From the NCBI RefSeq assembly GCF_041438805.1, contig NZ_CP109191.1:248001-312000 (forward strand): a stretch of DNA of 64,000 nt, written 5' to 3'. This document shows positions 1 to 64,000 of this stretch, in pieces; within the stretch, counting starts at the first letter, position 1, and each line of letters starts with the position of its first letter. The notes below the pieces were generated by a model that searched no databases, was not told the DNA's origin, and saw nothing but the letters and a program-made list of their open reading frames with translations. Made by a program: the position numbers and the translations under genes. Source of the stretch: Streptomyces sp. NBC_01707 (GTDB taxonomy: Bacteria > Actinomycetota > Actinomycetes > Streptomycetales > Streptomycetaceae).

Positions 1-1
1 C

Positions 2-403
2 ACCCATGGCACCCCCGTTCCCCTTGGAGTTCCAGGTGAACTCCACCTCGCTCACAGCGAGTCGGGACCGCCCCGGCCCACTGGACAGCGTGCCCGTCGC
101 ACCGCCGCTGGCGAGTTTGACGTACTCGGACCGGTCGGCGCCTGGCCGATGGTTTCCGGTTTCCGGGTCGTCCCCCAGGAGACCCGCGCTCGGTTGACCG
201 CTCATCGCGCGATCGCCGAGGCCGCCGTCCTGACCGCCGACGGCGAACTCCGGGCCTACCTAGTCCCACGCACGGGTGACCGTGTCCCCGACGATGGCGA
301 CCTCGTCGAATTTCTCGCTGGATGGCTGCCCGATTACCAGATCCCGAAGCGTTTCATCCCTGTGCGCGCGCTGCCCCCGAATCCGGCCCGTGTCTCGCGG
401 TGA
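2..403 (+). CDS. NRPS adenylation domain, C-terminal end, degenerate (cut by window start)
   Basis: The reading frame is open from the first bases of the window and stops at 403. It reads as the C-terminal part of an AMP-forming adenylation domain: a GVPGELHL segment, then TGQRARR where a TGD motif is expected, then VSGFRVVPQE and a C-terminal subdomain ending in LPDYQIPKRF. The ATP-ribose-binding Asp of core A7 appears to be Gln. The A10 segment (PNPARVSR) lacks the usual NGK, so the catalytic Lys is displaced or replaced by Arg. No carrier domain follows; the protein ends and the threonine-kinase gene starts 61 bp later. Either this is a decayed domain or a non-adenylating relative. The true start lies outside the window. 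Confidence 0.7.
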   Translation, partial: THGTPVPLGVPGELHLAHSESGPPRPTGQRARRTAAGEFDVLGPVGAWPMVSGFRVVPQETRARLTAHRAIAEAAVLTADGELRAYLVPRTGDRVPDDGDLVEFLAGWLPDYQIPKRFIPVRALPPNPARVSR

Positions 404-463
404 GACCGGTAGCCCGAGCGTGACCACAGCCCAGGTTACGGTCCCCACGATCTCGAGGAAGTC

Positions 464-1393
464 ATGCCTTACGGTGCCTCCATACCCCTCGCTAGGACGA
501 CGGTCCGCGTCCTCGGCTCCCACCAAACCACTGGCCACCACGGAGAGATCCTGCAAGGCGTCTTCGAGACCCCCCGCGGGCTACGACGTGGCCTGATCAC
601 CCTGCCCTGCCCGTTGTACATCTCCCGCGCCAACTTCGAGCCATCCTCTGCTACCGATACCGTCACTGTGGACGAACCCTGGCGGATGAAGGCCGCCCGC
701 GCAGCAGAACTAGCCCTGCGCACCCTTGACGGCCCCTCCACCGGCGGCACGCTCCGGGTCAGCAGCAACATTCCGCCCGGTCGGGGCTTCGGCTCCTCCA
801 CCGCGGACGTCCTCGCTGCCATCGGAGCGGTCTACGACGCGGCCGGACGCATTCCGGATCCGAAGGAGAGCGCCGTCCTGGCCGTGGCCGCTGAGACCGC
901 CTCGGACGCGCTGATGTACCCGGACCGAGCTGTTCTCTTCGCGCACCGAGCGGGTGAGGTAGTCGCGGACTTGGGTGGCGCACTGATGCCGCTGGCCGTA
1001 CTCGGCTTCGGCACCAGCCAGGCCGGCGCCGGCCTCGCCACTCTCGAACTGCCCCCAGCCCGTTACACGGTCTGGGAGATAGAGGCCTTCCGCCCACTCC
1101 TGGGTATGGCCCGCCGCGCCATCCGGACCAGAGACCTCGACCTGCTCGGACGGGTGGCCACCGCCAGCGCCCGCCTTAACCAGAGACACCTGCCCGTGCC
1201 CGGATTCGAGGACCTACTTGGGATCGGTGAGGCGGTGGGCGCGGCCGGACTCCAGGTTGCACACAGCGGGGACGTCGCGGGCCTCGTATTCGACCCGTGC
1301 TTGCCCGATCTCGCCGTCCGCACCGACGACGCTCGTAAGCGGCTCGACGCACTGGGTGTCCGAGAGACCTGGTACTTCACCACCGGAGGATGA
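464..1393 (+). CDS. GHMP-family L-threonine kinase (PduX-like)
   Basis: The 309-residue protein belongs to the GHMP kinase fold. Near the N-terminus is GHHGEILQG, typical of the PduX L-threonine kinase branch, and about residue 105 has the ATP-binding PPGRGFGSSTAD. PduX makes O-phospho-L-threonine for cobamide synthesis; no cobalamin genes are present here. It is followed at 10 bp by a cysteine-synthase-like PLP enzyme, so phosphothreonine is more likely activated for beta-substitution. The ATG at 464 has GAGGAA three bases upstream. I recall a threonine-kinase homologue assigned to 2,3-diaminobutyrate supply in the friulimicin cluster; that parallel is from memory. Substrate assignment is family knowledge plus context, not proven. 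Confidence 0.85.
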   Translation: MPYGASIPLARTTVRVLGSHQTTGHHGEILQGVFETPRGLRRGLITLPCPLYISRANFEPSSATDTVTVDEPWRMKAARAAELALRTLDGPSTGGTLRVSSNIPPGRGFGSSTADVLAAIGAVYDAAGRIPDPKESAVLAVAAETASDALMYPDRAVLFAHRAGEVVADLGGALMPLAVLGFGTSQAGAGLATLELPPARYTVWEIEAFRPLLGMARRAIRTRDLDLLGRVATASARLNQRHLPVPGFEDLLGIGEAVGAAGLQVAHSGDVAGLVFDPCLPDLAVRTDDARKRLDALGVRETWYFTTGG

Positions 1394-1403
1394 GAGGCAC
1401 CCA

Positions 1404-2516
1404 ATGTCTTCACCCACTCTGCCTGCGCCCAGTGACTCTATCGTCGAGGCGAGCGCCCTGCCCCGTCTGATCCGTCTGGGCCCCAACCTGTGTGGGGCCG
1501 CGTTCACCCTTATGAAGCTGCTGCCTGCCCGATTCATGCTCGATCGGGCCGAGCAGCGGGGGGACCTCCGTCCAGGGACTACCGTTCTTGAGACGTCCTC
1601 CGGCACCTTCGCACTCGGTCTCGCAATGGTATGCCGCCTGCGCGGCTACCCCCTGGTGATCGTCGGTGACCCGGCGATCGATCCAGCGCTCCGCCGCCGT
1701 CTGCTGGAATTGAACACTCGCGTGGAGATCTGCCACGAGCCGAGCCCGGAGGGAGGTTTCCAGCGGGCCCGGCTGGACCGGCTGGAGGAACTGCGCGCTG
1801 AGTACCCCAACCACTATGTGCCGGGCCAGTACCACAACCGTGACAATCCCAATGCCTACGCCGCCGTCGCCGAGCAACTCACCGAAACGCTCGGGCTCGT
1901 GGACTGTCTGGTCGGCCCGGTCGGCTCTGGCGGCTCCACCGGCGGTACCGCAGCTTTCCTCCGGTTGCTCCAACCCCAGTTGCATCTCATAGGCGTCGAC
2001 ACCTCGCCCAGCGCCATCTTCGGCCAGCCTGACGGGCCGCGCACCGTGCGCGGACTGGGCAACAGCCTCGTACCGCCGAACGTGCGGCACGCCGCATACG
2101 ACGAGGTGCACTGGACGGGTCCCGCCGAGGTCTTTCAGGCAACTCGCGAGCTCCACGCTCAGCACGCCCTGTACATGGGCCCCACCAGTGGTGCCGCCTA
2201 CCTTGTCGCCCGCTGGTACGCGGAGCGCCACCCCGATGCGCAGGTAGTGGCTTTGCTCCCGGACGAAGGACACCGCTACCAAGACACCGTCTACCAGGAC
2301 GACTGGTTGGCTTCTCAAGGCTTTCTCGACAAGCCATATGCCAGTGAGCCGCGCAGTGTCACCCACCCTGGTGCGGCGCTCGGCGGCTGGGCCCGCATGG
2401 ACTGGCGCCGCCGCACCCTGGAGGACGCTCTCCGAACTTCGCACTCATCGGACACTCCGCAATCGTCCAACGACCCTCGGTCATCCAATGAACCTGCCAT
2501 CGAGGAGCCCCGATGA
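1404..2516 (+). CDS. PLP-dependent beta-substitution enzyme (cysteine synthase/SbnA-like)
   Basis: A 370-residue fold-type II PLP enzyme. LMKLLPARFM about 35 residues in supplies the likely Schiff-base Lys, followed by ETSSGTFALGLA in the position of the usual ESTSGN substrate loop, with Thr where Asn is normal. The phosphate-binding turn VGSGGS is present. Relatives such as SbnA replace the side chain of O-phosphoserine with an amine. Here the preceding gene should give O-phosphothreonine, so the product would be a beta-methyl (2,3-diaminobutyrate-type) adduct, plausibly with aspartate as the amine donor because an argininosuccinate-lyase homologue follows. The stop overlaps the ATP-grasp start by four bases (ATGA), so translation is probably coupled. 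The final 40 residues are Ser-rich and look disordered. Confidence 0.85.
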   Translation: MSSPTLPAPSDSIVEASALPRLIRLGPNLCGAAFTLMKLLPARFMLDRAEQRGDLRPGTTVLETSSGTFALGLAMVCRLRGYPLVIVGDPAIDPALRRRLLELNTRVEICHEPSPEGGFQRARLDRLEELRAEYPNHYVPGQYHNRDNPNAYAAVAEQLTETLGLVDCLVGPVGSGGSTGGTAAFLRLLQPQLHLIGVDTSPSAIFGQPDGPRTVRGLGNSLVPPNVRHAAYDEVHWTGPAEVFQATRELHAQHALYMGPTSGAAYLVARWYAERHPDAQVVALLPDEGHRYQDTVYQDDWLASQGFLDKPYASEPRSVTHPGAALGGWARMDWRRRTLEDALRTSHSSDTPQSSNDPRSSNEPAIEEPR

Positions 2517-3745
2517 ATCCGCCGACCTTGGTCCTGGTCGAGTCCAACACCTCAGGCACCGGGCGGCTGTTCGCCCAGCGTGCGCGGGAGATGGGCGTGC
2601 GGCCGGTGCTACTGGCCGAAGACCCCGGCCGATACGCCTACGCGCAAGCGGACGGCGTCGAAGTGGTCCGCGCGTGCACCTCTGCGCCCGCCGGCGTCCT
2701 CGATGCGATAGCCGCACTGCCCGACGGTTCACCCGCCGGTGTGACCACCAGCTCCGACTACTTCGTGCCGGTCGCGGCTTCCGTAGCCGCGGTGATGGGA
2801 CTGCCAGGCCCTGAGCCGGATGCCGTTGCCCGCTGCCGTCACAAGGGCACTCAGCACGTCACGCTCGCTGCAGGCGGAGTGCCAGTTGCCGCGCACGCCC
2901 TCGTCACCTCCGTGGACATGGCGCTCGACACTGCCGAACGGGTCGGCCTTCCAGTGGTCTTGAAGCCTGCCGATGGCTCCGGCAGCACGGGTGTACGGCT
3001 GTGCGTCACCCGGGAGGAGGTCGTGGAGCATGCCTCCCGTCTGCTTGTGCGTACCCACAACGAGCGGGGTATGCCAACTGCGCCTGGATTCCTGGTCGAG
3101 GAGTACGTCGACGGGCCGGAGTTCTCTGTGGAAGTGTTCGGCTGCACTCCGGTTGCCGTGGTGGCCAAGCACCTCGGTGCCGCCCCGCATTTCGTGGAGA
3201 TCGGACACGACGTGCCAGCCCCGCTGCCAGCCGCGCAGGCCGAAGCCCTGGCCACCACTGGTGTGATGGCAGTCAAGGCCCTCGGTCTCGGCTTCGGCGC
3301 CGCCCACGTCGAAATGCGCTACGGCATCAACGGCCCGGTTGTGATCGAGGTCAACCCACGGCTTGCCGGCGGCATGATCCCGGAACTGATCCGCTCCGCG
3401 CTGTCCGTTGACCTGGTGCGCGCCCAGGTCACTGCGGCTCTCGGCCGTCACGAGGAGCTGGAGCCCCGAACCGCCATGCACTCGTCGCTGCGATTCCTGG
3501 TTGTTGACCGCCCTGCGACGCTACAGGAGCCGAGAGCCCGCCATACGAATCCGGCACGGTATGTCTCCGAGGAGACTCTCACCGGCCGTCGTGACGAACG
3601 CCTCGTCCCGCACCACGACCATCGCGACCGGGTTGGACATGTCATAGCGACCGCATGCACCGCTGGGGAAGCAGCGCTTGCGGCGGCCACCGGGCTCGAC
3701 CGCCTGCGCACGGCGCTTCGCCCTGTTTCCAAGGCGGCCGTATGA
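2513..3745 (+). CDS. ATP-grasp amide/peptide ligase
   Basis: A 410-residue ATP-grasp protein of the carbamoyl-phosphate-synthase/L-amino-acid-ligase type. Visible are the ATP-lid region VVLKPADGSGSTGV (about residues 148-161), the grasp segment FLVEEYVDGPEFSVE, and the metal-binding IEVNPRLAGG near residue 285. Such enzymes form an acyl-phosphate from a carboxylate and join it to an amine. It starts inside the stop of the PLP gene and its own stop overlaps the lyase start (ATGA), so it belongs to the same translation unit. It could couple the diamino acid to another amino acid, or activate a carboxylate in diamino-acid formation. The partner substrates cannot be read from the sequence. Confidence 0.85.
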   Translation: MNPPTLVLVESNTSGTGRLFAQRAREMGVRPVLLAEDPGRYAYAQADGVEVVRACTSAPAGVLDAIAALPDGSPAGVTTSSDYFVPVAASVAAVMGLPGPEPDAVARCRHKGTQHVTLAAGGVPVAAHALVTSVDMALDTAERVGLPVVLKPADGSGSTGVRLCVTREEVVEHASRLLVRTHNERGMPTAPGFLVEEYVDGPEFSVEVFGCTPVAVVAKHLGAAPHFVEIGHDVPAPLPAAQAEALATTGVMAVKALGLGFGAAHVEMRYGINGPVVIEVNPRLAGGMIPELIRSALSVDLVRAQVTAALGRHEELEPRTAMHSSLRFLVVDRPATLQEPRARHTNPARYVSEETLTGRRDERLVPHHDHRDRVGHVIATACTAGEAALAAATGLDRLRTALRPVSKAAV

Positions 3746-5214
3746 CCGCCGCGAAGGGACGCCTGACCTCCGCCGTCGCCCCTGCCGCCGCCGAAATCCT
3801 CTTTGACCGGCACCTACGGCCTCCAGCCGACCCGGTCGCCGGCGAGCTCTGGCCCACCAGTGACGTCGATCGTGCCCACGTTGTCATGCTCACCGAACAG
3901 GGGATCGTTCGGCGGGGTACGGCCGCCCGGCTGCTCGCCGGCATCGATGCCCTGCGTGCCGCCGGCTTCGCCCCTCTGCGGGATCGCCCCGCCCCCCGCG
4001 GCCGCTACCTGGCCTACGAAAGCTACCTCGTGGAGACTCTCGGCGAGGAGACCGGCGGTGTCCTGCACAGCGGTAGGTCCCGAAACGATCTCAATGCCAC
4101 CGTGCTCAGGCTTCAGCTGCGAGGGCCCTACGACCGCCTACGGGCGGAGACGGACGCCCTGGGGCGCGCTCTGACCGACCGAGCCCACCGGTCGCACAGG
4201 ACAGTCATGCCCGCCTACACTCACCATCAGCCGGCAGTACCAGTCACCTACGGTCACTATCTCGCGGGTGTGGCCGCTGCTCTTGTACGCGACCTCGAGC
4301 AACTCGAACACGCAGGTCGGGAAATCGACGAGAACCCCCTGGGGGCGGGGGCCACAGGCGGGACCACATTGCCGGTCGACCCCCGACGCACGACAGAACT
4401 CCTGGGCTTCGCGGTGCCCTTGGCTAACTCCCTGCACGCCGTCGCGTCCCGTGACCTCGTGCTGCGGCTGCTGTCCGCCTGCTCCGTCCTCGGCGTGCTC
4501 CTCACCCGTGTCGCACACGACCTCCAGTCCTGGACAAGCGCCGAAAACCCGCTGCTCAGGCTGCCGGACGACCTGGTCGGGAGCAGTTCGATGATGCCGC
4601 AAAAGCGCAATCCGTTCCTGCTGGAGAACATCCAAGGCAAGGCCGCTGTGGCCCTCGGCGCGTTCACAGCCGCGACCACCGCCATGTCCACTGCCCGGTA
4701 CACCAATGCCATAGCGGTCGGCACCGAAGCCGTTGGCCACATTTGGCCCGCCCTGGAGGCCACCACCGATGCCGTACTCCTGCTGCGGCTAGTCGTTACA
4801 GGAGCCGAACCCGACGCCGAGCTCATGCGTCGTCGCGCTGCCGAGGGGCTCACAGCCGCCACCGCGCTGGCCGAACGCCTAGTCGTCGCCGGAATACCAT
4901 TCCGCACCGCCCACCACGAGGTAGGCGACATCAGCAGGGTCGCCTTGAATACCGGCAGACCGTTCGAGGAGGTCGCCGCTGAACGCCTGGCCGGGCGCGC
5001 GCCCAACGCGCTCACCGCCCTCGACCCGTCCTCCATCGTCTGCGCCGCCACGGCGGGCGGCGGCCCGGCACCGGCCTCTGTGCTCGCAGCCCTTCAGGAC
5101 ACCACCGACCGCCTTGACGCCAACCTCGCTAGCGCCGCCGTGCGCCAGGCACGCTGGGCGACCGCCGAAGAAACTCTGGCCGACGCAGTGTCGGCCGTGA
5201 CCTACCGATCGTGA
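3742..5214 (+). CDS. Argininosuccinate lyase-like enzyme (fumarase/aspartase superfamily)
   Basis: A 490-residue member of the argininosuccinate/adenylosuccinate lyase superfamily. It has HSGRSRND near residue 110, YTHHQPAVPVTYGH near 155, and the signature loop GSSSMMPQKRNP around 280, with the catalytic Ser in the loop. In this family a C-N bond to a succinyl group is broken and fumarate released. There are no arginine genes nearby. With the PLP enzyme upstream, the economical reading is removal of fumarate from an aspartate adduct to leave a primary amine, giving 2,3-diaminobutyrate. A lyase homologue is, as I recall, part of the friulimicin diaminobutyrate set. True argininosuccinate lyase activity cannot be excluded by eye. 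Confidence 0.85.
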   Translation: MTAAKGRLTSAVAPAAAEILFDRHLRPPADPVAGELWPTSDVDRAHVVMLTEQGIVRRGTAARLLAGIDALRAAGFAPLRDRPAPRGRYLAYESYLVETLGEETGGVLHSGRSRNDLNATVLRLQLRGPYDRLRAETDALGRALTDRAHRSHRTVMPAYTHHQPAVPVTYGHYLAGVAAALVRDLEQLEHAGREIDENPLGAGATGGTTLPVDPRRTTELLGFAVPLANSLHAVASRDLVLRLLSACSVLGVLLTRVAHDLQSWTSAENPLLRLPDDLVGSSSMMPQKRNPFLLENIQGKAAVALGAFTAATTAMSTARYTNAIAVGTEAVGHIWPALEATTDAVLLLRLVVTGAEPDAELMRRRAAEGLTAATALAERLVVAGIPFRTAHHEVGDISRVALNTGRPFEEVAAERLAGRAPNALTALDPSSIVCAATAGGGPAPASVLAALQDTTDRLDANLASAAVRQARWATAEETLADAVSAVTYRS

Positions 5215-5224
5215 GGTTTCCCCG

Positions 5225-6295
5225 ATGAGCCATATCGTCGAACTGCGCAGCGACACCTTCACCCTGCCCACGACTCGCATGCTGGAGGCGGCGGGCCGCG
5301 CCCGCCTAGGCGACGACGTATACGGCGAAGATCCGACCGTGGCCGACCTGGAGCAACTAGCCGCCAAGTTGCTCGGCAAGCCCGCCGCGTGCCTCATGCC
5401 CAGCGGCACGATGGCCAATCTCACCGCGCTGCTTACGCACAGCCCGCGCGGCGGCAAGGCGATCGTCGGCGCTGAGTCCGACATCTACGTGTACGAGGCA
5501 GGCGGCGCATCCGTGTTCGGCGGCATAGTCTACGAGCCGGTTCCGGCTGCAGCCGACGGAATTCTGCCGCTTAACGTTGTCGCCGAGGCCTGTGAGGTCG
5601 ACGCCGACGACCCACAATTCGCGCTACCGGCCGTCCTGAGCGTCGAGACACCACACAACCGGCGCGGTGGTATCCCCCTGCCCCTCGACTATCTCGCTGA
5701 AGCAGCCGCCCTTGCCCGGCGGTACGGCATTGCCTTCCACCTGGACGGTGCCCGGATTTTCAACGCGGCGCTGGCGCTGGGCGTTTCGGCGGCGGACATC
5801 GCCGCCCACGCGGATACTGTGCAATTCTGCCTGTCCAAAGGGCTTTCCGCCCCCATTGGCTCGATTCTGGCCGGCGACGAGGTCTCGATCGGTACCGCCC
5901 GCCGCTACCGCAAGATGCTGGGTGGCGGCATGCGGCAGGCAGGACTGATTGCTGCCTGCGGGATCGTCGCGCTGACCGAAATGCTTGACCGGCTCGCCGA
6001 TGACCACGCCCACGCAGCCCGGTTGGCGTCCGGCCTCGCCAGCGTGGACGGATTGCTGCTGGACCCCGAACCGCCGCACACCAATATGGTGTTCTTCAGC
6101 GTGGACACGGAGCGCACCGCGCACACTACTGCCTCCCTCCTTGCAGGTGCCGACGAACGGGGTGTGCGACTCGCGGAACTCGGCCGTGATCGCATTCGAG
6201 CCGTCACTCATTCAGGCGTTACCGCCGACGATGTCGACCGGGCCGTCGAGGTGCTGAAAGAGGTTCTGGCCGCTGCCCCACGAGCCGCCCGGTGA
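5225..6295 (+). CDS. Threonine aldolase-like PLP enzyme
   Basis: A 356-residue fold-type I PLP enzyme of the beta-eliminating-lyase/low-specificity threonine aldolase family. ELRSDTFTLPT at the N-terminus, GDDVYGEDPTV about residue 30, HLDGARIFNAA about 170 and FCLSKGLSAPIGS with the Schiff-base Lys about 200 are characteristic. These enzymes interconvert beta-hydroxy amino acids with glycine and an aldehyde. In this operon it could supply threonine or another beta-hydroxy amino acid to the kinase, or build a separate residue such as a hydroxylated serine analogue. It starts 10 bp after the lyase and its stop overlaps the MFS start (GTGA). Confidence 0.85.
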   Translation: MSHIVELRSDTFTLPTTRMLEAAGRARLGDDVYGEDPTVADLEQLAAKLLGKPAACLMPSGTMANLTALLTHSPRGGKAIVGAESDIYVYEAGGASVFGGIVYEPVPAAADGILPLNVVAEACEVDADDPQFALPAVLSVETPHNRRGGIPLPLDYLAEAAALARRYGIAFHLDGARIFNAALALGVSAADIAAHADTVQFCLSKGLSAPIGSILAGDEVSIGTARRYRKMLGGGMRQAGLIAACGIVALTEMLDRLADDHAHAARLASGLASVDGLLLDPEPPHTNMVFFSVDTERTAHTTASLLAGADERGVRLAELGRDRIRAVTHSGVTADDVDRAVEVLKEVLAAAPRAAR

Positions 6296-7560
6296 GTGGG
6301 CCAGGCGCGATCACCGGGTCCCGGCCATCCGGACTACTCCTTCACCGTGCGTTCCGGACGTTCTGGGCCGCGGATACGGTCAGTCAGTTCGGTACATATG
6401 TCGGGAACACCGTGCTTGCGCTGGTGGCTGCCACGACACTGGCGGCCACTCCGCTGGAGATGGGGCTGCTCGGTGCCGCCGAGACCGCGGGCTACCTGCT
6501 GATCGGACTGCCTGCCGGAGTGTGGGTCACGCAGGCGAAACAGCGCCGATTGATGCGCCGGGTAGGCATCGTCCGCGCTGTGCTGATGGGGACAATCCCA
6601 GTGGCCTGGTGGGCTGGGGGCCTGACAGTCCCCCAGCTGATAGTCGTGGCACTGCTGTGCGGGGTCTGTGCGGTCCTCTTCGACATCGCCTACCAGTCTC
6701 ACCTCCCGGTGCTGATCGCGCGCGACCAACTCCTTGAAGGCAATGCGCGGCTCCAGTCCAGCCAATCCCTTGCACAGATCACTGGTCCGGGCCTGGGCGG
6801 CGCCCTCGTCCAACTCAGTGGCCCCGCCTTCCCGGTGGCCGGCACGGCTGTCGGACACCTGACGGCCGCGCTGCTACTGGGCCGGGTGCGTGGGGATGAC
6901 CCGGCGCCGTCGTCCACCTGCGGACACCCGTCGCTACTTGCTGAAATCCGCGCCGGGCTGCAGTTCACCGCGCAGACGCGCACCCTGCGCGCGATCACCG
7001 CCTGCACGGCCACCGCGAATCTCTTTAGCGGCATATTCGGCGCCACCCAGGTGTACTTCCTGACGCGCTACCTAGGCCTGTCTGACTCCGCCGTCGGCAC
7101 GACGCTCAGTGTGGCCGGGGTCGGTGGAGCCCTCGGCGCGATATCGGCGCACCGCGTCCTCCGGAGCGTTGGCCAAGCACGTGCCGTGTGGCTGGTGCCA
7201 GCGCTCACCTTCCCTTGGCTACTTCTTGTGCCTTTGGCCGGTCCACACCTGTCGATCGCCCCTGCCCTGGGCGGGCTTCTGATCACCGGGTACGGCTATG
7301 TCGTCTACAACGTTGCCCAGGTTAGCTACCGGCAAGGCGCCTGCCCTGAGGACATGTTGGCCCGGGTCAATGCCACCGTCCGGTTCTTGGGCTTTGGCGC
7401 CCTTACTGTCGGTGCGCTGGCTGGCGGCGCACTCGGGGAACTTCTTGGTGTACGTCCGACTCTATGGATCGGCGCAGTGGGCACCTGCCTTGCTGTCCTT
7501 TGGGTGGCGTGCTCTCCGCTGCGCCGCATGCGTGACTTTGAGGTTGATCGCCGGCGGTAA
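6292..7560 (+). CDS. MFS transporter, likely product exporter
   Basis: A 422-residue hydrophobic protein with about twelve membrane segments, of the MFS_3/enterobactin-exporter-like type (N-terminal FRTFWAADTVSQFGTYVGN followed by repeated Ala/Leu/Gly-rich helices). The GTG start overlaps the previous stop, so it is the last gene of the coupled operon beginning at 464. Export of the diaminobutyrate-containing product, and with it self-protection, is the natural inference; substrate is not visible in the sequence. The operon ends here: directly downstream is the remnant of an IS3-family transposase. Confidence 0.85.
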   Translation: MSGPGAITGSRPSGLLLHRAFRTFWAADTVSQFGTYVGNTVLALVAATTLAATPLEMGLLGAAETAGYLLIGLPAGVWVTQAKQRRLMRRVGIVRAVLMGTIPVAWWAGGLTVPQLIVVALLCGVCAVLFDIAYQSHLPVLIARDQLLEGNARLQSSQSLAQITGPGLGGALVQLSGPAFPVAGTAVGHLTAALLLGRVRGDDPAPSSTCGHPSLLAEIRAGLQFTAQTRTLRAITACTATANLFSGIFGATQVYFLTRYLGLSDSAVGTTLSVAGVGGALGAISAHRVLRSVGQARAVWLVPALTFPWLLLVPLAGPHLSIAPALGGLLITGYGYVVYNVAQVSYRQGACPEDMLARVNATVRFLGFGALTVGALAGGALGELLGVRPTLWIGAVGTCLAVLWVACSPLRRMRDFEVDRRR

Positions 7561-7565
7561 ATACA

Positions 7566-7690
7566 GGATTCACGCGGCAAATGACAGCGTAGTCGACATG
7601 ATCAGCCGCTGTTCGAACTCGATCGGTGTGAGGTAGTCGTGGGCGGAGCGCCGTCGGTGTGTCCGCACCACAGGGGGCACCTCACTTCCA
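7566..7690 (-). pseudogene. IS3-family OrfB C-terminal remnant
   Basis: On the minus strand this short stretch reads RRRSAHDYLTPIEFEQRL, the conserved C-terminal end of IS3-type integrase-core transposases. Nothing else of the element remains, so an insertion has decayed just after the first operon. Confidence 0.6.
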
Positions 7691-7935
7691 GCTTCACCCC
7701 CGACCCAGGGCTCCGCCTACCTCCAGCTTCAACCGGTCACTGCGATGACCAGCAGCGGGTTCTCCCGCCAGCTCGATTCCTCAGCGCCTCGTGGCCCACA
7801 CCCGGTGTCGTCGATGATGAGAATCCCGCGATCCTTGCCGAGGAGCAGGGGAGGCCGTTTGCTCCCAGCTGCGCTGCCCAGGACTTCGCGTCGCTGTGCG
7901 GAGCGCACGCCTTAGCGCCGTGCCACTCCGCCGTA

Positions 7936-9081
7936 TCAGACCGCCGATGTACCGTGGATCTGCCGCCGCGAGGCGTTGTGGTGGATCGGGCCGACGGCCC
8001 CCGTAAGCGGCGTTCCTGTGCCGCCACGGCCTACCGCGACGATCTCCGCGGCTATGGACAGGGCGGTCTCCTCTGGGGTGCGAGCACCGAGGTCGAGACC
8101 GATCGGAGAGCGCAACCGGGCGAGCTCCCGCTCCGTTACACCCGCCTCCCTAAGTCGCTCCACACGGTCGAGGTGAGTGCGGCGAGAGCCCATCGCGCCC
8201 ACGTACGCGGCGGGCAGTCGCAACGCCCGCCGCAGCAGCGGGACGTCGAACTTCGGGTCGTGGGTGAGCACGCACAGCACTGTACGGTTGTCCGTCGCGG
8301 CACGGTCCAGGTGGACGTGCGGCCATTCCACGACGATCTCGTCCGCTTCGGGGAAGCGGGCCCGGGTGGCGAACGCCGGACGGGCGTCGCACACCGTGAC
8401 GCGGTAGCCGAGAAACTTCCCGATTCCGACGAGGGCGCCCGCGAAGTCGATCGCACCGAATACGAGCATCCGTGGCGGCGATTGCGCGGACTCCACTAGC
8501 AGGGTCATCGGGCCACCGCAACGGGCCCCCTCCTCGCCGATCTCCAGCAGACCGGTGCGGCCCGCATCCAGGAACGCCCGTGCCTCGTCCGTGACCGTAC
8601 CGTCCAAACCAGGGCCGGCCCCTAGGCCCCCTGCCAGGACGCCGTCGGGCCCAACGAGCAGTGCCCGCCCCAGCCGCCGCTGCGGGCCGGACACGACCCG
8701 GGCCAGCGCGACCGCGCGGCCGGCCGCTACGGCAGAGAGTGCGGCGGCGACCACCGGGCGCACCGGATCGGCAGTTCGCACCGGTGCGACGAGGACCTCC
8801 ACGGTGCCGCCGCAGGTCAGAGCATCCAGACCAGTATCGTCGGCGGGACCGAAACGCTGTAAGACGTTCTCCCGGTCGCGGAGAGCCTGCTGGCACAACT
8901 CGTATACCGCCGCCTCCACACATCCCCCGGAGACCGAACCAAGGGCCGCGCCGCTGGCGTCCACGGCGAGCGTAGCGCCGGGTCCGCGCGGGGTGCTGCC
9001 CTCGACCGCCGCCACCGTCGCCACCGCGAAGTCACGGCCCTGCTCGGCCCACCGGTGCAGTTCCTCGGCGATTTCCAACAT
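7936..9081 (-). CDS. XdhC/CoxF-family molybdoenzyme maturation factor
   Basis: A 381-residue protein with the XdhC N-terminal domain (VAAVEGSTPRGPGA, then GSVSGGCVEAAV with the conserved Cys) and the C-terminal Rossmann-type domain (MLVFGAIDFAGAL, then VLTHDPKFD and YVGAMGSRRT). XdhC proteins bind molybdenum cofactor, assist its sulfuration and deliver it to xanthine-oxidase-family enzymes. The only such enzyme in the window is the hydroxylase at 23.2-27.0 kb, so this gene probably serves it although it stands 14 kb away on the other strand between IS remnants. ATG at 9081 is preferred over an upstream in-frame start because GAGAAGGG lies just before it. Confidence 0.85.
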   Translation of the reverse strand: MLEIAEELHRWAEQGRDFAVATVAAVEGSTPRGPGATLAVDASGAALGSVSGGCVEAAVYELCQQALRDRENVLQRFGPADDTGLDALTCGGTVEVLVAPVRTADPVRPVVAAALSAVAAGRAVALARVVSGPQRRLGRALLVGPDGVLAGGLGAGPGLDGTVTDEARAFLDAGRTGLLEIGEEGARCGGPMTLLVESAQSPPRMLVFGAIDFAGALVGIGKFLGYRVTVCDARPAFATRARFPEADEIVVEWPHVHLDRAATDNRTVLCVLTHDPKFDVPLLRRALRLPAAYVGAMGSRRTHLDRVERLREAGVTERELARLRSPIGLDLGARTPEETALSIAAEIVAVGRGGTGTPLTGAVGPIHHNASRRQIHGTSAV

Positions 9082-9726
9082 CGTTCGGCCCTTCTCAACG
9101 GCGGCGGGGGGAGCGGCAGCATCGCACAACCGCGCGACGCTTCTTGTCCCTAGAGTGCAGTTTCTCCTCTTTCGCTCCTCGTGGTCCTTGGTGTCGTGCA
9201 GCTATGTGAGCGGACCATCGGGGTCCCACCGCCGCGCGGATCACGAAAATCGACGGCGAGGCCCCCGCCCGGGGGCCAGCAGAAGGAGCGTGAACAACAT
9301 GATCCTGCCTCTGCCTCTCATGCCCGGAGCGCACCGCACCTCGCCCGAGGACCCCGACAGTGGATGGGGTGGTTGAGCGCCGGGCCCGTGGCAGGCCGTC
9401 CGGCAGCAGATGACGAGACCAGGGCGAGGTCGCTTCGGTCGGTTGCCGCACCGCGACGTCTGGCCGGAAGGCCCCAGAGAGGACAACGGACGCGACGTCA
9501 CTGCCCGACGGCCGATTCGACCAGCTCCTGTCGGGCGTGGGGCGTTGCGTTGTCATTTGGCATCCGGCCGTGACCAGCTCGTGATGGTATGCCCGTGCAG
9601 CGCGGACCTTCTTACCCAGACCCTAGGTGTATTGATCACGAGCGCTTTGGTACTCACGGGTCTTGATGATGGCGAAGACCTTCGGCGTGGTGGAGCTATG
9701 TAGGACTGCACCACACGGAGGTCTTC
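9082..9726. other. Intergenic stretch with no recognised gene
   Basis: About 645 bp between the divergently oriented xdhC-type gene and IS481 debris. I see no convincing coding frame or RNA structure; it presumably holds the xdhC-type gene promoter. Confidence 0.5.
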
Positions 9727-9980
9727 GTGGCCCACCGAAATGCCCGGCTGACCGTCTTCGGGAGACGGTTTCTTGCCGAGTGTCCGCGCCAGCCGGCCGG
9801 TCGCCCACGTGGCAGCCGAGATGGGTCTCTCGCGGGCGACCGCTTACCAGGGATGTGTTGGTGGCGGACCGAGGGCGAGGTGGGTCTGCACGACCGCTTC
9901 AGCCAGTACCACCCCGCATCGCACAGCACCCGAGGTGGAAGCCGGTGTCTGCGATCTGCGGCAGGCTCGCAAGTGAGGCT
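9727..9980 (+). pseudogene. IS481-family transposase N-terminal fragment
   Basis: The frame starts MAHRNARLTVFGRR, typical of the IS481 N-terminal helix-turn-helix, then shifts frame: VAHVAAEMGLSRATAYQ continues in another phase and a third phase gives GLHDRFSQYHP. At least one frameshift and loss of the catalytic domain make it non-functional. It abuts the IS3 element that follows. Confidence 0.6.
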
Positions 9981-10039
9981 GATCCCTTGGAGTGGACACC
10001 CTGACAATGGATCTCGATGGTCCAGGGAGGGATATCCAG

Positions 10040-10348
10040 GTGGGACATAAGTCTCCGTACCCTGAGGAGTCCAGGAGAGACGCTGTCGCGCTCTATCGCG
10101 TCGCGGCCGGGAAGCGGACGTATGCGTCGGCGGCTACTGATCTCGGAATCCCCGCGGAGTCGCTGCGGACGTGGGTGCGCAAGGACGAGGCTCAGGCCGC
10201 GCCCGAGGACCGCGATGGCGGCGTGAGCGCGGCGGAGCAGCTGGCCCGGCTGCGGGCGGAGAACACTCGGCTGCTGAAGGCCGAGCCGGAGTGGCAGCTG
10301 GAGCGCGAGATTCTGCGCCGGGCAATGGCCTATTTCGCGCCGGAGTGA
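10040..10348 (+). CDS. IS3-family transposase OrfA
   Basis: A 102-residue protein with the OrfA helix-turn-helix (SPYPEESRRDAVALYR, then DLGIPAESLRTWVRKDE) and a C-terminal leucine-zipper-like region (AEQLARLRAENTRLLK), ending EREILRRAMAYFA. OrfA binds the element ends and normally reaches OrfB by frameshifting. The GTG start at 10040 follows GGGAGG. Since OrfB downstream is broken, the element cannot move on its own products. Confidence 0.75.
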   Translation: MGHKSPYPEESRRDAVALYRVAAGKRTYASAATDLGIPAESLRTWVRKDEAQAAPEDRDGGVSAAEQLARLRAENTRLLKAEPEWQLEREILRRAMAYFAPE

Positions 10349-11036
10349 AGTGAGCCCTCCGCCGCTGGGACGTCATCTCCGAGAACTGCGCCGACTTCGG
10401 CGTCATGCGGATCTGCCGGGTCCTGGGGGTATCCCGCGCTGCCTACTACCAGCACTGACCACAAAGCAGGCCCGCGCCGAGCGCCGGGCGGAGGAGAAGC
10501 GGACCGTGAGCGAGACCTTGTGCCATACATGCTGAACACCAGGGAGCATATGGGGCTCCGCGCGTCCATGCTGAGCTGCGTGCGAGAGGACAGAGGATCT
10601 ACCGCAAGTGTGTCACCCGGCTGATGCGGATCAACCTCATCGTCGACCGTCACCTGCGGAGCAAGAAGCGGTCGACGATCGCGGACAGAACCGCGTTGCC
10701 CGTGCGGGACCTGGTGATGCGCGACTTCACCGCGGACAGGTTGAACACCAGGTGGTTCGGCGGCATCACTTACATAGCCGTCGGCGGGACGTGGCTGTAT
10801 CTGGCGACGGTGATCGACGTCTTCGAGGCAGGCGGTGGGCTGATCGATCGTCGACCACACGCACACCTCACTGGTCTCAGACGCGATCGAGATGGCCGGC
10901 CGCGGAGGCCTGGTCCGCAGCGTCGTTTTCCACACCGACAGGGGTGCCTAATACAGCGCGGCCGCCTTCGCCGAGTTCTGCGACCGGCGCGGCATGGGCC
11001 GGACCGGCTCGAGCTCCGACAATGCCCTCGCCGAGT
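10349..11036 (+). pseudogene. IS3-family transposase OrfB, 5' part, broken
   Basis: Pieces of the OrfB integrase core appear in shifting frames: CRVLGVSRAAYYQ near 10400, DFTADRLNTRWFGGITYI near 10735 and SSDNALAES near 11020. Stops and frameshifts separate them. The 3' part lies at about 12554-12738. Confidence 0.65.
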
Positions 11037-11132
11037 CATTGAGCCCTTTCCACTCTGCCGCCAGAGACTCTTGTCTGCGGGCCTGCTCTTGCTGTCGGAT
11101 GTCCTCAAGGTGAACCCGTGAGCTTCCGCTCG

Positions 11133-11792
11133 TCATGTTTCGCGGCTGCGGCACTTTGCTGCGGCTGCGCTGTGGCGTTGATACTGCTCCCGCCCGAGCT
11201 CTCTCATCCCGAGGCCACGGAACAGACCGTCTACTAGGTCGTGGACTAGCAGGTCCGGGTAGGCCCGCGTCACCTCGTCCAAGGCGGTCTGGGCAAACCT
11301 GAGGATCGCAGCCAGGAGGTCGACGAACAGGCAGGACGCTGATCGCTGGTCGTAGGGAGACGACAGGATCACAGTGGAGGCGTCACAAAACAGACTGACT
11401 TGCTCCCCGTTGTCCGCCAGCTCAACACACCCCTGGCTCCTCAGGGTCAGCTGCTCCAAGCCGAAGCGCCAGGACATGATGAAGTCGACGATGGCGGCAC
11501 GCTGAAACCGGAACTCGGTGTCACCGACCCTCAGGGTGACGTCGCCGAAGAAGCTCCGCTCTCGGATTCGCCACTCTGACACGTCACGCAGCGCCTGCCA
11601 ACCGTCGCGGGACAGAACCTCGCCGGCGACACCCACGTCGCCCAACTGCCAGGTCACTATGACTTGGCCAACCACGGGTGTGCACTCGCCTCCTGGTTCT
11701 CCTCCGGCTGCCGAGGTCGGCCAAGCTCTTGATGACGAGAACCGCAGTGACCGACACCGACTTCCAGGAGCTTCGTGTGCTTGTGTATCCAT
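11133..11792 (-). CDS. Hypothetical protein inside the IS nest
   Basis: A minus-strand frame of up to 219 residues that I do not recognise. The part from VIVTWQLGDVGVAGEV onward looks like a soluble globular protein: alternating strands, then a helical half with LFVDLLAAILRFAQTALDEV. The N-terminal 30 residues overlap the 5' end of the IS5-type transposase on the other strand, so the true start is probably further in, near 11690. It lies between the two halves of a split IS3 element and may be cargo carried in with the IS5-type insertion. Confidence 0.45.
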   Translation of the reverse strand: MDTQAHEAPGSRCRSLRFSSSRAWPTSAAGGEPGGECTPVVGQVIVTWQLGDVGVAGEVLSRDGWQALRDVSEWRIRERSFFGDVTLRVGDTEFRFQRAAIVDFIMSWRFGLEQLTLRSQGCVELADNGEQVSLFCDASTVILSSPYDQRSASCLFVDLLAAILRFAQTALDEVTRAYPDLLVHDLVDGLFRGLGMRELGREQYQRHSAAAAKCRSRET

Positions 11793-12534
11793 CGGCGATC
11801 GATCTGTCCAGCTCCGGGTTACGCCTGCTGTCGCGTGAACTGGCGGCCCGGCGGCGCCGCATCGGCATCCGTGGCGGCGGTTGACCTGTCACCGCTAGGC
11901 TCTGCTTTCCCTGGCCCATCTACGGTGCGGTGACACCTACCCCCAGCTCGCCGCAGCCTTCAACATCGGAATCGCCACCGTCTACCGGTACATCACCGAG
12001 GCCGTGGAGGTCCTGGCCGCACTCGCACCCACCCTCGAGGAGGCTGTGACTGTCGCGACCACCAAGGCGTTCGTCATACTGGACGGCACCCTGGTGCCCA
12101 TCGATCGCATCCCTGCCGACCGACCCTTCTACTCCGGGAAGCACAAGCGCCACGGCATGAACGTCCAGGTGCTTACTGACCCGTTCGGGAAGCTGATCTG
12201 GGCATCTCCGGCCCTTCCCGGCGCGGTGCACGACATCAAAGCCGCTCGTACCCATAACATCCCCGAGGCCCTGACCCAAGCGGGCGTTCCGTGCTGGGCG
12301 GACAAGACGTACCAGGGGGCCGGCCCGGCCATCCGAGTCCCCTACCGCGGCCACTGGGACAAACTCTCCACAGGGCAGAAGGCGGTCAACCGCGCTCACG
12401 CGAAGATTCGCGCGGTCGGCGAGCAGGCTATGGCCACCCTGAAGGCCTGGAAGCTGTTGCGCAAACTCCGCTGTAGCACCACCCGCATCACAGACATCGT
12501 CAAGGCAGTCCTCGCCCTACAGGTCGCCGCATGA
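11730..12534 (+). pseudogene. IS5-family (DDE_Tnp_4 type) transposase, frameshifted
   Basis: The N-terminal part (LVYPSAIDLSSSGLRLLS) is in one frame; the rest (SLAHLRCGDTYPQLAAAFNIG, then VYRYITEAVEVLAALAPT) is in another, with a TAG near 11896 between. From 12004 an open frame gives the DDE core: VILDGTLVPIDRI, FYSGKHKRHGMNVQV, CWADKTYQGAG and VNRAHAKIRAVGEQA. The intact core would lack the DNA-binding N-terminus, so the gene is probably dead. Confidence 0.75.
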
Positions 12535-12757
12535 GCGCGAGGTTGGAAAACCCTCATTCTTCCAGGGCACCAAGCGCGAATTGCTCTATGGAGGCGCAGC
12601 ACCGCGAAGGCGCAGACTTGGCTGGAGCTGTTCCGCTGGCTGTCGTACTACGACCGGTGCCGTCGGCATTCCGCCCTCGGCTACCTCGCACCAGCCGAGT
12701 TCGAAAGACTGATCACGTCACATACACTGTCGCTCGTCGCGTGAAACCCGGTGTCCA

Positions 12758-13100
12758 TTCCCGAGGATCAACCTCAGTAGCCGTCTTCCAGGAGCGCGTC
12801 GGCGTCGGGGAGATGCTGGAAGCAGACGGCGATGCCTGTGTTGCGTGAGGCGGTGGCGTCATACATCGGCGCCGGCCTTCGCGGCTTGCTTTCTCACCCA
12901 GCTTGAGCAGCATGGCGGCGGCCCTCAACACATTCTTGCCACGGCTCAGCCAATAAGATCAAGTGGCGAGTGGCACCCGTGCACCGCTGATGCGCGAGCC
13001 CCACCGATGAACATGGCCATCAAAGGTGGATCATGCCAGCCGCCGGCGACGACGCCTCGCAGCTGTCACACACCAACTTGTATGGCCGTAGACGGTTAGG
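12758..13100. other. Intergenic stretch, nothing recognised
   Basis: About 340 bp between the right end of the IS3 element and panD. Short frames exist on both strands but none matches a family I know. Confidence 0.4.
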
Positions 13101-13520
13101 TCAGTCTCTGACAGCCTGAGGACTGCGGCGCTGATCCGATCCCGGCACTGGCTCGGACGAGTCGGCGCCCACTGCCACGATGCGGTTGTCACCGTCCACG
13201 TGTACGACCCGTGGGTTGAGCGTCCGGGCCTCATCATCAGCTACCTGAGCGTAGCTGATGATGATCACTAGGTCACCCGGCCTAATGAGGTGCGCGGCAG
13301 CACCGTTTATCCCGATGACGCCGGAACCGCGCTCGCCTTCGATGACGTATGTTTCCAGCCGCGCGCCGTTGGTGATGTCAACAATGTGGACGAGCTCGCC
13401 GGGCAGTAGATCGGCGGTATCGAGCAGGTCCGCATCTATAGTTACCGATCCCACGTAGTGCAGGTCAGCTTGAGTCACGGTGGCGCGATGAATCTTTGAC
13501 TTGAACATAGTTCGAAGCAT
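13101..13520 (-). CDS. panD: Aspartate 1-decarboxylase proenzyme
   Basis: A 139-residue protein that aligns from its first residue with the PanD family: [12 protein letters not shown], then LHYVGS with the Gly24-Ser25 bond that self-cleaves to make the pyruvoyl cofactor, then [17 protein letters not shown] and ING-A-A-H. The spacing to Gly24-Ser25 is exactly that of the family, which fixes the ATG at 13520. PanD converts L-aspartate to beta-alanine for pantothenate; no other pantothenate genes are nearby, so a second copy here may supply beta-alanine to the peptide system or raise phosphopantetheine supply. It stands alone between IS remnants. Confidence 0.92.
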
Positions 13521-13889
13521 GGAAAATCCCCAACCAGTCTGCTTCTTACCTGGTTTGTGCAGGACAAGTGCCAGCAGAGTACAGCGATTCATGTTCCGAT
13601 CGGCCGCCCCGATCCGTTCCAAACAGACGCACTGCTCCGCAACCAGTTCTGGGTGATGCCGGTACGCCATCCGGCCTGCATGCGATGAGTGGTGAGAGCA
13701 AAGACGAGAGGAGCCTGAGGTTGTTTGGTTCGGGGTTCGGGTGTCGTGCCAGTCGCGGTTGATTCTCAGGTCAGGCGTCGGCATACGATGCCGATCATTG
13801 CGACGTGGGTTATGGCTTCGGGCTTCGGCCCCCGCGCTGGCCTGCCTACGGCGGGCACCACCCTGCCGGTCATGGCGCCTTCCCTCACA

Positions 13890-14520
13890 GTGTGGCTACC
13901 ACTGAGGTTCGAGCTCATCGAACACCCCGCCGAGATGTTGGCGACTCACGCCGCAGAACGCAGTAGTCGCAGACGGCCTCCTCGGGCTCGGACTCTTCCG
14001 CCCTGCTGTCAGGCGGGTGTGGAGCTTCTCCCAGACCATCACGATCGGGCCGACGAACTGGATGTTGGCCCGGGCGAGCATGTCGCAGTAGTCCTTCCAG
14101 GAGACACTCTTCTGGGCGCTCTTCAGCAGCAGGTGCCCGCGAGGCCGGTAGATCAGCGGACTCCTCTCGCCTGGCGGTGGTAGCACAGGGCCGCTACGGA
14201 GCTCCGCCGACGGGATCTGCCCCTCTCACTCGAATGACAGGGGCGTTTCCGCGCCGGCCCCAGGCCCCACACTCCGTCGCGAGCCCTTGGCCTGCGTAAC
14301 GCCGCCGCGTGTTCGTCGCATTGAGGGCCCTGCGGGCGGGGCCTGCCAGGACCAGCCGTGCCGCTTCAGCAACCGCCACACCGTCGCCACCGACAGACTC
14401 AGCCGGAACCGGCGACGGACGACGGATCACACTCTGGACTCGGGCCAGCTTCCACCGCTCATCCTCGAAGTGATGCGCGACAGTGCCCTTGCCCAGCTCC
14501 TCCTCAAGCACGGCGAAACT
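13890..14520 (-). pseudogene. IS630-type transposase remnant
   Basis: Two minus-strand pieces in different frames. Near 14290-14510, FEDERWKLARVQSVIRR and PARRALNATNTRRRYAGQG match the winged-helix N-terminal half. Near 13990-14190, SPLIYRPRGHLL and SVSWKDYCDMLARANIQFVG then IVMVWEKLH match the DDE half, with Glu where WDN is usual. Frameshifts and losses make it inactive. Confidence 0.5.
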
Positions 14521-14809
14521 GGGCCTCGGTGACGATCGGGGAGTTCGCCGAACCGGCAGGGTGCAATGCCTCCGCCGTGCCCTCCTCCCCGCCCTCGTTC
14601 CGCCCGGGTGCGCTCCAGGTTCCCCATCGAGGTGGCGCAGGCCCCCCGATGGAATCCGGACGGGGCTCGCCCCGGTACGGCACCGGCCTAGCGTGGCGGT
14701 GTCAATGCGACGCGGGATGCCGGGCGCGGGCAGTGGCCCGTACAGACCGGGACGAGCGGCGCGTCGCGCGCAGCGGACGCGCCACAGGCGAGGTGGGAGA
14801 TGGGACGGG
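14521..14809. other. Upstream region of the asparagine-synthetase-like operon
   Basis: About 290 bp with no supported gene. It should contain the promoter for 14810-20986. The ribosome binding site candidate is the G-rich GGTGGGAGATGGGACGGG before the ATG. Confidence 0.4.
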
Positions 14810-16624
14810 ATGGCGGGCATCGCGGGATGGATCGACGGCGACCGTGATCTGACGGAGCAACACGTAGCGGTGGCCCGGATGGCGTCCGGACTCGTCGTGC
14901 GCGCCCGGCACGATGGCACCGACTGGACGGGACGGCGCGCCGCGCTCGTGCAGCGCACGGACCGGGCCTGGCGGGGGCCGACCGGGCCGGCCGCGGTCCA
15001 GGAAAACAGCCGCACGGTCGCCGTCGCGGTGTGCGACGGATACCTGCGTAACGCCGACAATCTGTGGAACGCGCTGGGTGGCGCCACCGGTCCGGGCTGC
15101 CCGCCGCCCTCGGCGTCCGAGGTGATCGTGCGCGCCTACCTGCGCTGGGGGAGTGAGCTGGCCGAGCGGCTGGAGGGACTGTATGCCTTCGCTGTCTGGG
15201 ACGAACGCTCCGGCGAACTTCTGCTCGGTCGCGACCGGATCGGCATCAAGCCGCTCAGCTACACCGTGACGGATGGCGGCGTCCTGTTCGCGTCGGACGT
15301 CGCCGTGCTGGCCGCGCATCCCTTGGTCACCCCGGAGGCGGACGCCGGCGCCTTGTGCGCCCTGCTCACCCTGATGCGCGAGGACAGCCGGGGCGCGCTG
15401 CGCGGTATCCGCGAAGTGCCTCCGGCCACGGTCCTGCGGTTCACCGGGCATACCGTTCGTGCCCACCGGTACTGGAGGCTGGAGGCGCACGAGCATGTGC
15501 TCGACGCGGAGGCGACAACGAGGGAGGCCGACCATCTGCTGCGCGCCTCCGTGGCTGCCGACATCGCTGGGCATGAACCGGCCGTACTCCTCTCAGGCGG
15601 CCTGGACTCCAGCGTGCTCGCGGGACTGGTCGCCACCGGCACTCAGCGCGCGCCCGTCACTGCCACAGTGGCCTTCGCCCGGTCTGCGTCCCGGATACCC
15701 GACCGCCCCTTTATCGAGGATGTTGTCCGCTTCTGGGACTGCGACCACGAGGATGTCCTCGTCGACGTTGACCAGGTTTGCGACCCGGTCACGTTGTCTG
15801 AGGTGCTCGCCGCCAAGGACTATCCCACTCCTTGGGGCGACAAGAACGTCACCCCGTACATGCTGAGTCGGTCTCTGTCGGCGCGCGCCTCTGTCGGCCT
15901 ATCGGGGGAGGCGGCGGACACCATGTTCGGCGGCCTCTACGGCGACCTGGACGGCGTACCCGAACTGACCACCTTTCCCTGGCTGGAGCAGGCCCGCCGG
16001 TTCGGCGTTGCACACGGCATCGGCACCGGACTGTTCGACCCTGACCTATTGCGCGTCCTGGACCTCGACGGATACCTGGAGCGCGTCTTTCAGGAGTCGG
16101 TTGCGCAGGTGCCCGTGCTACCGGGCGACTCACCGGGCCGCCGCACGGTACGGCAGATCGACTACCTGACAGTGACCCGGCTGCTCGAACAGACCATGCT
16201 GCATACCGAACGCCTTGGCGCGGCAGCCGGGATACAGATGCGCTTCCCCTTCGCTGACCCCGCGCTCTACTCGTTCATGTACAACGTGCCGGTCTCCATG
16301 AAGTTCACCGGGGGCCGCACCAAGAGCATTCTGCGTGACCTAGCGGCGGGCCTTGTTCCCCACTCGGTGCTAGAGCGTAAGAAATCCACTTTCCCTGCCC
16401 TTTACGACCCCCGCTACAAGGCGTCCGTCGTGTCCCGGCTGCGGGACCTGCTTGACGACTCGTCGGCACCCGTGCACGCCGTGACGGACCTGGGCGCCGC
16501 CGCTCGCGTCGTCGCCGACCCGGCACTGCTGGACCGGGGCGGCTGGTTCGGCCGTGCCGACGTCGAGATGCTCTTCCAGGTCGACGCGTGGTTGCGCCGC
16601 CACCAGGTACGGCTGCGGATCTGA
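14810..16624 (+). CDS. Asparagine synthetase/beta-lactam synthetase-like amide ligase lacking the glutaminase Cys
   Basis: A 604-residue two-domain protein. The N-terminal glutaminase-type domain begins MAGIAGWIDG, where functional AsnB enzymes begin with Met-Cys-Gly-Ile; the nucleophile Cys2 is Ala, so glutamine hydrolysis should be lost. The C-terminal ATP-pyrophosphatase domain keeps the PP-loop SGGLDSS (Ser262) and a GLSGEAADTMFGG segment in place of the usual SGEGADELFGG. The same loss of Cys2 is known in beta-lactam synthetase and carbapenam synthetase, which adenylate a carboxylate and let an internal amine attack. An amide-forming role with an amine other than ammonia is likely. First gene of an NRPS-like group; the carrier-containing gene follows at 86 bp. 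Confidence 0.85.
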   Translation: MAGIAGWIDGDRDLTEQHVAVARMASGLVVRARHDGTDWTGRRAALVQRTDRAWRGPTGPAAVQENSRTVAVAVCDGYLRNADNLWNALGGATGPGCPPPSASEVIVRAYLRWGSELAERLEGLYAFAVWDERSGELLLGRDRIGIKPLSYTVTDGGVLFASDVAVLAAHPLVTPEADAGALCALLTLMREDSRGALRGIREVPPATVLRFTGHTVRAHRYWRLEAHEHVLDAEATTREADHLLRASVAADIAGHEPAVLLSGGLDSSVLAGLVATGTQRAPVTATVAFARSASRIPDRPFIEDVVRFWDCDHEDVLVDVDQVCDPVTLSEVLAAKDYPTPWGDKNVTPYMLSRSLSARASVGLSGEAADTMFGGLYGDLDGVPELTTFPWLEQARRFGVAHGIGTGLFDPDLLRVLDLDGYLERVFQESVAQVPVLPGDSPGRRTVRQIDYLTVTRLLEQTMLHTERLGAAAGIQMRFPFADPALYSFMYNVPVSMKFTGGRTKSILRDLAAGLVPHSVLERKKSTFPALYDPRYKASVVSRLRDLLDDSSAPVHAVTDLGAAARVVADPALLDRGGWFGRADVEMLFQVDAWLRRHQVRLRI

Positions 16625-16710
16625 ACAGATCCACTTCCACCCGCGCCCCGGCCGCACCGGGGAACGCACCAAGACGAGACCACCACGCGCACAGCCCGGG
16701 AGAGGACTCC

Positions 16711-18294
16711 ATGACCAGCACCCCGCACAGCGTGCCCCTTTCAGTGGGGCAAGAGGCCATGAAGGTGGCCTGGCAACTCGATCCGCATGCCTGGACCAAC
16801 ATCATCCCGTTCCCGCTCGCCGTGCGTGGCACGCTCGACCTCGGCCGGCTGTCCGTCGCCGTCGGCGCCCTGGCCGCTGCCTTTCCCCATCTCCGTGGCC
16901 GGGTCACCGCCGACCCCGGAGGTAACCGCCTTGATTGGTCCGACGCCCCGCCGATCCCGCTCACTGAGATCACGACCGAGCTGGGCCGCGAGGAGGCAGT
17001 GCGGCACGCCTGGCAGGTGCCGTTCGACCTGCACACCGGCCCCCTGGCGCGAGTGCAGGTCATCACTGGCCCTGACTGGCAGGTGCTGCTGCTGTGCGTG
17101 CACCATCTCGTGAGCGATGGCGCGTCCATGCTGCTCCTGCTGGAGGCACTGCGCCAGGCCTACACCGGCGAGCCCGTCACCGTTCCGCACGACCCGTACG
17201 CACTGGAGGCCCACGCCTTGCGCTCTGCGCGGCTGTCGCAGACCGCGGACGGCGAGCGGCACCGGGCTTACTGGACGGCCGAACTCGGCACCGATGTACC
17301 CGATCTCCGGCTTCCCGCCGCCCCTGAAACGCCGCCTCGATACAGCATGGTGAGCGACCTACTGCCTGCCGACCTGGTCGCCGGGCTGCGCGCCCGTGCC
17401 GCGGCTTGCGGAGTTTCGTACGTCACCGCCCTGATGGCGGGCTACTACGCCCTGCTGCGGCGGCACAGCGGCGCGTCGGATGTCTTGTCATTCGTTCCCT
17501 TCCACGGCCGGACGTTGGAAGAGGCCCAGCAGCAGGTGGGGTACTTCGTCAACCTGCTACCCGTACGGGCCCGCATGGGTAGGTCGGACACCTACGTCGA
17601 TCTCATGCGACAGCTACGCGGCCGGGTCAAGAGCGCGCTCACCCATGGCGATCTCCCGCAGCCGACGATCATGCGGTGTGCGGGCATGGTCGGACCGCAG
17701 GCTCGAGAGTTGACGCACCGCAGCCTGTTCCAGTATTGGCACGCGGGCCTGCGCGACGGGCTTGACGTGATGGATCTGCGGCTGACCGTGCCCGGGTCAC
17801 AGGCCGTCTTGAGCCTGCTTGATATCGAGAGTACCGCGGGCTTCACCCTGGCTGTGATGGTCCGTCAGGACAGTGCGGGAACCCACGTGCTGTGGAAGGA
17901 CCCGGCCGGAGCACTGGGCGAATCCGTTCTCGCGACGCTGGCCGCCGACTACCACGAGGTGCTCTGGACGATCGCCGACGACCCCGACACCCCTCTCATC
18001 GAGACAGTCGGGACGCCCGACGTCCTCACGGCGGCCACCAACCCCGCGGCTGCGGGCACCACCGTCAACGCTGCCGCCCTGGCCGCGATGACCGAGGTGT
18101 GGGAGGACATCCTGGGAATCGACGGTATCGACCCAAAGGACAGCTTCTTCGAACTCGGAGGGCATTCGCTCCTTGCCGAGAGCCTCGTCATCGACGTCTC
18201 GCGCCGGTTCGGCCACGAGGTGGAGCTGCGCGCCCTGTTCACCTGGCCGCGCCTGGTGGAGTTCACCGAGCACGTCGTGGGACTGCTGGCGTGA
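16711..18294 (+). CDS. NRPS condensation-carrier didomain protein
   Basis: A 527-residue protein. Residues about 5-430 form a condensation domain with PLSVGQEAMKVAWQL at the N-terminal motif and the catalytic HHLVSDG near residue 130. After a short Ala/Thr linker, the last 75 residues are a carrier domain with DSFFELGGHSLLAESL, whose Ser takes the phosphopantetheine arm. No adenylation domain is fused, so a separate one must load it; the free-standing adenylation protein at 32.7-34.2 kb is the intact candidate. The ATG at 16711 has GGGAGAGGA upstream. The stop overlaps the GTG of the MFS gene. Confidence 0.9.
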   Translation: MTSTPHSVPLSVGQEAMKVAWQLDPHAWTNIIPFPLAVRGTLDLGRLSVAVGALAAAFPHLRGRVTADPGGNRLDWSDAPPIPLTEITTELGREEAVRHAWQVPFDLHTGPLARVQVITGPDWQVLLLCVHHLVSDGASMLLLLEALRQAYTGEPVTVPHDPYALEAHALRSARLSQTADGERHRAYWTAELGTDVPDLRLPAAPETPPRYSMVSDLLPADLVAGLRARAAACGVSYVTALMAGYYALLRRHSGASDVLSFVPFHGRTLEEAQQQVGYFVNLLPVRARMGRSDTYVDLMRQLRGRVKSALTHGDLPQPTIMRCAGMVGPQARELTHRSLFQYWHAGLRDGLDVMDLRLTVPGSQAVLSLLDIESTAGFTLAVMVRQDSAGTHVLWKDPAGALGESVLATLAADYHEVLWTIADDPDTPLIETVGTPDVLTAATNPAAAGTTVNAAALAAMTEVWEDILGIDGIDPKDSFFELGGHSLLAESLVIDVSRRFGHEVELRALFTWPRLVEFTEHVVGLLA

Positions 18295-19538
18295 CGCCTG
18301 GGACCGCGCCCTCGGACATCCGACACCACCCGGTCCTGCGGGCCCTGTTCGCCGCCGAGTTCGTGTCGGTGCTCGGCAGCTCCCTGACCATTGTCGCTAT
18401 TCCGTGGCTCATACTCACTGAGACCGGATCGGCCCGTGCCATGGGCGTGGTGATGGCGGCCCAGATGGCCGGGTCCGCCCTGCTCGGCACGTTGGGTGCC
18501 TCGTGGGCCGGACGCGCCGGGCCCCGCCGCACGATGCTGCTGGGTGACGCCTGCCGCGGCGTGCTGATCGCACTCGTCCCGCTGTTCACAGCCGCCGGTC
18601 CCCTTGCGGTGCCCCTCACCGCGGTCGCGATGTTCGTCATTGGCGGTCTCATCGCCCCCTATGCCGCCGCTCAGCAGGCGATGCTCCCCGGTATCGTCGG
18701 AGAGGAAGAGAGGCTGCTGAGCCGCGCCACCGCGGCCTTGCAGGGCACGATGCGGCTCAGCATGATGCTCGGCCCGCCCCTGGCAGGAGCGTTGGTCGGC
18801 CTGCTCGGCGCGACCCCAGTGGTCCTGGTGGACGCCGCGAGCTTTGCGGTGTCTCTCGTGCTGCTGCACCGCTGTCTGCCGAAAGAGGCCGCGACCGTGC
18901 CGCCGGCACGGCCGTCGCGCTTTGGTTCGGCGGGCGTGCGCACCTTGCTGGCCGACCCGCTGACGGCAACCTGGTCCCTGGCGCTGGTCTGCTCAGAGTT
19001 TGCCTGGCAGGGCCTGTTCGCGGCGATCCCCGTGGTGGCGCTGGAGTTCGGGGGCCGCGGAGCGACGGTGGCCGGCGTGCTGTCTGGTTCGTTCGCTGCC
19101 GCAGCCCTAACAGGGACCCTTCTGGTCGGACCTCTGCTGCGGCGGCTGCCCGCAGCGGTGCTCGCGGTGGGCGGGCGGCTGCTGCTCGCGCTGTCCTTCT
19201 TCGCGCTGCTGCTGCCGCTCGGCGTGACCGCCGTGCTGTGCTGTTTGGTGGTTGCCGGTCTCCTCAACGGCATATCAAGCGCACCGGTCTCGGCGGTGCG
19301 GGCGCTGCGCCTGCCGGCCAGCCTGCGCTCCGAAGCGCTTACCGTAGCCACAGCCGTCGCCCTGGCTGGCGGGACCTGCGGTCTGATCTTCAGCAGCTCC
19401 TCGATCCAGGCGACCGGCGCGCGGACCGTGTTCCTCGCTCTCGCCCTGGCCCAGGCCACGGCTGCCGTGCTGCACGTCGTCGGCCTGCTGGCCGCCCGCC
19501 GCCCGGTCGTCGTCCTGCGACAGGACACCGCCGGTTAG
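18291..19538 (+). CDS. MFS transporter
   Basis: A 415-residue membrane protein with the MFS pattern: FAAEFVSVLGSSLTIVAIPWLI as first segment and about eleven further Ala/Leu/Val-rich segments. The GTG start overlaps the stop of the condensation-carrier gene (GTGA), coupling export to synthesis. It is a different sequence from the exporter at 6292-7560, so the window holds two exporters for what may be two products or two steps. Confidence 0.85.
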   Translation: MTPGTAPSDIRHHPVLRALFAAEFVSVLGSSLTIVAIPWLILTETGSARAMGVVMAAQMAGSALLGTLGASWAGRAGPRRTMLLGDACRGVLIALVPLFTAAGPLAVPLTAVAMFVIGGLIAPYAAAQQAMLPGIVGEEERLLSRATAALQGTMRLSMMLGPPLAGALVGLLGATPVVLVDAASFAVSLVLLHRCLPKEAATVPPARPSRFGSAGVRTLLADPLTATWSLALVCSEFAWQGLFAAIPVVALEFGGRGATVAGVLSGSFAAAALTGTLLVGPLLRRLPAAVLAVGGRLLLALSFFALLLPLGVTAVLCCLVVAGLLNGISSAPVSAVRALRLPASLRSEALTVATAVALAGGTCGLIFSSSSIQATGARTVFLALALAQATAAVLHVVGLLAARRPVVVLRQDTAG

Positions 19539-19684
19539 CCGTGATATCGGCCCGTACCGAGACGTCGTCACGCGACCTGAAACGGTGCACACCGGAACGG
19601 GCCCGTTTGCGACCGGCCCCGCCACCCGAGCGGGTCCGTGCCGACCTCCGGTCCGCACGGACCCCCGATCTTCCAGGAGTTCCG

Positions 19685-20986
19685 TTGACAGCCACTCCCG
19701 CCGGAGCGCCGGCCGACGTCTGGCGCAGCGTCCCACACCGCATGAGCATCGGCCTGAACCATCAGCTGCGCGACGACGGCTCGCTGCCCTCGGAGAACCT
19801 GACGTGCTTCGTGTTCGCCTTCCCTGGCTTGACCGTGGATGTCCCCCGGCTGGAACGCGCGCTAGCCCGGGCGGTGACCGTCAACCCCGCACTCGCCCAC
19901 CGCTACCGAGTCGACCCGGACTACGGGCCGCAGTACCGAGAAGCGGACTGGCGGCCGACCGTCTACGTGGTCGAGACGACAGGTGCCGATGAGGAGGGGG
20001 TGTGGGCAGAAGCCCGCCGCGTCGCGGACGCGGAGATGCTCGCCCCCTTCGACCTACGCGACGGACGCCTGCTGCGGGTCGTTTGCGTGCGCGGTTCGAG
20101 CGGCGCGGGAACCGCCCTGGTGATCAAGGTTGACCACACCGTGTGCGACGGACTGTCATACGCCCAGTTGCTCGACGACCTCTCGGTAGCCTACGAGTGC
20201 AATGACGAGGCGGAGAACTTTGCCCCCACCCGGCGCCGTGCTTCCCTCGCCAGGGTCGCCGCCGCCGAGCGCCGCATCCTGGCGGGTGCCCAGCGGGATG
20301 AGCTGCGGGCGGCATGGCACGATCGGCTACCCGAAGGCGTCCCCGACATGGTGCTCGGCAAACCGACCCCCTGGCGCGCCTGCACGGCGGAGGGCGAGCA
20401 GGCCGCGGTCGTACTCACCGGAAGCGCGTACAAGCGGCATGCCCGGCAAGCCGCCGACCTGTCAGTTTCGAGCTTCATGCTCGCCACCGCGAAGCTCCTT
20501 CACGCGATGCGCCCAAGTGTGCTCGGACCGGACCTCAGCTTCTTCTCCCCGTTTCCCGGGCGATTCGTGCCCGCGGCCCGGGGCGTGCTCGGCAACTTCG
20601 TCAGCGTGCTTCCCGTCACCGTGGATGTCCCGCGCGTCGCCGGACTGCCCGCGACCGTCGAGGCGGTGCGCGAAGGCGTGCTGTGGACGATGCATCACCA
20701 GGGCATCCCCTTCGACGCGATCTTGGAAGCGGTGGGGAACGCCGATGCCACGAGCGGGGAATTCGCCTACCAACGCCGGTCGATCTTCTTCTCCGGCAAC
20801 CCAGTCATGCGACTCGAATTGGAGGGCATAAGAGGCGAGCTGAGCGTGCCGACTTTGACGGACGCGATGTTTGACCTCAGTCTGTGGATCTCCGACACGG
20901 GCAGCGAACTGCGGGTCAGCGGCATCTTCCGCAAGCAGCTCCTCGATCGCGCCCTCGTAGAGGCCTGGCTGGCTGCTCTGTGCTGA
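19685..20986 (+). CDS. Free-standing NRPS condensation domain
   Basis: A 433-residue single condensation domain. The catalytic motif reads DHTVCDG near residue 150, keeping the second His and DG of HHxxxDG with Asp in the first position. Later segments such as LGNFVSVLPVTVDVP fit the C-terminal half. TTG at 19685 is taken as start because AGGAG lies five bases before it; the next in-frame ATG (19743) lacks such a site. Free-standing condensation domains act in trans on a carrier-bound chain, releasing or extending it with a free amine or alcohol. It could join the chain on the upstream carrier domain to a soluble nucleophile such as diaminobutyrate or an aminoacyl nucleotide. Confidence 0.85.
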   Translation: MTATPAGAPADVWRSVPHRMSIGLNHQLRDDGSLPSENLTCFVFAFPGLTVDVPRLERALARAVTVNPALAHRYRVDPDYGPQYREADWRPTVYVVETTGADEEGVWAEARRVADAEMLAPFDLRDGRLLRVVCVRGSSGAGTALVIKVDHTVCDGLSYAQLLDDLSVAYECNDEAENFAPTRRRASLARVAAAERRILAGAQRDELRAAWHDRLPEGVPDMVLGKPTPWRACTAEGEQAAVVLTGSAYKRHARQAADLSVSSFMLATAKLLHAMRPSVLGPDLSFFSPFPGRFVPAARGVLGNFVSVLPVTVDVPRVAGLPATVEAVREGVLWTMHHQGIPFDAILEAVGNADATSGEFAYQRRSIFFSGNPVMRLELEGIRGELSVPTLTDAMFDLSLWISDTGSELRVSGIFRKQLLDRALVEAWLAALC

Positions 20987-21198
20987 GCCCCCGCACCTGG
21001 GCTCGCGTCGCCGCCGTCCCGATCGGGTTCTGCCCGGCTCTAGCCGCTTCAGGCGGACCGCAGAACGAACGGCAACGGAACCGGAATCACAGGCTGCGAA
21101 GCTGCGATCACTCGAACGGCCAACCCGGCGACGCCGGATGGCCATACGTGTCCCGGACCCGCCCGTGCTGGGCGTGCGTGCAATTGGAGGTTCATCAC

Positions 21199-22215
21199 GT
21201 GCTGAAAGTCGAACCGAGCCCACCGCAGCGGCCCTCTGAGGCTGACCTGCCCCGCTTCCTGAAGATCTTGGACGATCCCATGTACGCGTCCCTCGTCGAT
21301 CTTCAGGACCTGGTGAACTACGAGACGGCCGCATTCTGGCGGGCCCGCCGGGTCAAAGCGCTGCACCTGCCGGTGACCACGTCCTCGATCTCCTCGCCTA
21401 TGGGCCTCGGCAGCGACTCGCTGCCGGTACAGGTGGACCTGTTCGGCATCCCCACCTACCTTGCCGACTCGATGCAGTTCCTGCTGGAGTACGGCTGCCG
21501 TATCGCAGACACCGGCTGCTACTACCTGATGCCCAGTTTCCGGGGCGAGGAGACGGACGCCACCCACCTCAGCCAGTTCTTCCACAGCGAAGCTGAGATC
21601 CCCGGCGGCTTGGACGACGTCATCGACGTTGCCGACGCCTACCTGCGTCATCTCACGGAGGCGGTCCTGCGCGAGCTGGAGGCCCCGGTCGCTCAGATCG
21701 CCGGCGGCGTCGAGCACCTCACCGACTTCCTGGCCAAGCCCACCACCCGCATGACGTTCGACGATGCCGTGGCCACCCTCGACGGCTCCGACGAGTACTT
21801 CGAGTTCCACGACGGGTGGCGCACCATCACCCGGGCGGGCGAACGCCGACTGATGGAACTGCACGGTCCGGCCGTTTGGCTGACCCACTTCGACCAACTG
21901 TCTGTGCCGTTCTACCAGGCCCACGACAACACCGGTCTCAAGGCCCTCAACGCCGACCTGCTGATCGGCCCGGGTGAGGTCATCGGCTGCGGCGAGCGCC
22001 ACACCGAGGCCGCCCAGGCCCACAACGCCCTCACCGCGCACGGCGTCAGCCCAGACGACTACGACTGGTACCTGCGCATGAAGAAGGACAAGCCTCTGCA
22101 CACCAGCGGCTTCGGGATGGGCGTCGAGCGCTTCTTCATGTGGGTGCTCCGCCACGACGACGTACGCGACCTGCAACTCCTGGAGCGCGCCAACGGCGTG
22201 CTCACCACCCCTTGA
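21199..22215 (+). CDS. AsnRS-like enzyme without anticodon-binding domain
   Basis: A 338-residue class II aminoacyl-tRNA-synthetase catalytic core of the Asp/Asn type. Motif 2 is seen as FRGEE followed by FHSEAE, and motif 3 as GFGMGVERF. The N-terminal OB-fold of about 100 residues that binds the anticodon is absent, as in the archaeal asparagine synthetases related to AsnRS, which form aspartyl-AMP and transfer it to ammonia. A biosynthetic adenylate-forming role is therefore more likely than tRNA charging; a drug-tolerant target copy would be expected to keep the OB-fold. GTG at 21199 has GGAGG eight bases upstream. First gene of the operon running to 29320. Confidence 0.85.
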   Translation: MLKVEPSPPQRPSEADLPRFLKILDDPMYASLVDLQDLVNYETAAFWRARRVKALHLPVTTSSISSPMGLGSDSLPVQVDLFGIPTYLADSMQFLLEYGCRIADTGCYYLMPSFRGEETDATHLSQFFHSEAEIPGGLDDVIDVADAYLRHLTEAVLRELEAPVAQIAGGVEHLTDFLAKPTTRMTFDDAVATLDGSDEYFEFHDGWRTITRAGERRLMELHGPAVWLTHFDQLSVPFYQAHDNTGLKALNADLLIGPGEVIGCGERHTEAAQAHNALTAHGVSPDDYDWYLRMKKDKPLHTSGFGMGVERFFMWVLRHDDVRDLQLLERANGVLTTP

Positions 22216-22292
22216 CCCTCACCACCCCCTGACCCTCGCCACCGTCGCCGGCCCGGCGGCACCGCAACTCGTCCACCAAGGAGAAAACCTTC

Positions 22293-23138
22293 ATGAATCT
22301 TGGCGACCTGACCGCTCAGCAGATCCGCTCCATGAACTACAACGAACTGATCTCCGTCGTGCGGGAGACCAACCGGCCGCCCGGTGGCGTCAGGACCATC
22401 TCGAACCTCGCCGCCCGTGCCCATCTCGGCAAGGACAGCCACGTCCTGGAAATCGGAACCAGCACCGGCATCACGGCCATTGAGCTGGCCCGGCTGGTGG
22501 GCTGCCGCGTCACGGCGATCGACATCAACGAGCGCAGTATCGCCGAGGCCCGCCGCCGTGCCGAGAGCCTCGGTGTGGCGCACCTCATCACCTTCGAGGT
22601 CAACGACGCCACTGCGACGGGCTACCCCGACGACACCTTCGACATGGTCTTCTGCGGCAATGTGACCTCCCTCATCCCCGACCGCGCGCAGGCACTTGCC
22701 GAGTACTCCCGAGTGGTCAAGCCTGGAGGCTTCATCGCAGCAATCCCGATGTATTACGTGAAGCAGCCCTCCGAGCAGCTGCTCGCGGACGTCACCGCAG
22801 CGATCCAGGTGACGGTCGAGCCACTCGAGGAGGCCTACTGGCTGGACTTCTTCCTCGGCGATGGCCGCGTCCCGTTCACCCAGGAGCAGTACACCTTCGA
22901 CTGGATCTCCGACGAGGTAGTGGACTCTTTCGTCCGCGACATCCTCGCCCGACCGCACCTTGACGAGCTGTCGGCCGAGGCTCGTGAGGCTCTGGTGGAG
23001 CAGTACGCGGTCTACATGCGCCTGTTCCGCGACAACCTCTCCGAGATGGGCTACACCGAGCTGCTGGTGCGCTGCGAGGTTGACGAGCTGGGCGAGCCCG
23101 AGCTCTTCACTGCCAGCCCGGTACTCCCGCGTTCTTGA
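22293..23138 (+). CDS. Class I SAM-dependent methyltransferase
   Basis: A 281-residue Rossmann-fold methyltransferase. The SAM-binding motif I is VLEIGTSTGITAIE (about residue 50), followed by an acidic end of strand 2 (VTAIDIN) and motif IV DMVFCGNVTSLIPD. The nearest familiar families are small-molecule O- and C-methyltransferases. ATG at 22293 follows AAGGAG. Placed between the AsnRS-like and molybdenum-hydroxylase genes, it probably methylates the product or an intermediate; in a phosmidosine-like pathway the phosphoramidate methyl ester is the obvious target, but this is inference. Confidence 0.85.
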   Translation: MNLGDLTAQQIRSMNYNELISVVRETNRPPGGVRTISNLAARAHLGKDSHVLEIGTSTGITAIELARLVGCRVTAIDINERSIAEARRRAESLGVAHLITFEVNDATATGYPDDTFDMVFCGNVTSLIPDRAQALAEYSRVVKPGGFIAAIPMYYVKQPSEQLLADVTAAIQVTVEPLEEAYWLDFFLGDGRVPFTQEQYTFDWISDEVVDSFVRDILARPHLDELSAEAREALVEQYAVYMRLFRDNLSEMGYTELLVRCEVDELGEPELFTASPVLPRS

Positions 23139-23230
23139 CGCCCTCAGTCGGCACCGGACTTCCCTCCGTCCGGTGCCGGCCCGCCCGCCGTCGAGAGCGG
23201 GAACGCCCGTCCCGAAAGAGGCAACCGTCC

Positions 23231-24121
23231 GTGAAGCTTCCTCCGTTCGTCCACGTGGCGCCGAGCCGCCTCGGCGACGCGGTGGCCCACCTTGCCGAGG
23301 CCGCACCACGCGAGGCCCTGCCACTGGCGGGCGGCCAGAGCCTGATCCCGCTGATGGCGTCCCGGGCCCGCACCCCGCGCGTCCTCGTGGACCTTTGCGA
23401 CCTGCGGGAACTGACCGGCGTGACAGAACGGGACGACTGCCTCGTGGCGGGCGCCATGACCCGCCAACACGCGCTGGCCGCGGACCCCCGGATTCAGGAC
23501 ATGGTTCCCCTTGTTGCCGACGCCGCCGCCTACACCGGACACGCCTCGGTACGGCACCGTGGCACCCTCGGCGGCACGCTCTCCCTTGCCGCACCTGCCG
23601 CGCAACTGATCACCGCCGCTCACGCTCTCGACGCCCGGCTCCTCCTCACCGGCCCTGGTGGGGACCGTGAATGCGCCCTGCGGACTTGGCTGCGCGGCCC
23701 GTACACCACAGGACTGCGGCACGGCGAACTCCTCACCGCCGTGGCCCTACCCCTGCGTAGGACAGGCAGCGGGCACGCCCTACGGCAGATGGTCCACCCG
23801 GCTGGCGGGCGGCCTGTCGCCTGTGTCGCCGCGATCGTGGATACCGCCCCGGACGGCACCGTACGGCGGGCCGAACTCACGGTTAGCACAAGGGTGTCCA
23901 CGCCTTCTTCGGTCGACGTGACTGCCCGGCTTGCCGAGGCATCCGACTCTGCCGAGGCGACCGTTCCGGCCGACGTCGAGCAGGAGCGCGGGGCACCTCC
24001 GGCGACGTACTGCCGCCGCGCGGTACGCGTCCTGGCCGATCAGGCGCTGACCGAGGCGATCACCAGGGCACGCCGTCCGGACCCCAGGGCACTGCTCATC
24101 CCGAGGTGGGAGACACCATGA
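23231..24121 (+). CDS. FAD-binding subunit of a xanthine-dehydrogenase-family molybdenum hydroxylase
   Basis: A 296-residue CoxM/XdhB-type flavoprotein. It shows LPLAGGQSLIPLM (about residue 30), the FAD-pyrophosphate loop of this family, and the second FAD segment RHRGTLGGTLSLA near residue 115. It passes electrons from the Fe-S/Mo subunit to the final acceptor. GTG at 23231 follows AGAGG. The stop overlaps the start of the large subunit (ATGA), which fits a stoichiometric complex. Confidence 0.88.
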   Translation: MKLPPFVHVAPSRLGDAVAHLAEAAPREALPLAGGQSLIPLMASRARTPRVLVDLCDLRELTGVTERDDCLVAGAMTRQHALAADPRIQDMVPLVADAAAYTGHASVRHRGTLGGTLSLAAPAAQLITAAHALDARLLLTGPGGDRECALRTWLRGPYTTGLRHGELLTAVALPLRRTGSGHALRQMVHPAGGRPVACVAAIVDTAPDGTVRRAELTVSTRVSTPSSVDVTARLAEASDSAEATVPADVEQERGAPPATYCRRAVRVLADQALTEAITRARRPDPRALLIPRWETP

Positions 24122-27009
24122 CCTCCGAACCTACCCTCAGCGCTGAGTCGCGCGCAGGCCGGACACACCGGTCGAACTGCCGCACTCTGGCCGACCACCT
24201 GCGTGGCTGCCTCGGCCGCAAGTCGGTCCGGTTGGGCTGCGAGGACGGCGTCTGCGGCTCCTGCACCGTCGTCCTGGACGGCCGTACTGCCCGCTCGTGC
24301 ACCATCCTCGCCCCGCAGGCAGAGGGACTCACAGTCCACACTGCAGAGGACACCGGAGACGCGCTGATGCGGCACCTGCGCGAGGTGCTGTGGGCTGAGC
24401 ACGCCTTCCAGTGCGGATTCTGTGCCGCGGGCTTCCTTATGGAGATTCACGCCCTGCTCAGCGAAAACCTCAACGCGACCGAGGAGGAGATCCGGCGGAG
24501 ACTGGCGGGCAATCTGTGCCGCTGCACCGGGTACGAGAGCATCGTCCGGGCGACGCTCACCGCCGCACAGACATACGCGCCGGGCCCGGCCTCCGACGGA
24601 CACCCGGCCGCCGAAGCCACCGCGCTCCAAGACGCTGCCCCGGCGCATCCCGCCACCATTGATCCCCGAGTCGGCACCAGCGCGCTGCGCGAGGAGGACC
24701 GTACCGTCCTCAACGGCACAGCACGCTATATCGCCGACCTCGACGTCCCCGGCACCCTGCACGCGCGTTTTGTGCGCAGCACCCGGCCGCATGCCCGGAT
24801 AACCGGCATCGACACCACCTCCGCCCGCTCCGTCCCCGGCGTCGTCGCCGTGATCACGGCCGCCGACATGCGCGACACCCACCATCCGATCGTCGTGGCC
24901 TGCCCACTTGAGGGCTACATGCCTCCGGCCTTCACCCCACTCGCCGCCGACCGGGTGCGCTTCGAGGGGGATCCGGTCGCCCTCGTCGTCGCCGACGACC
25001 CCTGTGTGGCCGAGGAAGCCGCCGAGCTCATCGGCATCGAGTACGACGACCTGCCCCCCGTGCTGGACGCCCGCGCTTCCGCCAGCGGCGCGTACCCACC
25101 GCTCTTCGCCGACCTGGACGGCAACGTCCTCTACCGCGAGCATCGCACCCATGGAGACGTGGAGCAGGCGTTCTCCCGGGCTACCCGGGTGGTACGGCAC
25201 CGCTTGAGCCAGGAGCGCGTGCAGAATGCGCCCCTCGAACCCCGCGGCGGCCTCGCCGCCTACGACCCGCGCAGCGGACGGCTGACCTACGACGTGGCGT
25301 CCCAGTCTCCGAACTCGCACCGTGCCTTCCTGTCGCAGGTGCTCGGACTGGACCCGGAACAGGTCCGGGTGCGGGTCCCGGCCAACATGGGCGGCTCGTT
25401 CGGCATCAAAGGAGGCGTATTTCGCGAGGACGTGGCTGTGTGCTGGGCAAGCATGCGTCTGCGCCGTCCGGTGCGCTGGATTGAGGACCGCCGCGAGCAC
25501 CTAACTGCGGCCGGACAGGCCCGCGGCGAGGAGATCGACATCGAGGTGGCGCTTGGCCCGGATGGCGGTCTGCTGGCGCTGCGCGCGGACCTCGTCGTCG
25601 ACCAGGGTGCCTACCCTGTCCCCCCGATAGCCAGCGCCGTCTTCGTCGCCATTGTTCGTTGCCTGATCCCCAACTGCTACCGCGTGCCGGCCTACGAGTT
25701 CACCGGCCGCCTGGTCCTCACCAACCGCACCCCGTACGTCGCCTACCGTGGCCCCTGGGAGATGGCCACCTTCGCCGCGGAACGCACCATGGATCTAGTC
25801 GCCCGCGCCTTGAACGAGGAGCCCGTCGACTACCGGCTGCGCCACCTGGCTCCGGTCGACGGACCGGACCCGCGCATGATCACCGGTGCCCGCCTGGTCG
25901 ATGTGCCCGAACTAGGCTGGACCCTGGGCCGCGCCCGGCGTGAGGCGGCCCTGGAGGAGTTCAGGGACCGGCAGGAACGGGCGCGGGCTGAGGGCCGCCT
26001 GCTTGGTCTCGGCATCACCTCTCTGCTGGAACCTGCGCCCGGCCCGTGGAGCCTGCACGAGGCAATGGGCGCCCACATGGGGCCGGAACCCGTCCGACTA
26101 CTGTTCACCCCGGCAGGCCGGCTGGAGGTCAGAACCGGACAGATCCCGCACGGCCAGGGCCACGTCACCACGCTCGCGCAGATCGCCGCGGACACTCTGG
26201 GTTTGCCGCTGGACGCCGTCGACGTCATCTTCGGCGACACCGCGGCCGTCCCCTACAGCCTGGCCGGGACCGGAGCCAGCCGCGCCGCTGCCCTCGCGGG
26301 TGGGGGAGTGCTGCGTGCCGCGCGCACCCTGCGCCACCGCCTGCTCGCTGCTGCGGCGGCCCGCAGCGGACACCGTGTCGACGAGCTGGACGTTGCCGCC
26401 GGACACGTAGTCACGGCCCGCGACGGCCGTACCCTGTGCTCGCTCACTGCTCTGGCCGCCGAGTACGCCGCCACACCGCAGGGACGGACCCGACTGGACG
26501 TGTCCCAGGTGTTCGACAGCGAAGAAACCGGTTGGGCAGAAGCCACCCACTGCTGCTGGGTGGAAGTCGACGCGGACCTCGGCACGGTCGCCGTACTCCG
26601 CTACCTGATTGTGGCGGACAGCGGACGCATCATCAACCCGGCCGTCGCGGATGGCCAGTTGCGCGGCGGGGTCGTCCAGGGCATCGGCACGGTGCTGCAC
26701 GAGAGGTCTGGTTACGGCCTCGACGGCAGACAGCTCTCCCGCGACCTCACCGAGTACCTCCTACCCACCTCGCTCAGCGCTCCGGCCATCGACATTCTCC
26801 ACCTGGAGTCGCAGCGCCCAGGCGACGTTCCCTTCCGCGGACTCGGTGAGGGTGGCGCCGTGCTGGCCCCCGCCGCTGTGGTCGGTGCGGTCGAGGACGC
26901 GCTCGCCCATCTGGGCGTCCGTCTCACCGAACGTCACCTGCCGCCCTGGCGGGTGCTGGAGATGCTGGCGGCCCAGCGCATCCCGACAGCTGCACCGGAG
27001 TACCGATGA
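24118..27009 (+). CDS. Molybdenum hydroxylase, fused [2Fe-2S] and molybdopterin subunits
   Basis: A 963-residue fusion. Residues about 1-160 are the small iron-sulfur subunit: a plant-type cluster site CEDGVCGSC with a following Cys, and a second cluster site from QCGFCAAG and LCRCTGY. After a linker, residues about 185-963 are the large subunit with GGSFG, AYRGPWEM and the catalytic Glu in GLGEGG. The AYRGPWE loop lacks the AYRCSFR Cys of form I carbon monoxide dehydrogenase, so this is a hydroxylase of small heterocycles or aldehydes. Purine C8 or C2 oxidation is typical of the superfamily. The XdhC-type protein at 7936 probably matures it. Start and stop overlap both neighbours. Confidence 0.9.
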   Translation: MTSEPTLSAESRAGRTHRSNCRTLADHLRGCLGRKSVRLGCEDGVCGSCTVVLDGRTARSCTILAPQAEGLTVHTAEDTGDALMRHLREVLWAEHAFQCGFCAAGFLMEIHALLSENLNATEEEIRRRLAGNLCRCTGYESIVRATLTAAQTYAPGPASDGHPAAEATALQDAAPAHPATIDPRVGTSALREEDRTVLNGTARYIADLDVPGTLHARFVRSTRPHARITGIDTTSARSVPGVVAVITAADMRDTHHPIVVACPLEGYMPPAFTPLAADRVRFEGDPVALVVADDPCVAEEAAELIGIEYDDLPPVLDARASASGAYPPLFADLDGNVLYREHRTHGDVEQAFSRATRVVRHRLSQERVQNAPLEPRGGLAAYDPRSGRLTYDVASQSPNSHRAFLSQVLGLDPEQVRVRVPANMGGSFGIKGGVFREDVAVCWASMRLRRPVRWIEDRREHLTAAGQARGEEIDIEVALGPDGGLLALRADLVVDQGAYPVPPIASAVFVAIVRCLIPNCYRVPAYEFTGRLVLTNRTPYVAYRGPWEMATFAAERTMDLVARALNEEPVDYRLRHLAPVDGPDPRMITGARLVDVPELGWTLGRARREAALEEFRDRQERARAEGRLLGLGITSLLEPAPGPWSLHEAMGAHMGPEPVRLLFTPAGRLEVRTGQIPHGQGHVTTLAQIAADTLGLPLDAVDVIFGDTAAVPYSLAGTGASRAAALAGGGVLRAARTLRHRLLAAAAARSGHRVDELDVAAGHVVTARDGRTLCSLTALAAEYAATPQGRTRLDVSQVFDSEETGWAEATHCCWVEVDADLGTVAVLRYLIVADSGRIINPAVADGQLRGGVVQGIGTVLHERSGYGLDGRQLSRDLTEYLLPTSLSAPAIDILHLESQRPGDVPFRGLGEGGAVLAPAAVVGAVEDALAHLGVRLTERHLPPWRVLEMLAAQRIPTAAPEYR

Positions 27010-28247
27010 AACTGAGCAAGATTCCGCACGGTGAACAACTGGGCGGCCCCTTCCCTGATCCGCATACTGACGCCGACCTGCCGCACCACCTCGGCCTCAC
27101 CCGCTTCACCGACGCTGGCTTCCCCTGGTTTTCCCCGGTCGGCCAACGCCTGATCACCCGTATCCAGGGAATCGTGCGCGACGAGATGGAACGCGTCGGC
27201 TACACAGAGTTCCGCGGACCGGCCATCAGCCGAGTGGACACCGTGGCGCCAGCCGGCTGGCTGGAAAGGTTCGGTGACGAACTCATCGACTTCGCCCCGC
27301 CGTTCGACCAATACACCCTAGCCGCCACCAGCGAGGAACCGCTGCTGGCGTACCTCGGCTCCGCCGGCCTGACTTCCCACCGGCAGTTGCCAATGCGTCT
27401 GTTCGAGTTCCGGGAGATCTTCCGCTTCCGGGACCGGCCGCAGGGCATCTACAACTCCCGGCAGTTCCAGTGCTGTCTGTTTGCCAGCCTGGACGCCGAC
27501 CACGCCGGATACCTGCGCAGCGCGGCCCACGCCCAACGCACCGTCCGCGCGGTCCTGAAACGGCTGCACCTGCGTGCTGAACTTGTCAGCGACGCATCGA
27601 CCGGCGGCTTCGAGTTCATCTTCCCCTATGCCCGCGGCGACCGGCCGCGTAGCCGCACCATCCCCTACCACCGAGACCCCTCGCGCCCCACCACCGCGGA
27701 GGACGACGTCCCGCAGGGCGGCATCGCGATGGGCTACGGCTATGCCCACGTGTCCTCCTTCGACGTCCGCTTCCGCGATGCGGACAATCAATTGCGCACC
27801 CCGGTCATGGGAACCTACGGCCTGGGCGTCCAGCGGTGCGTCCTCGCGCTGCTGGAGCAGCACCGCACCCCAAACGGAGTCGCGCTGCCCGCCGCCGTAC
27901 GCCCCTTCGACGTACTGGTCACAGCACAGGGCAGAAGTCCCGCCGCTACCGAGGCAGCCGAGTGCATCTACGACGACCTGGTCGCGGGAGGCCTCAGCGT
28001 CGTCCTCGACGACCGCCATGGTGCCTCCATGGGCAGGCGCATGCGATTCGCGGACCAGGTCGGCGTGCCCTGGCGCGTGGTGATCAACTCCGCAGGGACC
28101 GTGGGATTGCGTGCCGCGCGCGGCTCGGACGAACCCGAACGCGAACTGACCAGCACCGCCCTGCTGGAATACATGATCCTGCGCGGCCACGAGGAGTGGG
28201 CGGACCTGCAGTCCTTCCCCGTCGAGACAACAGGAGCAAGCCAATGA
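27006..28247 (+). CDS. ProRS-like class II synthetase paralogue
   Basis: A 413-residue prolyl-tRNA-synthetase relative. Class II motifs are visible: REIFRFRD followed by GIYNSRQFQ (motif 2) and GTYGLGVQR (motif 3), and the C-terminal part (RPFDVLVTAQGR onward) resembles the HGTP anticodon domain. It is 70-150 residues shorter than housekeeping ProRS and has almost no room for the bacterial editing insertion. Within this operon it may form prolyl-adenylate for transfer to an acceptor, or be a resistant ProRS copy that tolerates a prolyl-AMP mimic. Starts and stops overlap both neighbours by four bases. Confidence 0.85.
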   Translation: MKLSKIPHGEQLGGPFPDPHTDADLPHHLGLTRFTDAGFPWFSPVGQRLITRIQGIVRDEMERVGYTEFRGPAISRVDTVAPAGWLERFGDELIDFAPPFDQYTLAATSEEPLLAYLGSAGLTSHRQLPMRLFEFREIFRFRDRPQGIYNSRQFQCCLFASLDADHAGYLRSAAHAQRTVRAVLKRLHLRAELVSDASTGGFEFIFPYARGDRPRSRTIPYHRDPSRPTTAEDDVPQGGIAMGYGYAHVSSFDVRFRDADNQLRTPVMGTYGLGVQRCVLALLEQHRTPNGVALPAAVRPFDVLVTAQGRSPAATEAAECIYDDLVAGGLSVVLDDRHGASMGRRMRFADQVGVPWRVVINSAGTVGLRAARGSDEPERELTSTALLEYMILRGHEEWADLQSFPVETTGASQ

Positions 28248-29320
28248 CCGCACCGAGCGCGACCACCACGGCAGATCCGAAGCACGCCGACCGGGCCCGT
28301 TGGCCCGCGCTGCTGCCCGCGAACGCCACCCTGGGCGTGTGGGCACCGAGCAGTCCGGCACCCGTGCTCTTTCCCCGCCGTTTCGCGCGCGGTCTCGCGT
28401 CACTGCGTGAGCGCGGGTACACCGTGGTCGTGGGGGAGTCCTGCCGTGCCGCGCAGGGAGCAGGCACCCTGCCGCCGCAGGCGCTCGCCGAGGAACTGCA
28501 TGGCCTGCTGGAGGAGACCGCAGGTGTGATTGCGGCCGTCGGCGGGTGGACACTGACCCCTGTCCTCCCGTACTTGGACTTTGACCGCATCGGCCGGGCC
28601 GGCAAGCCACTGATCGGGTACAGCGATCTGACGTCCCTGGTGAACCTGGTGCCCCGGCGTTCCGGGCTGGTCGCCTTTCACGGCCCGATGGTCGTCTCGG
28701 AATGGGGCGAGTGCGCTGGCCCTTGGGAGCTGACGGCGGCTGAGTTCGACCAGGTGCTGGGTCGGGACCACTCCTGGATCGAGCGGCAGGTGGGCACGGC
28801 GGGACAGGCGGAACAGTGGTCGGACGAGAATCTCTTCTGGGACCGCGACGACGATCGCCGCAGGCAGGGAAACAGCGGTGAGCAGCCGCCGCGGACCCTG
28901 CGGACCGGAGAGGCGACGGGACCCCTGTGGGGTGGCTCCTTGCTGGTGCTGGGCTTGTTGCTCGGAACGGACCTGTGGCCCGATCCGGCCCCCGGCTCGA
29001 TCGTCTTCCTGGAGGCCGACGGTCTACCCCCGGACGAACTTTGGGCACGACTGGAGCAGTTCCGGCTGGCCGGGGTCTTCGACCGCGCCGACGGTGTGAT
29101 CATGGGTAAGATTAGCAACCCTCGAGCGACACCTTTCGGCTACACCGGTTACGACGACGTCCTGCGCCGTACGCTGCCGTCTTCGATCCCCGTCGCCGCG
29201 GGCTTCGACCTGGGCCACGCGGACCCGATGTCCACCCTGCCAGTTGGCGGCCGGGCACGTCTGACCTGCCGGGACACGGCCACACCGACACTGAGCCTGC
29301 TGCGTGAACCGTCCCAGTGA
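28244..29320 (+). CDS. S66-family serine carboxypeptidase, MccF-like immunity protein
   Basis: A 358-residue LD-carboxypeptidase/MccF-family enzyme. The nucleophile is in IGYSDLTSL (Ser127), the acid in FLEADG (Glu257) and the base in GFDLGHADP (His325). The Glu-His spacing of 68 residues equals that of microcin C immunity protein MccF as I recall it (Glu243, His311). MccF cleaves the amide between an aminoacyl group and a nucleotide phosphoramidate or sulfamate, inactivating aminoacyl-AMP mimics. As the last gene of an operon with two tRNA-synthetase paralogues, a self-protection role against an aminoacyl-nucleotide product is likely. A role in cell-wall recycling is the alternative. Confidence 0.87.
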   Translation: MTAPSATTTADPKHADRARWPALLPANATLGVWAPSSPAPVLFPRRFARGLASLRERGYTVVVGESCRAAQGAGTLPPQALAEELHGLLEETAGVIAAVGGWTLTPVLPYLDFDRIGRAGKPLIGYSDLTSLVNLVPRRSGLVAFHGPMVVSEWGECAGPWELTAAEFDQVLGRDHSWIERQVGTAGQAEQWSDENLFWDRDDDRRRQGNSGEQPPRTLRTGEATGPLWGGSLLVLGLLLGTDLWPDPAPGSIVFLEADGLPPDELWARLEQFRLAGVFDRADGVIMGKISNPRATPFGYTGYDDVLRRTLPSSIPVAAGFDLGHADPMSTLPVGGRARLTCRDTATPTLSLLREPSQ

Positions 29321-29705
29321 CCTGGATTACCGCGCAGATGGTCCTGATATCCCCCAGTGGATCACCGTCCCGCAGCACATCCCACCGTGCGCTGCGCGAG
29401 GCCAGCGGCCGTTACGTGTTGGCTGGGTCCACGCGGCGGAGTCCCACGACGGCACCGGCGGCGACGAGGAAAGTCGCCGGCCTGATGCGGCGGCGCCCGA
29501 GGCATGGGAGCGTTTCGGTTCGTTCCGTTTCCTCCCTCTCAAGGGTTTGCGGGCAGCCTTCCGTCGACTGCGCAAGAAGAAGTGCTTACCAACACAGAGC
29601 CTTTGGGCTGAGCACATACATGTGCGCTGATTCGTGATTGTTGAGGAAGGATGCGATGATGCAGAGTTCGATTTCCCATGGTGCTCTCGAGGGAGTGGAG
29701 TATCC
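29321..29705. other. Intergenic region between nucleotide-type operon and P450
   Basis: About 385 bp with no supported gene. GC falls clearly towards 29600, anticipating the lower-GC P450 gene. A promoter for the P450 should lie here. Confidence 0.4.
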
Positions 29706-30887
29706 GTGACTTCTGATGATGCTCTTTTGGAGGGTGTGGATCCTTACGGTGCCCAGGTTTTGCGTGAACCCGCAGACACCTACGCGAAAATTCGAGAGGC
29801 AGGTCCTGCGGTCTACTCTCATGATCGAAAAGTTTGGCTCGTAGGTCGATATGACTCTGCATCTCAAGTGTTGCGGAATTATCGTGAATTCCGCTCCGGG
29901 CTCGGGGCAGGCTATACGCGGGTGCCGGAGCACGGAAATAACTACCCACTGGTTGACAGCGATCCGCCTCGCCATACGCGTGTTCGACGCTCCGTTCAGC
30001 CAGAGTTCGGCCGTGAGTCGATGGAGAAGCTTCGTCCGGTAGTCCGCGCAGTTGCTGTCGGATTGGTGGAGGCGGCCACTGTGGCCGGCCAGATCGACGC
30101 CGTTTCCATGTTTGCGTCACGACTGCCCGATCTGTCTACCCGGCTGCTCACTGGTGTTGAGCCACCCGATTCCCTCACTATGCAGGCCTGGAGCAACGCG
30201 GTGGGCCAACTGCATGGCCCGAATCTTGACCCGCGCGAGAGCGACTTGGCTTTTCAGGCGTTCAACTGGCTGTCCAATGAGGGCGTGGCTATGTTGCCGA
30301 AGCACTGCATGGGGCACCGTATTATGGAAGAAGGTGGAACAAACGGTGCCCTGGCAGACTCTGAGCGGTTGACGATGCTTTTCTCCATCTGGTTGGCTGG
30401 CATCGATTCCTCAAGCGGGCTTATTGGTAATGCAGTGAATGCCTTCGCCGAGTTTCCTGATCAATGGGATGCTGTCCGCGCCGACCCCAGACTGATTCCG
30501 AACGCTGTGGAGGAATTGATGCGCTGGGACTCGCCGCTGCGCTCTGTGTACCGCCGCACGGTTGCCCAAGTGGACGTTGGTGGGATTGTCATTCCCGCTG
30601 ATGCGGACGTGTGCGTGCTGATACCGCCCGCCAATCGTGATCCACGTAGATTCACCGAACCAGACCGCTTGGATATCAGCCGCGTCGACGCCAAGGCGCA
30701 TCTAGCCCTCGGCGCATCGATCCACCTTTGTGTGGGAGCTCCTCTCGCGAGGATGGAGGCGGTCGAGTTTCTTACAGCTTTGTCCCGACGAGTCCGCCGC
30801 ATTGAGCGCACCGGGCCTGCGATTCGTGCGGCAAGCCAGACTATGAGCAAGTTTGAGTCGTTGCCGGTACGGCTTATCGCCGGCTGA
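29706..30887 (+). CDS. Cytochrome P450
   Basis: A 393-residue bacterial class I P450. The haem ligand loop reads LALGASIHLCVGAPLAR, with Leu instead of the usual Phe at its start; the ExxR helix is EELMR and the I-helix AGIDSS. GTG at 29706 follows a GGAG. Codon choice is markedly less GC-biased than in the neighbouring operon (many third-position T), suggesting a separate origin. It needs ferredoxin and reductase from elsewhere. It may hydroxylate or otherwise oxidise the peptide or an amino acid before or after assembly; the substrate is not visible. Confidence 0.9.
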   Translation: MTSDDALLEGVDPYGAQVLREPADTYAKIREAGPAVYSHDRKVWLVGRYDSASQVLRNYREFRSGLGAGYTRVPEHGNNYPLVDSDPPRHTRVRRSVQPEFGRESMEKLRPVVRAVAVGLVEAATVAGQIDAVSMFASRLPDLSTRLLTGVEPPDSLTMQAWSNAVGQLHGPNLDPRESDLAFQAFNWLSNEGVAMLPKHCMGHRIMEEGGTNGALADSERLTMLFSIWLAGIDSSSGLIGNAVNAFAEFPDQWDAVRADPRLIPNAVEELMRWDSPLRSVYRRTVAQVDVGGIVIPADADVCVLIPPANRDPRRFTEPDRLDISRVDAKAHLALGASIHLCVGAPLARMEAVEFLTALSRRVRRIERTGPAIRAASQTMSKFESLPVRLIAG

Positions 30888-30992
30888 TCCCTGGGCCGGG
30901 GGCATCGGGCGGGAGGAACCCCCGTAGTAGCGATTGACCGTGAGTCCCGACCTTGCCGTCGTAGCCCTTGGCGGTGTCTTCAAAATCTTGAG

Positions 30993-31240
30993 TGATGGAT
31001 CATAGGCAGGTGATACGTCGCCATGAACTGTCGGATGCGGAGTGGGAGTTCGTCCGGCCGCTGCATACCCGGTTCCTCCGGTGGGCTCTGGACGGCACGT
31101 CTGAGCGGATGCTTCAGGCTGCGCAGGTGAGAGCGGATGCGGCGGGGGACATCGACTGGCTCGTGTTGGTCGGCTCCACCGTCGTACGACAAGGCCACCG
31201 AGTCCTACCAGGCAGCCGTCACCCTCGCATCGCTCCTAGC
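30993..31240 (+). pseudogene. IS5-family transposase N-terminal fragment
   Basis: HELSDAEWEFVRPL begins as an IS5 N-terminus, and FLRWALDGTSERMLQAAQ then GDIDWLVLVGSTVVR follow after a deletion of the intervening residues. The catalytic domain is missing. Confidence 0.6.
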
Positions 31241-31266
31241 GTGAGCGTGATATTTGAAGACAACTC

Positions 31267-32150
31267 CTAGCTTGATCTTCAACCTGTGCGGCGGGGCCGT
31301 GGTGTCGCGGACTTTTTGGGTTCTCGGGTTCGTGGTGTCTGTTTTGCGGACTGTGTGCACGTCGTGGCGTGGGGTGGGTCGGGTGTTCTTGCGGCCTGGG
31401 GGGGCGTCCGGGGCCGGGGCGGGAGGGTTTCGGTGCTTGAGCTGGGCAGGCGGCTTTGGGGTGGATGTGCTGAAAGTTGCGGTGTACTCGGGCGGGGGTG
31501 AGCCTGTCCGGTGGTGTTGGTCTCTCCCACGGCCGGCGTAGGTCGGCTGCCAGTGTTCGGGCGAGTCGTAGTCGGGTGTAGGCGGCGAGGATGAGCCAGG
31601 TCTGTCGCACCTACGGTCGGGGCAAGGGCCAGCACATCCCGGTCCCAGGCTGGCCGTACTCGATCGTCTGCGCGCTCGAGCCGGGCCGCACCTCATGGAC
31701 CGCACCGCTGGCCCCACTGCGTCTGAGACAGGATGCGTTCCGGTGAGGTGTGGGCGTCGGGCCGCAGCCAGCAGGTGAGGTCGACGGCCAGGACCAGCCG
31801 GCCGTCGGCAGCCCGCGACGGTGGAACCCCGGCCAGTGCCCGCAGGAGCCGGCCGGTATCTGCCCGTCCATGCGCCACAGCCGCGTAGAGCCCGCCATGA
31901 CCGCGGCGGTGTTCACCCACCAACGACAGCTCGGCCAGCGATCCCACCGGCCCGTCGCCGCACAGAACGGCATCAGCCAGCTCGAACAAAACGTCCGAAC
32001 GAGCGGTCAGACAGGCGCAGAACACGCGCGCGCGTGTTCCTTGGTCGGAGCACATGATCAGACGAAGGCCGCCTCCATGTACGGCGGTTACCGAACCGGG
32101 TGATCAACTTCGACGCAACCTTCGACGACGGACGTTAAAGATCAAGCTAG
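31267..32150 (-). mobile_element. DDE-transposase IS remnant with internal inversion
   Basis: Flanked by the inverted ends CTAGCTTGATCTTCAACCT (31267-31285) and GTTAAAGATCAAGCTAG (32134-32150), the same ends as the element at 47.2-48.9 kb. The N-terminal part of the transposase reads on the minus strand from about 32055 to 31725, and the C-terminal part on the minus strand from about 31590 to 31267. The middle segment (TYGRGKGQHIPVPGWPYS) reads on the plus strand at about 31590-31722, so it has been inverted, and the rest of the core is deleted. Confidence 0.7.
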
Positions 32151-32188
32151 GGGCTGGCCACCCTAGTGGTCTGGCTCCGAACATGATT

Positions 32189-32280
32189 CGACAGCGAGGT
32201 CTACAAGAAGCGCATCACCGTCGAACGCGCCATCAGCCGCCTCAAGGGCCCACACCTTCACCTCGGCCGAGAGCCCGGGT
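32189..32280 (+). pseudogene. IS5-type transposase tail fragment
   Basis: About 30 residues reading SEVYKKRITVERAISRLKGP, the conserved end of IS5-type transposases (KKR-TVER-RLK). Nothing else of that gene remains. Confidence 0.5.
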
Positions 32281-32690
32281 GAGGACTTCACCTTCCTCTA
32301 CTTCGGCGACGCCCAGAACGACCCGTCGTCGAGGTGGGCCCCCGGTGGTGAAGCAGGCGTACGGGCGCCCCCCCGACGCGGTCGGCAGCGTCAACGCCAG
32401 CATCGGTGACGGCCGTTCGATGGCGGCCCCCGCCGTGGCTTTCCGCATGCAGCCAGGACCCTCCGGACCCGGAGAAGCTGTGGCTGGAGATGCAGAGCCG
32501 CTGGCTCGACGAGATCCTCGAAAGCGACCCCAACAATGGGGCCGTCGCAGTGTTCCACCAGCCCGTCTTCTCGGCCGCCGCCGGCCGTGACGAGAAGCCG
32601 GTCCGCGATGCGTGGCTGCCGGCCTTGCAGCGCAATGACATCGACCTTCCGGTGTGCCGAGTACGGGCATGGCCCGTCCGTGACCCCTCA
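32281..32690 (+). pseudogene. Metallophosphoesterase remnant
   Basis: Two pieces in different frames resemble purple-acid-phosphatase-like enzymes: FTFLYFGDAQNDPSSRW (metal-binding GD) near 32290 and LDEILESDPNNGAVAVFHQP with FSAAAGRDEKPVRDAW near 32505-32610. The expected GHDH end is lost by frameshift just before the adenylation gene on the opposite strand. It is a truncated, inactive copy. Confidence 0.5.
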
Positions 32691-34205
32691 CCCGCCTGCG
32701 GCCGGAACCTCAAATCGGCCCGCCCGGTGTTCGCGGGCGATCTCCTCCAGCCGGGTCCGGTCCAGCTTGCCGCTGAGCGTGAGGGGCATCCCGGACAGCT
32801 CAAGGAACTTGACCGGCACCATGTGCGCGGGCAGGAACGCGGCCAACTTCCCGGGCAGCTGTCCCGCCACGTCCGAGCCGCCGTCCGTATCCCGGGGCAC
32901 GAAGCAGGCCACCAGCATGGGTTCGCCCCGCCGACTCGGCACCATCACCACTGCACCAGCCACAACCCCGGCACACTGCTGGAGGCGGCTCTCGATCTCG
33001 CCCAGCTCCACGCGCATCCCGCGCACCTTGACCTGACGGTCAACCCGGCCTAGGTAGCGCAGCGTGCCGTCGCCTTTCCGGACAGCGAGGTCCCCGGTCT
33101 TATACCACACGGAGCCGTTGGCGCTACGCAAGAACACCCGTGAGGTCAGATCGGGACGGCCGAGATAGCCCTCTGCGATACCGCGGGCGAGGTGGATTTC
33201 CCCGATCTCCCCATCAGGCACGGCTTGTCCGTCCGCGAAGAGTTCCACGTCGACATGCGGGAGGGCGGTGCCGATGGGCGTGCCCGGCGCGTCGTGCTGT
33301 GCCAGCACCCGCGGGGTGAGTTCCTGGCATGTCGCGTACACCGTGCCCTCGGTCGGCCCGTACAGGTTGTGGTAGCGAGCCTTCGGGGACAACCCCAGCG
33401 CCGACCAGCGCGCCACCATCGCTGGCTCCACTGGCTCACCCGCCAGCAGCACCCGGCGCAGGTCGGGAAAGGCCGCGCCGGTTCGCTCGGCGGCGTCGAG
33501 TAGGTAGCGGAAGACGGTGGGGACCTGGCTGAGGACTGTGGCGCCCTCCTCTGTCAGTAGGGAGGCTAGGCGCCGTGGATCGCGCAGCGCGGACTCCGGC
33601 ACCGCCAGCAGACGGGCGCCAGTGACTAGCGGAGCCCAGGACTCCGCCAGGCTCACGTCGAAGCAGGGGGAGGTGGATTGCGCCCAGGCCTCGTCGGGGC
33701 CGAGCTCGAAGGTCGCCACAAACCCCTTGAGGAAGGCGGCTAGGCTGGCGTGGGACACCACGACCCCCTTGGGTCGGCCCGTCGAGCCCGACGTGTGAAT
33801 AACGTAGGCGGTGCCAGCCGGTACCTCGGGGGCGGCGGTCTGTACCGCCGATGACGTGTTCAGGATGAACCCGCCATCGTCCGTAGCCGTCACCACGGCC
33901 CGCACGCCTGCGTCGGCGAGCACAAAGTCTTGGCGGGCCTGCGGGTAGGAAGGGTCCACCGGAACGTATCCGCAGCCGTGCTGCCAGATGCCCAGCACGG
34001 CCGCGTAGGTGCGCCAGCCGCGCGGCATGCGCACCCCCACGAGCCCCCCGGGCTCGATGCGCGCTCCCTCCAGCAGGCGCCGGACGTGCTCAGCGCCCGC
34101 TCCGAGGCCGTCATAGGTGACGACACGCCCAGGCTCGGTCACCGCGATTCTTCCGGGATGGTCGGCAATGATCTTCCCGACCCAGGAATGTACACGGTCA
34201 TCCAT
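32688..34205 (-). CDS. Free-standing NRPS adenylation enzyme
   Basis: A 505-residue single adenylation domain with intact core motifs: AYVIHTSGSTGRPKGVVVSH (A3), NLYGPTEGT (A5), WYKTGDLA (A7), LGRVDRQVKVRGMRVELGEI (A8) and PLTLSGKLD with the A10 Lys. No carrier domain follows. It probably loads an amino acid on the carrier domain at 16.7-18.3 kb in trans. My hand alignment of the binding pocket gives D-V-A-S-L-A-L-V-Y, which I cannot assign. ATG at 34205 is preferred (GAGGGG upstream); a GTG at 34253 would extend it by 16 residues. A 227-bp repeat shared with the RiPP operon lies immediately upstream. Confidence 0.9.
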   Translation of the reverse strand: MDDRVHSWVGKIIADHPGRIAVTEPGRVVTYDGLGAGAEHVRRLLEGARIEPGGLVGVRMPRGWRTYAAVLGIWQHGCGYVPVDPSYPQARQDFVLADAGVRAVVTATDDGGFILNTSSAVQTAAPEVPAGTAYVIHTSGSTGRPKGVVVSHASLAAFLKGFVATFELGPDEAWAQSTSPCFDVSLAESWAPLVTGARLLAVPESALRDPRRLASLLTEEGATVLSQVPTVFRYLLDAAERTGAAFPDLRRVLLAGEPVEPAMVARWSALGLSPKARYHNLYGPTEGTVYATCQELTPRVLAQHDAPGTPIGTALPHVDVELFADGQAVPDGEIGEIHLARGIAEGYLGRPDLTSRVFLRSANGSVWYKTGDLAVRKGDGTLRYLGRVDRQVKVRGMRVELGEIESRLQQCAGVVAGAVVMVPSRRGEPMLVACFVPRDTDGGSDVAGQLPGKLAAFLPAHMVPVKFLELSGMPLTLSGKLDRTRLEEIAREHRAGRFEVPAAGG

Positions 34206-34276
34206 GGCGTCGAACCACCCCTCTGCTGGAAAATCCGTAGTGCGCGAGGGCACTGTCGAGCCGGGACGCTAACGAG

Positions 34277-34503
34277 CCGGTGAGCGGCTGGTCAACACGT
34301 TCCTGGCCCGTTCCGTCCGAGGTGCGAACCCCTTCCGGGCAGGAGAAGAGACCGCGCCGAAATTCAGTGGCCAGAGTTTCGGCCGTACTGGGATCCGATT
34401 CTGCGGGAATGCGGGCGACGGCGGCTGGCTGAAGGCGGCCTGAAGCGTTGCCCGAGGCAACCGAGGCGGAACCGAGGCGGAACCAGCGGCAGACACGAAT
34501 GCC
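34277..34503. repeat. 227-bp upstream repeat, copy 1
   Basis: About 93% identical by hand alignment to 54550-54776 (about 16 differences including two single-base indels). It starts about 70 bp upstream of the adenylation gene and about 235 bp before the SARP gene on the other side. Because the indels break every reading frame, conservation is at DNA level. Minus-strand TTGACC at its inner edge could be a -35 box for the adenylation gene. Confidence 0.85.
34459..34487 (+). promoter_or_regulatory. Possible SARP-binding direct repeats, copy 1
   Basis: AACCGAG at 34459 and 34470 and AACCAGC at 34481, three heptamers at an 11-bp period with 4-bp spacers, the geometry recognised by SARP activators. 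They lie about 250 bp before the SARP start and are kept in repeat copy 2. Their distance from the nearest -35 box is unusually long. Confidence 0.4.
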
Positions 34504-34737
34504 CCGCTGTTCCTGTCCGGTCCGGAAGCCGCGGGGCGGCCCTGGGCCCGCTGAGGAATGCCGCAATTGCTCAGGCTGGCGGCTTTTCGGGCCCCGATAC
34601 TTTGCTGCTGTGCAGGTCGGTGAGGTGGCCGGGGTATGGCAGGCACCGGACGCACAGGTGATCGTGGGAGACGATAAAGCCGGTTACCCCGTGGCGTCGG
34701 CGCACGCCCGGAACGTAGCAGAAGTCGGAGACTCCCC

Positions 34738-36732
34738 ATGCCCCAACGTGACCTTCAGGAGGTCGATCCCGCGGGCCCGCGCAAGCCGGTGTTCCGGGTA
34801 CTGGGCCCACTGGAGATGTGGAACGAAGACATCCGGATCAACCCGGGGGGCAGCAGACAGCGCCATGTCCTGGCCACGTTGTTGATCTACGCTGACAAGG
34901 TGGTCCCGGTCGGACGGCTGGTCCGCGCGGTCTGGGGCGAGGACGTGCCCCATACTGCCGACAATCAGATCCGCAAAATGGTCTGGGACCTGCGGCGGAG
35001 ACTACCGGCCTCGGTGCCCATCGTCACCGAACCACCGGGCTACCGACTCGTGGTGGGAGAAGGCCAGCTCGACGCCCGCTGCTTTGAGACCCTACTGAGC
35101 CGGGCGGAGACCGCGGTTGCCGAGGATCGTGTCGACGCCGCCGTGAAGCACCTGTCCGATGCCCTGGGCCTGTGGCGTGGACGGGCGTTGAGTGGCATGA
35201 CTGGCTCGGTGGTCACGTCCGGCGGACGCGACTTGGACGAGCGACGGCTTGTGGCGACCGAACGGTGTATCGACCTGCGGCTGGCACGTGGTGAGGCCCG
35301 GTCCCTAGTGCCCGACCTGTACTCCTTAGTGGCCGTCCACCCCTTGCATGAAGGGCTGCGTGAGCGACTCATGCTCGCTCTGTACCGGATCGGCCGGCGC
35401 GCGGAGGCCCTGGACGTGATGGCGCAGGGGCGTGTTGAACTCGTGGAACTCGGCATCGAGCCGGGCACCGGACTGTGCCGCCTGCAGGAGCGCATCCTCA
35501 ACGACGACCCGAGCCTCACCCTCCCCGAACCCGAACCTGACTCCAAATCTGAACCGGAGCCTCGGGCAGTGGCCTCCGGTGATGCGCCGACCAGCACCAC
35601 CTCCGTACCCCCCAAGCACGAAGCCCTCTCCGCTTCCAAGTCCACGGACACGCTTTCCCTCCCGCAGCGGCCACACGGCAACCTCCCCTACGACCTACCT
35701 GACTTCACCGGCCGCCGCCGCGAACTCGACGTCCTGATGGAACTCGGCGCCCGAGTCAGCGACCAGACGCCCACAATCGTCACGCTCACCGGCATGCCCG
35801 GCGTGGGCAAGACCGCCCTCGCCGTGCACGCCGCCCACCGCCTGTCCGGTGCTTTTCCCGAAGGACAGCTCTTCCTGGACCTGCAGGGGCTCACCCCACA
35901 CAGCGGCCCGCCCACTCTCGCGGATGCCCTGCAGCACCTGCTGCTCACTCTGGGCACGCCCTCGGACGGCATTCCCGATGATCTCGTAAGCCGGCTGGCG
36001 ACCTGGCGGCGGGCCGTGGCCGGACGCCGTGTGCTGATGGTCCTGGACGGTGTGGAGGACACGGCAACGATCCGTCCGCTACTGCCGGGTACCGGCGGTT
36101 GCCTCGTCATGGTGACCAGCCGCACCGTCGTAGCGGACCTGGATGGGGCTGTCCCGCTGCCCCTGGCCCCGCTACCCGAAGCGGACGCCACCGACCTTCT
36201 TGGCCGCATCATCGGCGTTCACCGCATCGGAGACGCCGCCGAAGCCTGTGCCCTGGTCACCGCCTGCGGCCGGCTCCCGCTGGCGGTGCGGATCATGGGT
36301 GCCCGGCTCAACAACCGCCGATCCTGGAGCCTGGAGTACGCGGTCCACCGGATGCACCGGCATGATCTGCGGCTGCGCGAACTTACCTTTGCCAACCGCA
36401 GCGTGGCCGCCGGGATCGACCAGTGCTACCGCCGGCTGAGCCCCGCTCAGCAGCACCTGTTGCTCACCCTGCGCTCGACGCCGTCTGGCGGGTTCGACGA
36501 CCGCACCGCCGCGCTTCTCGCGGGCGTCCCCACGACTGAGGCGGAGGACGCCCTGGACGGCCTAGTCGATGCCTGCCTGCTGCAGGCTCTCCCCCACCCA
36601 GGCCGCTATGCGCTGCCCGAACTGATCCGCAGCTTCGCCGTCCAGAAGGCCACGGCGGCTGGCTCCGGCACCGGACCCACACTAGCCGCCATGGGTCCGC
36701 GCGAACACACCCGGCAGCCCGTGGAGGTCTGA
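34738..36732 (+). CDS. SARP-family regulator with NB-ARC ATPase domain
   Basis: A 664-residue AfsR/SARP-type activator. Residues about 15-110 form the winged-helix DNA-binding domain (FRVLGPLEMW through VPIVTEPPGYRLVV), followed by the bacterial transcriptional activator domain to about 260 (LELGIEPGTGL-type end). After an acidic linker comes an NB-ARC ATPase with P-loop GMPGVGKTAL and VLMVLDGVED as Walker B. No C-terminal TPR region remains. Residue 197 is encoded by TTA (35326-35328), so translation should depend on the bldA leucyl-tRNA and be tied to development. It is the only evident pathway-specific regulator in the window and probably controls the nearby operons. Confidence 0.92.
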   Translation: MPQRDLQEVDPAGPRKPVFRVLGPLEMWNEDIRINPGGSRQRHVLATLLIYADKVVPVGRLVRAVWGEDVPHTADNQIRKMVWDLRRRLPASVPIVTEPPGYRLVVGEGQLDARCFETLLSRAETAVAEDRVDAAVKHLSDALGLWRGRALSGMTGSVVTSGGRDLDERRLVATERCIDLRLARGEARSLVPDLYSLVAVHPLHEGLRERLMLALYRIGRRAEALDVMAQGRVELVELGIEPGTGLCRLQERILNDDPSLTLPEPEPDSKSEPEPRAVASGDAPTSTTSVPPKHEALSASKSTDTLSLPQRPHGNLPYDLPDFTGRRRELDVLMELGARVSDQTPTIVTLTGMPGVGKTALAVHAAHRLSGAFPEGQLFLDLQGLTPHSGPPTLADALQHLLLTLGTPSDGIPDDLVSRLATWRRAVAGRRVLMVLDGVEDTATIRPLLPGTGGCLVMVTSRTVVADLDGAVPLPLAPLPEADATDLLGRIIGVHRIGDAAEACALVTACGRLPLAVRIMGARLNNRRSWSLEYAVHRMHRHDLRLRELTFANRSVAAGIDQCYRRLSPAQQHLLLTLRSTPSGGFDDRTAALLAGVPTTEAEDALDGLVDACLLQALPHPGRYALPELIRSFAVQKATAAGSGTGPTLAAMGPREHTRQPVEV

Positions 36733-38052
36733 CAGCCCTGCCTTGTCAACGATTGGCGGGCTCCGTCTGTGTCGGCGCCCGTCCGGGCCCGCCGGTGGGC
36801 GGGGCCGCTTGCGGAATGGCCGCTCAGTGTGCGTCGCGGTCGATGCGGCGGCGCTGGTGCAGGGCGGCCCGCTACGGGTGCGCGCGCCTCCTTGAGTGCT
36901 GCGCGGTCTCGCTTGTGGGCGGCCCGCTGAAGCCAGGTCCGACTGTCGTCCTTGAGCGGTTCACCCAGGACGATGAAGCGCTCCGCGATGTCGATGGCGC
37001 GTCCGGCAAGCTCCACGCGCCGCACACTGCTTGCCGCTCCAGCGGCCCTGGCTTGGCCTCCCTGCCCCCGGCCGGTTAATCGAGCTGCCTGAGCTGCCCA
37101 CCGGTGCTCATCAGGTCGCTCGGCACTACCGCTTCACGAGCGGCCCCGCGGTGCTCCTCACTCCTGGACACGTCCGCCGCTACTACAAGTGGCTCACGGA
37201 TGGGCAGGAGAGCCCGCTGCCCACAACTGCCCGCGTGGACCTGGGCAGGCTGAAGTAGCTGGAAGCCACCCTGATCCACTACGCGCGCCAACTCCACCTC
37301 GCCGGCTTGCCCTCCTGATCAGCCGCCCGCACTGTCCGGCCCGGTCTTCCCTTCCGGGCCGGAGGGTTTCCCGCGCCCTCGTGTTCGAGGACGAGCCGCG
37401 CATGACGATCGCGCTCCACGACGGCGACGGGGCGCGCCTGGCAGTCACAGGCGCGGCCACCGGCTACTACGAGATGCGGCTCGACGCGGCGGAGGCCGCC
37501 ACCCTGCTGGCGGGACTCACTCGTGCCGTGGCGTACGACCGCGACGCCATCATCACCGTGGCCGGCCTCGCCGATATCAACGGAGACCACTCCTACGGAT
37601 GGACGTGGCGCATCGCGGACGGCTCCCTGGACGACGACGCAGCCCGTCCGCTGTTCGACCCCTACACCGAACTCAAGGGCGCCGAATTCCCGTACAAAGC
37701 GCGCTGTGGCATGAGTTCAATCAAGCCGCATGGAGGCATGTCGAGTTGACCACCCTTGAGGCCAGCTCCTACGGCACCGCCACCCGGCCCAGGCGGCGCT
37801 TCCTGATGGCAGTGCGCAGCGGCGCGCTCAGCGTGCCCGCCTCCCCGCGGGAGCCCATGCCGACGACCTCGTTCGGCGCGGCGCTCGGCTGGCCGGCGGG
37901 AGAAGAGGTCAACACTCGCGGCGTGTGCGGTGTCGATCCCGCCACCGGGCGACCGAAGGGGGCCTCCCGTTCTCATCGATGTCGACATTCCGACGCACTA
38001 GGTGCCTCCCGCAGTCGTGAATAACTGCTGTCGTGAGTCGTCGATAAAGCCA
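36733..38052. other. Decayed region, possible condensation-domain debris
   Basis: No intact gene is recognised. Short frames read RLIELPELPTGAHQVARHY (37078 onward) and, from an ATG at 37402, a 115-residue frame containing YYEMRLDAAEAATLLAGLTR, which vaguely resembles the end of a condensation domain. An adenylation-domain remnant begins at 38053, so this may be the wreck of an NRPS module; that is a guess. Confidence 0.3.
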
Positions 38053-38088
38053 GATGTACCGCACCGGGGACGTGGTGCGTTGGATTGC
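38053..38088 (+). pseudogene. NRPS adenylation-domain remnant, left piece
   Basis: Reads MYRTGDVVRWI, the A7 core motif of an adenylation domain, then is interrupted by the left end of an ISAs1-type element. The continuation is at 40259. Confidence 0.65.
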
Positions 38089-38237
38089 AGGGCGTCGGCG
38101 TAGTCGGCGGGCGTCCGTTTCGTGATCACGTGAGCTGAAGGATGGCGAGCCGACGGTTCCCTGCTCACGGACGTTGCGCCTCGGGGCTGTTGCGTCTGCC
38201 AGCACCGTCAGGTGGAGCGAGCCGACTGTGCTGGGGG

Positions 38238-38999
38238 ATGATCTCCTGCGTGGTTGAAGAGGCAGGTACAGGTGCCGGTGCGGACGACGCTTGTGCATGG
38301 GATGAGCGACTGGGCTGGGCGTTCGGACTGATAGCGGATGATCCGGCTGCGAGGACCGCAGCGCTTGCCTATTTGGCTGAGGCACGGAGGCAGGCCGCGG
38401 ACGCGCTCGGTCGGTCCAACGAGATGTGGCGGCTGACGCTGCCCCTGGGAGCGGAGGAGCAGTACAGGGAGCGGGCCTTTCTTCAGGCGCGTCGGAGGCA
38501 TCACCAGGCGCAGAGACGTTCACTGCCTGACGGGCTGTGGGGTCGCCCTGCGAGCGGGGATCTGGCGACTTGGCCGGGGTTGCCCTATGCGTTGCTCTTC
38601 TTGGAGTGGGAAGCGAGATACCCGCGGGAGTGGACGCAGCATGCGAAGGCGTGGGGTACGAAGCAGAGTCTTATCCGGGATATGGCCCTGGTTCACCAAG
38701 AGGAGGCGATCAGGGCGAAGCTCACCGATCTGGTCGAGATCGTCGTCCTCCGCGCGTATCGCTGCAAAGACCGCGAGTACGTGCGGGTTGCCAGGGCTGT
38801 CGACAGCGCTGACCTGCGCGGCAGGCTCGGTCGTGCGGTCGATTCGGACAGTCCGTGGGCCCGGTGCCATGCAGAGTATGTGCTCTGGCTCCTTGACCGC
38901 CCTGACATGCCGAACACACCTCATGTCTGGCGGGCCTGGGTGGCAGGCGAGGCTGCGGCGTTGATGTGGCCTGGGGACGATGCCAGGAAGGTCCCGTGA
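38238..38999 (+). CDS. Passenger protein of the ISAs1-type element, unknown function
   Basis: A 253-residue protein I do not recognise. It is soluble and helix-rich, with [36 protein letters not shown] and [19 protein letters not shown]. No catalytic motif, signal peptide or membrane segment is visible. ATG at 38238 follows GGGGG; an upstream ATG at 38142 would add 32 low-complexity residues. It lies wholly between the element ends, in the same direction as and just before the transposase, so it moves with it. It could be an accessory factor for transposition or unrelated cargo. Confidence 0.65.
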
Positions 39000-39006
39000 T
39001 CATGGA

Positions 39007-40221
39007 GTGCTCTACGCCTTCGTACCTGCCTGGAAGACCGTGCCTGCCGACGCATCATCCGCGATCCCGCTCGCCCTTGACCAGCTCCGAGAGCATCTCG
39101 ACGTCGGACCCGGGGAGGTGCCCGGCCTGCTGGAGCGGCTGGCCCAGGTGCCGGACCCGCGCGATCCGCGCGGAGTGCGGCACGCGCTGGCCGTCGTCCT
39201 CGCGCTGACCGCGTGCGCGGTGCTGGCCGGGGCGACCTCGCTGCTGGCGGTCGGCGAGTGGATCGCGGACGCGCCACCGCAGGTGCTGGAGCGACTCGGC
39301 GTACAGCCTGATCCAGTGCTGCCTCGGCGGCTGGTCCCGGCCGAGGCGACGGTCCGCCGGCTGCTGACCCGCATCGACGGAGACGCCCTGGACCGGGCGG
39401 TAGGCGGATGGCTCGCCGACCGTCGACCTGCGAGCGCCGGGCTGCGCGGACTCTCTGTGGACGGCAAGTCCCTGCGCGGCGCGGCCAAGGCTCGGGGGCG
39501 GAAGATCCACCTGCTCGCCGCGGTGGAGCACACCACCGGGCTCGTCCTGGCCCAGTTCGACGTCGGCGAGAAGACCGGGGAAACCAGGCGCCTGCAGCCG
39601 CTGCTGGACAACATCGCTGACCTAGCCGGAACCGTGGTCACCAGCGACGCGCTCCACACGCAACGCGAGCACGCCGCCTACCTCCTGGGCCGCCGCGCCC
39701 ACTACATCGCCATCGTCAAGGGCAACCAGAAGAACCTGCATAAGCAGCTGAAGTCCCTGCCCTGGAACGACATCCCGCTCCAAGGCCGCACCCACGGCGC
39801 TGGCCACGGCCGCGCCGAGATCCGTCGCATCAAGGTCGCCACCGCGGGAAACCTGCTCTTCCCCGGCACCCGTCAGGCCGTTCAGATCAAGCGCCGACGC
39901 ACCGACCGCAAGACCGGCAAGACCACCATCACCACCGTCTACGCGGTCACCAGCCTGACCGCCGAGCAGGCCACTCCCGCCCAGCTCGCGAAGCTCATCC
40001 GCGACCACTGGAAGATCGAGGCCCTGCACCACGTCCGCGACACCACCTTCGCCGAGGACGCCTCCCAGCTGCGGACCGGCAACGCACCCCGCGCCATGGC
40101 GACCTGCCGCAACCTTGCCGTCGGAGCCCTGCGAATGAACGGCGTGAAGAACATCGCCTCCGGCCTCCGTCGCAACGCGCGCGTCGCCCGCCGCCCCCTC
40201 GCGCTCCTCGGCCTCGCGTGA
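39007..40221 (+). CDS. ISAs1-family transposase
   Basis: A 404-residue DDE transposase of the ISAs1/H-repeat type. The N-terminal helper domain has [20 protein letters not shown]; the core has [14 protein letters not shown] (first Asp), [14 protein letters not shown] (second Asp) and the C-terminal [15 protein letters not shown] with the catalytic Glu. The frame is intact and the stop lies inside the right inverted repeat, so the element may still be active. The start is not certain: GTG at 39007, or an upstream ATG at 38980 that overlaps the passenger gene. Confidence 0.9.
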
Positions 40222-40258
40222 TCACAAAACGGACGCCCGCCGACTACGCCGAAGCCCT

Positions 40259-40608
40259 GCGTTGGATTGCGGAAGGCAGTCTCGAGTACCTCGGCCGCGC
40301 CGACGACCAGGTCAAGATCCGTGGGTCCCTGATCGAACTCGGTGAGATCGACCCCACCTGGCCTGCTGCGAGAGTGTGGCCCAGGCCGCTGTCGTGGTGC
40401 GCGAGGACACCCCTGGGGTGAAACGACTGGCGGCCTACGCGGTCCCGGGCACGGCAGCCGGCCTTGACACACCAGAACTGCGTGAACGCCTGGCCGCCGT
40501 GCTGCCGGACCACATGGTGCCCGCGGCGTTCGTGGTGCTGGAGGAACTGCCTCTCACTCCCAACGGGAAGCTGGCCGCAAGGCCCTGCCCGCACCGGGCG
40601 GGACCGTG
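40259..40608 (+). pseudogene. NRPS adenylation-domain remnant, right piece
   Basis: Continues the fragment cut at 38088: WIAEGSLEYLGRADDQVKIRG (A8), then a frameshift near 40350, after which [17 protein letters not shown] and [13 protein letters not shown] (A10 with Lys) appear in a second frame. No carrier domain follows. The gene had decayed by both frameshift and insertion. Confidence 0.75.
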
Positions 40609-41141
40609 AATCCTGGCCAAGGCCCGCTCCACCCGATCGAGTCAGAAGTCGACGAAACCACGCTCCCGGCCCAACTCACTGCATGACCTCAAAGTGGATC
40701 ATTGAGTGGCCGTCGATGCACCACTCCAGCGGACGTGACCCGGCCCGCACAGCTGGCCATTGCCTGGATAGAAGGCCGCGCCTGCCTGCGGTCTTGGCGC
40801 CGCAGGGCCCACTCGCGCGGGGGCCCAGACCCGCCGGGATGGTCGCGAGTCGCGCAGTCACATCCACAAGTGGACGAACCGGACTGGGCGACCGCGACCC
40901 CCGCGACACTTCGACAACGGAGCTTCTTTGTTCTCGCGGGACTCGGCATCCGCGAGATACCAAGAGGACCTTCTTCCATGCAGGCCGGCCAGCTCACCTG
41001 AATCAGGATGCTGTTCGTGCGCCACCGACCACGCGAGCGGATAGAGAACAGCCTGTGAGACCACCCATGTTGCCAGCCAACACGGGATGAAAGAGCTCAG
41101 TCATATTACGAGGGAATGATTATCAATCCCCGCGATAGGCA
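40609..41141. other. Gap without recognised gene
   Basis: About 530 bp downstream of the adenylation remnant. I see no supported coding frame or element end. Confidence 0.4.
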
Positions 41142-41411
41142 TTAGAAGCGCGCGCCGAACAGGCCGTACCTGCCGTAGTCCAGGAACTCGCACTTATATG
41201 CATTCCACTCGCCCTCGTTCACAACCCTATCGCCCTCTTTTATGCAAGCAGCCATGCTGGGCCAATCGGAAAGGTGGAACCAGGCATTGGCAATAGCCGG
41301 TGTCACTCGCTGGGTGGCAGTAACCTCATTTGTCGCACTCGCACTGGTTGCCATTCCGGCTGTGGCTATCACGGCCAGCGTGATAGTGGCGATTGCTCGC
41401 TGCTTGAACAT
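41142..41411 (-). CDS. Small secreted protein, unknown function
   Basis: An 89-residue protein with a clear Sec signal: MFKQRAIATITLAVIATAG followed by a probable cleavage after SASA, near residue 26. The mature part of about 63 residues is moderately acidic, with two Cys (about positions 56 and 74) that could form one disulfide, and ends YGRYGLFGARF. ATG at 41411 follows a strong GGGAGG. It has no coding neighbour in operon distance. The architecture resembles small secreted Streptomyces proteins of unknown role; I assign no function. Confidence 0.8.
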   Translation of the reverse strand: MFKQRAIATITLAVIATAGMATSASATNEVTATQRVTPAIANAWFHLSDWPSMAACIKEGDRVVNEGEWNAYKCEFLDYGRYGLFGARF

Positions 41412-41629
41412 GAATCCTCCCTAAAACAGAACGGCTTGATCTCTCTCGGGCAAGCTAGCAAACGACCAAGTGCCCTCTATGGAATCTGCGTGCCTTTCTT
41501 TCCGGGACGAGTAGTCATTAAGGCTATTTCATCCGGGATATGTGCAGTTCAGAAGGGTGTGGATTGCCTGACTGATGGTGCCGATTCGCCGGGTGGAGCA
41601 TCTGGCTTGCCGGAGCAGCTGCCAGGTCT

Positions 41630-42040
41630 TCAACTGTGCGAAGGAGCGTTCGCCTGGGCCCGCAGTCGGGCGTGATCACGGTTGAACGTCGGGTAGTGCT
41701 CGGGTTGTTCGCGGTGGTGGTAGTAGGGGGTGCGGACCGCGGCGCCGGCGCCCTGGTAGGCCTGGTCCGCGAGCACGAGGATCTGTCGGGTCAGGCAGGT
41801 CTGGACGATGCCGTGGGCGCGGGCCGCGGTCGGGTCATGGGTGCGTCCCCGTGTCGCACGTGATAACCAGAGCGGGGTTCCGTCCGGCCGTGCGATGACC
41901 TGGACGTACGTGCCGTGCTCCTGTGTTTCTGTACGGGACGTCGAGCGTGGAAGGATACGGAACCAACAGGCCTCGGTCCCCGGCGTGATGAGTGATATCA
42001 CCACGCCAACGACAAGGGGCCTTGTGCCAGCGCCACAACG
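41630..42040 (-). pseudogene. IS5-family transposase C-terminal remnant
   Basis: The minus strand reads HGTYVQVIARPDGTPLWLS, then RGRTHDPTAARAHGI and ILVLADQAYQGAGAAVRTPY, the DDE core of a DDE_Tnp_4 transposase. The N-terminal region is missing or frameshifted. Confidence 0.65.
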
Positions 42041-42089
42041 CCTGCGATGAGGGCCGTCTACCTGATGCTCTGGAGCGCAGCGACCCGCT

Positions 42090-42290
42090 GGCAGGGTCTG
42101 GGGCAACGGGGCCACCACATGGCGACTACCGAGCGGCAGAGATGAATACTGCGTGAACTCGAATCAGGCAGCCCACGGCATGAGATCGGCTCCCGCACCG
42201 GAATGAAGCAGCGAACAGTCGAACGGGAACTTCTGTCCCTGCGGGACAAACCCGGAGGCTGGACCATCTATCAAGTCATGCCCTGGTAGG
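42090..42290 (+). pseudogene. Possible LuxR-type helix-turn-helix remnant
   Basis: After an in-frame stop the plus strand reads ILRELESGSPRHEIGSRTG then MKQRTVERELLSLRDK, the pattern of a LuxR recognition helix-turn-helix. No start or receiver part is present. Weak assignment. Confidence 0.3.
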
Positions 42291-42529
42291 GGCATTCCGC
42301 TGAGCGGGGTCTGCTGTAACACAACCCACCGGTGCGCCACGCGGACCGCACTACCACCACAGGGACATGATCGTGTGGCTTCTGCATTTCTGCACGGTGA
42401 GCGCGACTGATTACGAACGCATAGCGGGCGGCCCGGATGGTGACGGTCCGGGTGGGGCCTCCTGTGGGCCCGCATCACGGGATAAAATCATGATAGAAAC
42501 GCTCACTTAGAGGTCGTTTTCTCCTATTC

Positions 42530-43065
42530 TTTCATCATGGGGTGTCGGCTTGGCTCGGTTTTGTCGATCGTGCCAGGAGATGGTGTTCTCGCCGTGAGAC
42601 GGCCGGCCATGAGATCGGTCATAGCAGCATGGATCATGGCTTCCGAGCGAGCGGGATGGGTTTCGTAATCACGAGCGAGTCGGCGGTGGAGCATGAGCCA
42701 CCGTAGGTTCGCTCCACTGTCCAGCGTTTAGGGATCGGTGCGAATCCCCTGGTCCCGGGGGCGCGTTGGACGATTTCGAGGTCGATGCCGAGGGTGGCGG
42801 CGTGTTCGAGGAAGTGTTTGCGGTAGCCGCCGTCGACCCAGACCTTGCGGATCGTGGGATGGGCGGCCGCTGTCTGGTCGAGGGGGTCTGGCCCGCGGCG
42901 GAGTCCTGGACGCCCCGGCCGCGGGTGCCAGACCGGCAGGCGCTGTGCGGGATCCTGTTCGTGCGTGCGCTCTACCGCCCAACGGAAAAGTTCAGCGATG
43001 ACCCGGCGGATGCCGCGTTGCCGCAGCAGGCGCCGGTACTTGTCTTTGTCGTAGCCGCGGTCTGC
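42530..43065 (-). pseudogene. Two fused IS5-type transposase remnants
   Basis: Near 43000 the minus strand reads ADRGYDKDKYRRLLRQRGI from one IS5 subgroup. It then passes into KVWVDGGYRKHFLEHAATLG and WTVERTYGG from another, and ends in a shifted frame with WLMLHRRLARDYETHPARSE. Two different elements recombined or inserted at one place and decayed. Confidence 0.55.
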
Positions 43066-43377
43066 GAAACCGCAACGACGTCACCCAACTCCTGCCCCTG
43101 CTCGACACGGTCCCCGCCGTGGCCGGCGTCGCCAGCCGGCCCAGACAACGGGCGACGCGCTCCTCGCGGGGCGTCGGACGTGGCTGCGCGCGCTGTCCTG
43201 GTCAACGACGGCTGCCACCACCGGACATGCAGGCCCCCTACGCCCAGCCTGAAGTCGGCCATCGCTTCACGACTGGGGTGGGCATACTCCTGGACCTGAA
43301 ATTCCTACCCAGCACGCGCCTGTACGTGGCGCTGGCCCTGGTGAGCGCCTGCGTTATCACGGGGCGTCAAGCCTGTG

Positions 43378-44535
43378 TCAGAACAGCATCCGGCCGGGGG
43401 CGAAGCCGAAACGGACACGGCCAACTGCCTCGAAAAGGGTCGCGGAGTGGTTGGCGTGTTGAAGCGCGACCATGCCGTCCCGAAAGAGCCGCTCGATGGG
43501 ATTGCCCCGATAGAGGGATGAAGAACTGCCGAGCTCATACATGTCCAGCAGTACCTTTCTGCTCACCTGGGCACCGTGGCTCATCGCGGCGCGAAGAAGC
43601 GCACGCTGCTCGATGGTGACAGGCTCAGACTTCTCACCAGCGGCGTCCAACGCCGCAGCCGCCGAGAGCAGCAAGAGCCGGGCCGCCTGAAGAGCGGCCT
43701 CGGACTGGGCGATCACCTCTTGGGTGCGTGCGGACTCGGCCAGGGTCCCGCCTGCGGGCGTCTTCTTGGACGTGACCAAGGCGACGGTCTCGTCGATGGC
43801 TGCCTGCGCCACGCCCAAAACGACAGCGGTACATCCAGGAAGGACAAGCGCGGGTACGTATCCCTGGTACAGCGGCCGGTCGATGCGAACCGGCCCCTCA
43901 ATGCCGGCGACCAGTTCGTTCGGGACGAAAGCGTCGTGCACGGCAACGTCATTGCTTCCCGAACCGATCAGGCCGCTGACATTCCACGTGTCCTTCATCT
44001 CCCACTGGCCTCGACGGAGGATGAAGAGTCGGACGTCGGGCGTTCCTCGTTTTGTCAGACGCTGGCTGCCGTCCTCCACGATGACGCAGACCACAGCGAG
44101 GCAGTCTGCCTGACCGATACCGGTGACGATTTTCCAGGTGCCGGACAAACGATAGCCACCGTCGACGGGTACCGCTGTTCCGGGTGATCCTGAGTTCGCG
44201 AAGATGGGCTCGCGACCATCTGCCCAGATCTGGTCGCAGCCAGCCTGGTCGAGCATGGCCCCGACGAATCCCCAGTTGGCATTCCATACCGTCCAGGCCA
44301 CAGAAGCATCGAGGCGGCCAAACGCGGCATACACCTTGAGCACCGTCTCCAACGGGGCTTCGAATCCGCCGTACTCGCGTGGAGTGAGCATGCGGAACGC
44401 CCCATGATCACGCAACTCATGAAGCAGCTTCTCGGGCAGGGACCTGCTTGATTCTATGTGACTTACAGCTGCACCGATGGAAGGTGCCAGTCGCCTGGGA
44501 AGCTCCAACAGGCTGGACTCGTTCGTACTCATCAT
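43378..44535 (-). CDS. Acyl-CoA dehydrogenase-fold flavin enzyme
   Basis: A 385-residue protein of the acyl-CoA dehydrogenase superfamily, closer to the flavin-dependent monooxygenase branch (DszC/HsaA type). ELRDHGAFRMLTPREYGG and DASVAWTVWNANWGF lie in the N-terminal helical domain, the middle strand domain has YRLSGTWKIVTG, and the C-terminal bundle ends GSSSSLYRGNPIERLFRD, typical of that branch. Such enzymes hydroxylate aromatic or sulfur substrates with a separate flavin reductase, not seen here. ATG at 44535 (or 44532) follows AGGAG. It precedes no pathway gene in operon distance, so its role is open. Confidence 0.82.
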   Translation of the reverse strand: MMSTNESSLLELPRRLAPSIGAAVSHIESSRSLPEKLLHELRDHGAFRMLTPREYGGFEAPLETVLKVYAAFGRLDASVAWTVWNANWGFVGAMLDQAGCDQIWADGREPIFANSGSPGTAVPVDGGYRLSGTWKIVTGIGQADCLAVVCVIVEDGSQRLTKRGTPDVRLFILRRGQWEMKDTWNVSGLIGSGSNDVAVHDAFVPNELVAGIEGPVRIDRPLYQGYVPALVLPGCTAVVLGVAQAAIDETVALVTSKKTPAGGTLAESARTQEVIAQSEAALQAARLLLLSAAAALDAAGEKSEPVTIEQRALLRAAMSHGAQVSRKVLLDMYELGSSSSLYRGNPIERLFRDGMVALQHANHSATLFEAVGRVRFGFAPGRMLF

Positions 44536-44651
44536 TTCTCCTGGTGTCTCTATGCACAGCCTGGCGGGCGTCGGGCACAGCATTCTGTGGCCTGTAAACC
44601 AATGCCAAGGTTCGAGCCGGTTGGGCGTGACCGCCGATCCGAGGACCGGGG

Positions 44652-45488
44652 TTACTTGCGCCACAACCAGGTGACTCGGTCGTACATCGGCTCAAATCCT
44701 GCTCGCCGCATGTTGTGAAGCGATGTGTTGTGTTCGCCGGGGCCTTCAGCTCCGGTCTCGGCCACCAGCCACCGGCAGCCCTCGGCCAGTGCCGCCCGGG
44801 CGCGGATGGTAAGTAGCGCGGACTGGGCTCCACGGCCCCGGCTGTCTGGGAGTGTGCCTCCGCCGAACATGTTGGCGCAGTCTCCGTTAACGAACAGGCT
44901 TCCGACGGCGACGATCCGCTCGCCTTCCCACACGCCATATTGCTGCCAGCCAGGCCTGCCTACACACGACGCGGCTACGTCGATCATTCCGGTCCCGCTC
45001 ATGCCGAACGCCGCCATCATGACGGTGGCCCACTCATAGGCATGGTGAGGCTCGACCTTGGCGACGCGAAGGCTCGGGTCGAGTGCCGAGATGCCGTCGG
45101 TGGCAGACTGCACGGCCTCCGTTGCGCAGCCGAGCTTGACGAGCCGACCTCCGGGAGTCAGGTTCAGATCGCCGACGATCGTTTCCCAGTCCGCCGGCAG
45201 CAGCTGCGGCGCTATCACGAACCGGCCCTGAGCGACTCCTTCGCTGCGGTAGAAGTCACATATCTTCGCCAGGACGTTCGCGTCGATCGGCTCGCCCAGA
45301 CCGAAACCACCGGCCCGATTGAAGAAATCACTCGGATCCTCCCGCACCGTCGTAGCCTGCACGGACCCGACGTTTAGCGAAGCGACACCCATCGCCTGCC
45401 GGACCGGCACGGGCGCCCCTGTGACGAAGTCCACGTACGCCTTGATTTCGGTCTGCTCGGCCTCACGGACCGGCACGGTGGTGCTCAT
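44652..45488 (-). CDS. GNAT-family acetyltransferase
   Basis: A 278-residue protein whose C-terminal half is a GNAT domain: GVWEGERIVAVGSLFVNGD, then the acetyl-CoA loop DSRGRGAQSALL, and AGFEPMYDRVTWLW at the end. The N-terminal half is a degenerate second GNAT-like or substrate domain. ATG at 45488 is preferred because AAGAG lies upstream. It ends 116 bp before the flavin-enzyme gene in the same direction, so the two may be cotranscribed. Substrate unknown. Confidence 0.8.
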   Translation of the reverse strand: MSTTVPVREAEQTEIKAYVDFVTGAPVPVRQAMGVASLNVGSVQATTVREDPSDFFNRAGGFGLGEPIDANVLAKICDFYRSEGVAQGRFVIAPQLLPADWETIVGDLNLTPGGRLVKLGCATEAVQSATDGISALDPSLRVAKVEPHHAYEWATVMMAAFGMSGTGMIDVAASCVGRPGWQQYGVWEGERIVAVGSLFVNGDCANMFGGGTLPDSRGRGAQSALLTIRARAALAEGCRWLVAETGAEGPGEHNTSLHNMRRAGFEPMYDRVTWLWRK

Positions 45489-45841
45489 GCTCGTTTCTCT
45501 TCCCATAGTTGTTCTGCACAGCCAGTACTGCGAAGGCGAACGCCCTCCGCTATGCCGGAGCTGACCGCTCTTGGGCGTGCCTGCTCAACCGTGCGTCACA
45601 CCTCTCGGCGTGTATCCGGGCCAAGGCATCCCCTGTGAAGGCGGCCCGGAAAAGGGCCCTATGTGAGGTCCTTCGGTGCGGCCCGCCGACAGCGCCTGAC
45701 GCGCACCGCCCACCAGCGCAGTCCGCCGTGGAGTCGCCCAGATCTCGGACGCCCGACGTCAAGGAGCTGTCGTTCTTCGCAGTCACACCCGCATGATGCG
45801 GTGGGGGGCGGAAAAGTTCGCTCTGGAAGCGAAGATATTTT
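45489..45841. other. Gap between ECF sigma and GNAT genes
   Basis: About 350 bp with no supported gene. It probably contains the GNAT promoter. Confidence 0.4.
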
Positions 45842-46789
45842 TCAGAGGGCGCGGGGGTGGTACAGACGCAGCTTCGTCACGCGTCCCCTGTCCAGGGACT
45901 GCACCCATAGGCATCCGGGCGGACAGTGGAAGGGGTCGTCTGGAGGACTGAGCAGGGCGGTTTCCCAGATGACGACCTCACGGCTGGCCACCACGTTCAG
46001 GAGCTGCTGGCGCACCCCGATGGACTCGTTATGGTCGTACGCGGTCTGCAAGTAGTCGATGCCCGTCCGTTTACTGGTCGGCCAGATCACGTCCGCCTCC
46101 GGCGACCAGCGGCCGGACAGCGCCGACAGGAGCTTCCCTCGCCGCCCGGATTCCAATGTCTCCTCCGCCAACTCGCGGTGTGCAGCTCTCAGAGCAGTGG
46201 CATCGTCGTGTGCCTGGTCAGCCGAGCCGAGTAGCACATCGACCAGCTGTGAGCGCGCTTTGTGGAGCCTGCTGCGAACCGTCCCGACCGGCGTGGCACA
46301 CAACGTCGCGATGTCGTCATAGGAACGAGCATCAGTGAAGTAACGCAGCATCGTCACAAGCCGCAGGTTCGGGCTGAGGTCCTCCAGCGCGCTCCACACC
46401 CAGTCCCGCAACGCATGCTGTTCAAGCAACTCCGCCGGGTCGGAGAGACCGTCCAACCGTTCCGAGGTGACGGCCGTCATGGGCTCGGCCATGGGTACGG
46501 GCGACTTTTTCCGCAACTGTGCGCGGCACACGTTGCGGACCACCATGCGCAGCCATGGGCCGACCGCGTTGGGGTCTTTGACGTCGCCGATGCTGCGCAG
46601 CGCGATGAGCGCAGCCTCCTGTACAGCGTCTTCAGCGTCCTGGCTATGGCCCAGCACAGCCAGGGCGACAGCACGCATACCTGCTTGATGTCTGGCGAGC
46701 AGCAAGCCAAGGCAAGCGGCGTCACCGGCTTGTGCAGCGCGCACCAGCTCGGAATCTTGGGCCGCCCCGCCCGCCAGAAAGTCAGCCAT
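45842..46789 (-). CDS. ECF-type RNA polymerase sigma factor with C-terminal SnoaL-like extension
   Basis: About 315 residues. Region 2 is seen as AVLGHSQDAEDAVQEAALIALR and region 4 as RLVTMLRYFTDARSYDDIA then GTVRSRLHKARSQL. A C-terminal extension of about 120 residues ends in a SnoaL-like fold (LQTAYDHNESIGVRQQLL onward), as in ECF41-like sigma factors where the extension modulates activity instead of a separate anti-sigma. No anti-sigma gene is adjacent. The start is uncertain: ATG at 46789 fits the domain best, but an in-frame ATG exists at 46843. Targets are unknown. Confidence 0.82.
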   Translation of the reverse strand: MADFLAGGAAQDSELVRAAQAGDAACLGLLLARHQAGMRAVALAVLGHSQDAEDAVQEAALIALRSIGDVKDPNAVGPWLRMVVRNVCRAQLRKKSPVPMAEPMTAVTSERLDGLSDPAELLEQHALRDWVWSALEDLSPNLRLVTMLRYFTDARSYDDIATLCATPVGTVRSRLHKARSQLVDVLLGSADQAHDDATALRAAHRELAEETLESGRRGKLLSALSGRWSPEADVIWPTSKRTGIDYLQTAYDHNESIGVRQQLLNVVASREVVIWETALLSPPDDPFHCPPGCLWVQSLDRGRVTKLRLYHPRAL

Positions 46790-47075
46790 CCCGAAAGAAT
46801 ACCCGAGGTCATTACTCGGACCCGGGGCCCTTGCTTCCACCATTGCGGAGGATGAGCCCCGGCATGAAAGATGGTGCGTGGGCGAGCCTCAGCAACTCCA
46901 TGTCCGCAACCCCTGGCGGCTGCTCCGGCAATCCAGATGCTCCACCCGGCGCATCTGCACCTCAGTCAGGCCATCCACACCGTCCTGAACTGAACATATC
47001 CAGGGTGAAAGAGGCTCAGCACTGACACGAGGTCACTACCGGGGCCGGCGGAATTCCGGGCCCTGCCCCGTCTAT

Positions 47076-47235
47076 GGGCTGTCCCGTATTCCCTGGCGGG
47101 CGCGTGACGACGGCTACGGAACCTCGCCGCGTTGTCGGAACGCCCGGATGCGACCGGTATGAGGACGCCCCTCCGCCTTGCGATGCAACGCATCTGACGC
47201 CGCGCGCTGATCCACCAGGGATTACGGGACAGCCC
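47076..47235. mobile_element. Short non-coding inverted-repeat element (MITE-like)
   Basis: 160 bp bounded by 21-bp inverted repeats at 47076-47096 and 47215-47235 that match at 20 of 21 positions (outer end GGGCTGTCCCGTA). No complete transposase fits inside. The ends resemble those of Streptomyces IS5-type elements, so it could be mobilised in trans. It abuts the next IS. Confidence 0.7.
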
Positions 47236-48861
47236 TTAGCTTGATCTTTAACCTCGGGGTCCGAACAACTCGTCGCACTTGATCACTCGGAGTGGTAACT
47301 GCCCTACATGCAGGCGGCCTTCGGCTGAGCATGTGATCCGACCAAGGAACACACAACGCCCAGCACGAAGGCCGTGGGATGAGTCTGCTGCATCACGTCG
47401 TCCGGCAGGATCCGTTTGCGGAACTGTCACGCTTCCGGGGCGAGTTCTGCTCCTGTCTGACCAGGCGTGCGGACGCATTGTTCGAACTCGCGGACGCGGT
47501 GCTGTGCGCGGACGGTCCAGTCCGGTCGCTGGTGGAACTGTCGCTGGTCGGCGAACACCGGCGCGGGCACGGCGGGCTCTACGACGCCCTGGCCGCGGGC
47601 CGGGTCGATATCGCCCGGCTGAGATGGGCTCTGGCCGCGGTGCCGCTGCCGCGGTGCCGCTGCCGCGGGCGGCGGACGGCCGGCTGGTCCTGGCCGCCGA
47701 CCTGACCTGCTGGCTGCGGCCCAGCGCCCGCACCTCACCGCAGCGAATCCTGTGCCACACCTACGGACGGGGCAAGGACCAGCACATTCCCGTTCCCGGC
47801 TGGCCCTATTCGGTGATCTGCGTGCTCGAGACCGGACGCAGTTCCTGGACCGCACCGCTGGACGCACTGCGTCTGGCACCGGGTGACGACGCCGCCACGG
47901 TCACTGCCCGGCAGATGCGTGAACTGGTCGAGCGGCTGATCACCGCCGGGCAGTGGAAGGACGGCGACCCGGAGATCCTGATCGTGGTGGACGCTGGCTA
48001 CGACGTGCCCCGTCTGGCCTTCCTGCTCAAAGATCTGCCCGTGCAGGTGCTGGGCCGGATGCGCTCGGACCGCGTCCTACGACGTGCAGCACCGTTCCGC
48101 GAGCCCGGTGTCCGGGGCCGGCCGCCCGCCACGGCGGCGAGTTCGTCTTCGGTGACCCGGCCACCTGGGGCACACTCGACGCGGCAACGGTGACCGCAAC
48201 CCGTCTCTACGGGACCGCCACCACACGGGCCTGGGACCGGCTCCATCCCAGACTGACCCACCGCTCGGCCTGGACCGTTGAGCTGGGTGCCCTGCCGGTA
48301 ATCGAGGGCACCGTGATCCGTCTGCAGGTCGAGCATCTGCCCAGCGGTGCGACACCAAAGCCGGTCTGGCTGTGGTGGTTGGGCACCGACGCCACCACAG
48401 CCGACGTCGACCGTTTGTGGCAGGCGCTTTTGCGGCGCTTCGACATCGAGCACACCTTCCGGCTGTTCAAGCAGACCCTGGGCTGGACCTGCCCGAAAGT
48501 CCGCACCCCTCAGGCAGCCGACCGGTGGACCTGGCTGATCCTCGCCGTCTTCACCCAACTACGGCTCGCCCGCCCATTGGCGGCAGACCTGCGCCGACCG
48601 TGGGAGAAACCGGCCCCGCCCGACAGGCTCACCCCCGCACGAGTCCGCCGCGACTTTCGGCACCTCCGCCCGAAGACCGCCTGCCCAGCCGGAGCACCGA
48701 AATCCTCCCGCCCTGGACCTGGACGGCCACCCGGGAGCAAGAACACCCGACCGGCCCCACACCACGACGTGCACACAGTCGGCAAACCAAGCTCCGCCAA
48801 GCGGCGCACGAAGAAGGCAACGACCCCACGTCCCCGCCGCACAGGTTAAAGATCAAGTTAG
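47235..48861 (+). mobile_element. DDE-transposase IS element, second copy, frameshifted
   Basis: Ends TTAGCTTGATCTTTAACCT (47236-47254) and AGGTTAAAGATCAAGTTAG (48843-48861) form inverted repeats and match those of the rearranged copy at 31.3-32.2 kb. This copy keeps gene order. Confidence 0.75.
47379..48849 (+). pseudogene. DDE transposase with two frameshifts
   Basis: Begins ATGAGTCTGCTG at 47379 (MSLLHHVVRQDPFAELS). The first break is a 14-bp tandem duplication at about 47639-47668 (GGTGCCGCTGCCGC twice), after which RLVLAADLTCWLRPS and ILIVVDAGYDVPRLAFLL continue in another frame. A second shift near 48110 leads into GGEFVFGDPATWG, FDIEHTFRLFKQTLGW and the basic tail. Removing the duplication would restore the first junction, so decay looks recent. 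Confidence 0.75.
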
Positions 48862-49606
48862 GACCCGGAGCCCGAGGAAGACCCTGCCAGGTGGCTGCCG
48901 AGCACGGCGTGATAGGGCGACCACCGACGCCCTTTGTGCTCTGGGCGGCGACTGGCGAAAGCCGCGTGACCAGACGATGAGCACCGCCGACACACGCCAT
49001 GACCGTTGAACGCGAGCACTTCTGTCCAGCTGGAGCAGGACCCGTGGCCACCTCGATTACGCCCGAGTCCACGGGACGGGCTCGCCGAACGTTGACCTTT
49101 CTGTCTCGTCGATCTCGATGGCGACCTCAACCTGCCACTCGCCTTCTGGCGGCACCTCGACCGAGCAGCCCGTGAGATGCGGCTCTACAGCGATGCGCTG
49201 CACACCCCCCCACCCCACGGACACCGACCTCGGTCGCCGCCATCTCGCAGCGGCCTTCGAAGAGGAATGACCCGTCAAACCGGCAAACCTTCCCGATCAG
49301 GGCACGAGTTGCAGAGTCGGACGCCAGGTGCCTGTGGCATGGATATTCCTTTCTCAGGCACTTCTATTCATGACGATGCACCTAATTTCTGCTAGGGCAT
49401 GTAGCTCTTCCGAATCAGTCTCTGTGTTAATTCGACGATGCGGGCACGTTTACTCCTCTCCTGTCACAATGTATCGACACATGTCACAAAAGTGTATTGG
49501 TGGGCCTCAGGCGTCGACCGGAGGCGCAGCAGCGAATATCTTATAAAGCGGCAATACTCGCTTGGCCGGAGAATGTGACCGGCACTGCTTCCCAGGAAAA
49601 TCACTG
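48862..49606. other. Gap without recognised gene
   Basis: About 745 bp between the IS and the lipoprotein gene. A minus-strand frame (49057-49278) contains VEVPPEGEWQVEVAIEID but I cannot assign it. GC falls near 49400-49550, suggesting the lipoprotein promoter. Confidence 0.4.
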
Positions 49607-50209
49607 ATGAGTCTCAAGAAGATATCTGCTCTCGCTCTCGTCGTTGCTGCCGCCAGCCTGCCGCTGACCGCCTGCAGCACAAACGCAGGCGCAGCCAATT
49701 CCGCCGCCAACGCGTCCTCGGCTTCGCCCGGTGCCAGCGCGGGGAGCGCGCGCACCACGAGGCACGCGTCCTCGGCGGGCTCCACATGCAAGACCAGTAG
49801 CCTCGGGTTCAGCGCTTCCGCCACGGGCGTCAAGCACGAGCTTGTCGTCAACCTAAAGAACAGCGGTGCCAGCGCGTGCAGCCTGCATGGCTTCCCCGGT
49901 GTCCATCTCGTAAATGCCAACGGCTCGAGGGCTGCCGGGCCGGACGCTGCTCTCACTGACATCTCGCCGGACTCACCGCCGACCGTCACCATCGCACCCG
50001 GTGAGGAGACCCGCTTCCTGCTGGACTACATTCCGGACACCAGTGGCTCCGGGAAGACCTTCACCAAGCTCTCGGTCGCTGCGCCCAAGGACTCGGTCTC
50101 GAAGATTGTGGATCTCGAGGGACTGGACATCACGATCGCATCCCCCGGAAGCGACGTTCCTGACGTCTACGTCGACCCCATCGGCTATCACGTGGGCTAC
50201 GGCAAGTGA
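49607..50209 (+). CDS. DUF4232-type lipoprotein
   Basis: A 200-residue exported protein. The N-terminus is a lipoprotein signal with lipobox LTAC (Cys about residue 23), followed by about 40 Ser/Ala/Gly-rich linker residues. The rest is a beta-rich domain (ELVVNLKNSGASACSLHGFP, then VTIAPGEETRFLLDY) of the DUF4232 type common in actinomycete surface lipoproteins. The ATG at 49607 has AGGA upstream. It is monocistronic and its role is unknown; attachment to the outer face of the membrane is the safe inference. Confidence 0.85.
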   Translation: MSLKKISALALVVAAASLPLTACSTNAGAANSAANASSASPGASAGSARTTRHASSAGSTCKTSSLGFSASATGVKHELVVNLKNSGASACSLHGFPGVHLVNANGSRAAGPDAALTDISPDSPPTVTIAPGEETRFLLDYIPDTSGSGKTFTKLSVAAPKDSVSKIVDLEGLDITIASPGSDVPDVYVDPIGYHVGYGK

Positions 50210-50309
50210 GAATTGTGGCAGCGAAGCGACACTCTTCGCGACGGTGGCTGGATCAGTCAGCTTGGTGGGCCGCGCGAACGATCAGGCGGTGGTGCGGATT
50301 GACGAAGTT

Positions 50310-50624
50310 CTAAGATTGGGGCGGTCGTTCTATTGACACTGTCCAGCCCACATCGTCACCGGAGTCCGCTGCGGACAGAATCGCCGCGAGAAGTCGTTCC
50401 CAGGTGCCGACAACAGCCCATCGGATCAGGCGTTTGTGCGCGGTCTGGAACGAACCGAGCTCGCTGGAAGATCTCGCCATGGCGAGCAGGTGCGGTATTT
50501 CCACGCGATCGCCTCCAGGGTCCGACGGTGGTCCGCCCCCCCGTCGCCCACGGACCGGATCGGCCGGCATCAACGGCTCGATCCGGTCCCATATTGCATC
50601 AGTGATCATCAGCCGGACAGACAC
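50310..50624 (-). pseudogene. IS5-family transposase N-terminal fragment
   Basis: Reads MITDAIWDRIEPLMPADP and LGSFQTAHKRLIRWAV then AAILSAADSGDDVGWTV on the minus strand, the N-terminal domain of an IS5 transposase. The middle carries a frameshift and the catalytic part is gone. Confidence 0.7.
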
Positions 50625-50685
50625 ATCCGATCAACTGACCAACCCATCAAAGAGACACGGTCACTAACAGAATTAGGGGTGGATT

Positions 50686-51080
50686 GGTTCGGCTTGCCAT
50701 GCCCTGGGCGGGAGTTGACTGTTCGGGGTGGTGTGGGGACTTCGCCGTGGGTCGTGTCGGATGAGCTGTGGGACCGCCTGGAGCCGCAGCGCGAGCGACG
50801 CTTCCGGTATCCCGGCCGCAAGCCGTTGCCGGACCGGGAAGTGCTGTGCGGGATCTTGTACGTGCCACACACCGGGATCCAGTGGGAGTACCTGCCGCCG
50901 GATCCCGGCTACGGCACGACCTGCTGGCGGCGCCGGCGGAAGTGGCGCGAGGCCAATGTCCGGCAGCGGCTGCACGAGGTCCTGCTGGCCGAGCGAAACG
51001 CGGCCTACGACTGGACTGGAAGCGGGCAGCATCGGCCGGACGAACTTCCACTCTGCACCGGACAGTTCATAGGCGTATGA
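50686..51080 (+). pseudogene. IS5-family transposase N-terminal fragment, second type
   Basis: Reads WVVSDELWDRLEPQRERRF, REVLCGILYVPHTGIQWEYL and RQRLHEVLLAERNAAYDW, an IS5 N-terminus of a different subgroup, truncated before the catalytic core. Confidence 0.7.
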
Positions 51081-51306
51081 CAGTACCGTGGTCCACCAGT
51101 CAAGATCGCCAGCTCTCACGACATCATGATTCCCAAGCTCGACGAGTTCACCCAGGACATCATCACGCCACTGCGGACTATCAGCTGACCACGGACACGT
51201 GTTCAAGGGCTGGGCCCGACATCGCCGTTGGCCGGGTAACTACGCAAGGGGAGGTGCGTGACTCGATCCTGAAAAATCCCGTATCCATGAATTCGGAACA
51301 GTTCAC

Positions 51307-53007
51307 TCACGCTGCCGCGGGGTGTCTGCTCCCGAGGAGAAACTCACCCACGGTCGACTCGGTTTCCCACGACAGCCCCGTAGCGGCGGCAAAGGCGTCG
51401 GAATCACCACTTCCCAGGCCGCAGGCCGCCAACCCCATAGCCGTGGCGACGCTGTACATGACCTGATAGAGCACCCCTACATGCTTGAGTGTCATCGCGT
51501 ACCCCATGGCGGAGTACTTCCACATGACCCGCCCGAACCGTGCAGTGATCAGGAGTGTCACCTGCGGAGGAGAAGGCATCTGTGCCGTTAGGCGAGACAT
51601 CTCGGACAGGCGCCGCAGGGCGGGCCCCGGCCGCCTCATTAGCTCGAGCTGATGTTGATCGGGGTCGTAGTGGTACAGGCCTGGCGGAACCCCATTGACA
51701 CAATTGACGAGGGGATAGACCTCCAGCTCGTAGGTACGACCTCCTGACGGATAGGGCCGGTCGCCCAACTGCTGCATTCCGTCGTTGTAAGAGTCCCGGT
51801 TACGAGCACAGCGGTAGAGGAACTCGCCGAGCTGAGTGATGGTGAGCGGTACCGCGTCGTCGTGTAGTCGCAGCGACCGACGATCCTCCAGTGCTTCAGT
51901 GAGAGTTCGGTCGCCCGTGCGCAGTTCCTGAAGATTTGCCCGAGGAAGTTTGATGACAGGTCCGTCGAATGGTGGAGCTACTGCAGGCAGCGGGTCAAAA
52001 GTCCCTACCGCCCAATAGGTTCCCCCGAAGGGTGCGTCATGGCGTCCACCGCGAGTTCGACTATGAAACAGCAGCTCATGGGGAGTCCATTGAGTAAATC
52101 TGAACTCGCGCTCGTGGCCGCCGTCGCGTGGAACAAGAAATCCGTTGCGAGCCAGTGCACCCAGCACCTCGGGAACCGCCTCACGCCATCCTGTGGGGTG
52201 AATATGCGCCCCCCTTGTGTCATCTGTTTCCTGGTTTTTCAGTGAGGCCAGCAAGCCCACGAGCGCGGCATCGTGAATTTCAACCGCAACATGCGCCAGG
52301 GGAGATTCCATGACCATACCCGAAGTGTCGGCGCGCAACATGACGAATCGGGACATTCGAAATTCGAAGGGGTCAACCGCAGGATGGAGGGCGACCGGAA
52401 CTGCCGGTCCGAGCGGTCTGAAGGTCAAGATTTTCGTCTCTCCCGCCTTCAGTGTGGTCGAGACCCAGCCGCCCGCTCGCAGCTTTTGCAGCAACTCGCG
52501 CACCCCGAGAAGAGCCTGCTCTCCTTCTTTCCTCCGGACGATATCCAGCAGCGTATCGCTGTCCTCTAACCTGGTGGACAATACTTCCAGAAGTGAACTC
52601 TGACCCAATGTCAGAGATCCAAGGTTTATGCCACGACTTCCGGAATATACTCGGGTAACACCGGAATGATCCGACGTCACCCGAGCCTCACGATAAAGAG
52701 ACAGAACTTCGCGAATGGGGTGTGAAAAATCTTCGATGAGATCCTCCGCTTGGCAGCAGGAAGCATCGAGTCCGCTCACTGCTTCTCGAAATGATGTGGA
52801 GTCAGAAAAAAAGTGATGCCTGCGAGCTTCGGGGCGAGACGATGGAATCGCCTGGCGGTATTCAGGACGAGCGAAAGTATCGACGCAAACTATTGAAAAT
52901 CCCGCAGACCGGTCCGGGCGTGCGACAGCCGAGATGCCGGCACCTGAACAGCTGGTGCTGGTCCGAGGCCGGATCCGCGGTTCAGCCCCCCATGAAACTT
53001 CGCCCAC
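51307..53007 (-). CDS. SagB-type azoline oxidase (RiPP dehydrogenase)
   Basis: About 566 residues. The C-terminal 230 are a SagB/ThcOx nitroreductase domain that binds FMN: EDRRSLRLHDD, RPYPSGGRTYELEVYPL, PPGLYHYDPDQHQLE and GRVMWKYSAMGYAMTLKH. Such enzymes oxidise azolines to thiazoles or oxazoles. The N-terminal 250 residues (SLYREARVTSDHSG onward) are a less conserved region found in long SagB proteins and may help bind the precursor. The gene overlaps the YcaO stop by about 26 bp; the GTG at 53007 has no clear ribosome site, so coupling or an internal start is likely. Confidence 0.85.
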   Translation of the reverse strand: MGEVSWGAEPRIRPRTSTSCSGAGISAVARPDRSAGFSIVCVDTFARPEYRQAIPSSRPEARRHHFFSDSTSFREAVSGLDASCCQAEDLIEDFSHPIREVLSLYREARVTSDHSGVTRVYSGSRGINLGSLTLGQSSLLEVLSTRLEDSDTLLDIVRRKEGEQALLGVRELLQKLRAGGWVSTTLKAGETKILTFRPLGPAVPVALHPAVDPFEFRMSRFVMLRADTSGMVMESPLAHVAVEIHDAALVGLLASLKNQETDDTRGAHIHPTGWREAVPEVLGALARNGFLVPRDGGHEREFRFTQWTPHELLFHSRTRGGRHDAPFGGTYWAVGTFDPLPAVAPPFDGPVIKLPRANLQELRTGDRTLTEALEDRRSLRLHDDAVPLTITQLGEFLYRCARNRDSYNDGMQQLGDRPYPSGGRTYELEVYPLVNCVNGVPPGLYHYDPDQHQLELMRRPGPALRRLSEMSRLTAQMPSPPQVTLLITARFGRVMWKYSAMGYAMTLKHVGVLYQVMYSVATAMGLAACGLGSGDSDAFAAATGLSWETESTVGEFLLGSRHPAAA

Positions 53008-54265
53008 GGGGGCCAGGAAGGACCAGGACGCCGTCGGTCACCAGCATGAAGCGCTCCAGTCCTGGGACGAAGATGTTGACAACAGCGAGGCCCTCCGGTG
53101 TCACGGCCTGGCGACGGAGAACCGAGTATCCCTGCCCGGAGAGCTGGCGCAGCAGCTCATCGAGATGCTCTTGGGGAGTTGCTGGATGGCTCGTCGACTC
53201 GAACGAAACCATGTCGGCGGTCGGTAGGCGACCAGCGAAATCTGCTAGCCGGCAGGCCCGCAACGCCGGGTACTCCCGAGTACCGTCGTGGCGGGGGAAC
53301 ATCGCAGAAGGGAAGACACTCTCCGAGTCCTTGAACTGTGCGGCCCCTTGGATCTGGATGAGTTCGCTAAGCGCCCGCTGCGCCGCATGATCGGATGACA
53401 GGGATGCACCACAACCGCGTATGCGAGCAGGGTCTCCGTTCTTCGGAGGCAGGAAGGCGAGATAGGAAGGGACCGATAAATCTGAGGTCATGTCGATCAG
53501 GTAAACGGTTCTGCCGGTGACTTCGTCGGCAAGTTCCACCAGCCTCGAGAGCTCTGGGGGGAGAGTACTCCTGTCCACGACACGCAATGGTTGACGCGGG
53601 CGGCGAAGGAACTGGTGGATCAGCAACATCGAGAAAGCGTCACGTTCCACTACTTCATTGAGTGCATGCACAGTGGCCTCGGCCGCCGTGACACCCGAAG
53701 CCCAGCCGTTGTTGCTGGAGTACCGCCACACCGCGGAGTAGTCGTAGGTGTCACCGAGAGCCGCACGAAACGACGGGTCGGCATCGACGTACCCGGGGGT
53801 AGACAGAAAGATCGGGACGGAAATGCTCGAGCCTGACGAGATTTCTTCGTACTCAAGGCATCCGATATCTCCATCGGGAAATTCGTTGAATAATTGAACT
53901 GCTTGATCTTGATTCAATGCACCATCGGCGCGCGACAGAGTGTGGGCCCGTTCGCTTCGTACCGAGCCGGGATCGAAGTAATCTTTTTCACTCACGTAGT
54001 GTTCAAGCGCCTCGAACAGTGCGCCCACTCGCGCCGCCTCCCGCCCTCCCTTCCCGAGGCCGAAGCCGTCCTGAACTCTCTCTTCGCCATTCCGCAATTC
54101 GCATGCCCAAGCGCCGGGATCACTGTCCAAGACGGGGATAAATCTAGCTTCCAGCCCCAGGGCCCGAGCGGCAGATATTCCGTGCCGAAATGCGTCGGAA
54201 AGTTCGTTCTCCCGCTCGCCTGCCTGTACAGAATTGAAGGTCGTTGCCTCAGTCATTTCCGTCAT
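52982..54265 (-). CDS. YcaO-domain cyclodehydratase
   Basis: A 427-residue YcaO protein. The ATP-binding elements are visible: GKGGREAARVGALFEALEHY near residue 75 with the conserved Glu pair, then SGVTAAEATVHALNEVVERDA near 195, and a later AAQRALSELIQIQGA. The C-terminus is Pro/Gly-rich (GPRGRSFMGG), as often in azoline-forming YcaO proteins. YcaO uses ATP to activate a peptide carbonyl for attack by a Cys, Ser or Thr side chain. No E1-like/ocin-ThiF partner is encoded nearby. ATG at 54265 follows AGAGGG; it lies 69 bp after the precursor stop. Confidence 0.9.
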   Translation of the reverse strand: MTEMTEATTFNSVQAGERENELSDAFRHGISAARALGLEARFIPVLDSDPGAWACELRNGEERVQDGFGLGKGGREAARVGALFEALEHYVSEKDYFDPGSVRSERAHTLSRADGALNQDQAVQLFNEFPDGDIGCLEYEEISSGSSISVPIFLSTPGYVDADPSFRAALGDTYDYSAVWRYSSNNGWASGVTAAEATVHALNEVVERDAFSMLLIHQFLRRPRQPLRVVDRSTLPPELSRLVELADEVTGRTVYLIDMTSDLSVPSYLAFLPPKNGDPARIRGCGASLSSDHAAQRALSELIQIQGAAQFKDSESVFPSAMFPRHDGTREYPALRACRLADFAGRLPTADMVSFESTSHPATPQEHLDELLRQLSGQGYSVLRRQAVTPEGLAVVNIFVPGLERFMLVTDGVLVLPGPRGRSFMGG

Positions 54266-54334
54266 CAATAACCCTCTCCGAAAATTGAATGCCGCAGCCG
54301 ACTCCGGAGGAGACGGCTGCGGTCACATCAGAAC

Positions 54335-54496
54335 CTAATTATCGGATGGCGTCGAAAGGATTCGCTGGCTGATGTTCTCGTCCTCGAATCCAGCGCTGAG
54401 AATTACAGCAATCGCTGCACGCTCACTTTCCGAGAGAATGTTTTCCTGGTTGCCGGTGGCGGCGGTGCAGAGCAATTTGAGGTCTCCAGTACCCAT
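54335..54496 (-). CDS. Candidate RiPP precursor peptide
   Basis: A 53-residue peptide read directly upstream of the YcaO gene in the same direction. It starts MGTGDLKLLCTAATGNQE, contains a single Cys at position 10, continues with a helix-prone acidic stretch (LSESERAAIAVILSAGFED) and ends STPSDN. ATG at 54496 follows AAGGGAG at eight bases. The layout (short Gly-led N-terminus ending in the only Cys, then an acidic tail) recalls bottromycin precursors, whose core is N-terminal with a follower peptide. A normal leader-then-core reading would put the core in the C-terminal ISQRILSTPSDN. I know no match. Confidence 0.75.
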   Translation of the reverse strand: MGTGDLKLLCTAATGNQENILSESERAAIAVILSAGFEDENISQRILSTPSDN

Positions 54497-54549
54497 GGCA
54501 TGCACTCCCTTGAAGAACGTTCAGGTCAGATGTTGCATGAAAAAGCTTA

Positions 54550-54776
54550 CCGGTGAGCAGCTGGTCAACACGTTCCTGGTCCGTTCCGCCCGAGGTGCGA
54601 ACCCCTTCCGGGCAGGAGAGAGACCGCACCGAAATTCAGTGGCCGGGGGTTTCGGCCGTACTGGGATCCGATTCTGCGGGAATGCGGCCGACGGCGGCTG
54701 GCCGAAGGCGGCCTGAAGCGTTTTCCGAGGCAACCGAGGCGGAACCGAGGGGGAATCGGCGGCAGAGACGAATGCC
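54550..54776. repeat. 227-bp upstream repeat, copy 2
   Basis: Second copy of 34277-34503, same orientation, beginning 54 bp upstream of the precursor gene. Minus-strand TTGACC at its inner edge (GGTCAA near 54563) is kept. Outside the repeat the two flanks are unrelated. Confidence 0.85.
54732..54760 (+). promoter_or_regulatory. Possible SARP-binding direct repeats, copy 2
   Basis: AACCGAG at 54732 and 54743 and the weaker AATCGGC at 54754, at the same 11-bp period as in copy 1. Could let the SARP at 34.7 kb act on the RiPP operon. Confidence 0.35.
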
Positions 54777-55171
54777 GGAGCTCACGGTGACCACGACGCA
54801 GGACAAATCCTTTGAGGCAGCGACGAGCTGCGATTTCTACGCGTCGAAGCCCAACCACAGCGGCTCCCGGATGACGGGCACCGGAGGCATCAGGACGTGC
54901 TCAGATGGACCCGCAGCCTGTACCAGCGAGGCGGACCTCGAGTACTACAGCAACACTTCGAGCGAGTGGTACACGACAGGGACCGCGCGTCACTCCCTGT
55001 GCGCGCCACCGCTGCGGTCGTCGACCACAGCGGCAACCTGCGTGAACGAACCATGCCGGTGACCCGAGCCGTGCCTTCCGTACCACTACGAACGGGACCG
55101 TCGTGAGCTCGAGCGGCTCCCCCGCTAGCGGCACCGTATACAGCGACGTTCTGTACGTGCCCTGCACGTAG
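54772..55171 (+). pseudogene. Frameshifted remnant of a small Cys-containing protein
   Basis: From ATG 54772 one frame reads MPELTVTTTQDKS and then Cys-containing stretches such as SDGPAACTSEADLEYY, ending at 55062. A second frame ends GSPASGTVYSDVLYVPCT at 55171, which looks like the original C-terminus. No signal peptide is present. I do not recognise the family. Confidence 0.4.
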
Positions 55172-55267
55172 TGACAAATTGGAGGGCCTGGTGGTCGTCG
55201 AATTGGTCTTCGGCCCCAGGCCGTCCACTCGCCGTCGAGAGGATCGACGGTGCCCCCCGAGCACGGC

Positions 55268-55592
55268 ATGCTATGGCGTCGTTGCGCTCATCTGGGCCGT
55301 GTCCTGTTGCCGTTGGTAGACCAGGAGCCGTGGCGGCAGGCTCATCGCCACGAGAACCTGCAGGCCTGGGGCATCGACGCGACGGCTAGCGAGCGACTGA
55401 TCGAGCTCTTCGCGGCTCGGGCGACCCATGCTGTCGCAGTCGACACTTCATTGTCCGCCGCAGAATTAGATGATCTGTTCCTCAAAGCCGTGGCCGACGC
55501 GGCGACTGGCAAGCGCGACTACGAACTGCTCGCCGGGCACTCCGGCATCCTTCGCGAGGGCGCGGACTGCTGGTGGCGCGTCCCGTGGAACG
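55268..55592 (+). CDS. Hypothetical protein, 3' end lost at a fusion junction
   Basis: An ATG at 55268 opens MLWRRCAHLGRVLLPLVDQE, followed by helical segments (SERLIELFAARATHAVAVD, AELDDLFLKAVADAATG). I do not recognise it. About 108 residues in, near 55592, the underlying sequence changes to subtilase coding sequence in a different frame, so the protein has lost its natural end and reads on in the wrong frame. Confidence 0.4.
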
Positions 55593-58500
55593 CTGGCGGG
55601 CGGGGTCGCGAAGGTGTGGCTGGACGGGAAGGTCACGGCCACGCTGTCCGATACCACCGCGCAGATCGGGGCTCCCGAGGTCTGGGCGGGCGGGGACACC
55701 GGGCAGGGCGTGGACGTTGCGGTGCTGGACACCGGGATCGACGCCGCGCACCCGGACTTCGCCGGCCGCATCGTGGCCACGGAGAGTTTCGTGCCGGGGC
55801 AGGACGTCACCGACCGGCAGGGTCACGGCACCCATGTCGCCTCGACTGTCGCCGGTACCGGGGCGGCGTCCGGCGGCAAGGAGAAGGGTGTCGCCCCGGG
55901 CGCGGGGCTGCACATAGGCAAGGTGCTGGACAACGACGGCAGTGGTCAGGACTCCTGGATTTTGGCGGGGATGGAGTGGGCGGCCCGGGACCAGCACGCC
56001 AAGGTTGTCAGTATGAGCCTGGGGGGCGGGCCCACCGATGGCACCGACCCGTTGAGCCAGGCGGTGAACCGGCTCAGTGAGGAGACCGGAACGCTGTTCG
56101 TCATCGCGGCCGGCAACTCCGGTCCTGAGGCGTACAGTGTGGGCGCCCCGGGAGCGGCGGATGCCGCGCTGACGGTCGGCGCGGTGAACGGTCCGGGGAA
56201 GGGCGTGGATCAGCTGGCGGAGTTCTCCAGCCGCGGCCCCCGCGTGGGCGACAACGCCATCAAGCCCGATCTGACCGCCCCGGGTGTGAACGTGCTGGCG
56301 GCCCGCTCGCAGTACGCGGCGGAGGGTGAGGGCGCCTATCAGACGATGAGCGGTACCTCCATGGCGACACCGCACGTCGCGGGCGCGGCGGCCCTGCTGG
56401 CCGCCAAGCACCCGGACTGGACGGGGCAGCAGCTCAAGGACGCCCTGGTCAGCACCACCGCGAGCACCCAGCGGTTCAGCCCCTTCGAGGCCGGCAGCGG
56501 CCGGCTCGACATCGCCGCCGCTGTGAAGGCCACACTGTTCGCCTCCGGGTCCGCGTTCGCCCAGGCCCACTACCCGTACACGCCGGGCCAGACCGTCCGC
56601 AAGGACGTCACCTACACGAACACCGGGTCCGAGCCGGTCACCGTGGACCTGTCCCTGAGCCAGGACCAGCTGCCCGAAGGTGTGTTCACCCTCACCGACT
56701 CGCGGCTGAGCGTGCCCGCGCGCGGCACCGCCACCGTCGGCGTGATCACCCACCTCGACGCGGCGGAGGACAATGCCGCCTACTCCAGTCGGCTCACCGC
56801 CACCCGCGCCGACGGCACGGTCCTCACCCGCACGCCGGTCGGCGTGAACAAGGAGGGCCGCCGGGTCACGCTGTCCGTCACGGCGAAGGACCGCCACGGG
56901 GACGCCCTGCCCGGCACGCTCGTCCTGAAGGACATCGAGCGCAACACCGCGCCCAAGATGTATGAGATCGACGCCTCGGGCCGCATGAGCCTGCGCCTGC
57001 CCCCAAGCACCTACTCGGCGTGGATGAACACCGCCGTGCCAGGGATCGACGGCACGCACACGCTGGGCTTCGCCATGTTCTCCGCGCCGCAGATCGACCT
57101 CGACGCCGACCGCACCGTCCGCTTCGACGCCGCGAACCTGCGCAAGGCAGCCGCCTATACCCCGCAGCCGACCGCCAACCAGTTCATGCGAGTGGACCAG
57201 TACCGCACCAACGGCGACCTGTTCCCGTTCATGGACAGCTACATGCCCGAGTACTGGCGGTACGACAGCCTCTGGGTGACCCCGACGCCGAAGGTGACGA
57301 AGGGCTCGTACACCTTCGCGACCCGCTGGCGGCAGATCCAGCCCCCGCTGACGTTCTCCTCCGGCTCGCAGACCTACGACGACGTCGTCATCCAGAGCCT
57401 GTCCCGCGCGCTGCCCGAGGGCACCGGCACCTACCGGGCCGTCTGGGCCGGCAACGGCTCGGGCGCGGACTTCCGCAAGCTGAAGGTGCGGGGCCAGGTG
57501 GCGGTCGTCCGCCGTAACGACACCGTGCCCGCCCCGGACCAGGCCGCGGCGGCGGCGAAGGCCGGCGCCAGGCAACTGCTGATCCTGAACGACGGCTACG
57601 GAAAGTTTGACCCCTGGGCCGACCTTCCCGACACCGCCCCGCTGCCGACGGCCTCGCTCGGCACCGACGACAGCACTCGGCTGCTCAGCCGGCTCCGCAA
57701 GACCGGCACCGCGACGCTGAAGGTGGTCTCGCACCCGCATCCGCGCTACCTCTATGACCTCGTCCGCCATCACGACGGAGCTATCCCGCGCGACCCGTCC
57801 TACCGTCCCGGCTCGGGTGAACTGGCGCGGATCGACGAGTCGTTCCGCGACACCAAGCAGGGCGAGGCCCGCCAGTACCGCGATGACGTGTCCGCCATCT
57901 TCAACGGCCCCATGCTCAGCAACTCCACGCCGGTTGCGACCCAGGGCACGCTGACGTCGTGGGTCACGGCAGACACCGGCGTCCGCTGGGTCTCCGGCGC
58001 CGGCATGAGCGACCTGGGCCAGCGGGGCCTGGCGCGTTCGTACCAGCCGCGCAGCACCACCGGCGAGAGCTGGTTCTCACCCGTCCAGCGCCCGCGACTG
58101 CTCAACGACGGCATCAGCTGGCAGGCCCCCTTCCGGGCTGGCGACGTCATCAGCACGTCCGTCGTACCGGCCTGGGGCGACGCCGACGGTCACGCGGGTG
58201 TCGTCTGGGCGGACAGCGACACCTCGAAGATCTCGCTCTACCAGGGCGACGAGCTGCTCGGCGAGGACGTCAACGAGCGGATCGTCACCGTCGAAAACGT
58301 GTCACCGGACCCGCTGCCCTACCGGATGGTGGTCGAGGGCAAGCGGAGCCTGCCGGACCGGCCGTATTCGACCCGTACGCGCACCGAGTGGGGGTTCACC
58401 TCCAGCACCAAGGACTACGCGGTTCTCACGCCTCTCCCGCTGGTGCAGCTCGACTATGCGGTGGCCACCGACCTGTCCGGCAAGGCGCACCGGCGGACCG

Positions 58501-58751
58501 GGCTGACGGTCACCCCGTCGCACCTGAAGGGAGCGGCGGGCGCGGGCGCGATACGCACGGCGACGGTGGAAGTCTCCTACGACGACGGTGTGACGTGGCG
58601 CCGGACGACACTGAGGCAGTCGGGCGGCGCCTGGAAGGCGCAGCTCGACGCGCCGTCCCGGGCCCGCTTCGCGAGCCTGCGCACGACGGCGCGGGACACG
58701 AAGGGGAACAGCGTGAGCCAGACCGTGATCCGCGCCTTCGGCCTGAAGTAG
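55593..58751 (+). pseudogene. S8 subtilisin-like protease, truncated at 5' end
   Basis: About 1,050 residues of a large Streptomyces subtilase. The catalytic Asp is in VAVLDTGIDA, His in GHGTHVAS, oxyanion Asn in AAGNSGPEA and Ser in GTSMATPHVAGA. A PA-type insert and long C-terminal beta domains follow, ending VIRAFGLK. The signal peptide and pro-domain that should precede LAGGVAKVWLDGK are missing; the frame runs instead into unrelated sequence at about 55592. Without export and pro regions it should not yield active enzyme. Its codon use is typical high-GC and the rest is undamaged, so the loss looks recent. A hairpin terminator follows. Confidence 0.8.
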
Positions 58752-58774
58752 CGACGGCGGGAGGCTGACGAAAG

Positions 58775-58810
58775 GGCCCCTGTCCGCGGTGGAGACCGCG
58801 GACAGGGGCC
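58775..58810. terminator. Hairpin terminator after the subtilase
   Basis: A perfect 16-bp stem (58775-58790 and 58795-58810) with loop GGAG, starting 24 bases after the subtilase stop. No U-tract, as usual in Streptomyces. Confidence 0.85.
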
Positions 58811-59080
58811 GCACGGGTATGCCCGCAGCATCGGCCATGTGCCTGCTGACCACACCTCGAGCCCGGAGTGGCGTCGCGAGCTGGTTGCCCGCTACAGCAC
58901 TGAAGAGGGTGGTTGCGGCCGAGGTAGCTCGGGACTTGGTGACCGGGTCGTGCCGGCGGCTGGTTTTCGCCGACCCGGTGGACCGGCTCGGGGCGGTGAA
59001 CAAGGCCCGCGCATACGTTCTGCGTGCTGGAGCGGCTGCACCGGTGGCTGCAGCGGCGGCGGGACGGGTACGCATGCGGC

Positions 59081-59302
59081 TGTGACCGAGATCTTTAGGT
59101 GGCGGGCGAGAAGGATTGTTGGCGGATCCTTCGGTCACACCGAGGACTAGCGCGCCCACCTGCGGTGACGTGCTCACGGTCGGGGCCGAAGGTGGCATGG
59201 TCTGCCAACAATCCTTCTCGTGATCTGCCAACCAGCTTTCTCCGAACGCCTCTGACCTGCACCGGAGCAAGCGCGATCCGCCACCTACCGTTCTCGGTCA
59301 CA
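59081..59302. repeat. Nested inverted repeat upstream of relaxase
   Basis: Outer arms at 59081-59105 and 59278-59302 match at 21 of 25 positions (ends TGTGACCGAGA). Inner arms GAGAAGGATTGTTGGC (59108-59123) and its exact complement (59204-59219) are perfect. A partial direct copy CTGCCAACCAGCTTTCTCC follows at about 59226. No coding frame fits. It may be a miniature transposable element or part of a transfer origin. Confidence 0.7.
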
Positions 59303-59854
59303 GTGGCGCGGACCGGTGGGGCGACCGCGCGTCAAGCTGCTGTCCGGCGAACGCTGGCAGGCCGCGGCCCCGTGGGTGCTCACCGCCCTCGGGCTGGAGG
59401 GCGAGCGCGCCGGGTGGGATCTCGTCGGGGTAGATCAGGTCGTGGGGGACGTGGTGGTGGCGCTGTCAGTTGGGTGGCGCGTCGGTTGTTGGCGGTGGAC
59501 CGGGGACGGGGGTCGGTGTCGTCGCTGTATGTGCGGGTGGTGGCGGGGGTTGTCTGTCGGGTGTGTGCCGGTGGGTGTGTGCCGGTGGGTGAGCGTGAGG
59601 GTGGGTCGGGGTGGTGGGGTGCTGCGTCTGGGCGGCACGCCGGGTGCTGGACAGCTGTGAATGGGGGTGGGGTGGTCTGCGGGTGGTGGGGCTGGTTGTG
59701 GGACACACCTCTGGCACTTTTTGCCGCTGCCCGCTCAGGAAGCGGGCTTTCCCGGGTGGCGGGAGGTGTTCGTAGGTTGTTTCCGAGGCTTTGGGAGGTT
59801 CCGGTTCTGGGCGCGGGTGTGTCTGGTGTGGGGTGTTCGGCTGGTGTTGTGGGG
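59303..59854. other. G/T-skewed region before the relaxase
   Basis: About 550 bp. The first 100 bp could encode the end of a protein (VKLLSGERWQAAAPWVLTAL). From 59440 on the plus strand becomes strongly G/T-rich with short tandem units such as GTGTGTGCCGGTGG near 59570. No supported gene. A strand-skewed stretch before a relaxase is compatible with an origin of transfer. Confidence 0.45.
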
Positions 59855-62800
59855 ATGACGGCGAAGGGGCTTACGGCGAGGAACTACTCCTATTACCGGC
59901 GCAGTATCGCGGCGGGTGATGGTGCTCGGGGTAGTGGGGTGACTGTGTCCTCGGGTGAGCCTGGTGTTCCTCCGGGGGTGTGGCACGGCCGGGCGGCCGG
60001 GGTGCTGGGGTTGTCGGGTGTGGTGAGTGAGCCGCAGATGGGTGCGCTGTTCGGCTTGGGTATGCACCCGGACGCGGTGGAGATTGTGGCCCGGGTGCTG
60101 GGTGACGGTGGCACGTCGAAGCAGGCTTTCAGGGCGGCGAGGCTCGGCCCGGCTGTTCCGCGACTGTCCGAGCTCTCGCCGTTGGACGAGGAGATCGAGG
60201 AGGTTCTGCAGCACGCTGTCGAGGAGTTGTGCCGGCCGCTGACGAAGGCGGAGACACGGCACTTGCGGATGCGGTCTGCGGCGCGCGTGTTCGAGGCCGA
60301 GTACCACCGTCCGCCCGTTGATGGCGCCGAACTCGGCCGTTTCCTGGCCGTCCGTACCGGCCCCCAGCGTCACGCCCGGACCGGCTTCGACCTGACCTTT
60401 GCCTCCGAAGAGTTGTCCCTCCTGTTCGCCCTGGGCAGCCCCGAGGTGCGGCGGATCGTCCTGGAAGTCCTGGCCCAGGCCCGCGCAGAGACGGTGGCCT
60501 GGCTGGAGGAGAACGCCCTCGCGGTACGTACCGGGCCAGGCGGAATCGCCCAGCAGCGGGCCGTACCGGGCCTGCTGGCGACGGTCTACCTCCACTACGA
60601 ATCGCGCGCCGGAGACCCGATGCTCCACGAGCACGTGGTCATCAGCCCCCGCGTCAAAGGGCCGGACGGGCGGTGGCGCAACCTCGACTCGAGGCTGCTG
60701 CTGCGGGAAGTGGTCGCGGCCAGTGAGCTGTTCAACCAGCGGGCCCTCGAGTTGGTCTGCGCCCGCCTGGGCCTGGTCGCCGAGGAAGTCGAGGTCACCC
60801 CGGGACAGCGTCCGGTGATGAGAATCGTCGGCATCGACCGCCGGATCCGGTCGGAGTTCTCGCAGCGGGCCACCGCTGTGCGGACCATGGCGGAGACCTT
60901 GTTCGACGATTACCGGCGCCGTTACGGACGGGAGCCGGGCCCGTCCATGCGGCCGCGCCTGCAGGGCCGCGCGACCCTGTTGACCCGCCCACGCAAAGGC
61001 AAGGCCCGCTCTCTCGACGACCTCCTGGCCACCTGGCGGACCCGGGCGATCGCCGCGACCAGCCGGGCAACCGTCGACAACCTGCTCGCCACCGCGCAGG
61101 CCGCCGCCACAGAGCAGCACCCCCACACGGGCGTCGATCCCGAGGCGGCGGCCGCGGAGGTGCTTGCCGCGGTCAGCGAACGCCGCACCACCTTCCGCCG
61201 CCGCCACATCCTGGCCGAGGCCCGCCGCTACCTGATGCGCACCTACGGCGGTGCCACCGCCCCGCACGACCTGGCCGAACAGATCACTGACCGGGCCCTC
61301 GTCCACGGCGACTGCCTGGACATCACCCCACCCGAGATCAACCCCACCCACCCCGACCTGGTCCGCGCGGACGGCAGCAGTGTCTACCGGCCGATCGGGT
61401 CCGCCGCCTACACCACCCACTCGCTGTTGGCCGCTGAGAACCGGCTGCTGGCCGCCGCTCGCACCCACGTCATCCCGCCCGTGGGACGCGGCACCTTCGA
61501 ACGGGTCGCCGCCCTGCATCGCGGTCCGATGGATGCCGGGCAGCGTGAACTGGCCCGCTCGTTTGCATTGTCGGACCGGCTGCTGCTCGCCGGTCTCGGA
61601 CCCGCCGGTGCCGGGAAGACGACGGCGATGCGGCTCGTGGCCCGGGCGATGGACGCCTCGGGAGGCCGGTTGATACCGCTCGCACCGTCGTCCCGTGCCG
61701 CGAAGGTTCTCGGCGCGGACCTGAACCGGCGCGCCCACACGATGCATTCCTGGCTTCATCAGCGCGGCCGCGCGGCCGACGGCAAGGAGGTCGGCAAGGA
61801 CTTCCAGCTGCGCCCCGGGGACGTGGTCCTGGTCGACGAGGCGGGCATGGCCGGGACGCTGCTGCTGGACCGGATCCTCACCGACGCAGCGGCCGTCGGT
61901 GCCGTGGTGCGGCTGCTCGGCGACCCGCACCAGCTCGCCGCTGTCGAGGCCGGGGGAGCGCTGCGGCTCATCGCCCGGGCGGGCGGCGCGGTCGAGCTCG
62001 ACCGGCTGCACCGCTTCCGCACCCCCGGCGAAGCCGACGCCTCCCTCGGTCTGCGCGACGGCGACAATCACCGCGACGCGTTCACGTGGTACCGGGACAA
62101 GGGGCGGATCGTCGCCGGAAGCTACGACGCGATGTGCGACGCGGTCTTCGACGCCTGGGCCAAAGACTGCGGTAAAGGCATCAACGCGCTCATGACCGCG
62201 GCCGATACGGCGACGGTCACCGCCCTCAATCAGCGCGCCCAGGCCTGGCACATCGCCGCCGGTGACGTCGACACCCGCCGTGCGGTCGCCCTGCGCGCCC
62301 GGCAGCACGCCCACGTCGGCGACGTCATCGTCACCCGCCTCAACCGGCGCCGCATGACCCTGCGCGGTGGCCGGGACTTCGTGAAGAACGGCGACACCTG
62401 GACCATCCAAGCCATCACCGCCAACGGTGACGTCGTGGTCCGGCACACCGGGCACCGCGGCCGGATCCGGCTGCCCGCCGACTACGTCGCCGCCCAGTGC
62501 GAGCTCGGCTACGCTTCCACGATCCACCGCGCCCAGGGCATGACCGTGGACACCTCCCACGCACTGGCGTCGACGCGCTCCAACCGTGAAGGCGTCTACG
62601 TGCAGCTGACGCGCGGTGCCCGCACCAACCGGCTCTACGTCGCCCTCGAGGACGGCGACCGGCTCGATGACGTGCTGGCCTCCATCGCCGCCCGGCGCAG
62701 CGCCCAGCTGTCGGCGACCGAGTCGATCGCCGCCCTGCAAAGAGAGATCAGCGCCCCCGGTCAACTGTGCGCGGAGTTCGCCGACGTCGCCGAGCGCGCC

Positions 62801-64000
62801 ACGACCGCCCGCCTGACCGGCGTCCTCGAAACCGTTCTCGGCGCCGACCGGGCCGCCGCGTTCATGGCCGCCGACGCCTACCCGGCACTGATCCGCGCGC
62901 TGAGCGACGCCGAACGCGCCGGGTTCGACCTGCCCCGCCTCCTTCAGCGCACCGCCTACCGGCGTGGTTTCGCGGACGCCGACGACATGGCCGCAGTCCT
63001 GACCTGGCGGCTGCGCGAACGCCTGGCCGACGCAGCCACGCTCCAAAAGGAGGGCCGCACCCGGCCGTTGGCCCGACTCTCGCTGCACCAACTCGACACC
63101 CTGGCCCGTCTCGCAGCCGACCACCGGGCCGCCGCGCGCGAAGAGCTGAAGGCAGCCGACGCCGCTGTCACCCAGCTGCCTACCCCCGTCACCACCCGGT
63201 CCGGCCACACCCATCCCGCGTGGCCCGACCGCCCGCTGGGACCCTTGACCCGCAGCGAACTCGCCGCCCAGATCGCCACCATCCGCACCCAGATCCGCCG
63301 GGCCCAGGCCAGGAGAGCTGCTCTGTCACCGGCGGCCCGGCAGATGATCGCAGCCCTCACCCACGAGTCACAGCTACGCCGCAACCTGCGCTGGCGCGAC
63401 CAGGCGAGGGAGGACTTCCAGCGCGAACCAAGCGCCCATCGCCCGCCCACCCGCACCCAGTCCCTGGCCGTCACCCGCCACACGGTCGCCCGGTACCGCG
63501 TGACGACCGCGCAGCGCCTGCACCGCGCGAAGACCAAGCTCGCCCGCGCCAATGGCGTCGTCGAGAAGATCGCCGCCGAGCTCCGCCTGCGCGACCGGCT
63601 CCCGAACCACCTTGCCCACCGTCCCGACCACCGCGGTGAGATACCCGACTGGGTCGCCGACCGGCACGCCCTCACCCACCGGGCAACGCCTGAGCACTGG
63701 CGCCACCATCTTGCCGAGCGCCACCGCATCCTGGCCCGTTCGCTGGCCGACCGTGGTCACACACTGGCTGCCGCCCCGCCCGCCTGGGCCCGATCACTCG
63801 GACCACCGCCACCCCACACGGCGCCGCTGCGCCGCACGGCCTGGTCCATGACCTGTGCCCTGGTGGAGCTGTGGCGTACCCGCCATGCCATCACTGCGGT
63901 GCCGGGTCTGGGTCCCCGGCCGGCCGGCCCGGACGACGCGACCGCCTGGGACGACCTCGAGATGCGGGTCCGTGCGCTGACCGGGCGCCGCCGCCCGGTG
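59855..64000 (+). CDS. MobF-family conjugative relaxase-helicase (cut by window end)
   Basis: The frame opens with ATG at 59855 and is still open at the window end (1,382 codons). The N-terminal relaxase domain has candidate catalytic tyrosines in NYSYYRRSIAAGDG, then VWHGRAAGVLGLSG, and the metal-binding His pair in LHEHVVISP (His258, His260). The C-terminal part is a superfamily I helicase with Walker A GPAGAGKT (residues 582-589), Walker B VVLVDEAGM and the late motif YASTIHRAQGMTVD. MobF proteins nick the transfer origin and unwind DNA during conjugation. The long helical C-terminus (RTQIRRAQARRAAL and similar) is usual in actinobacterial members. It places the right end of the window in a conjugative or mobilisable element. 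Confidence 0.9.
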   Translation, partial: MTAKGLTARNYSYYRRSIAAGDGARGSGVTVSSGEPGVPPGVWHGRAAGVLGLSGVVSEPQMGALFGLGMHPDAVEIVARVLGDGGTSKQAFRAARLGPAVPRLSELSPLDEEIEEVLQHAVEELCRPLTKAETRHLRMRSAARVFEAEYHRPPVDGAELGRFLAVRTGPQRHARTGFDLTFASEELSLLFALGSPEVRRIVLEVLAQARAETVAWLEENALAVRTGPGGIAQQRAVPGLLATVYLHYESRAGDPMLHEHVVISPRVKGPDGRWRNLDSRLLLREVVAASELFNQRALELVCARLGLVAEEVEVTPGQRPVMRIVGIDRRIRSEFSQRATAVRTMAETLFDDYRRRYGREPGPSMRPRLQGRATLLTRPRKGKARSLDDLLATWRTRAIAATSRATVDNLLATAQAAATEQHPHTGVDPEAAAAEVLAAVSERRTTFRRRHILAEARRYLMRTYGGATAPHDLAEQITDRALVHGDCLDITPPEINPTHPDLVRADGSSVYRPIGSAAYTTHSLLAAENRLLAAARTHVIPPVGRGTFERVAALHRGPMDAGQRELARSFALSDRLLLAGLGPAGAGKTTAMRLVARAMDASGGRLIPLAPSSRAAKVLGADLNRRAHTMHSWLHQRGRAADGKEVGKDFQLRPGDVVLVDEAGMAGTLLLDRILTDAAAVGAVVRLLGDPHQLAAVEAGGALRLIARAGGAVELDRLHRFRTPGEADASLGLRDGDNHRDAFTWYRDKGRIVAGSYDAMCDAVFDAWAKDCGKGINALMTAADTATVTALNQRAQAWHIAAGDVDTRRAVALRARQHAHVGDVIVTRLNRRRMTLRGGRDFVKNGDTWTIQAITANGDVVVRHTGHRGRIRLPADYVAAQCELGYASTIHRAQGMTVDTSHALASTRSNREGVYVQLTRGARTNRLYVALEDGDRLDDVLASIAARRSAQLSATESIAALQREISAPGQLCAEFADVAERATTARLTGVLETVLGADRAAAFMAADAYPALIRALSDAERAGFDLPRLLQRTAYRRGFADADDMAAVLTWRLRERLADAATLQKEGRTRPLARLSLHQLDTLARLAADHRAAAREELKAADAAVTQLPTPVTTRSGHTHPAWPDRPLGPLTRSELAAQIATIRTQIRRAQARRAALSPAARQMIAALTHESQLRRNLRWRDQAREDFQREPSAHRPPTRTQSLAVTRHTVARYRVTTAQRLHRAKTKLARANGVVEKIAAELRLRDRLPNHLAHRPDHRGEIPDWVADRHALTHRATPEHWRHHLAERHRILARSLADRGHTLAAAPPAWARSLGPPPPHTAPLRRTAWSMTCALVELWRTRHAITAVPGLGPRPAGPDDATAWDDLEMRVRALTGRRRPV

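Follow-up and report, generated by a model that had tools for sequence, protein, structure and literature searches.

The 64,000-nucleotide stretch of Streptomyces sp. NBC_01707 analysed here (the window) probably carries a biosynthetic cluster of the agrocin 84 (AgnA) kind, whose product would be a prolyl-linked, purine-oxidised adenosine phosphoramidate mimicking prolyl-adenylate. We give this sequence-based reading a probability of roughly 0.55; it rests directly on gene content, synteny and agn homology, on residues kept or lost, on predicted folds and on co-occurrence counts. To our knowledge, bacterial P-N bond formation outside microcin C is poorly understood. Phosphoramidate nucleotide antibiotics are few in number, according to the accessible text of one source (PMC6429109). 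In the proposed pathway, an AgnA-like enzyme would act on an adenine nucleotide to create its P-N bond, by analogy with agnA, and a short, diverged ProRS-like protein (sProRS) would place the prolyl group on the phosphoramidate nitrogen, most likely from Pro-tRNA (compare AcmF and SbzA). A molybdenum hydroxylase would oxidise the purine, probably at C8, a methyltransferase would mask a group, possibly P-O, and an amide ligase together with C and C-PCP proteins would add a further acyl or aminoacyl part. An MFS protein would export the product, and an MccF-like peptidase, judged by its homology, would cleave the prolyl-phosphoramidate amide and so provide self-immunity.

The initial annotation had described an operon of six genes, and all six are found on the forward strand by ORF calls and Pfam matches: the AgnA-like AsnRS core (21178..22215, with an alternative start at 21199), a SAM methyltransferase (22293..23138), the FAD subunit of the molybdenum hydroxylase (23231..24121, with a possible TTG start at 23135; PF00941), its fused Fe-S/molybdopterin subunit (24106..27009, with a possible ATG start at 24118; PF01799, PF01315, PF02738, PF20256), sProRS (27006..28247) and an MccF-like S66 peptidase (28244..29320). 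The ORFs were called mechanically and part of them are over-extended. Four-base overlaps, said to couple the last four genes, are present at the Mo/ProRS and ProRS/S66 junctions, while the one at the FAD/Mo junction depends on the start codon of the Mo subunit (4 bases with ATG 24118, 16 bases with GTG 24106). An overlap of 4 bases between the methyltransferase and FAD genes requires the TTG start at 23135, and with GTG 23231 there is a gap. The operon as first drawn is too small, as the conserved unit runs from about 14,810 to 29,320. On the same strand it adds an asparagine-synthase-like, ATP-dependent amide ligase (14810..16624; PF00733/PF13537; 76% identical orthologue in AgnA loci L027/L046), a C-PCP protein consisting of a condensation domain and a carrier protein (16711..18294; PF00668, PF00550; 74% L027 orthologue), an MFS exporter (18291..19538; PF07690; 73% L027 orthologue) and a stand-alone condensation-like protein (19742..20986; PF00668; 72% L027 orthologue). 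The whole unit is syntenic in Streptomyces sp. PsTaAH-137, with identities of 63-91%, and amide-ligase orthologues and sProRS relatives were assigned, by indirect matching of non-exhaustive lists, to the same contigs of 45,764, 49,481 and 194,846 bases. Cys2 is the glutaminase cysteine of asparagine-synthase-type enzymes; the amide ligase of the window begins MAGIAGW, with Ala at this position, and AGIAGW is present in the L046 orthologue as well. A P450 (29634-30887), an A domain (32688-34205), a SARP regulator, XdhC and PanD were placed outside the core, because queries with the P450, SARP, XdhC and PanD gave no listed match in 20 kb of L027 and the A-domain match there was merely 35% identical.

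A phosphoramidate is suggested first by the AsnRS-like protein. In Pfam it matches nothing but catalytic-core families of class II (PF00152, with a weak match to PF01409), which bears out the initial description of a core without an anticodon domain. PMC4392301 describes agnA, which acts in the biosynthesis of agrocin 84, as a truncated AsnRS. The likeness of the window to the agn operon of pAgK84 extends over three genes: the AgnA-like core is 43% identical to agnA, the methyltransferase 45% identical to Arad_15003, which adjoins agnA, and the MccF-like S66 peptidase 33% identical to AgnC5. An AgnA homologue lacking the anticodon domain is thus linked to methyltransferase and MccF-like agn homologues, and this homology gives genomic support to the earlier proposal of an N-acyl phosphoramidate nucleotide antibiotic. 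The two clusters also differ, in that agn carries AgnB2, a complete LeuRS, and further genes specific to agn, whereas the window has sProRS, the molybdenum hydroxylase and NRPS-like parts; where an immunity synthetase of the target type, linked and complete, might be expected, the only such gene found in the window is the diverged sProRS. That the peptidase is of the MccF type, as claimed at the outset, is likewise upheld by sequence matching. MccF entries are its top matches in the PDB (E 7e-34), and the GYSD, Glu, HADPM and WSDE stretches are aligned, which we take to be the Ser, Glu, His triad and the nucleotide-side Trp loop of MccF. The window differs from microcin C in that Pfam reported no ThiF domain in the 37 of its frames that were scanned.

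The molybdenum hydroxylase has the Fe-S, FAD and Mo domains of the xanthine oxidase family, and its Mo subunit contains an AYRG motif and the Glu of GLGE, which is the catalytic Glu in these hydroxylases. Orthologues of at least 64% identity to the Mo subunit occur in 8 other listed sequences, with the next best at 40%. Such orthologues and sProRS relatives were assigned, again by indirect matching of non-exhaustive lists, to the same three Streptomyces contigs, so that the co-occurrence of this hydroxylase clade with the ProRS-like gene has genomic support and fits an oxidised purine. A window-type hydroxylase was matched in only 2 of 96 AgnA loci (L046 and L060), and none was found in L006, L093 (a sequence of only 8.5 kb), L102 or L103, which have a short ProRS-like frame. 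L060 was considered as a minimal phosmidosine cluster and rejected, as its Mo hydroxylase, of three subunits, shows only 30% identity and a frame on the opposite strand separates it from the ProRS gene, giving no support for 8-oxidation. The methyltransferase had been proposed to make a P-O-methyl ester; the gene is present, but this role is not specific to it, since the same family is also found beside agnA, and the structure of agrocin 84 presumably has no such ester.

The ProRS-like protein is short, as first described, in that the INS domain of long bacterial ProRS is absent, and in the PDB it best matches 2i4l, itself a short ProRS. The description is corrected in one respect, as an anticodon-binding domain is present (Pfam match) alongside a predicted ProRS fold. 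It is not a canonical prolyl-tRNA synthetase: 39 of 75 near-invariant ProRS positions are kept (29/57 catalytic, 10/18 anticodon) and 36 are lost. Across 14 short members, R140, R144, R450 and the DDR motif are kept in 13 or 14, and E154, K158, D159, G200, G203, G204 and E410 are each kept in 0 or 1; these counts exclude the short proteins of L006 and L103, which diverge further and have STPEP aligned in place of TSEE. With many conserved catalytic-domain residues lost, transfer of a prolyl group from Pro-tRNA is likelier than the plain prolyl activation of the initial annotation, of which the prolyl link is kept as a proposal. From its sequence, we take sProRS to be a transferase of prolyl groups, comparable to AcmF of ascamycin, rather than an immunity enzyme.

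There are precedents for such a role. AcmF of ascamycin and SbzA of SB-203208 are synthetase-like enzymes that N-aminoacylate a sulfamate or sulfonamide from aminoacyl-tRNA, according to two sources (PMC12945691, PMC6331615); the words agrocin and phosphoramidate are absent from the former, a review. In the ascamycin acm cluster the synthetase-like AcmF is paired with another synthetase copy, AcmD, an arrangement like that of the distant loci L060 and L093, where a short ProRS-like protein lies beside an ordinary extra ProRS. The ascamycin and SB-203208 systems differ from the window in their acceptor (sulfamate or sulfonamide rather than phosphoramidate) and in their synthetase type (AlaRS or IleRS rather than ProRS). 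The use of synthetase paralogues as small-molecule enzymes has genomic support; it had been suggested to be new or little described, and is not wholly new, with agnA, AcmF and SbzA already published. Genome draws, which overlap and each contain the window's own genome, gave sProRS in 2/392 from Streptomyces and 1/391 from the order, and together with P0012 in 1/394 from the family; a plasmid search had no match.

It is rather unlikely that sProRS instead activates proline with ATP and passes the prolyl group to ammonia, an amide or the carrier protein of C-PCP. T109, E111, E112, R140 and R450 are kept in 14/14 short members and F155 in 13/14, and we take these residues to have roles in ATP and proline binding; a carrier protein is indeed encoded at 16711-18294. 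Yet E154, K158, D159, the glycine loop and E410 are lost in 13 or 14 of 14, the anticodon domain, needless for a tRNA-independent enzyme, is retained, and a carrier protein is present in 0/9 L060 frames scanned with Pfam. SerRS-related aa:CP ligases, described in the accessible text of PMC9437257, provide a published parallel for activation. The ProRSx-like miscoding system of the same text was rejected as a model, as there is no tRNA gene in the 64-kb window and sProRS is not a plain ProRS duplicate.

The product had been proposed to be a phosmidosine-type antibiotic. A prolyl phosphoramidate nucleotide is still the best reading, but that the product is phosmidosine is doubtful, since the conserved unit includes NRPS-like genes (C/PCP) and an amide ligase. 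Phosmidosine has proline, phosphoramidate, methyl and 8-oxo groups, each with a candidate gene in the window, and this gene-to-group match was the earlier argument; amide-ligase and C/PCP genes, which the window has in addition, would presumably not be needed. For the cluster to make phosmidosine, the upstream C, C-PCP and amide-ligase genes would have to serve a different pathway or contribute little, which we consider improbable: in PsTaAH-137 synteny with the remaining genes extends to the amide ligase, C-PCP, MFS and C genes, and amide-ligase orthologues were assigned to the contigs named above along with sProRS relatives. A 116,965-base contig of S. longwoodensis matches, by length and name, relatives of both sProRS and the hydroxylase and is absent among the 57 amide-ligase matches listed. 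This absence carries little weight, as PsTaAH-137, which has the amide-ligase gene, is likewise missing among them (no entry of 233,304 bases). S. durhamensis, a phosmidosine producer, does not appear in the titles of the best 80 of 125 AgnA relatives; its genome may lie outside the data searched or may lack the search motifs. A literature search, with most subscription journals outside its reach, found neither a phosmidosine gene cluster nor a survey of the AgnA family.

A role for sProRS as a resistant ProRS copy giving self-immunity was considered first, by analogy with agnB2 (LeuRS), which is described as giving self-immunity to agrocin 84 in the accessible text of PMC4392301. Extra synthetases are common beside AgnA, but this role was downgraded after the residue analysis and the L060 and L093 pairs, and is now very unlikely: the window protein lacks 36/75 near-invariant ProRS positions, and an ordinary ProRS coexists with such a protein in both of these loci. 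The window genome has one clear other ProRS, on another contig, and no second ProRS in the cluster. Equally hard to sustain, against 43% identity to agnA and a linked MccF-like peptidase, is that the AgnA-like enzyme makes an amide, in an asparagine-synthetase-A-like step, for a peptide product without a nucleotide.

The relation of sProRS, AgnA and MccF-like peptidase was placed in a wider setting by a scan for AgnA loci, which searched with two motifs and kept the 80 best of the 125 relatives found. The counts below, made after 9 duplicates had been dropped, cover 96 AgnA loci, several of them short contigs; the search itself partly accounts for motif conservation in L046-L125 and biases the counts towards relatives close to the window. 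An S66 peptidase is present in 64/96, the methyltransferase family in 41/96 and a synthetase homologue of varied type in 44/96, and 19/96 are without any of the three. Matches to 22 E. coli synthetase references were obtained in 42/96 loci (35/96 with at least 60% of the reference covered), against 14/96 for 22 other E. coli genes, a contrast that is flattered if many of these organisms lack some of the control genes. HisRS neighbours would be missed, because the reference used for HisRS was incomplete and mistranslated. A further synthetase copy is encoded elsewhere in 17/19 genomes examined (Met, Leu, Thr and Pro types), and where the AgnA locus includes an ordinary ProRS, the genome has a separate family-I ProRS elsewhere in 4/4 cases.

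We tentatively propose, at slightly less than even odds, that AgnA marks a large cluster family of many bacterial phyla that makes P-N aminoacyl-adenylate mimics. The nucleotide substrate would be common, and the amino acid and target would be exchanged by swapping the linked synthetase-derived transferase and the extra resistant synthetase, with the window as the prolyl, purine-oxidised branch. If so, the synthetase type of each cluster would predict its aminoacyl group and target, and the rule of AgnA, MccF-like peptidase and spare synthetase could lead to dozens of antibiotics with predicted targets. For the window itself, the proposed pathway, if true, would provide a route to a prolyl-adenylate mimic, with synthetase paralogues acting as modular aminoacyl transferases on phosphorus-bound nitrogen.

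All six genes that the initial annotation had grouped between 21199 and 29320 are present, in order and on the + strand, encoding an AgnA-like protein (an AsnRS core; AgnA is known from agrocin 84 biosynthesis), a methyltransferase, the FAD and Mo subunits of a molybdenum hydroxylase, a short, diverged ProRS-like protein (sProRS, 27006–28247) and an S66 peptidase. A syntenic cluster that begins with the asparagine-synthase-like gene and ends with the S66 gene is found in Streptomyces sp. PsTaAH-137, of the same genus as the window genome, on a contig of 233,304 bases. Identities between the two clusters are 76% for the asparagine-synthase-like amide ligase, 74% for the C-PCP protein, 73% for the MFS exporter and 72% for the C protein, the four genes lying upstream at 14810–20986, and 83% for the AgnA-like protein, 91% for the methyltransferase, 63% for the FAD subunit, 77% for the Mo subunit, 74% for the ProRS-like protein and 76% for the S66 protein. 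Because this synteny spans the amide ligase to S66, the conserved unit is taken to be about 14810–29320. An aspartate decarboxylase gene, panD (13101–13784, − strand), adjoins the cluster. The contig carrying the window is 312,363 bases long, with the window at 248001–312000, in a genome of 9.9 Mb; its end is near the window, and this 312-kb contig, beside a contig of 9.58 Mb (C1), is possibly a linear plasmid.

The cluster is best read as a pathway to a prolyl phosphoramidate nucleotide, each reaction step of which we infer, and to this extent the proposal of a phosmidosine-type nucleotide antibiotic stands. That phosmidosine itself is the product, with the upstream C, C-PCP and amide-ligase genes foreign or minor, is possible but improbable, as the amide ligase is missing its glutaminase cysteine and the presence of C and C-PCP proteins points to an additional part beyond phosmidosine. 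None of the 57 amide-ligase matches listed lies on the 116,965-base contig of S. longwoodensis; this absence says little, since the list is not exhaustive and equally misses PsTaAH-137, which carries the gene. Amide-ligase orthologues are apparently co-located with sProRS relatives, by an indirect pairing, on contigs of 45,764, 49,481 and 194,846 bases. No paper describing a phosmidosine gene cluster, and no survey of the AgnA family, was found in the literature searched, which excludes most subscription journals.

The hydroxylase retains the GLGE glutamate and the AYRG motif. Among the matches listed in a search at E 1e-180, nine sequences (its own included) have at least 64% identity, the next having 40%, and three of these orthologues are apparently co-located with sProRS relatives, again by indirect pairing, on contigs of 233,304, 194,846 and 116,965 bases. 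Within the 96 AgnA loci compared, a hydroxylase of the window type was matched only in that of PsTaAH-137 and in L060, and none was found in the available DNA of four further loci that also have a short ProRS-like frame, L006, L093, L102 and L103. An XdhC-type maturation factor for molybdenum hydroxylases is encoded at 7936–9081 (− strand), with no match listed in the PsTaAH-137 locus. In the PDB, the S66 protein is most closely related to MccF structures, with which its GYSD, Glu, HADPM and WSDE stretches align; these residues presumably have the functional roles that they have in MccF. The role of the methyltransferase is uncertain: a member of its family also lies next to agnA among the agrocin 84 agn genes, yet agrocin 84 is not known to carry a P-O-methyl ester.

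Elsewhere in the window, genes for a GHMP kinase, a PALP enzyme, an ATP-grasp ligase, an argininosuccinate-lyase-like protein and a beta-eliminating lyase (threonine-aldolase-like) occupy 464–6295, with an MFS gene next in line at 6412, and perhaps form a separate pathway to an unusual amino acid or dipeptide. Adjacent ThcOx/nitroreductase-like and YcaO genes (51307–54265, − strand) suggest a putative azoline/azole RiPP locus.

Scanning genome contigs for AgnA relatives yielded 125, the best 80 of which were retained, and the survey set of 96 non-duplicate loci includes six plasmid loci and 10 further genome loci. An S66 gene is present in 64 of the 96, a synthetase homologue in 44, a methyltransferase of the family in 41, and methyltransferase and S66 together in 37, while 19 have none of the three. 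Where S66 is present, the nearest copy is under 3 kb from AgnA in 42/64 loci and on the AgnA strand in 54/64. Twenty-two E. coli synthetase references gave matches in 42/96 loci (35/96 spanning at least 60% of the reference), against 14/96 for 22 other E. coli genes as a control. Eight AgnA-like loci with C-domain-type neighbours and without S66, methyltransferase or synthetase (L004, L043, L044, L108, L109, L115, L120, L121) may represent a second type of AgnA cluster. On a Pantoea agglomerans plasmid (L003, 9389–10984), the AgnA-like domain lies within a 531-aa protein annotated as a GNAT acetyltransferase.

Spare copies of the synthetase occur outside the locus in 17/19 examined genomes with MetRS, LeuRS, ThrRS or ProRS loci. 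For MetRS, a copy above the cut-off lies outside the locus in 8/9 genomes, the exception being L114; the copy within L111 is below the cut-off, and that of L077 is at the locus edge. LeuRS (3/3) and ProRS (4/4) always have a spare, as does ThrRS in 2/3, the sole complete ThrRS of the L102 genome being the locus copy.

We put at roughly 45% the probability that AgnA defines a family of clusters making P-N aminoacyl-adenylate mimics, held at this level because the motif conservation is partly by construction of the search. The type of linked synthetase would then set the amino acid and target, and the window would represent a prolyl, purine-oxidised branch.
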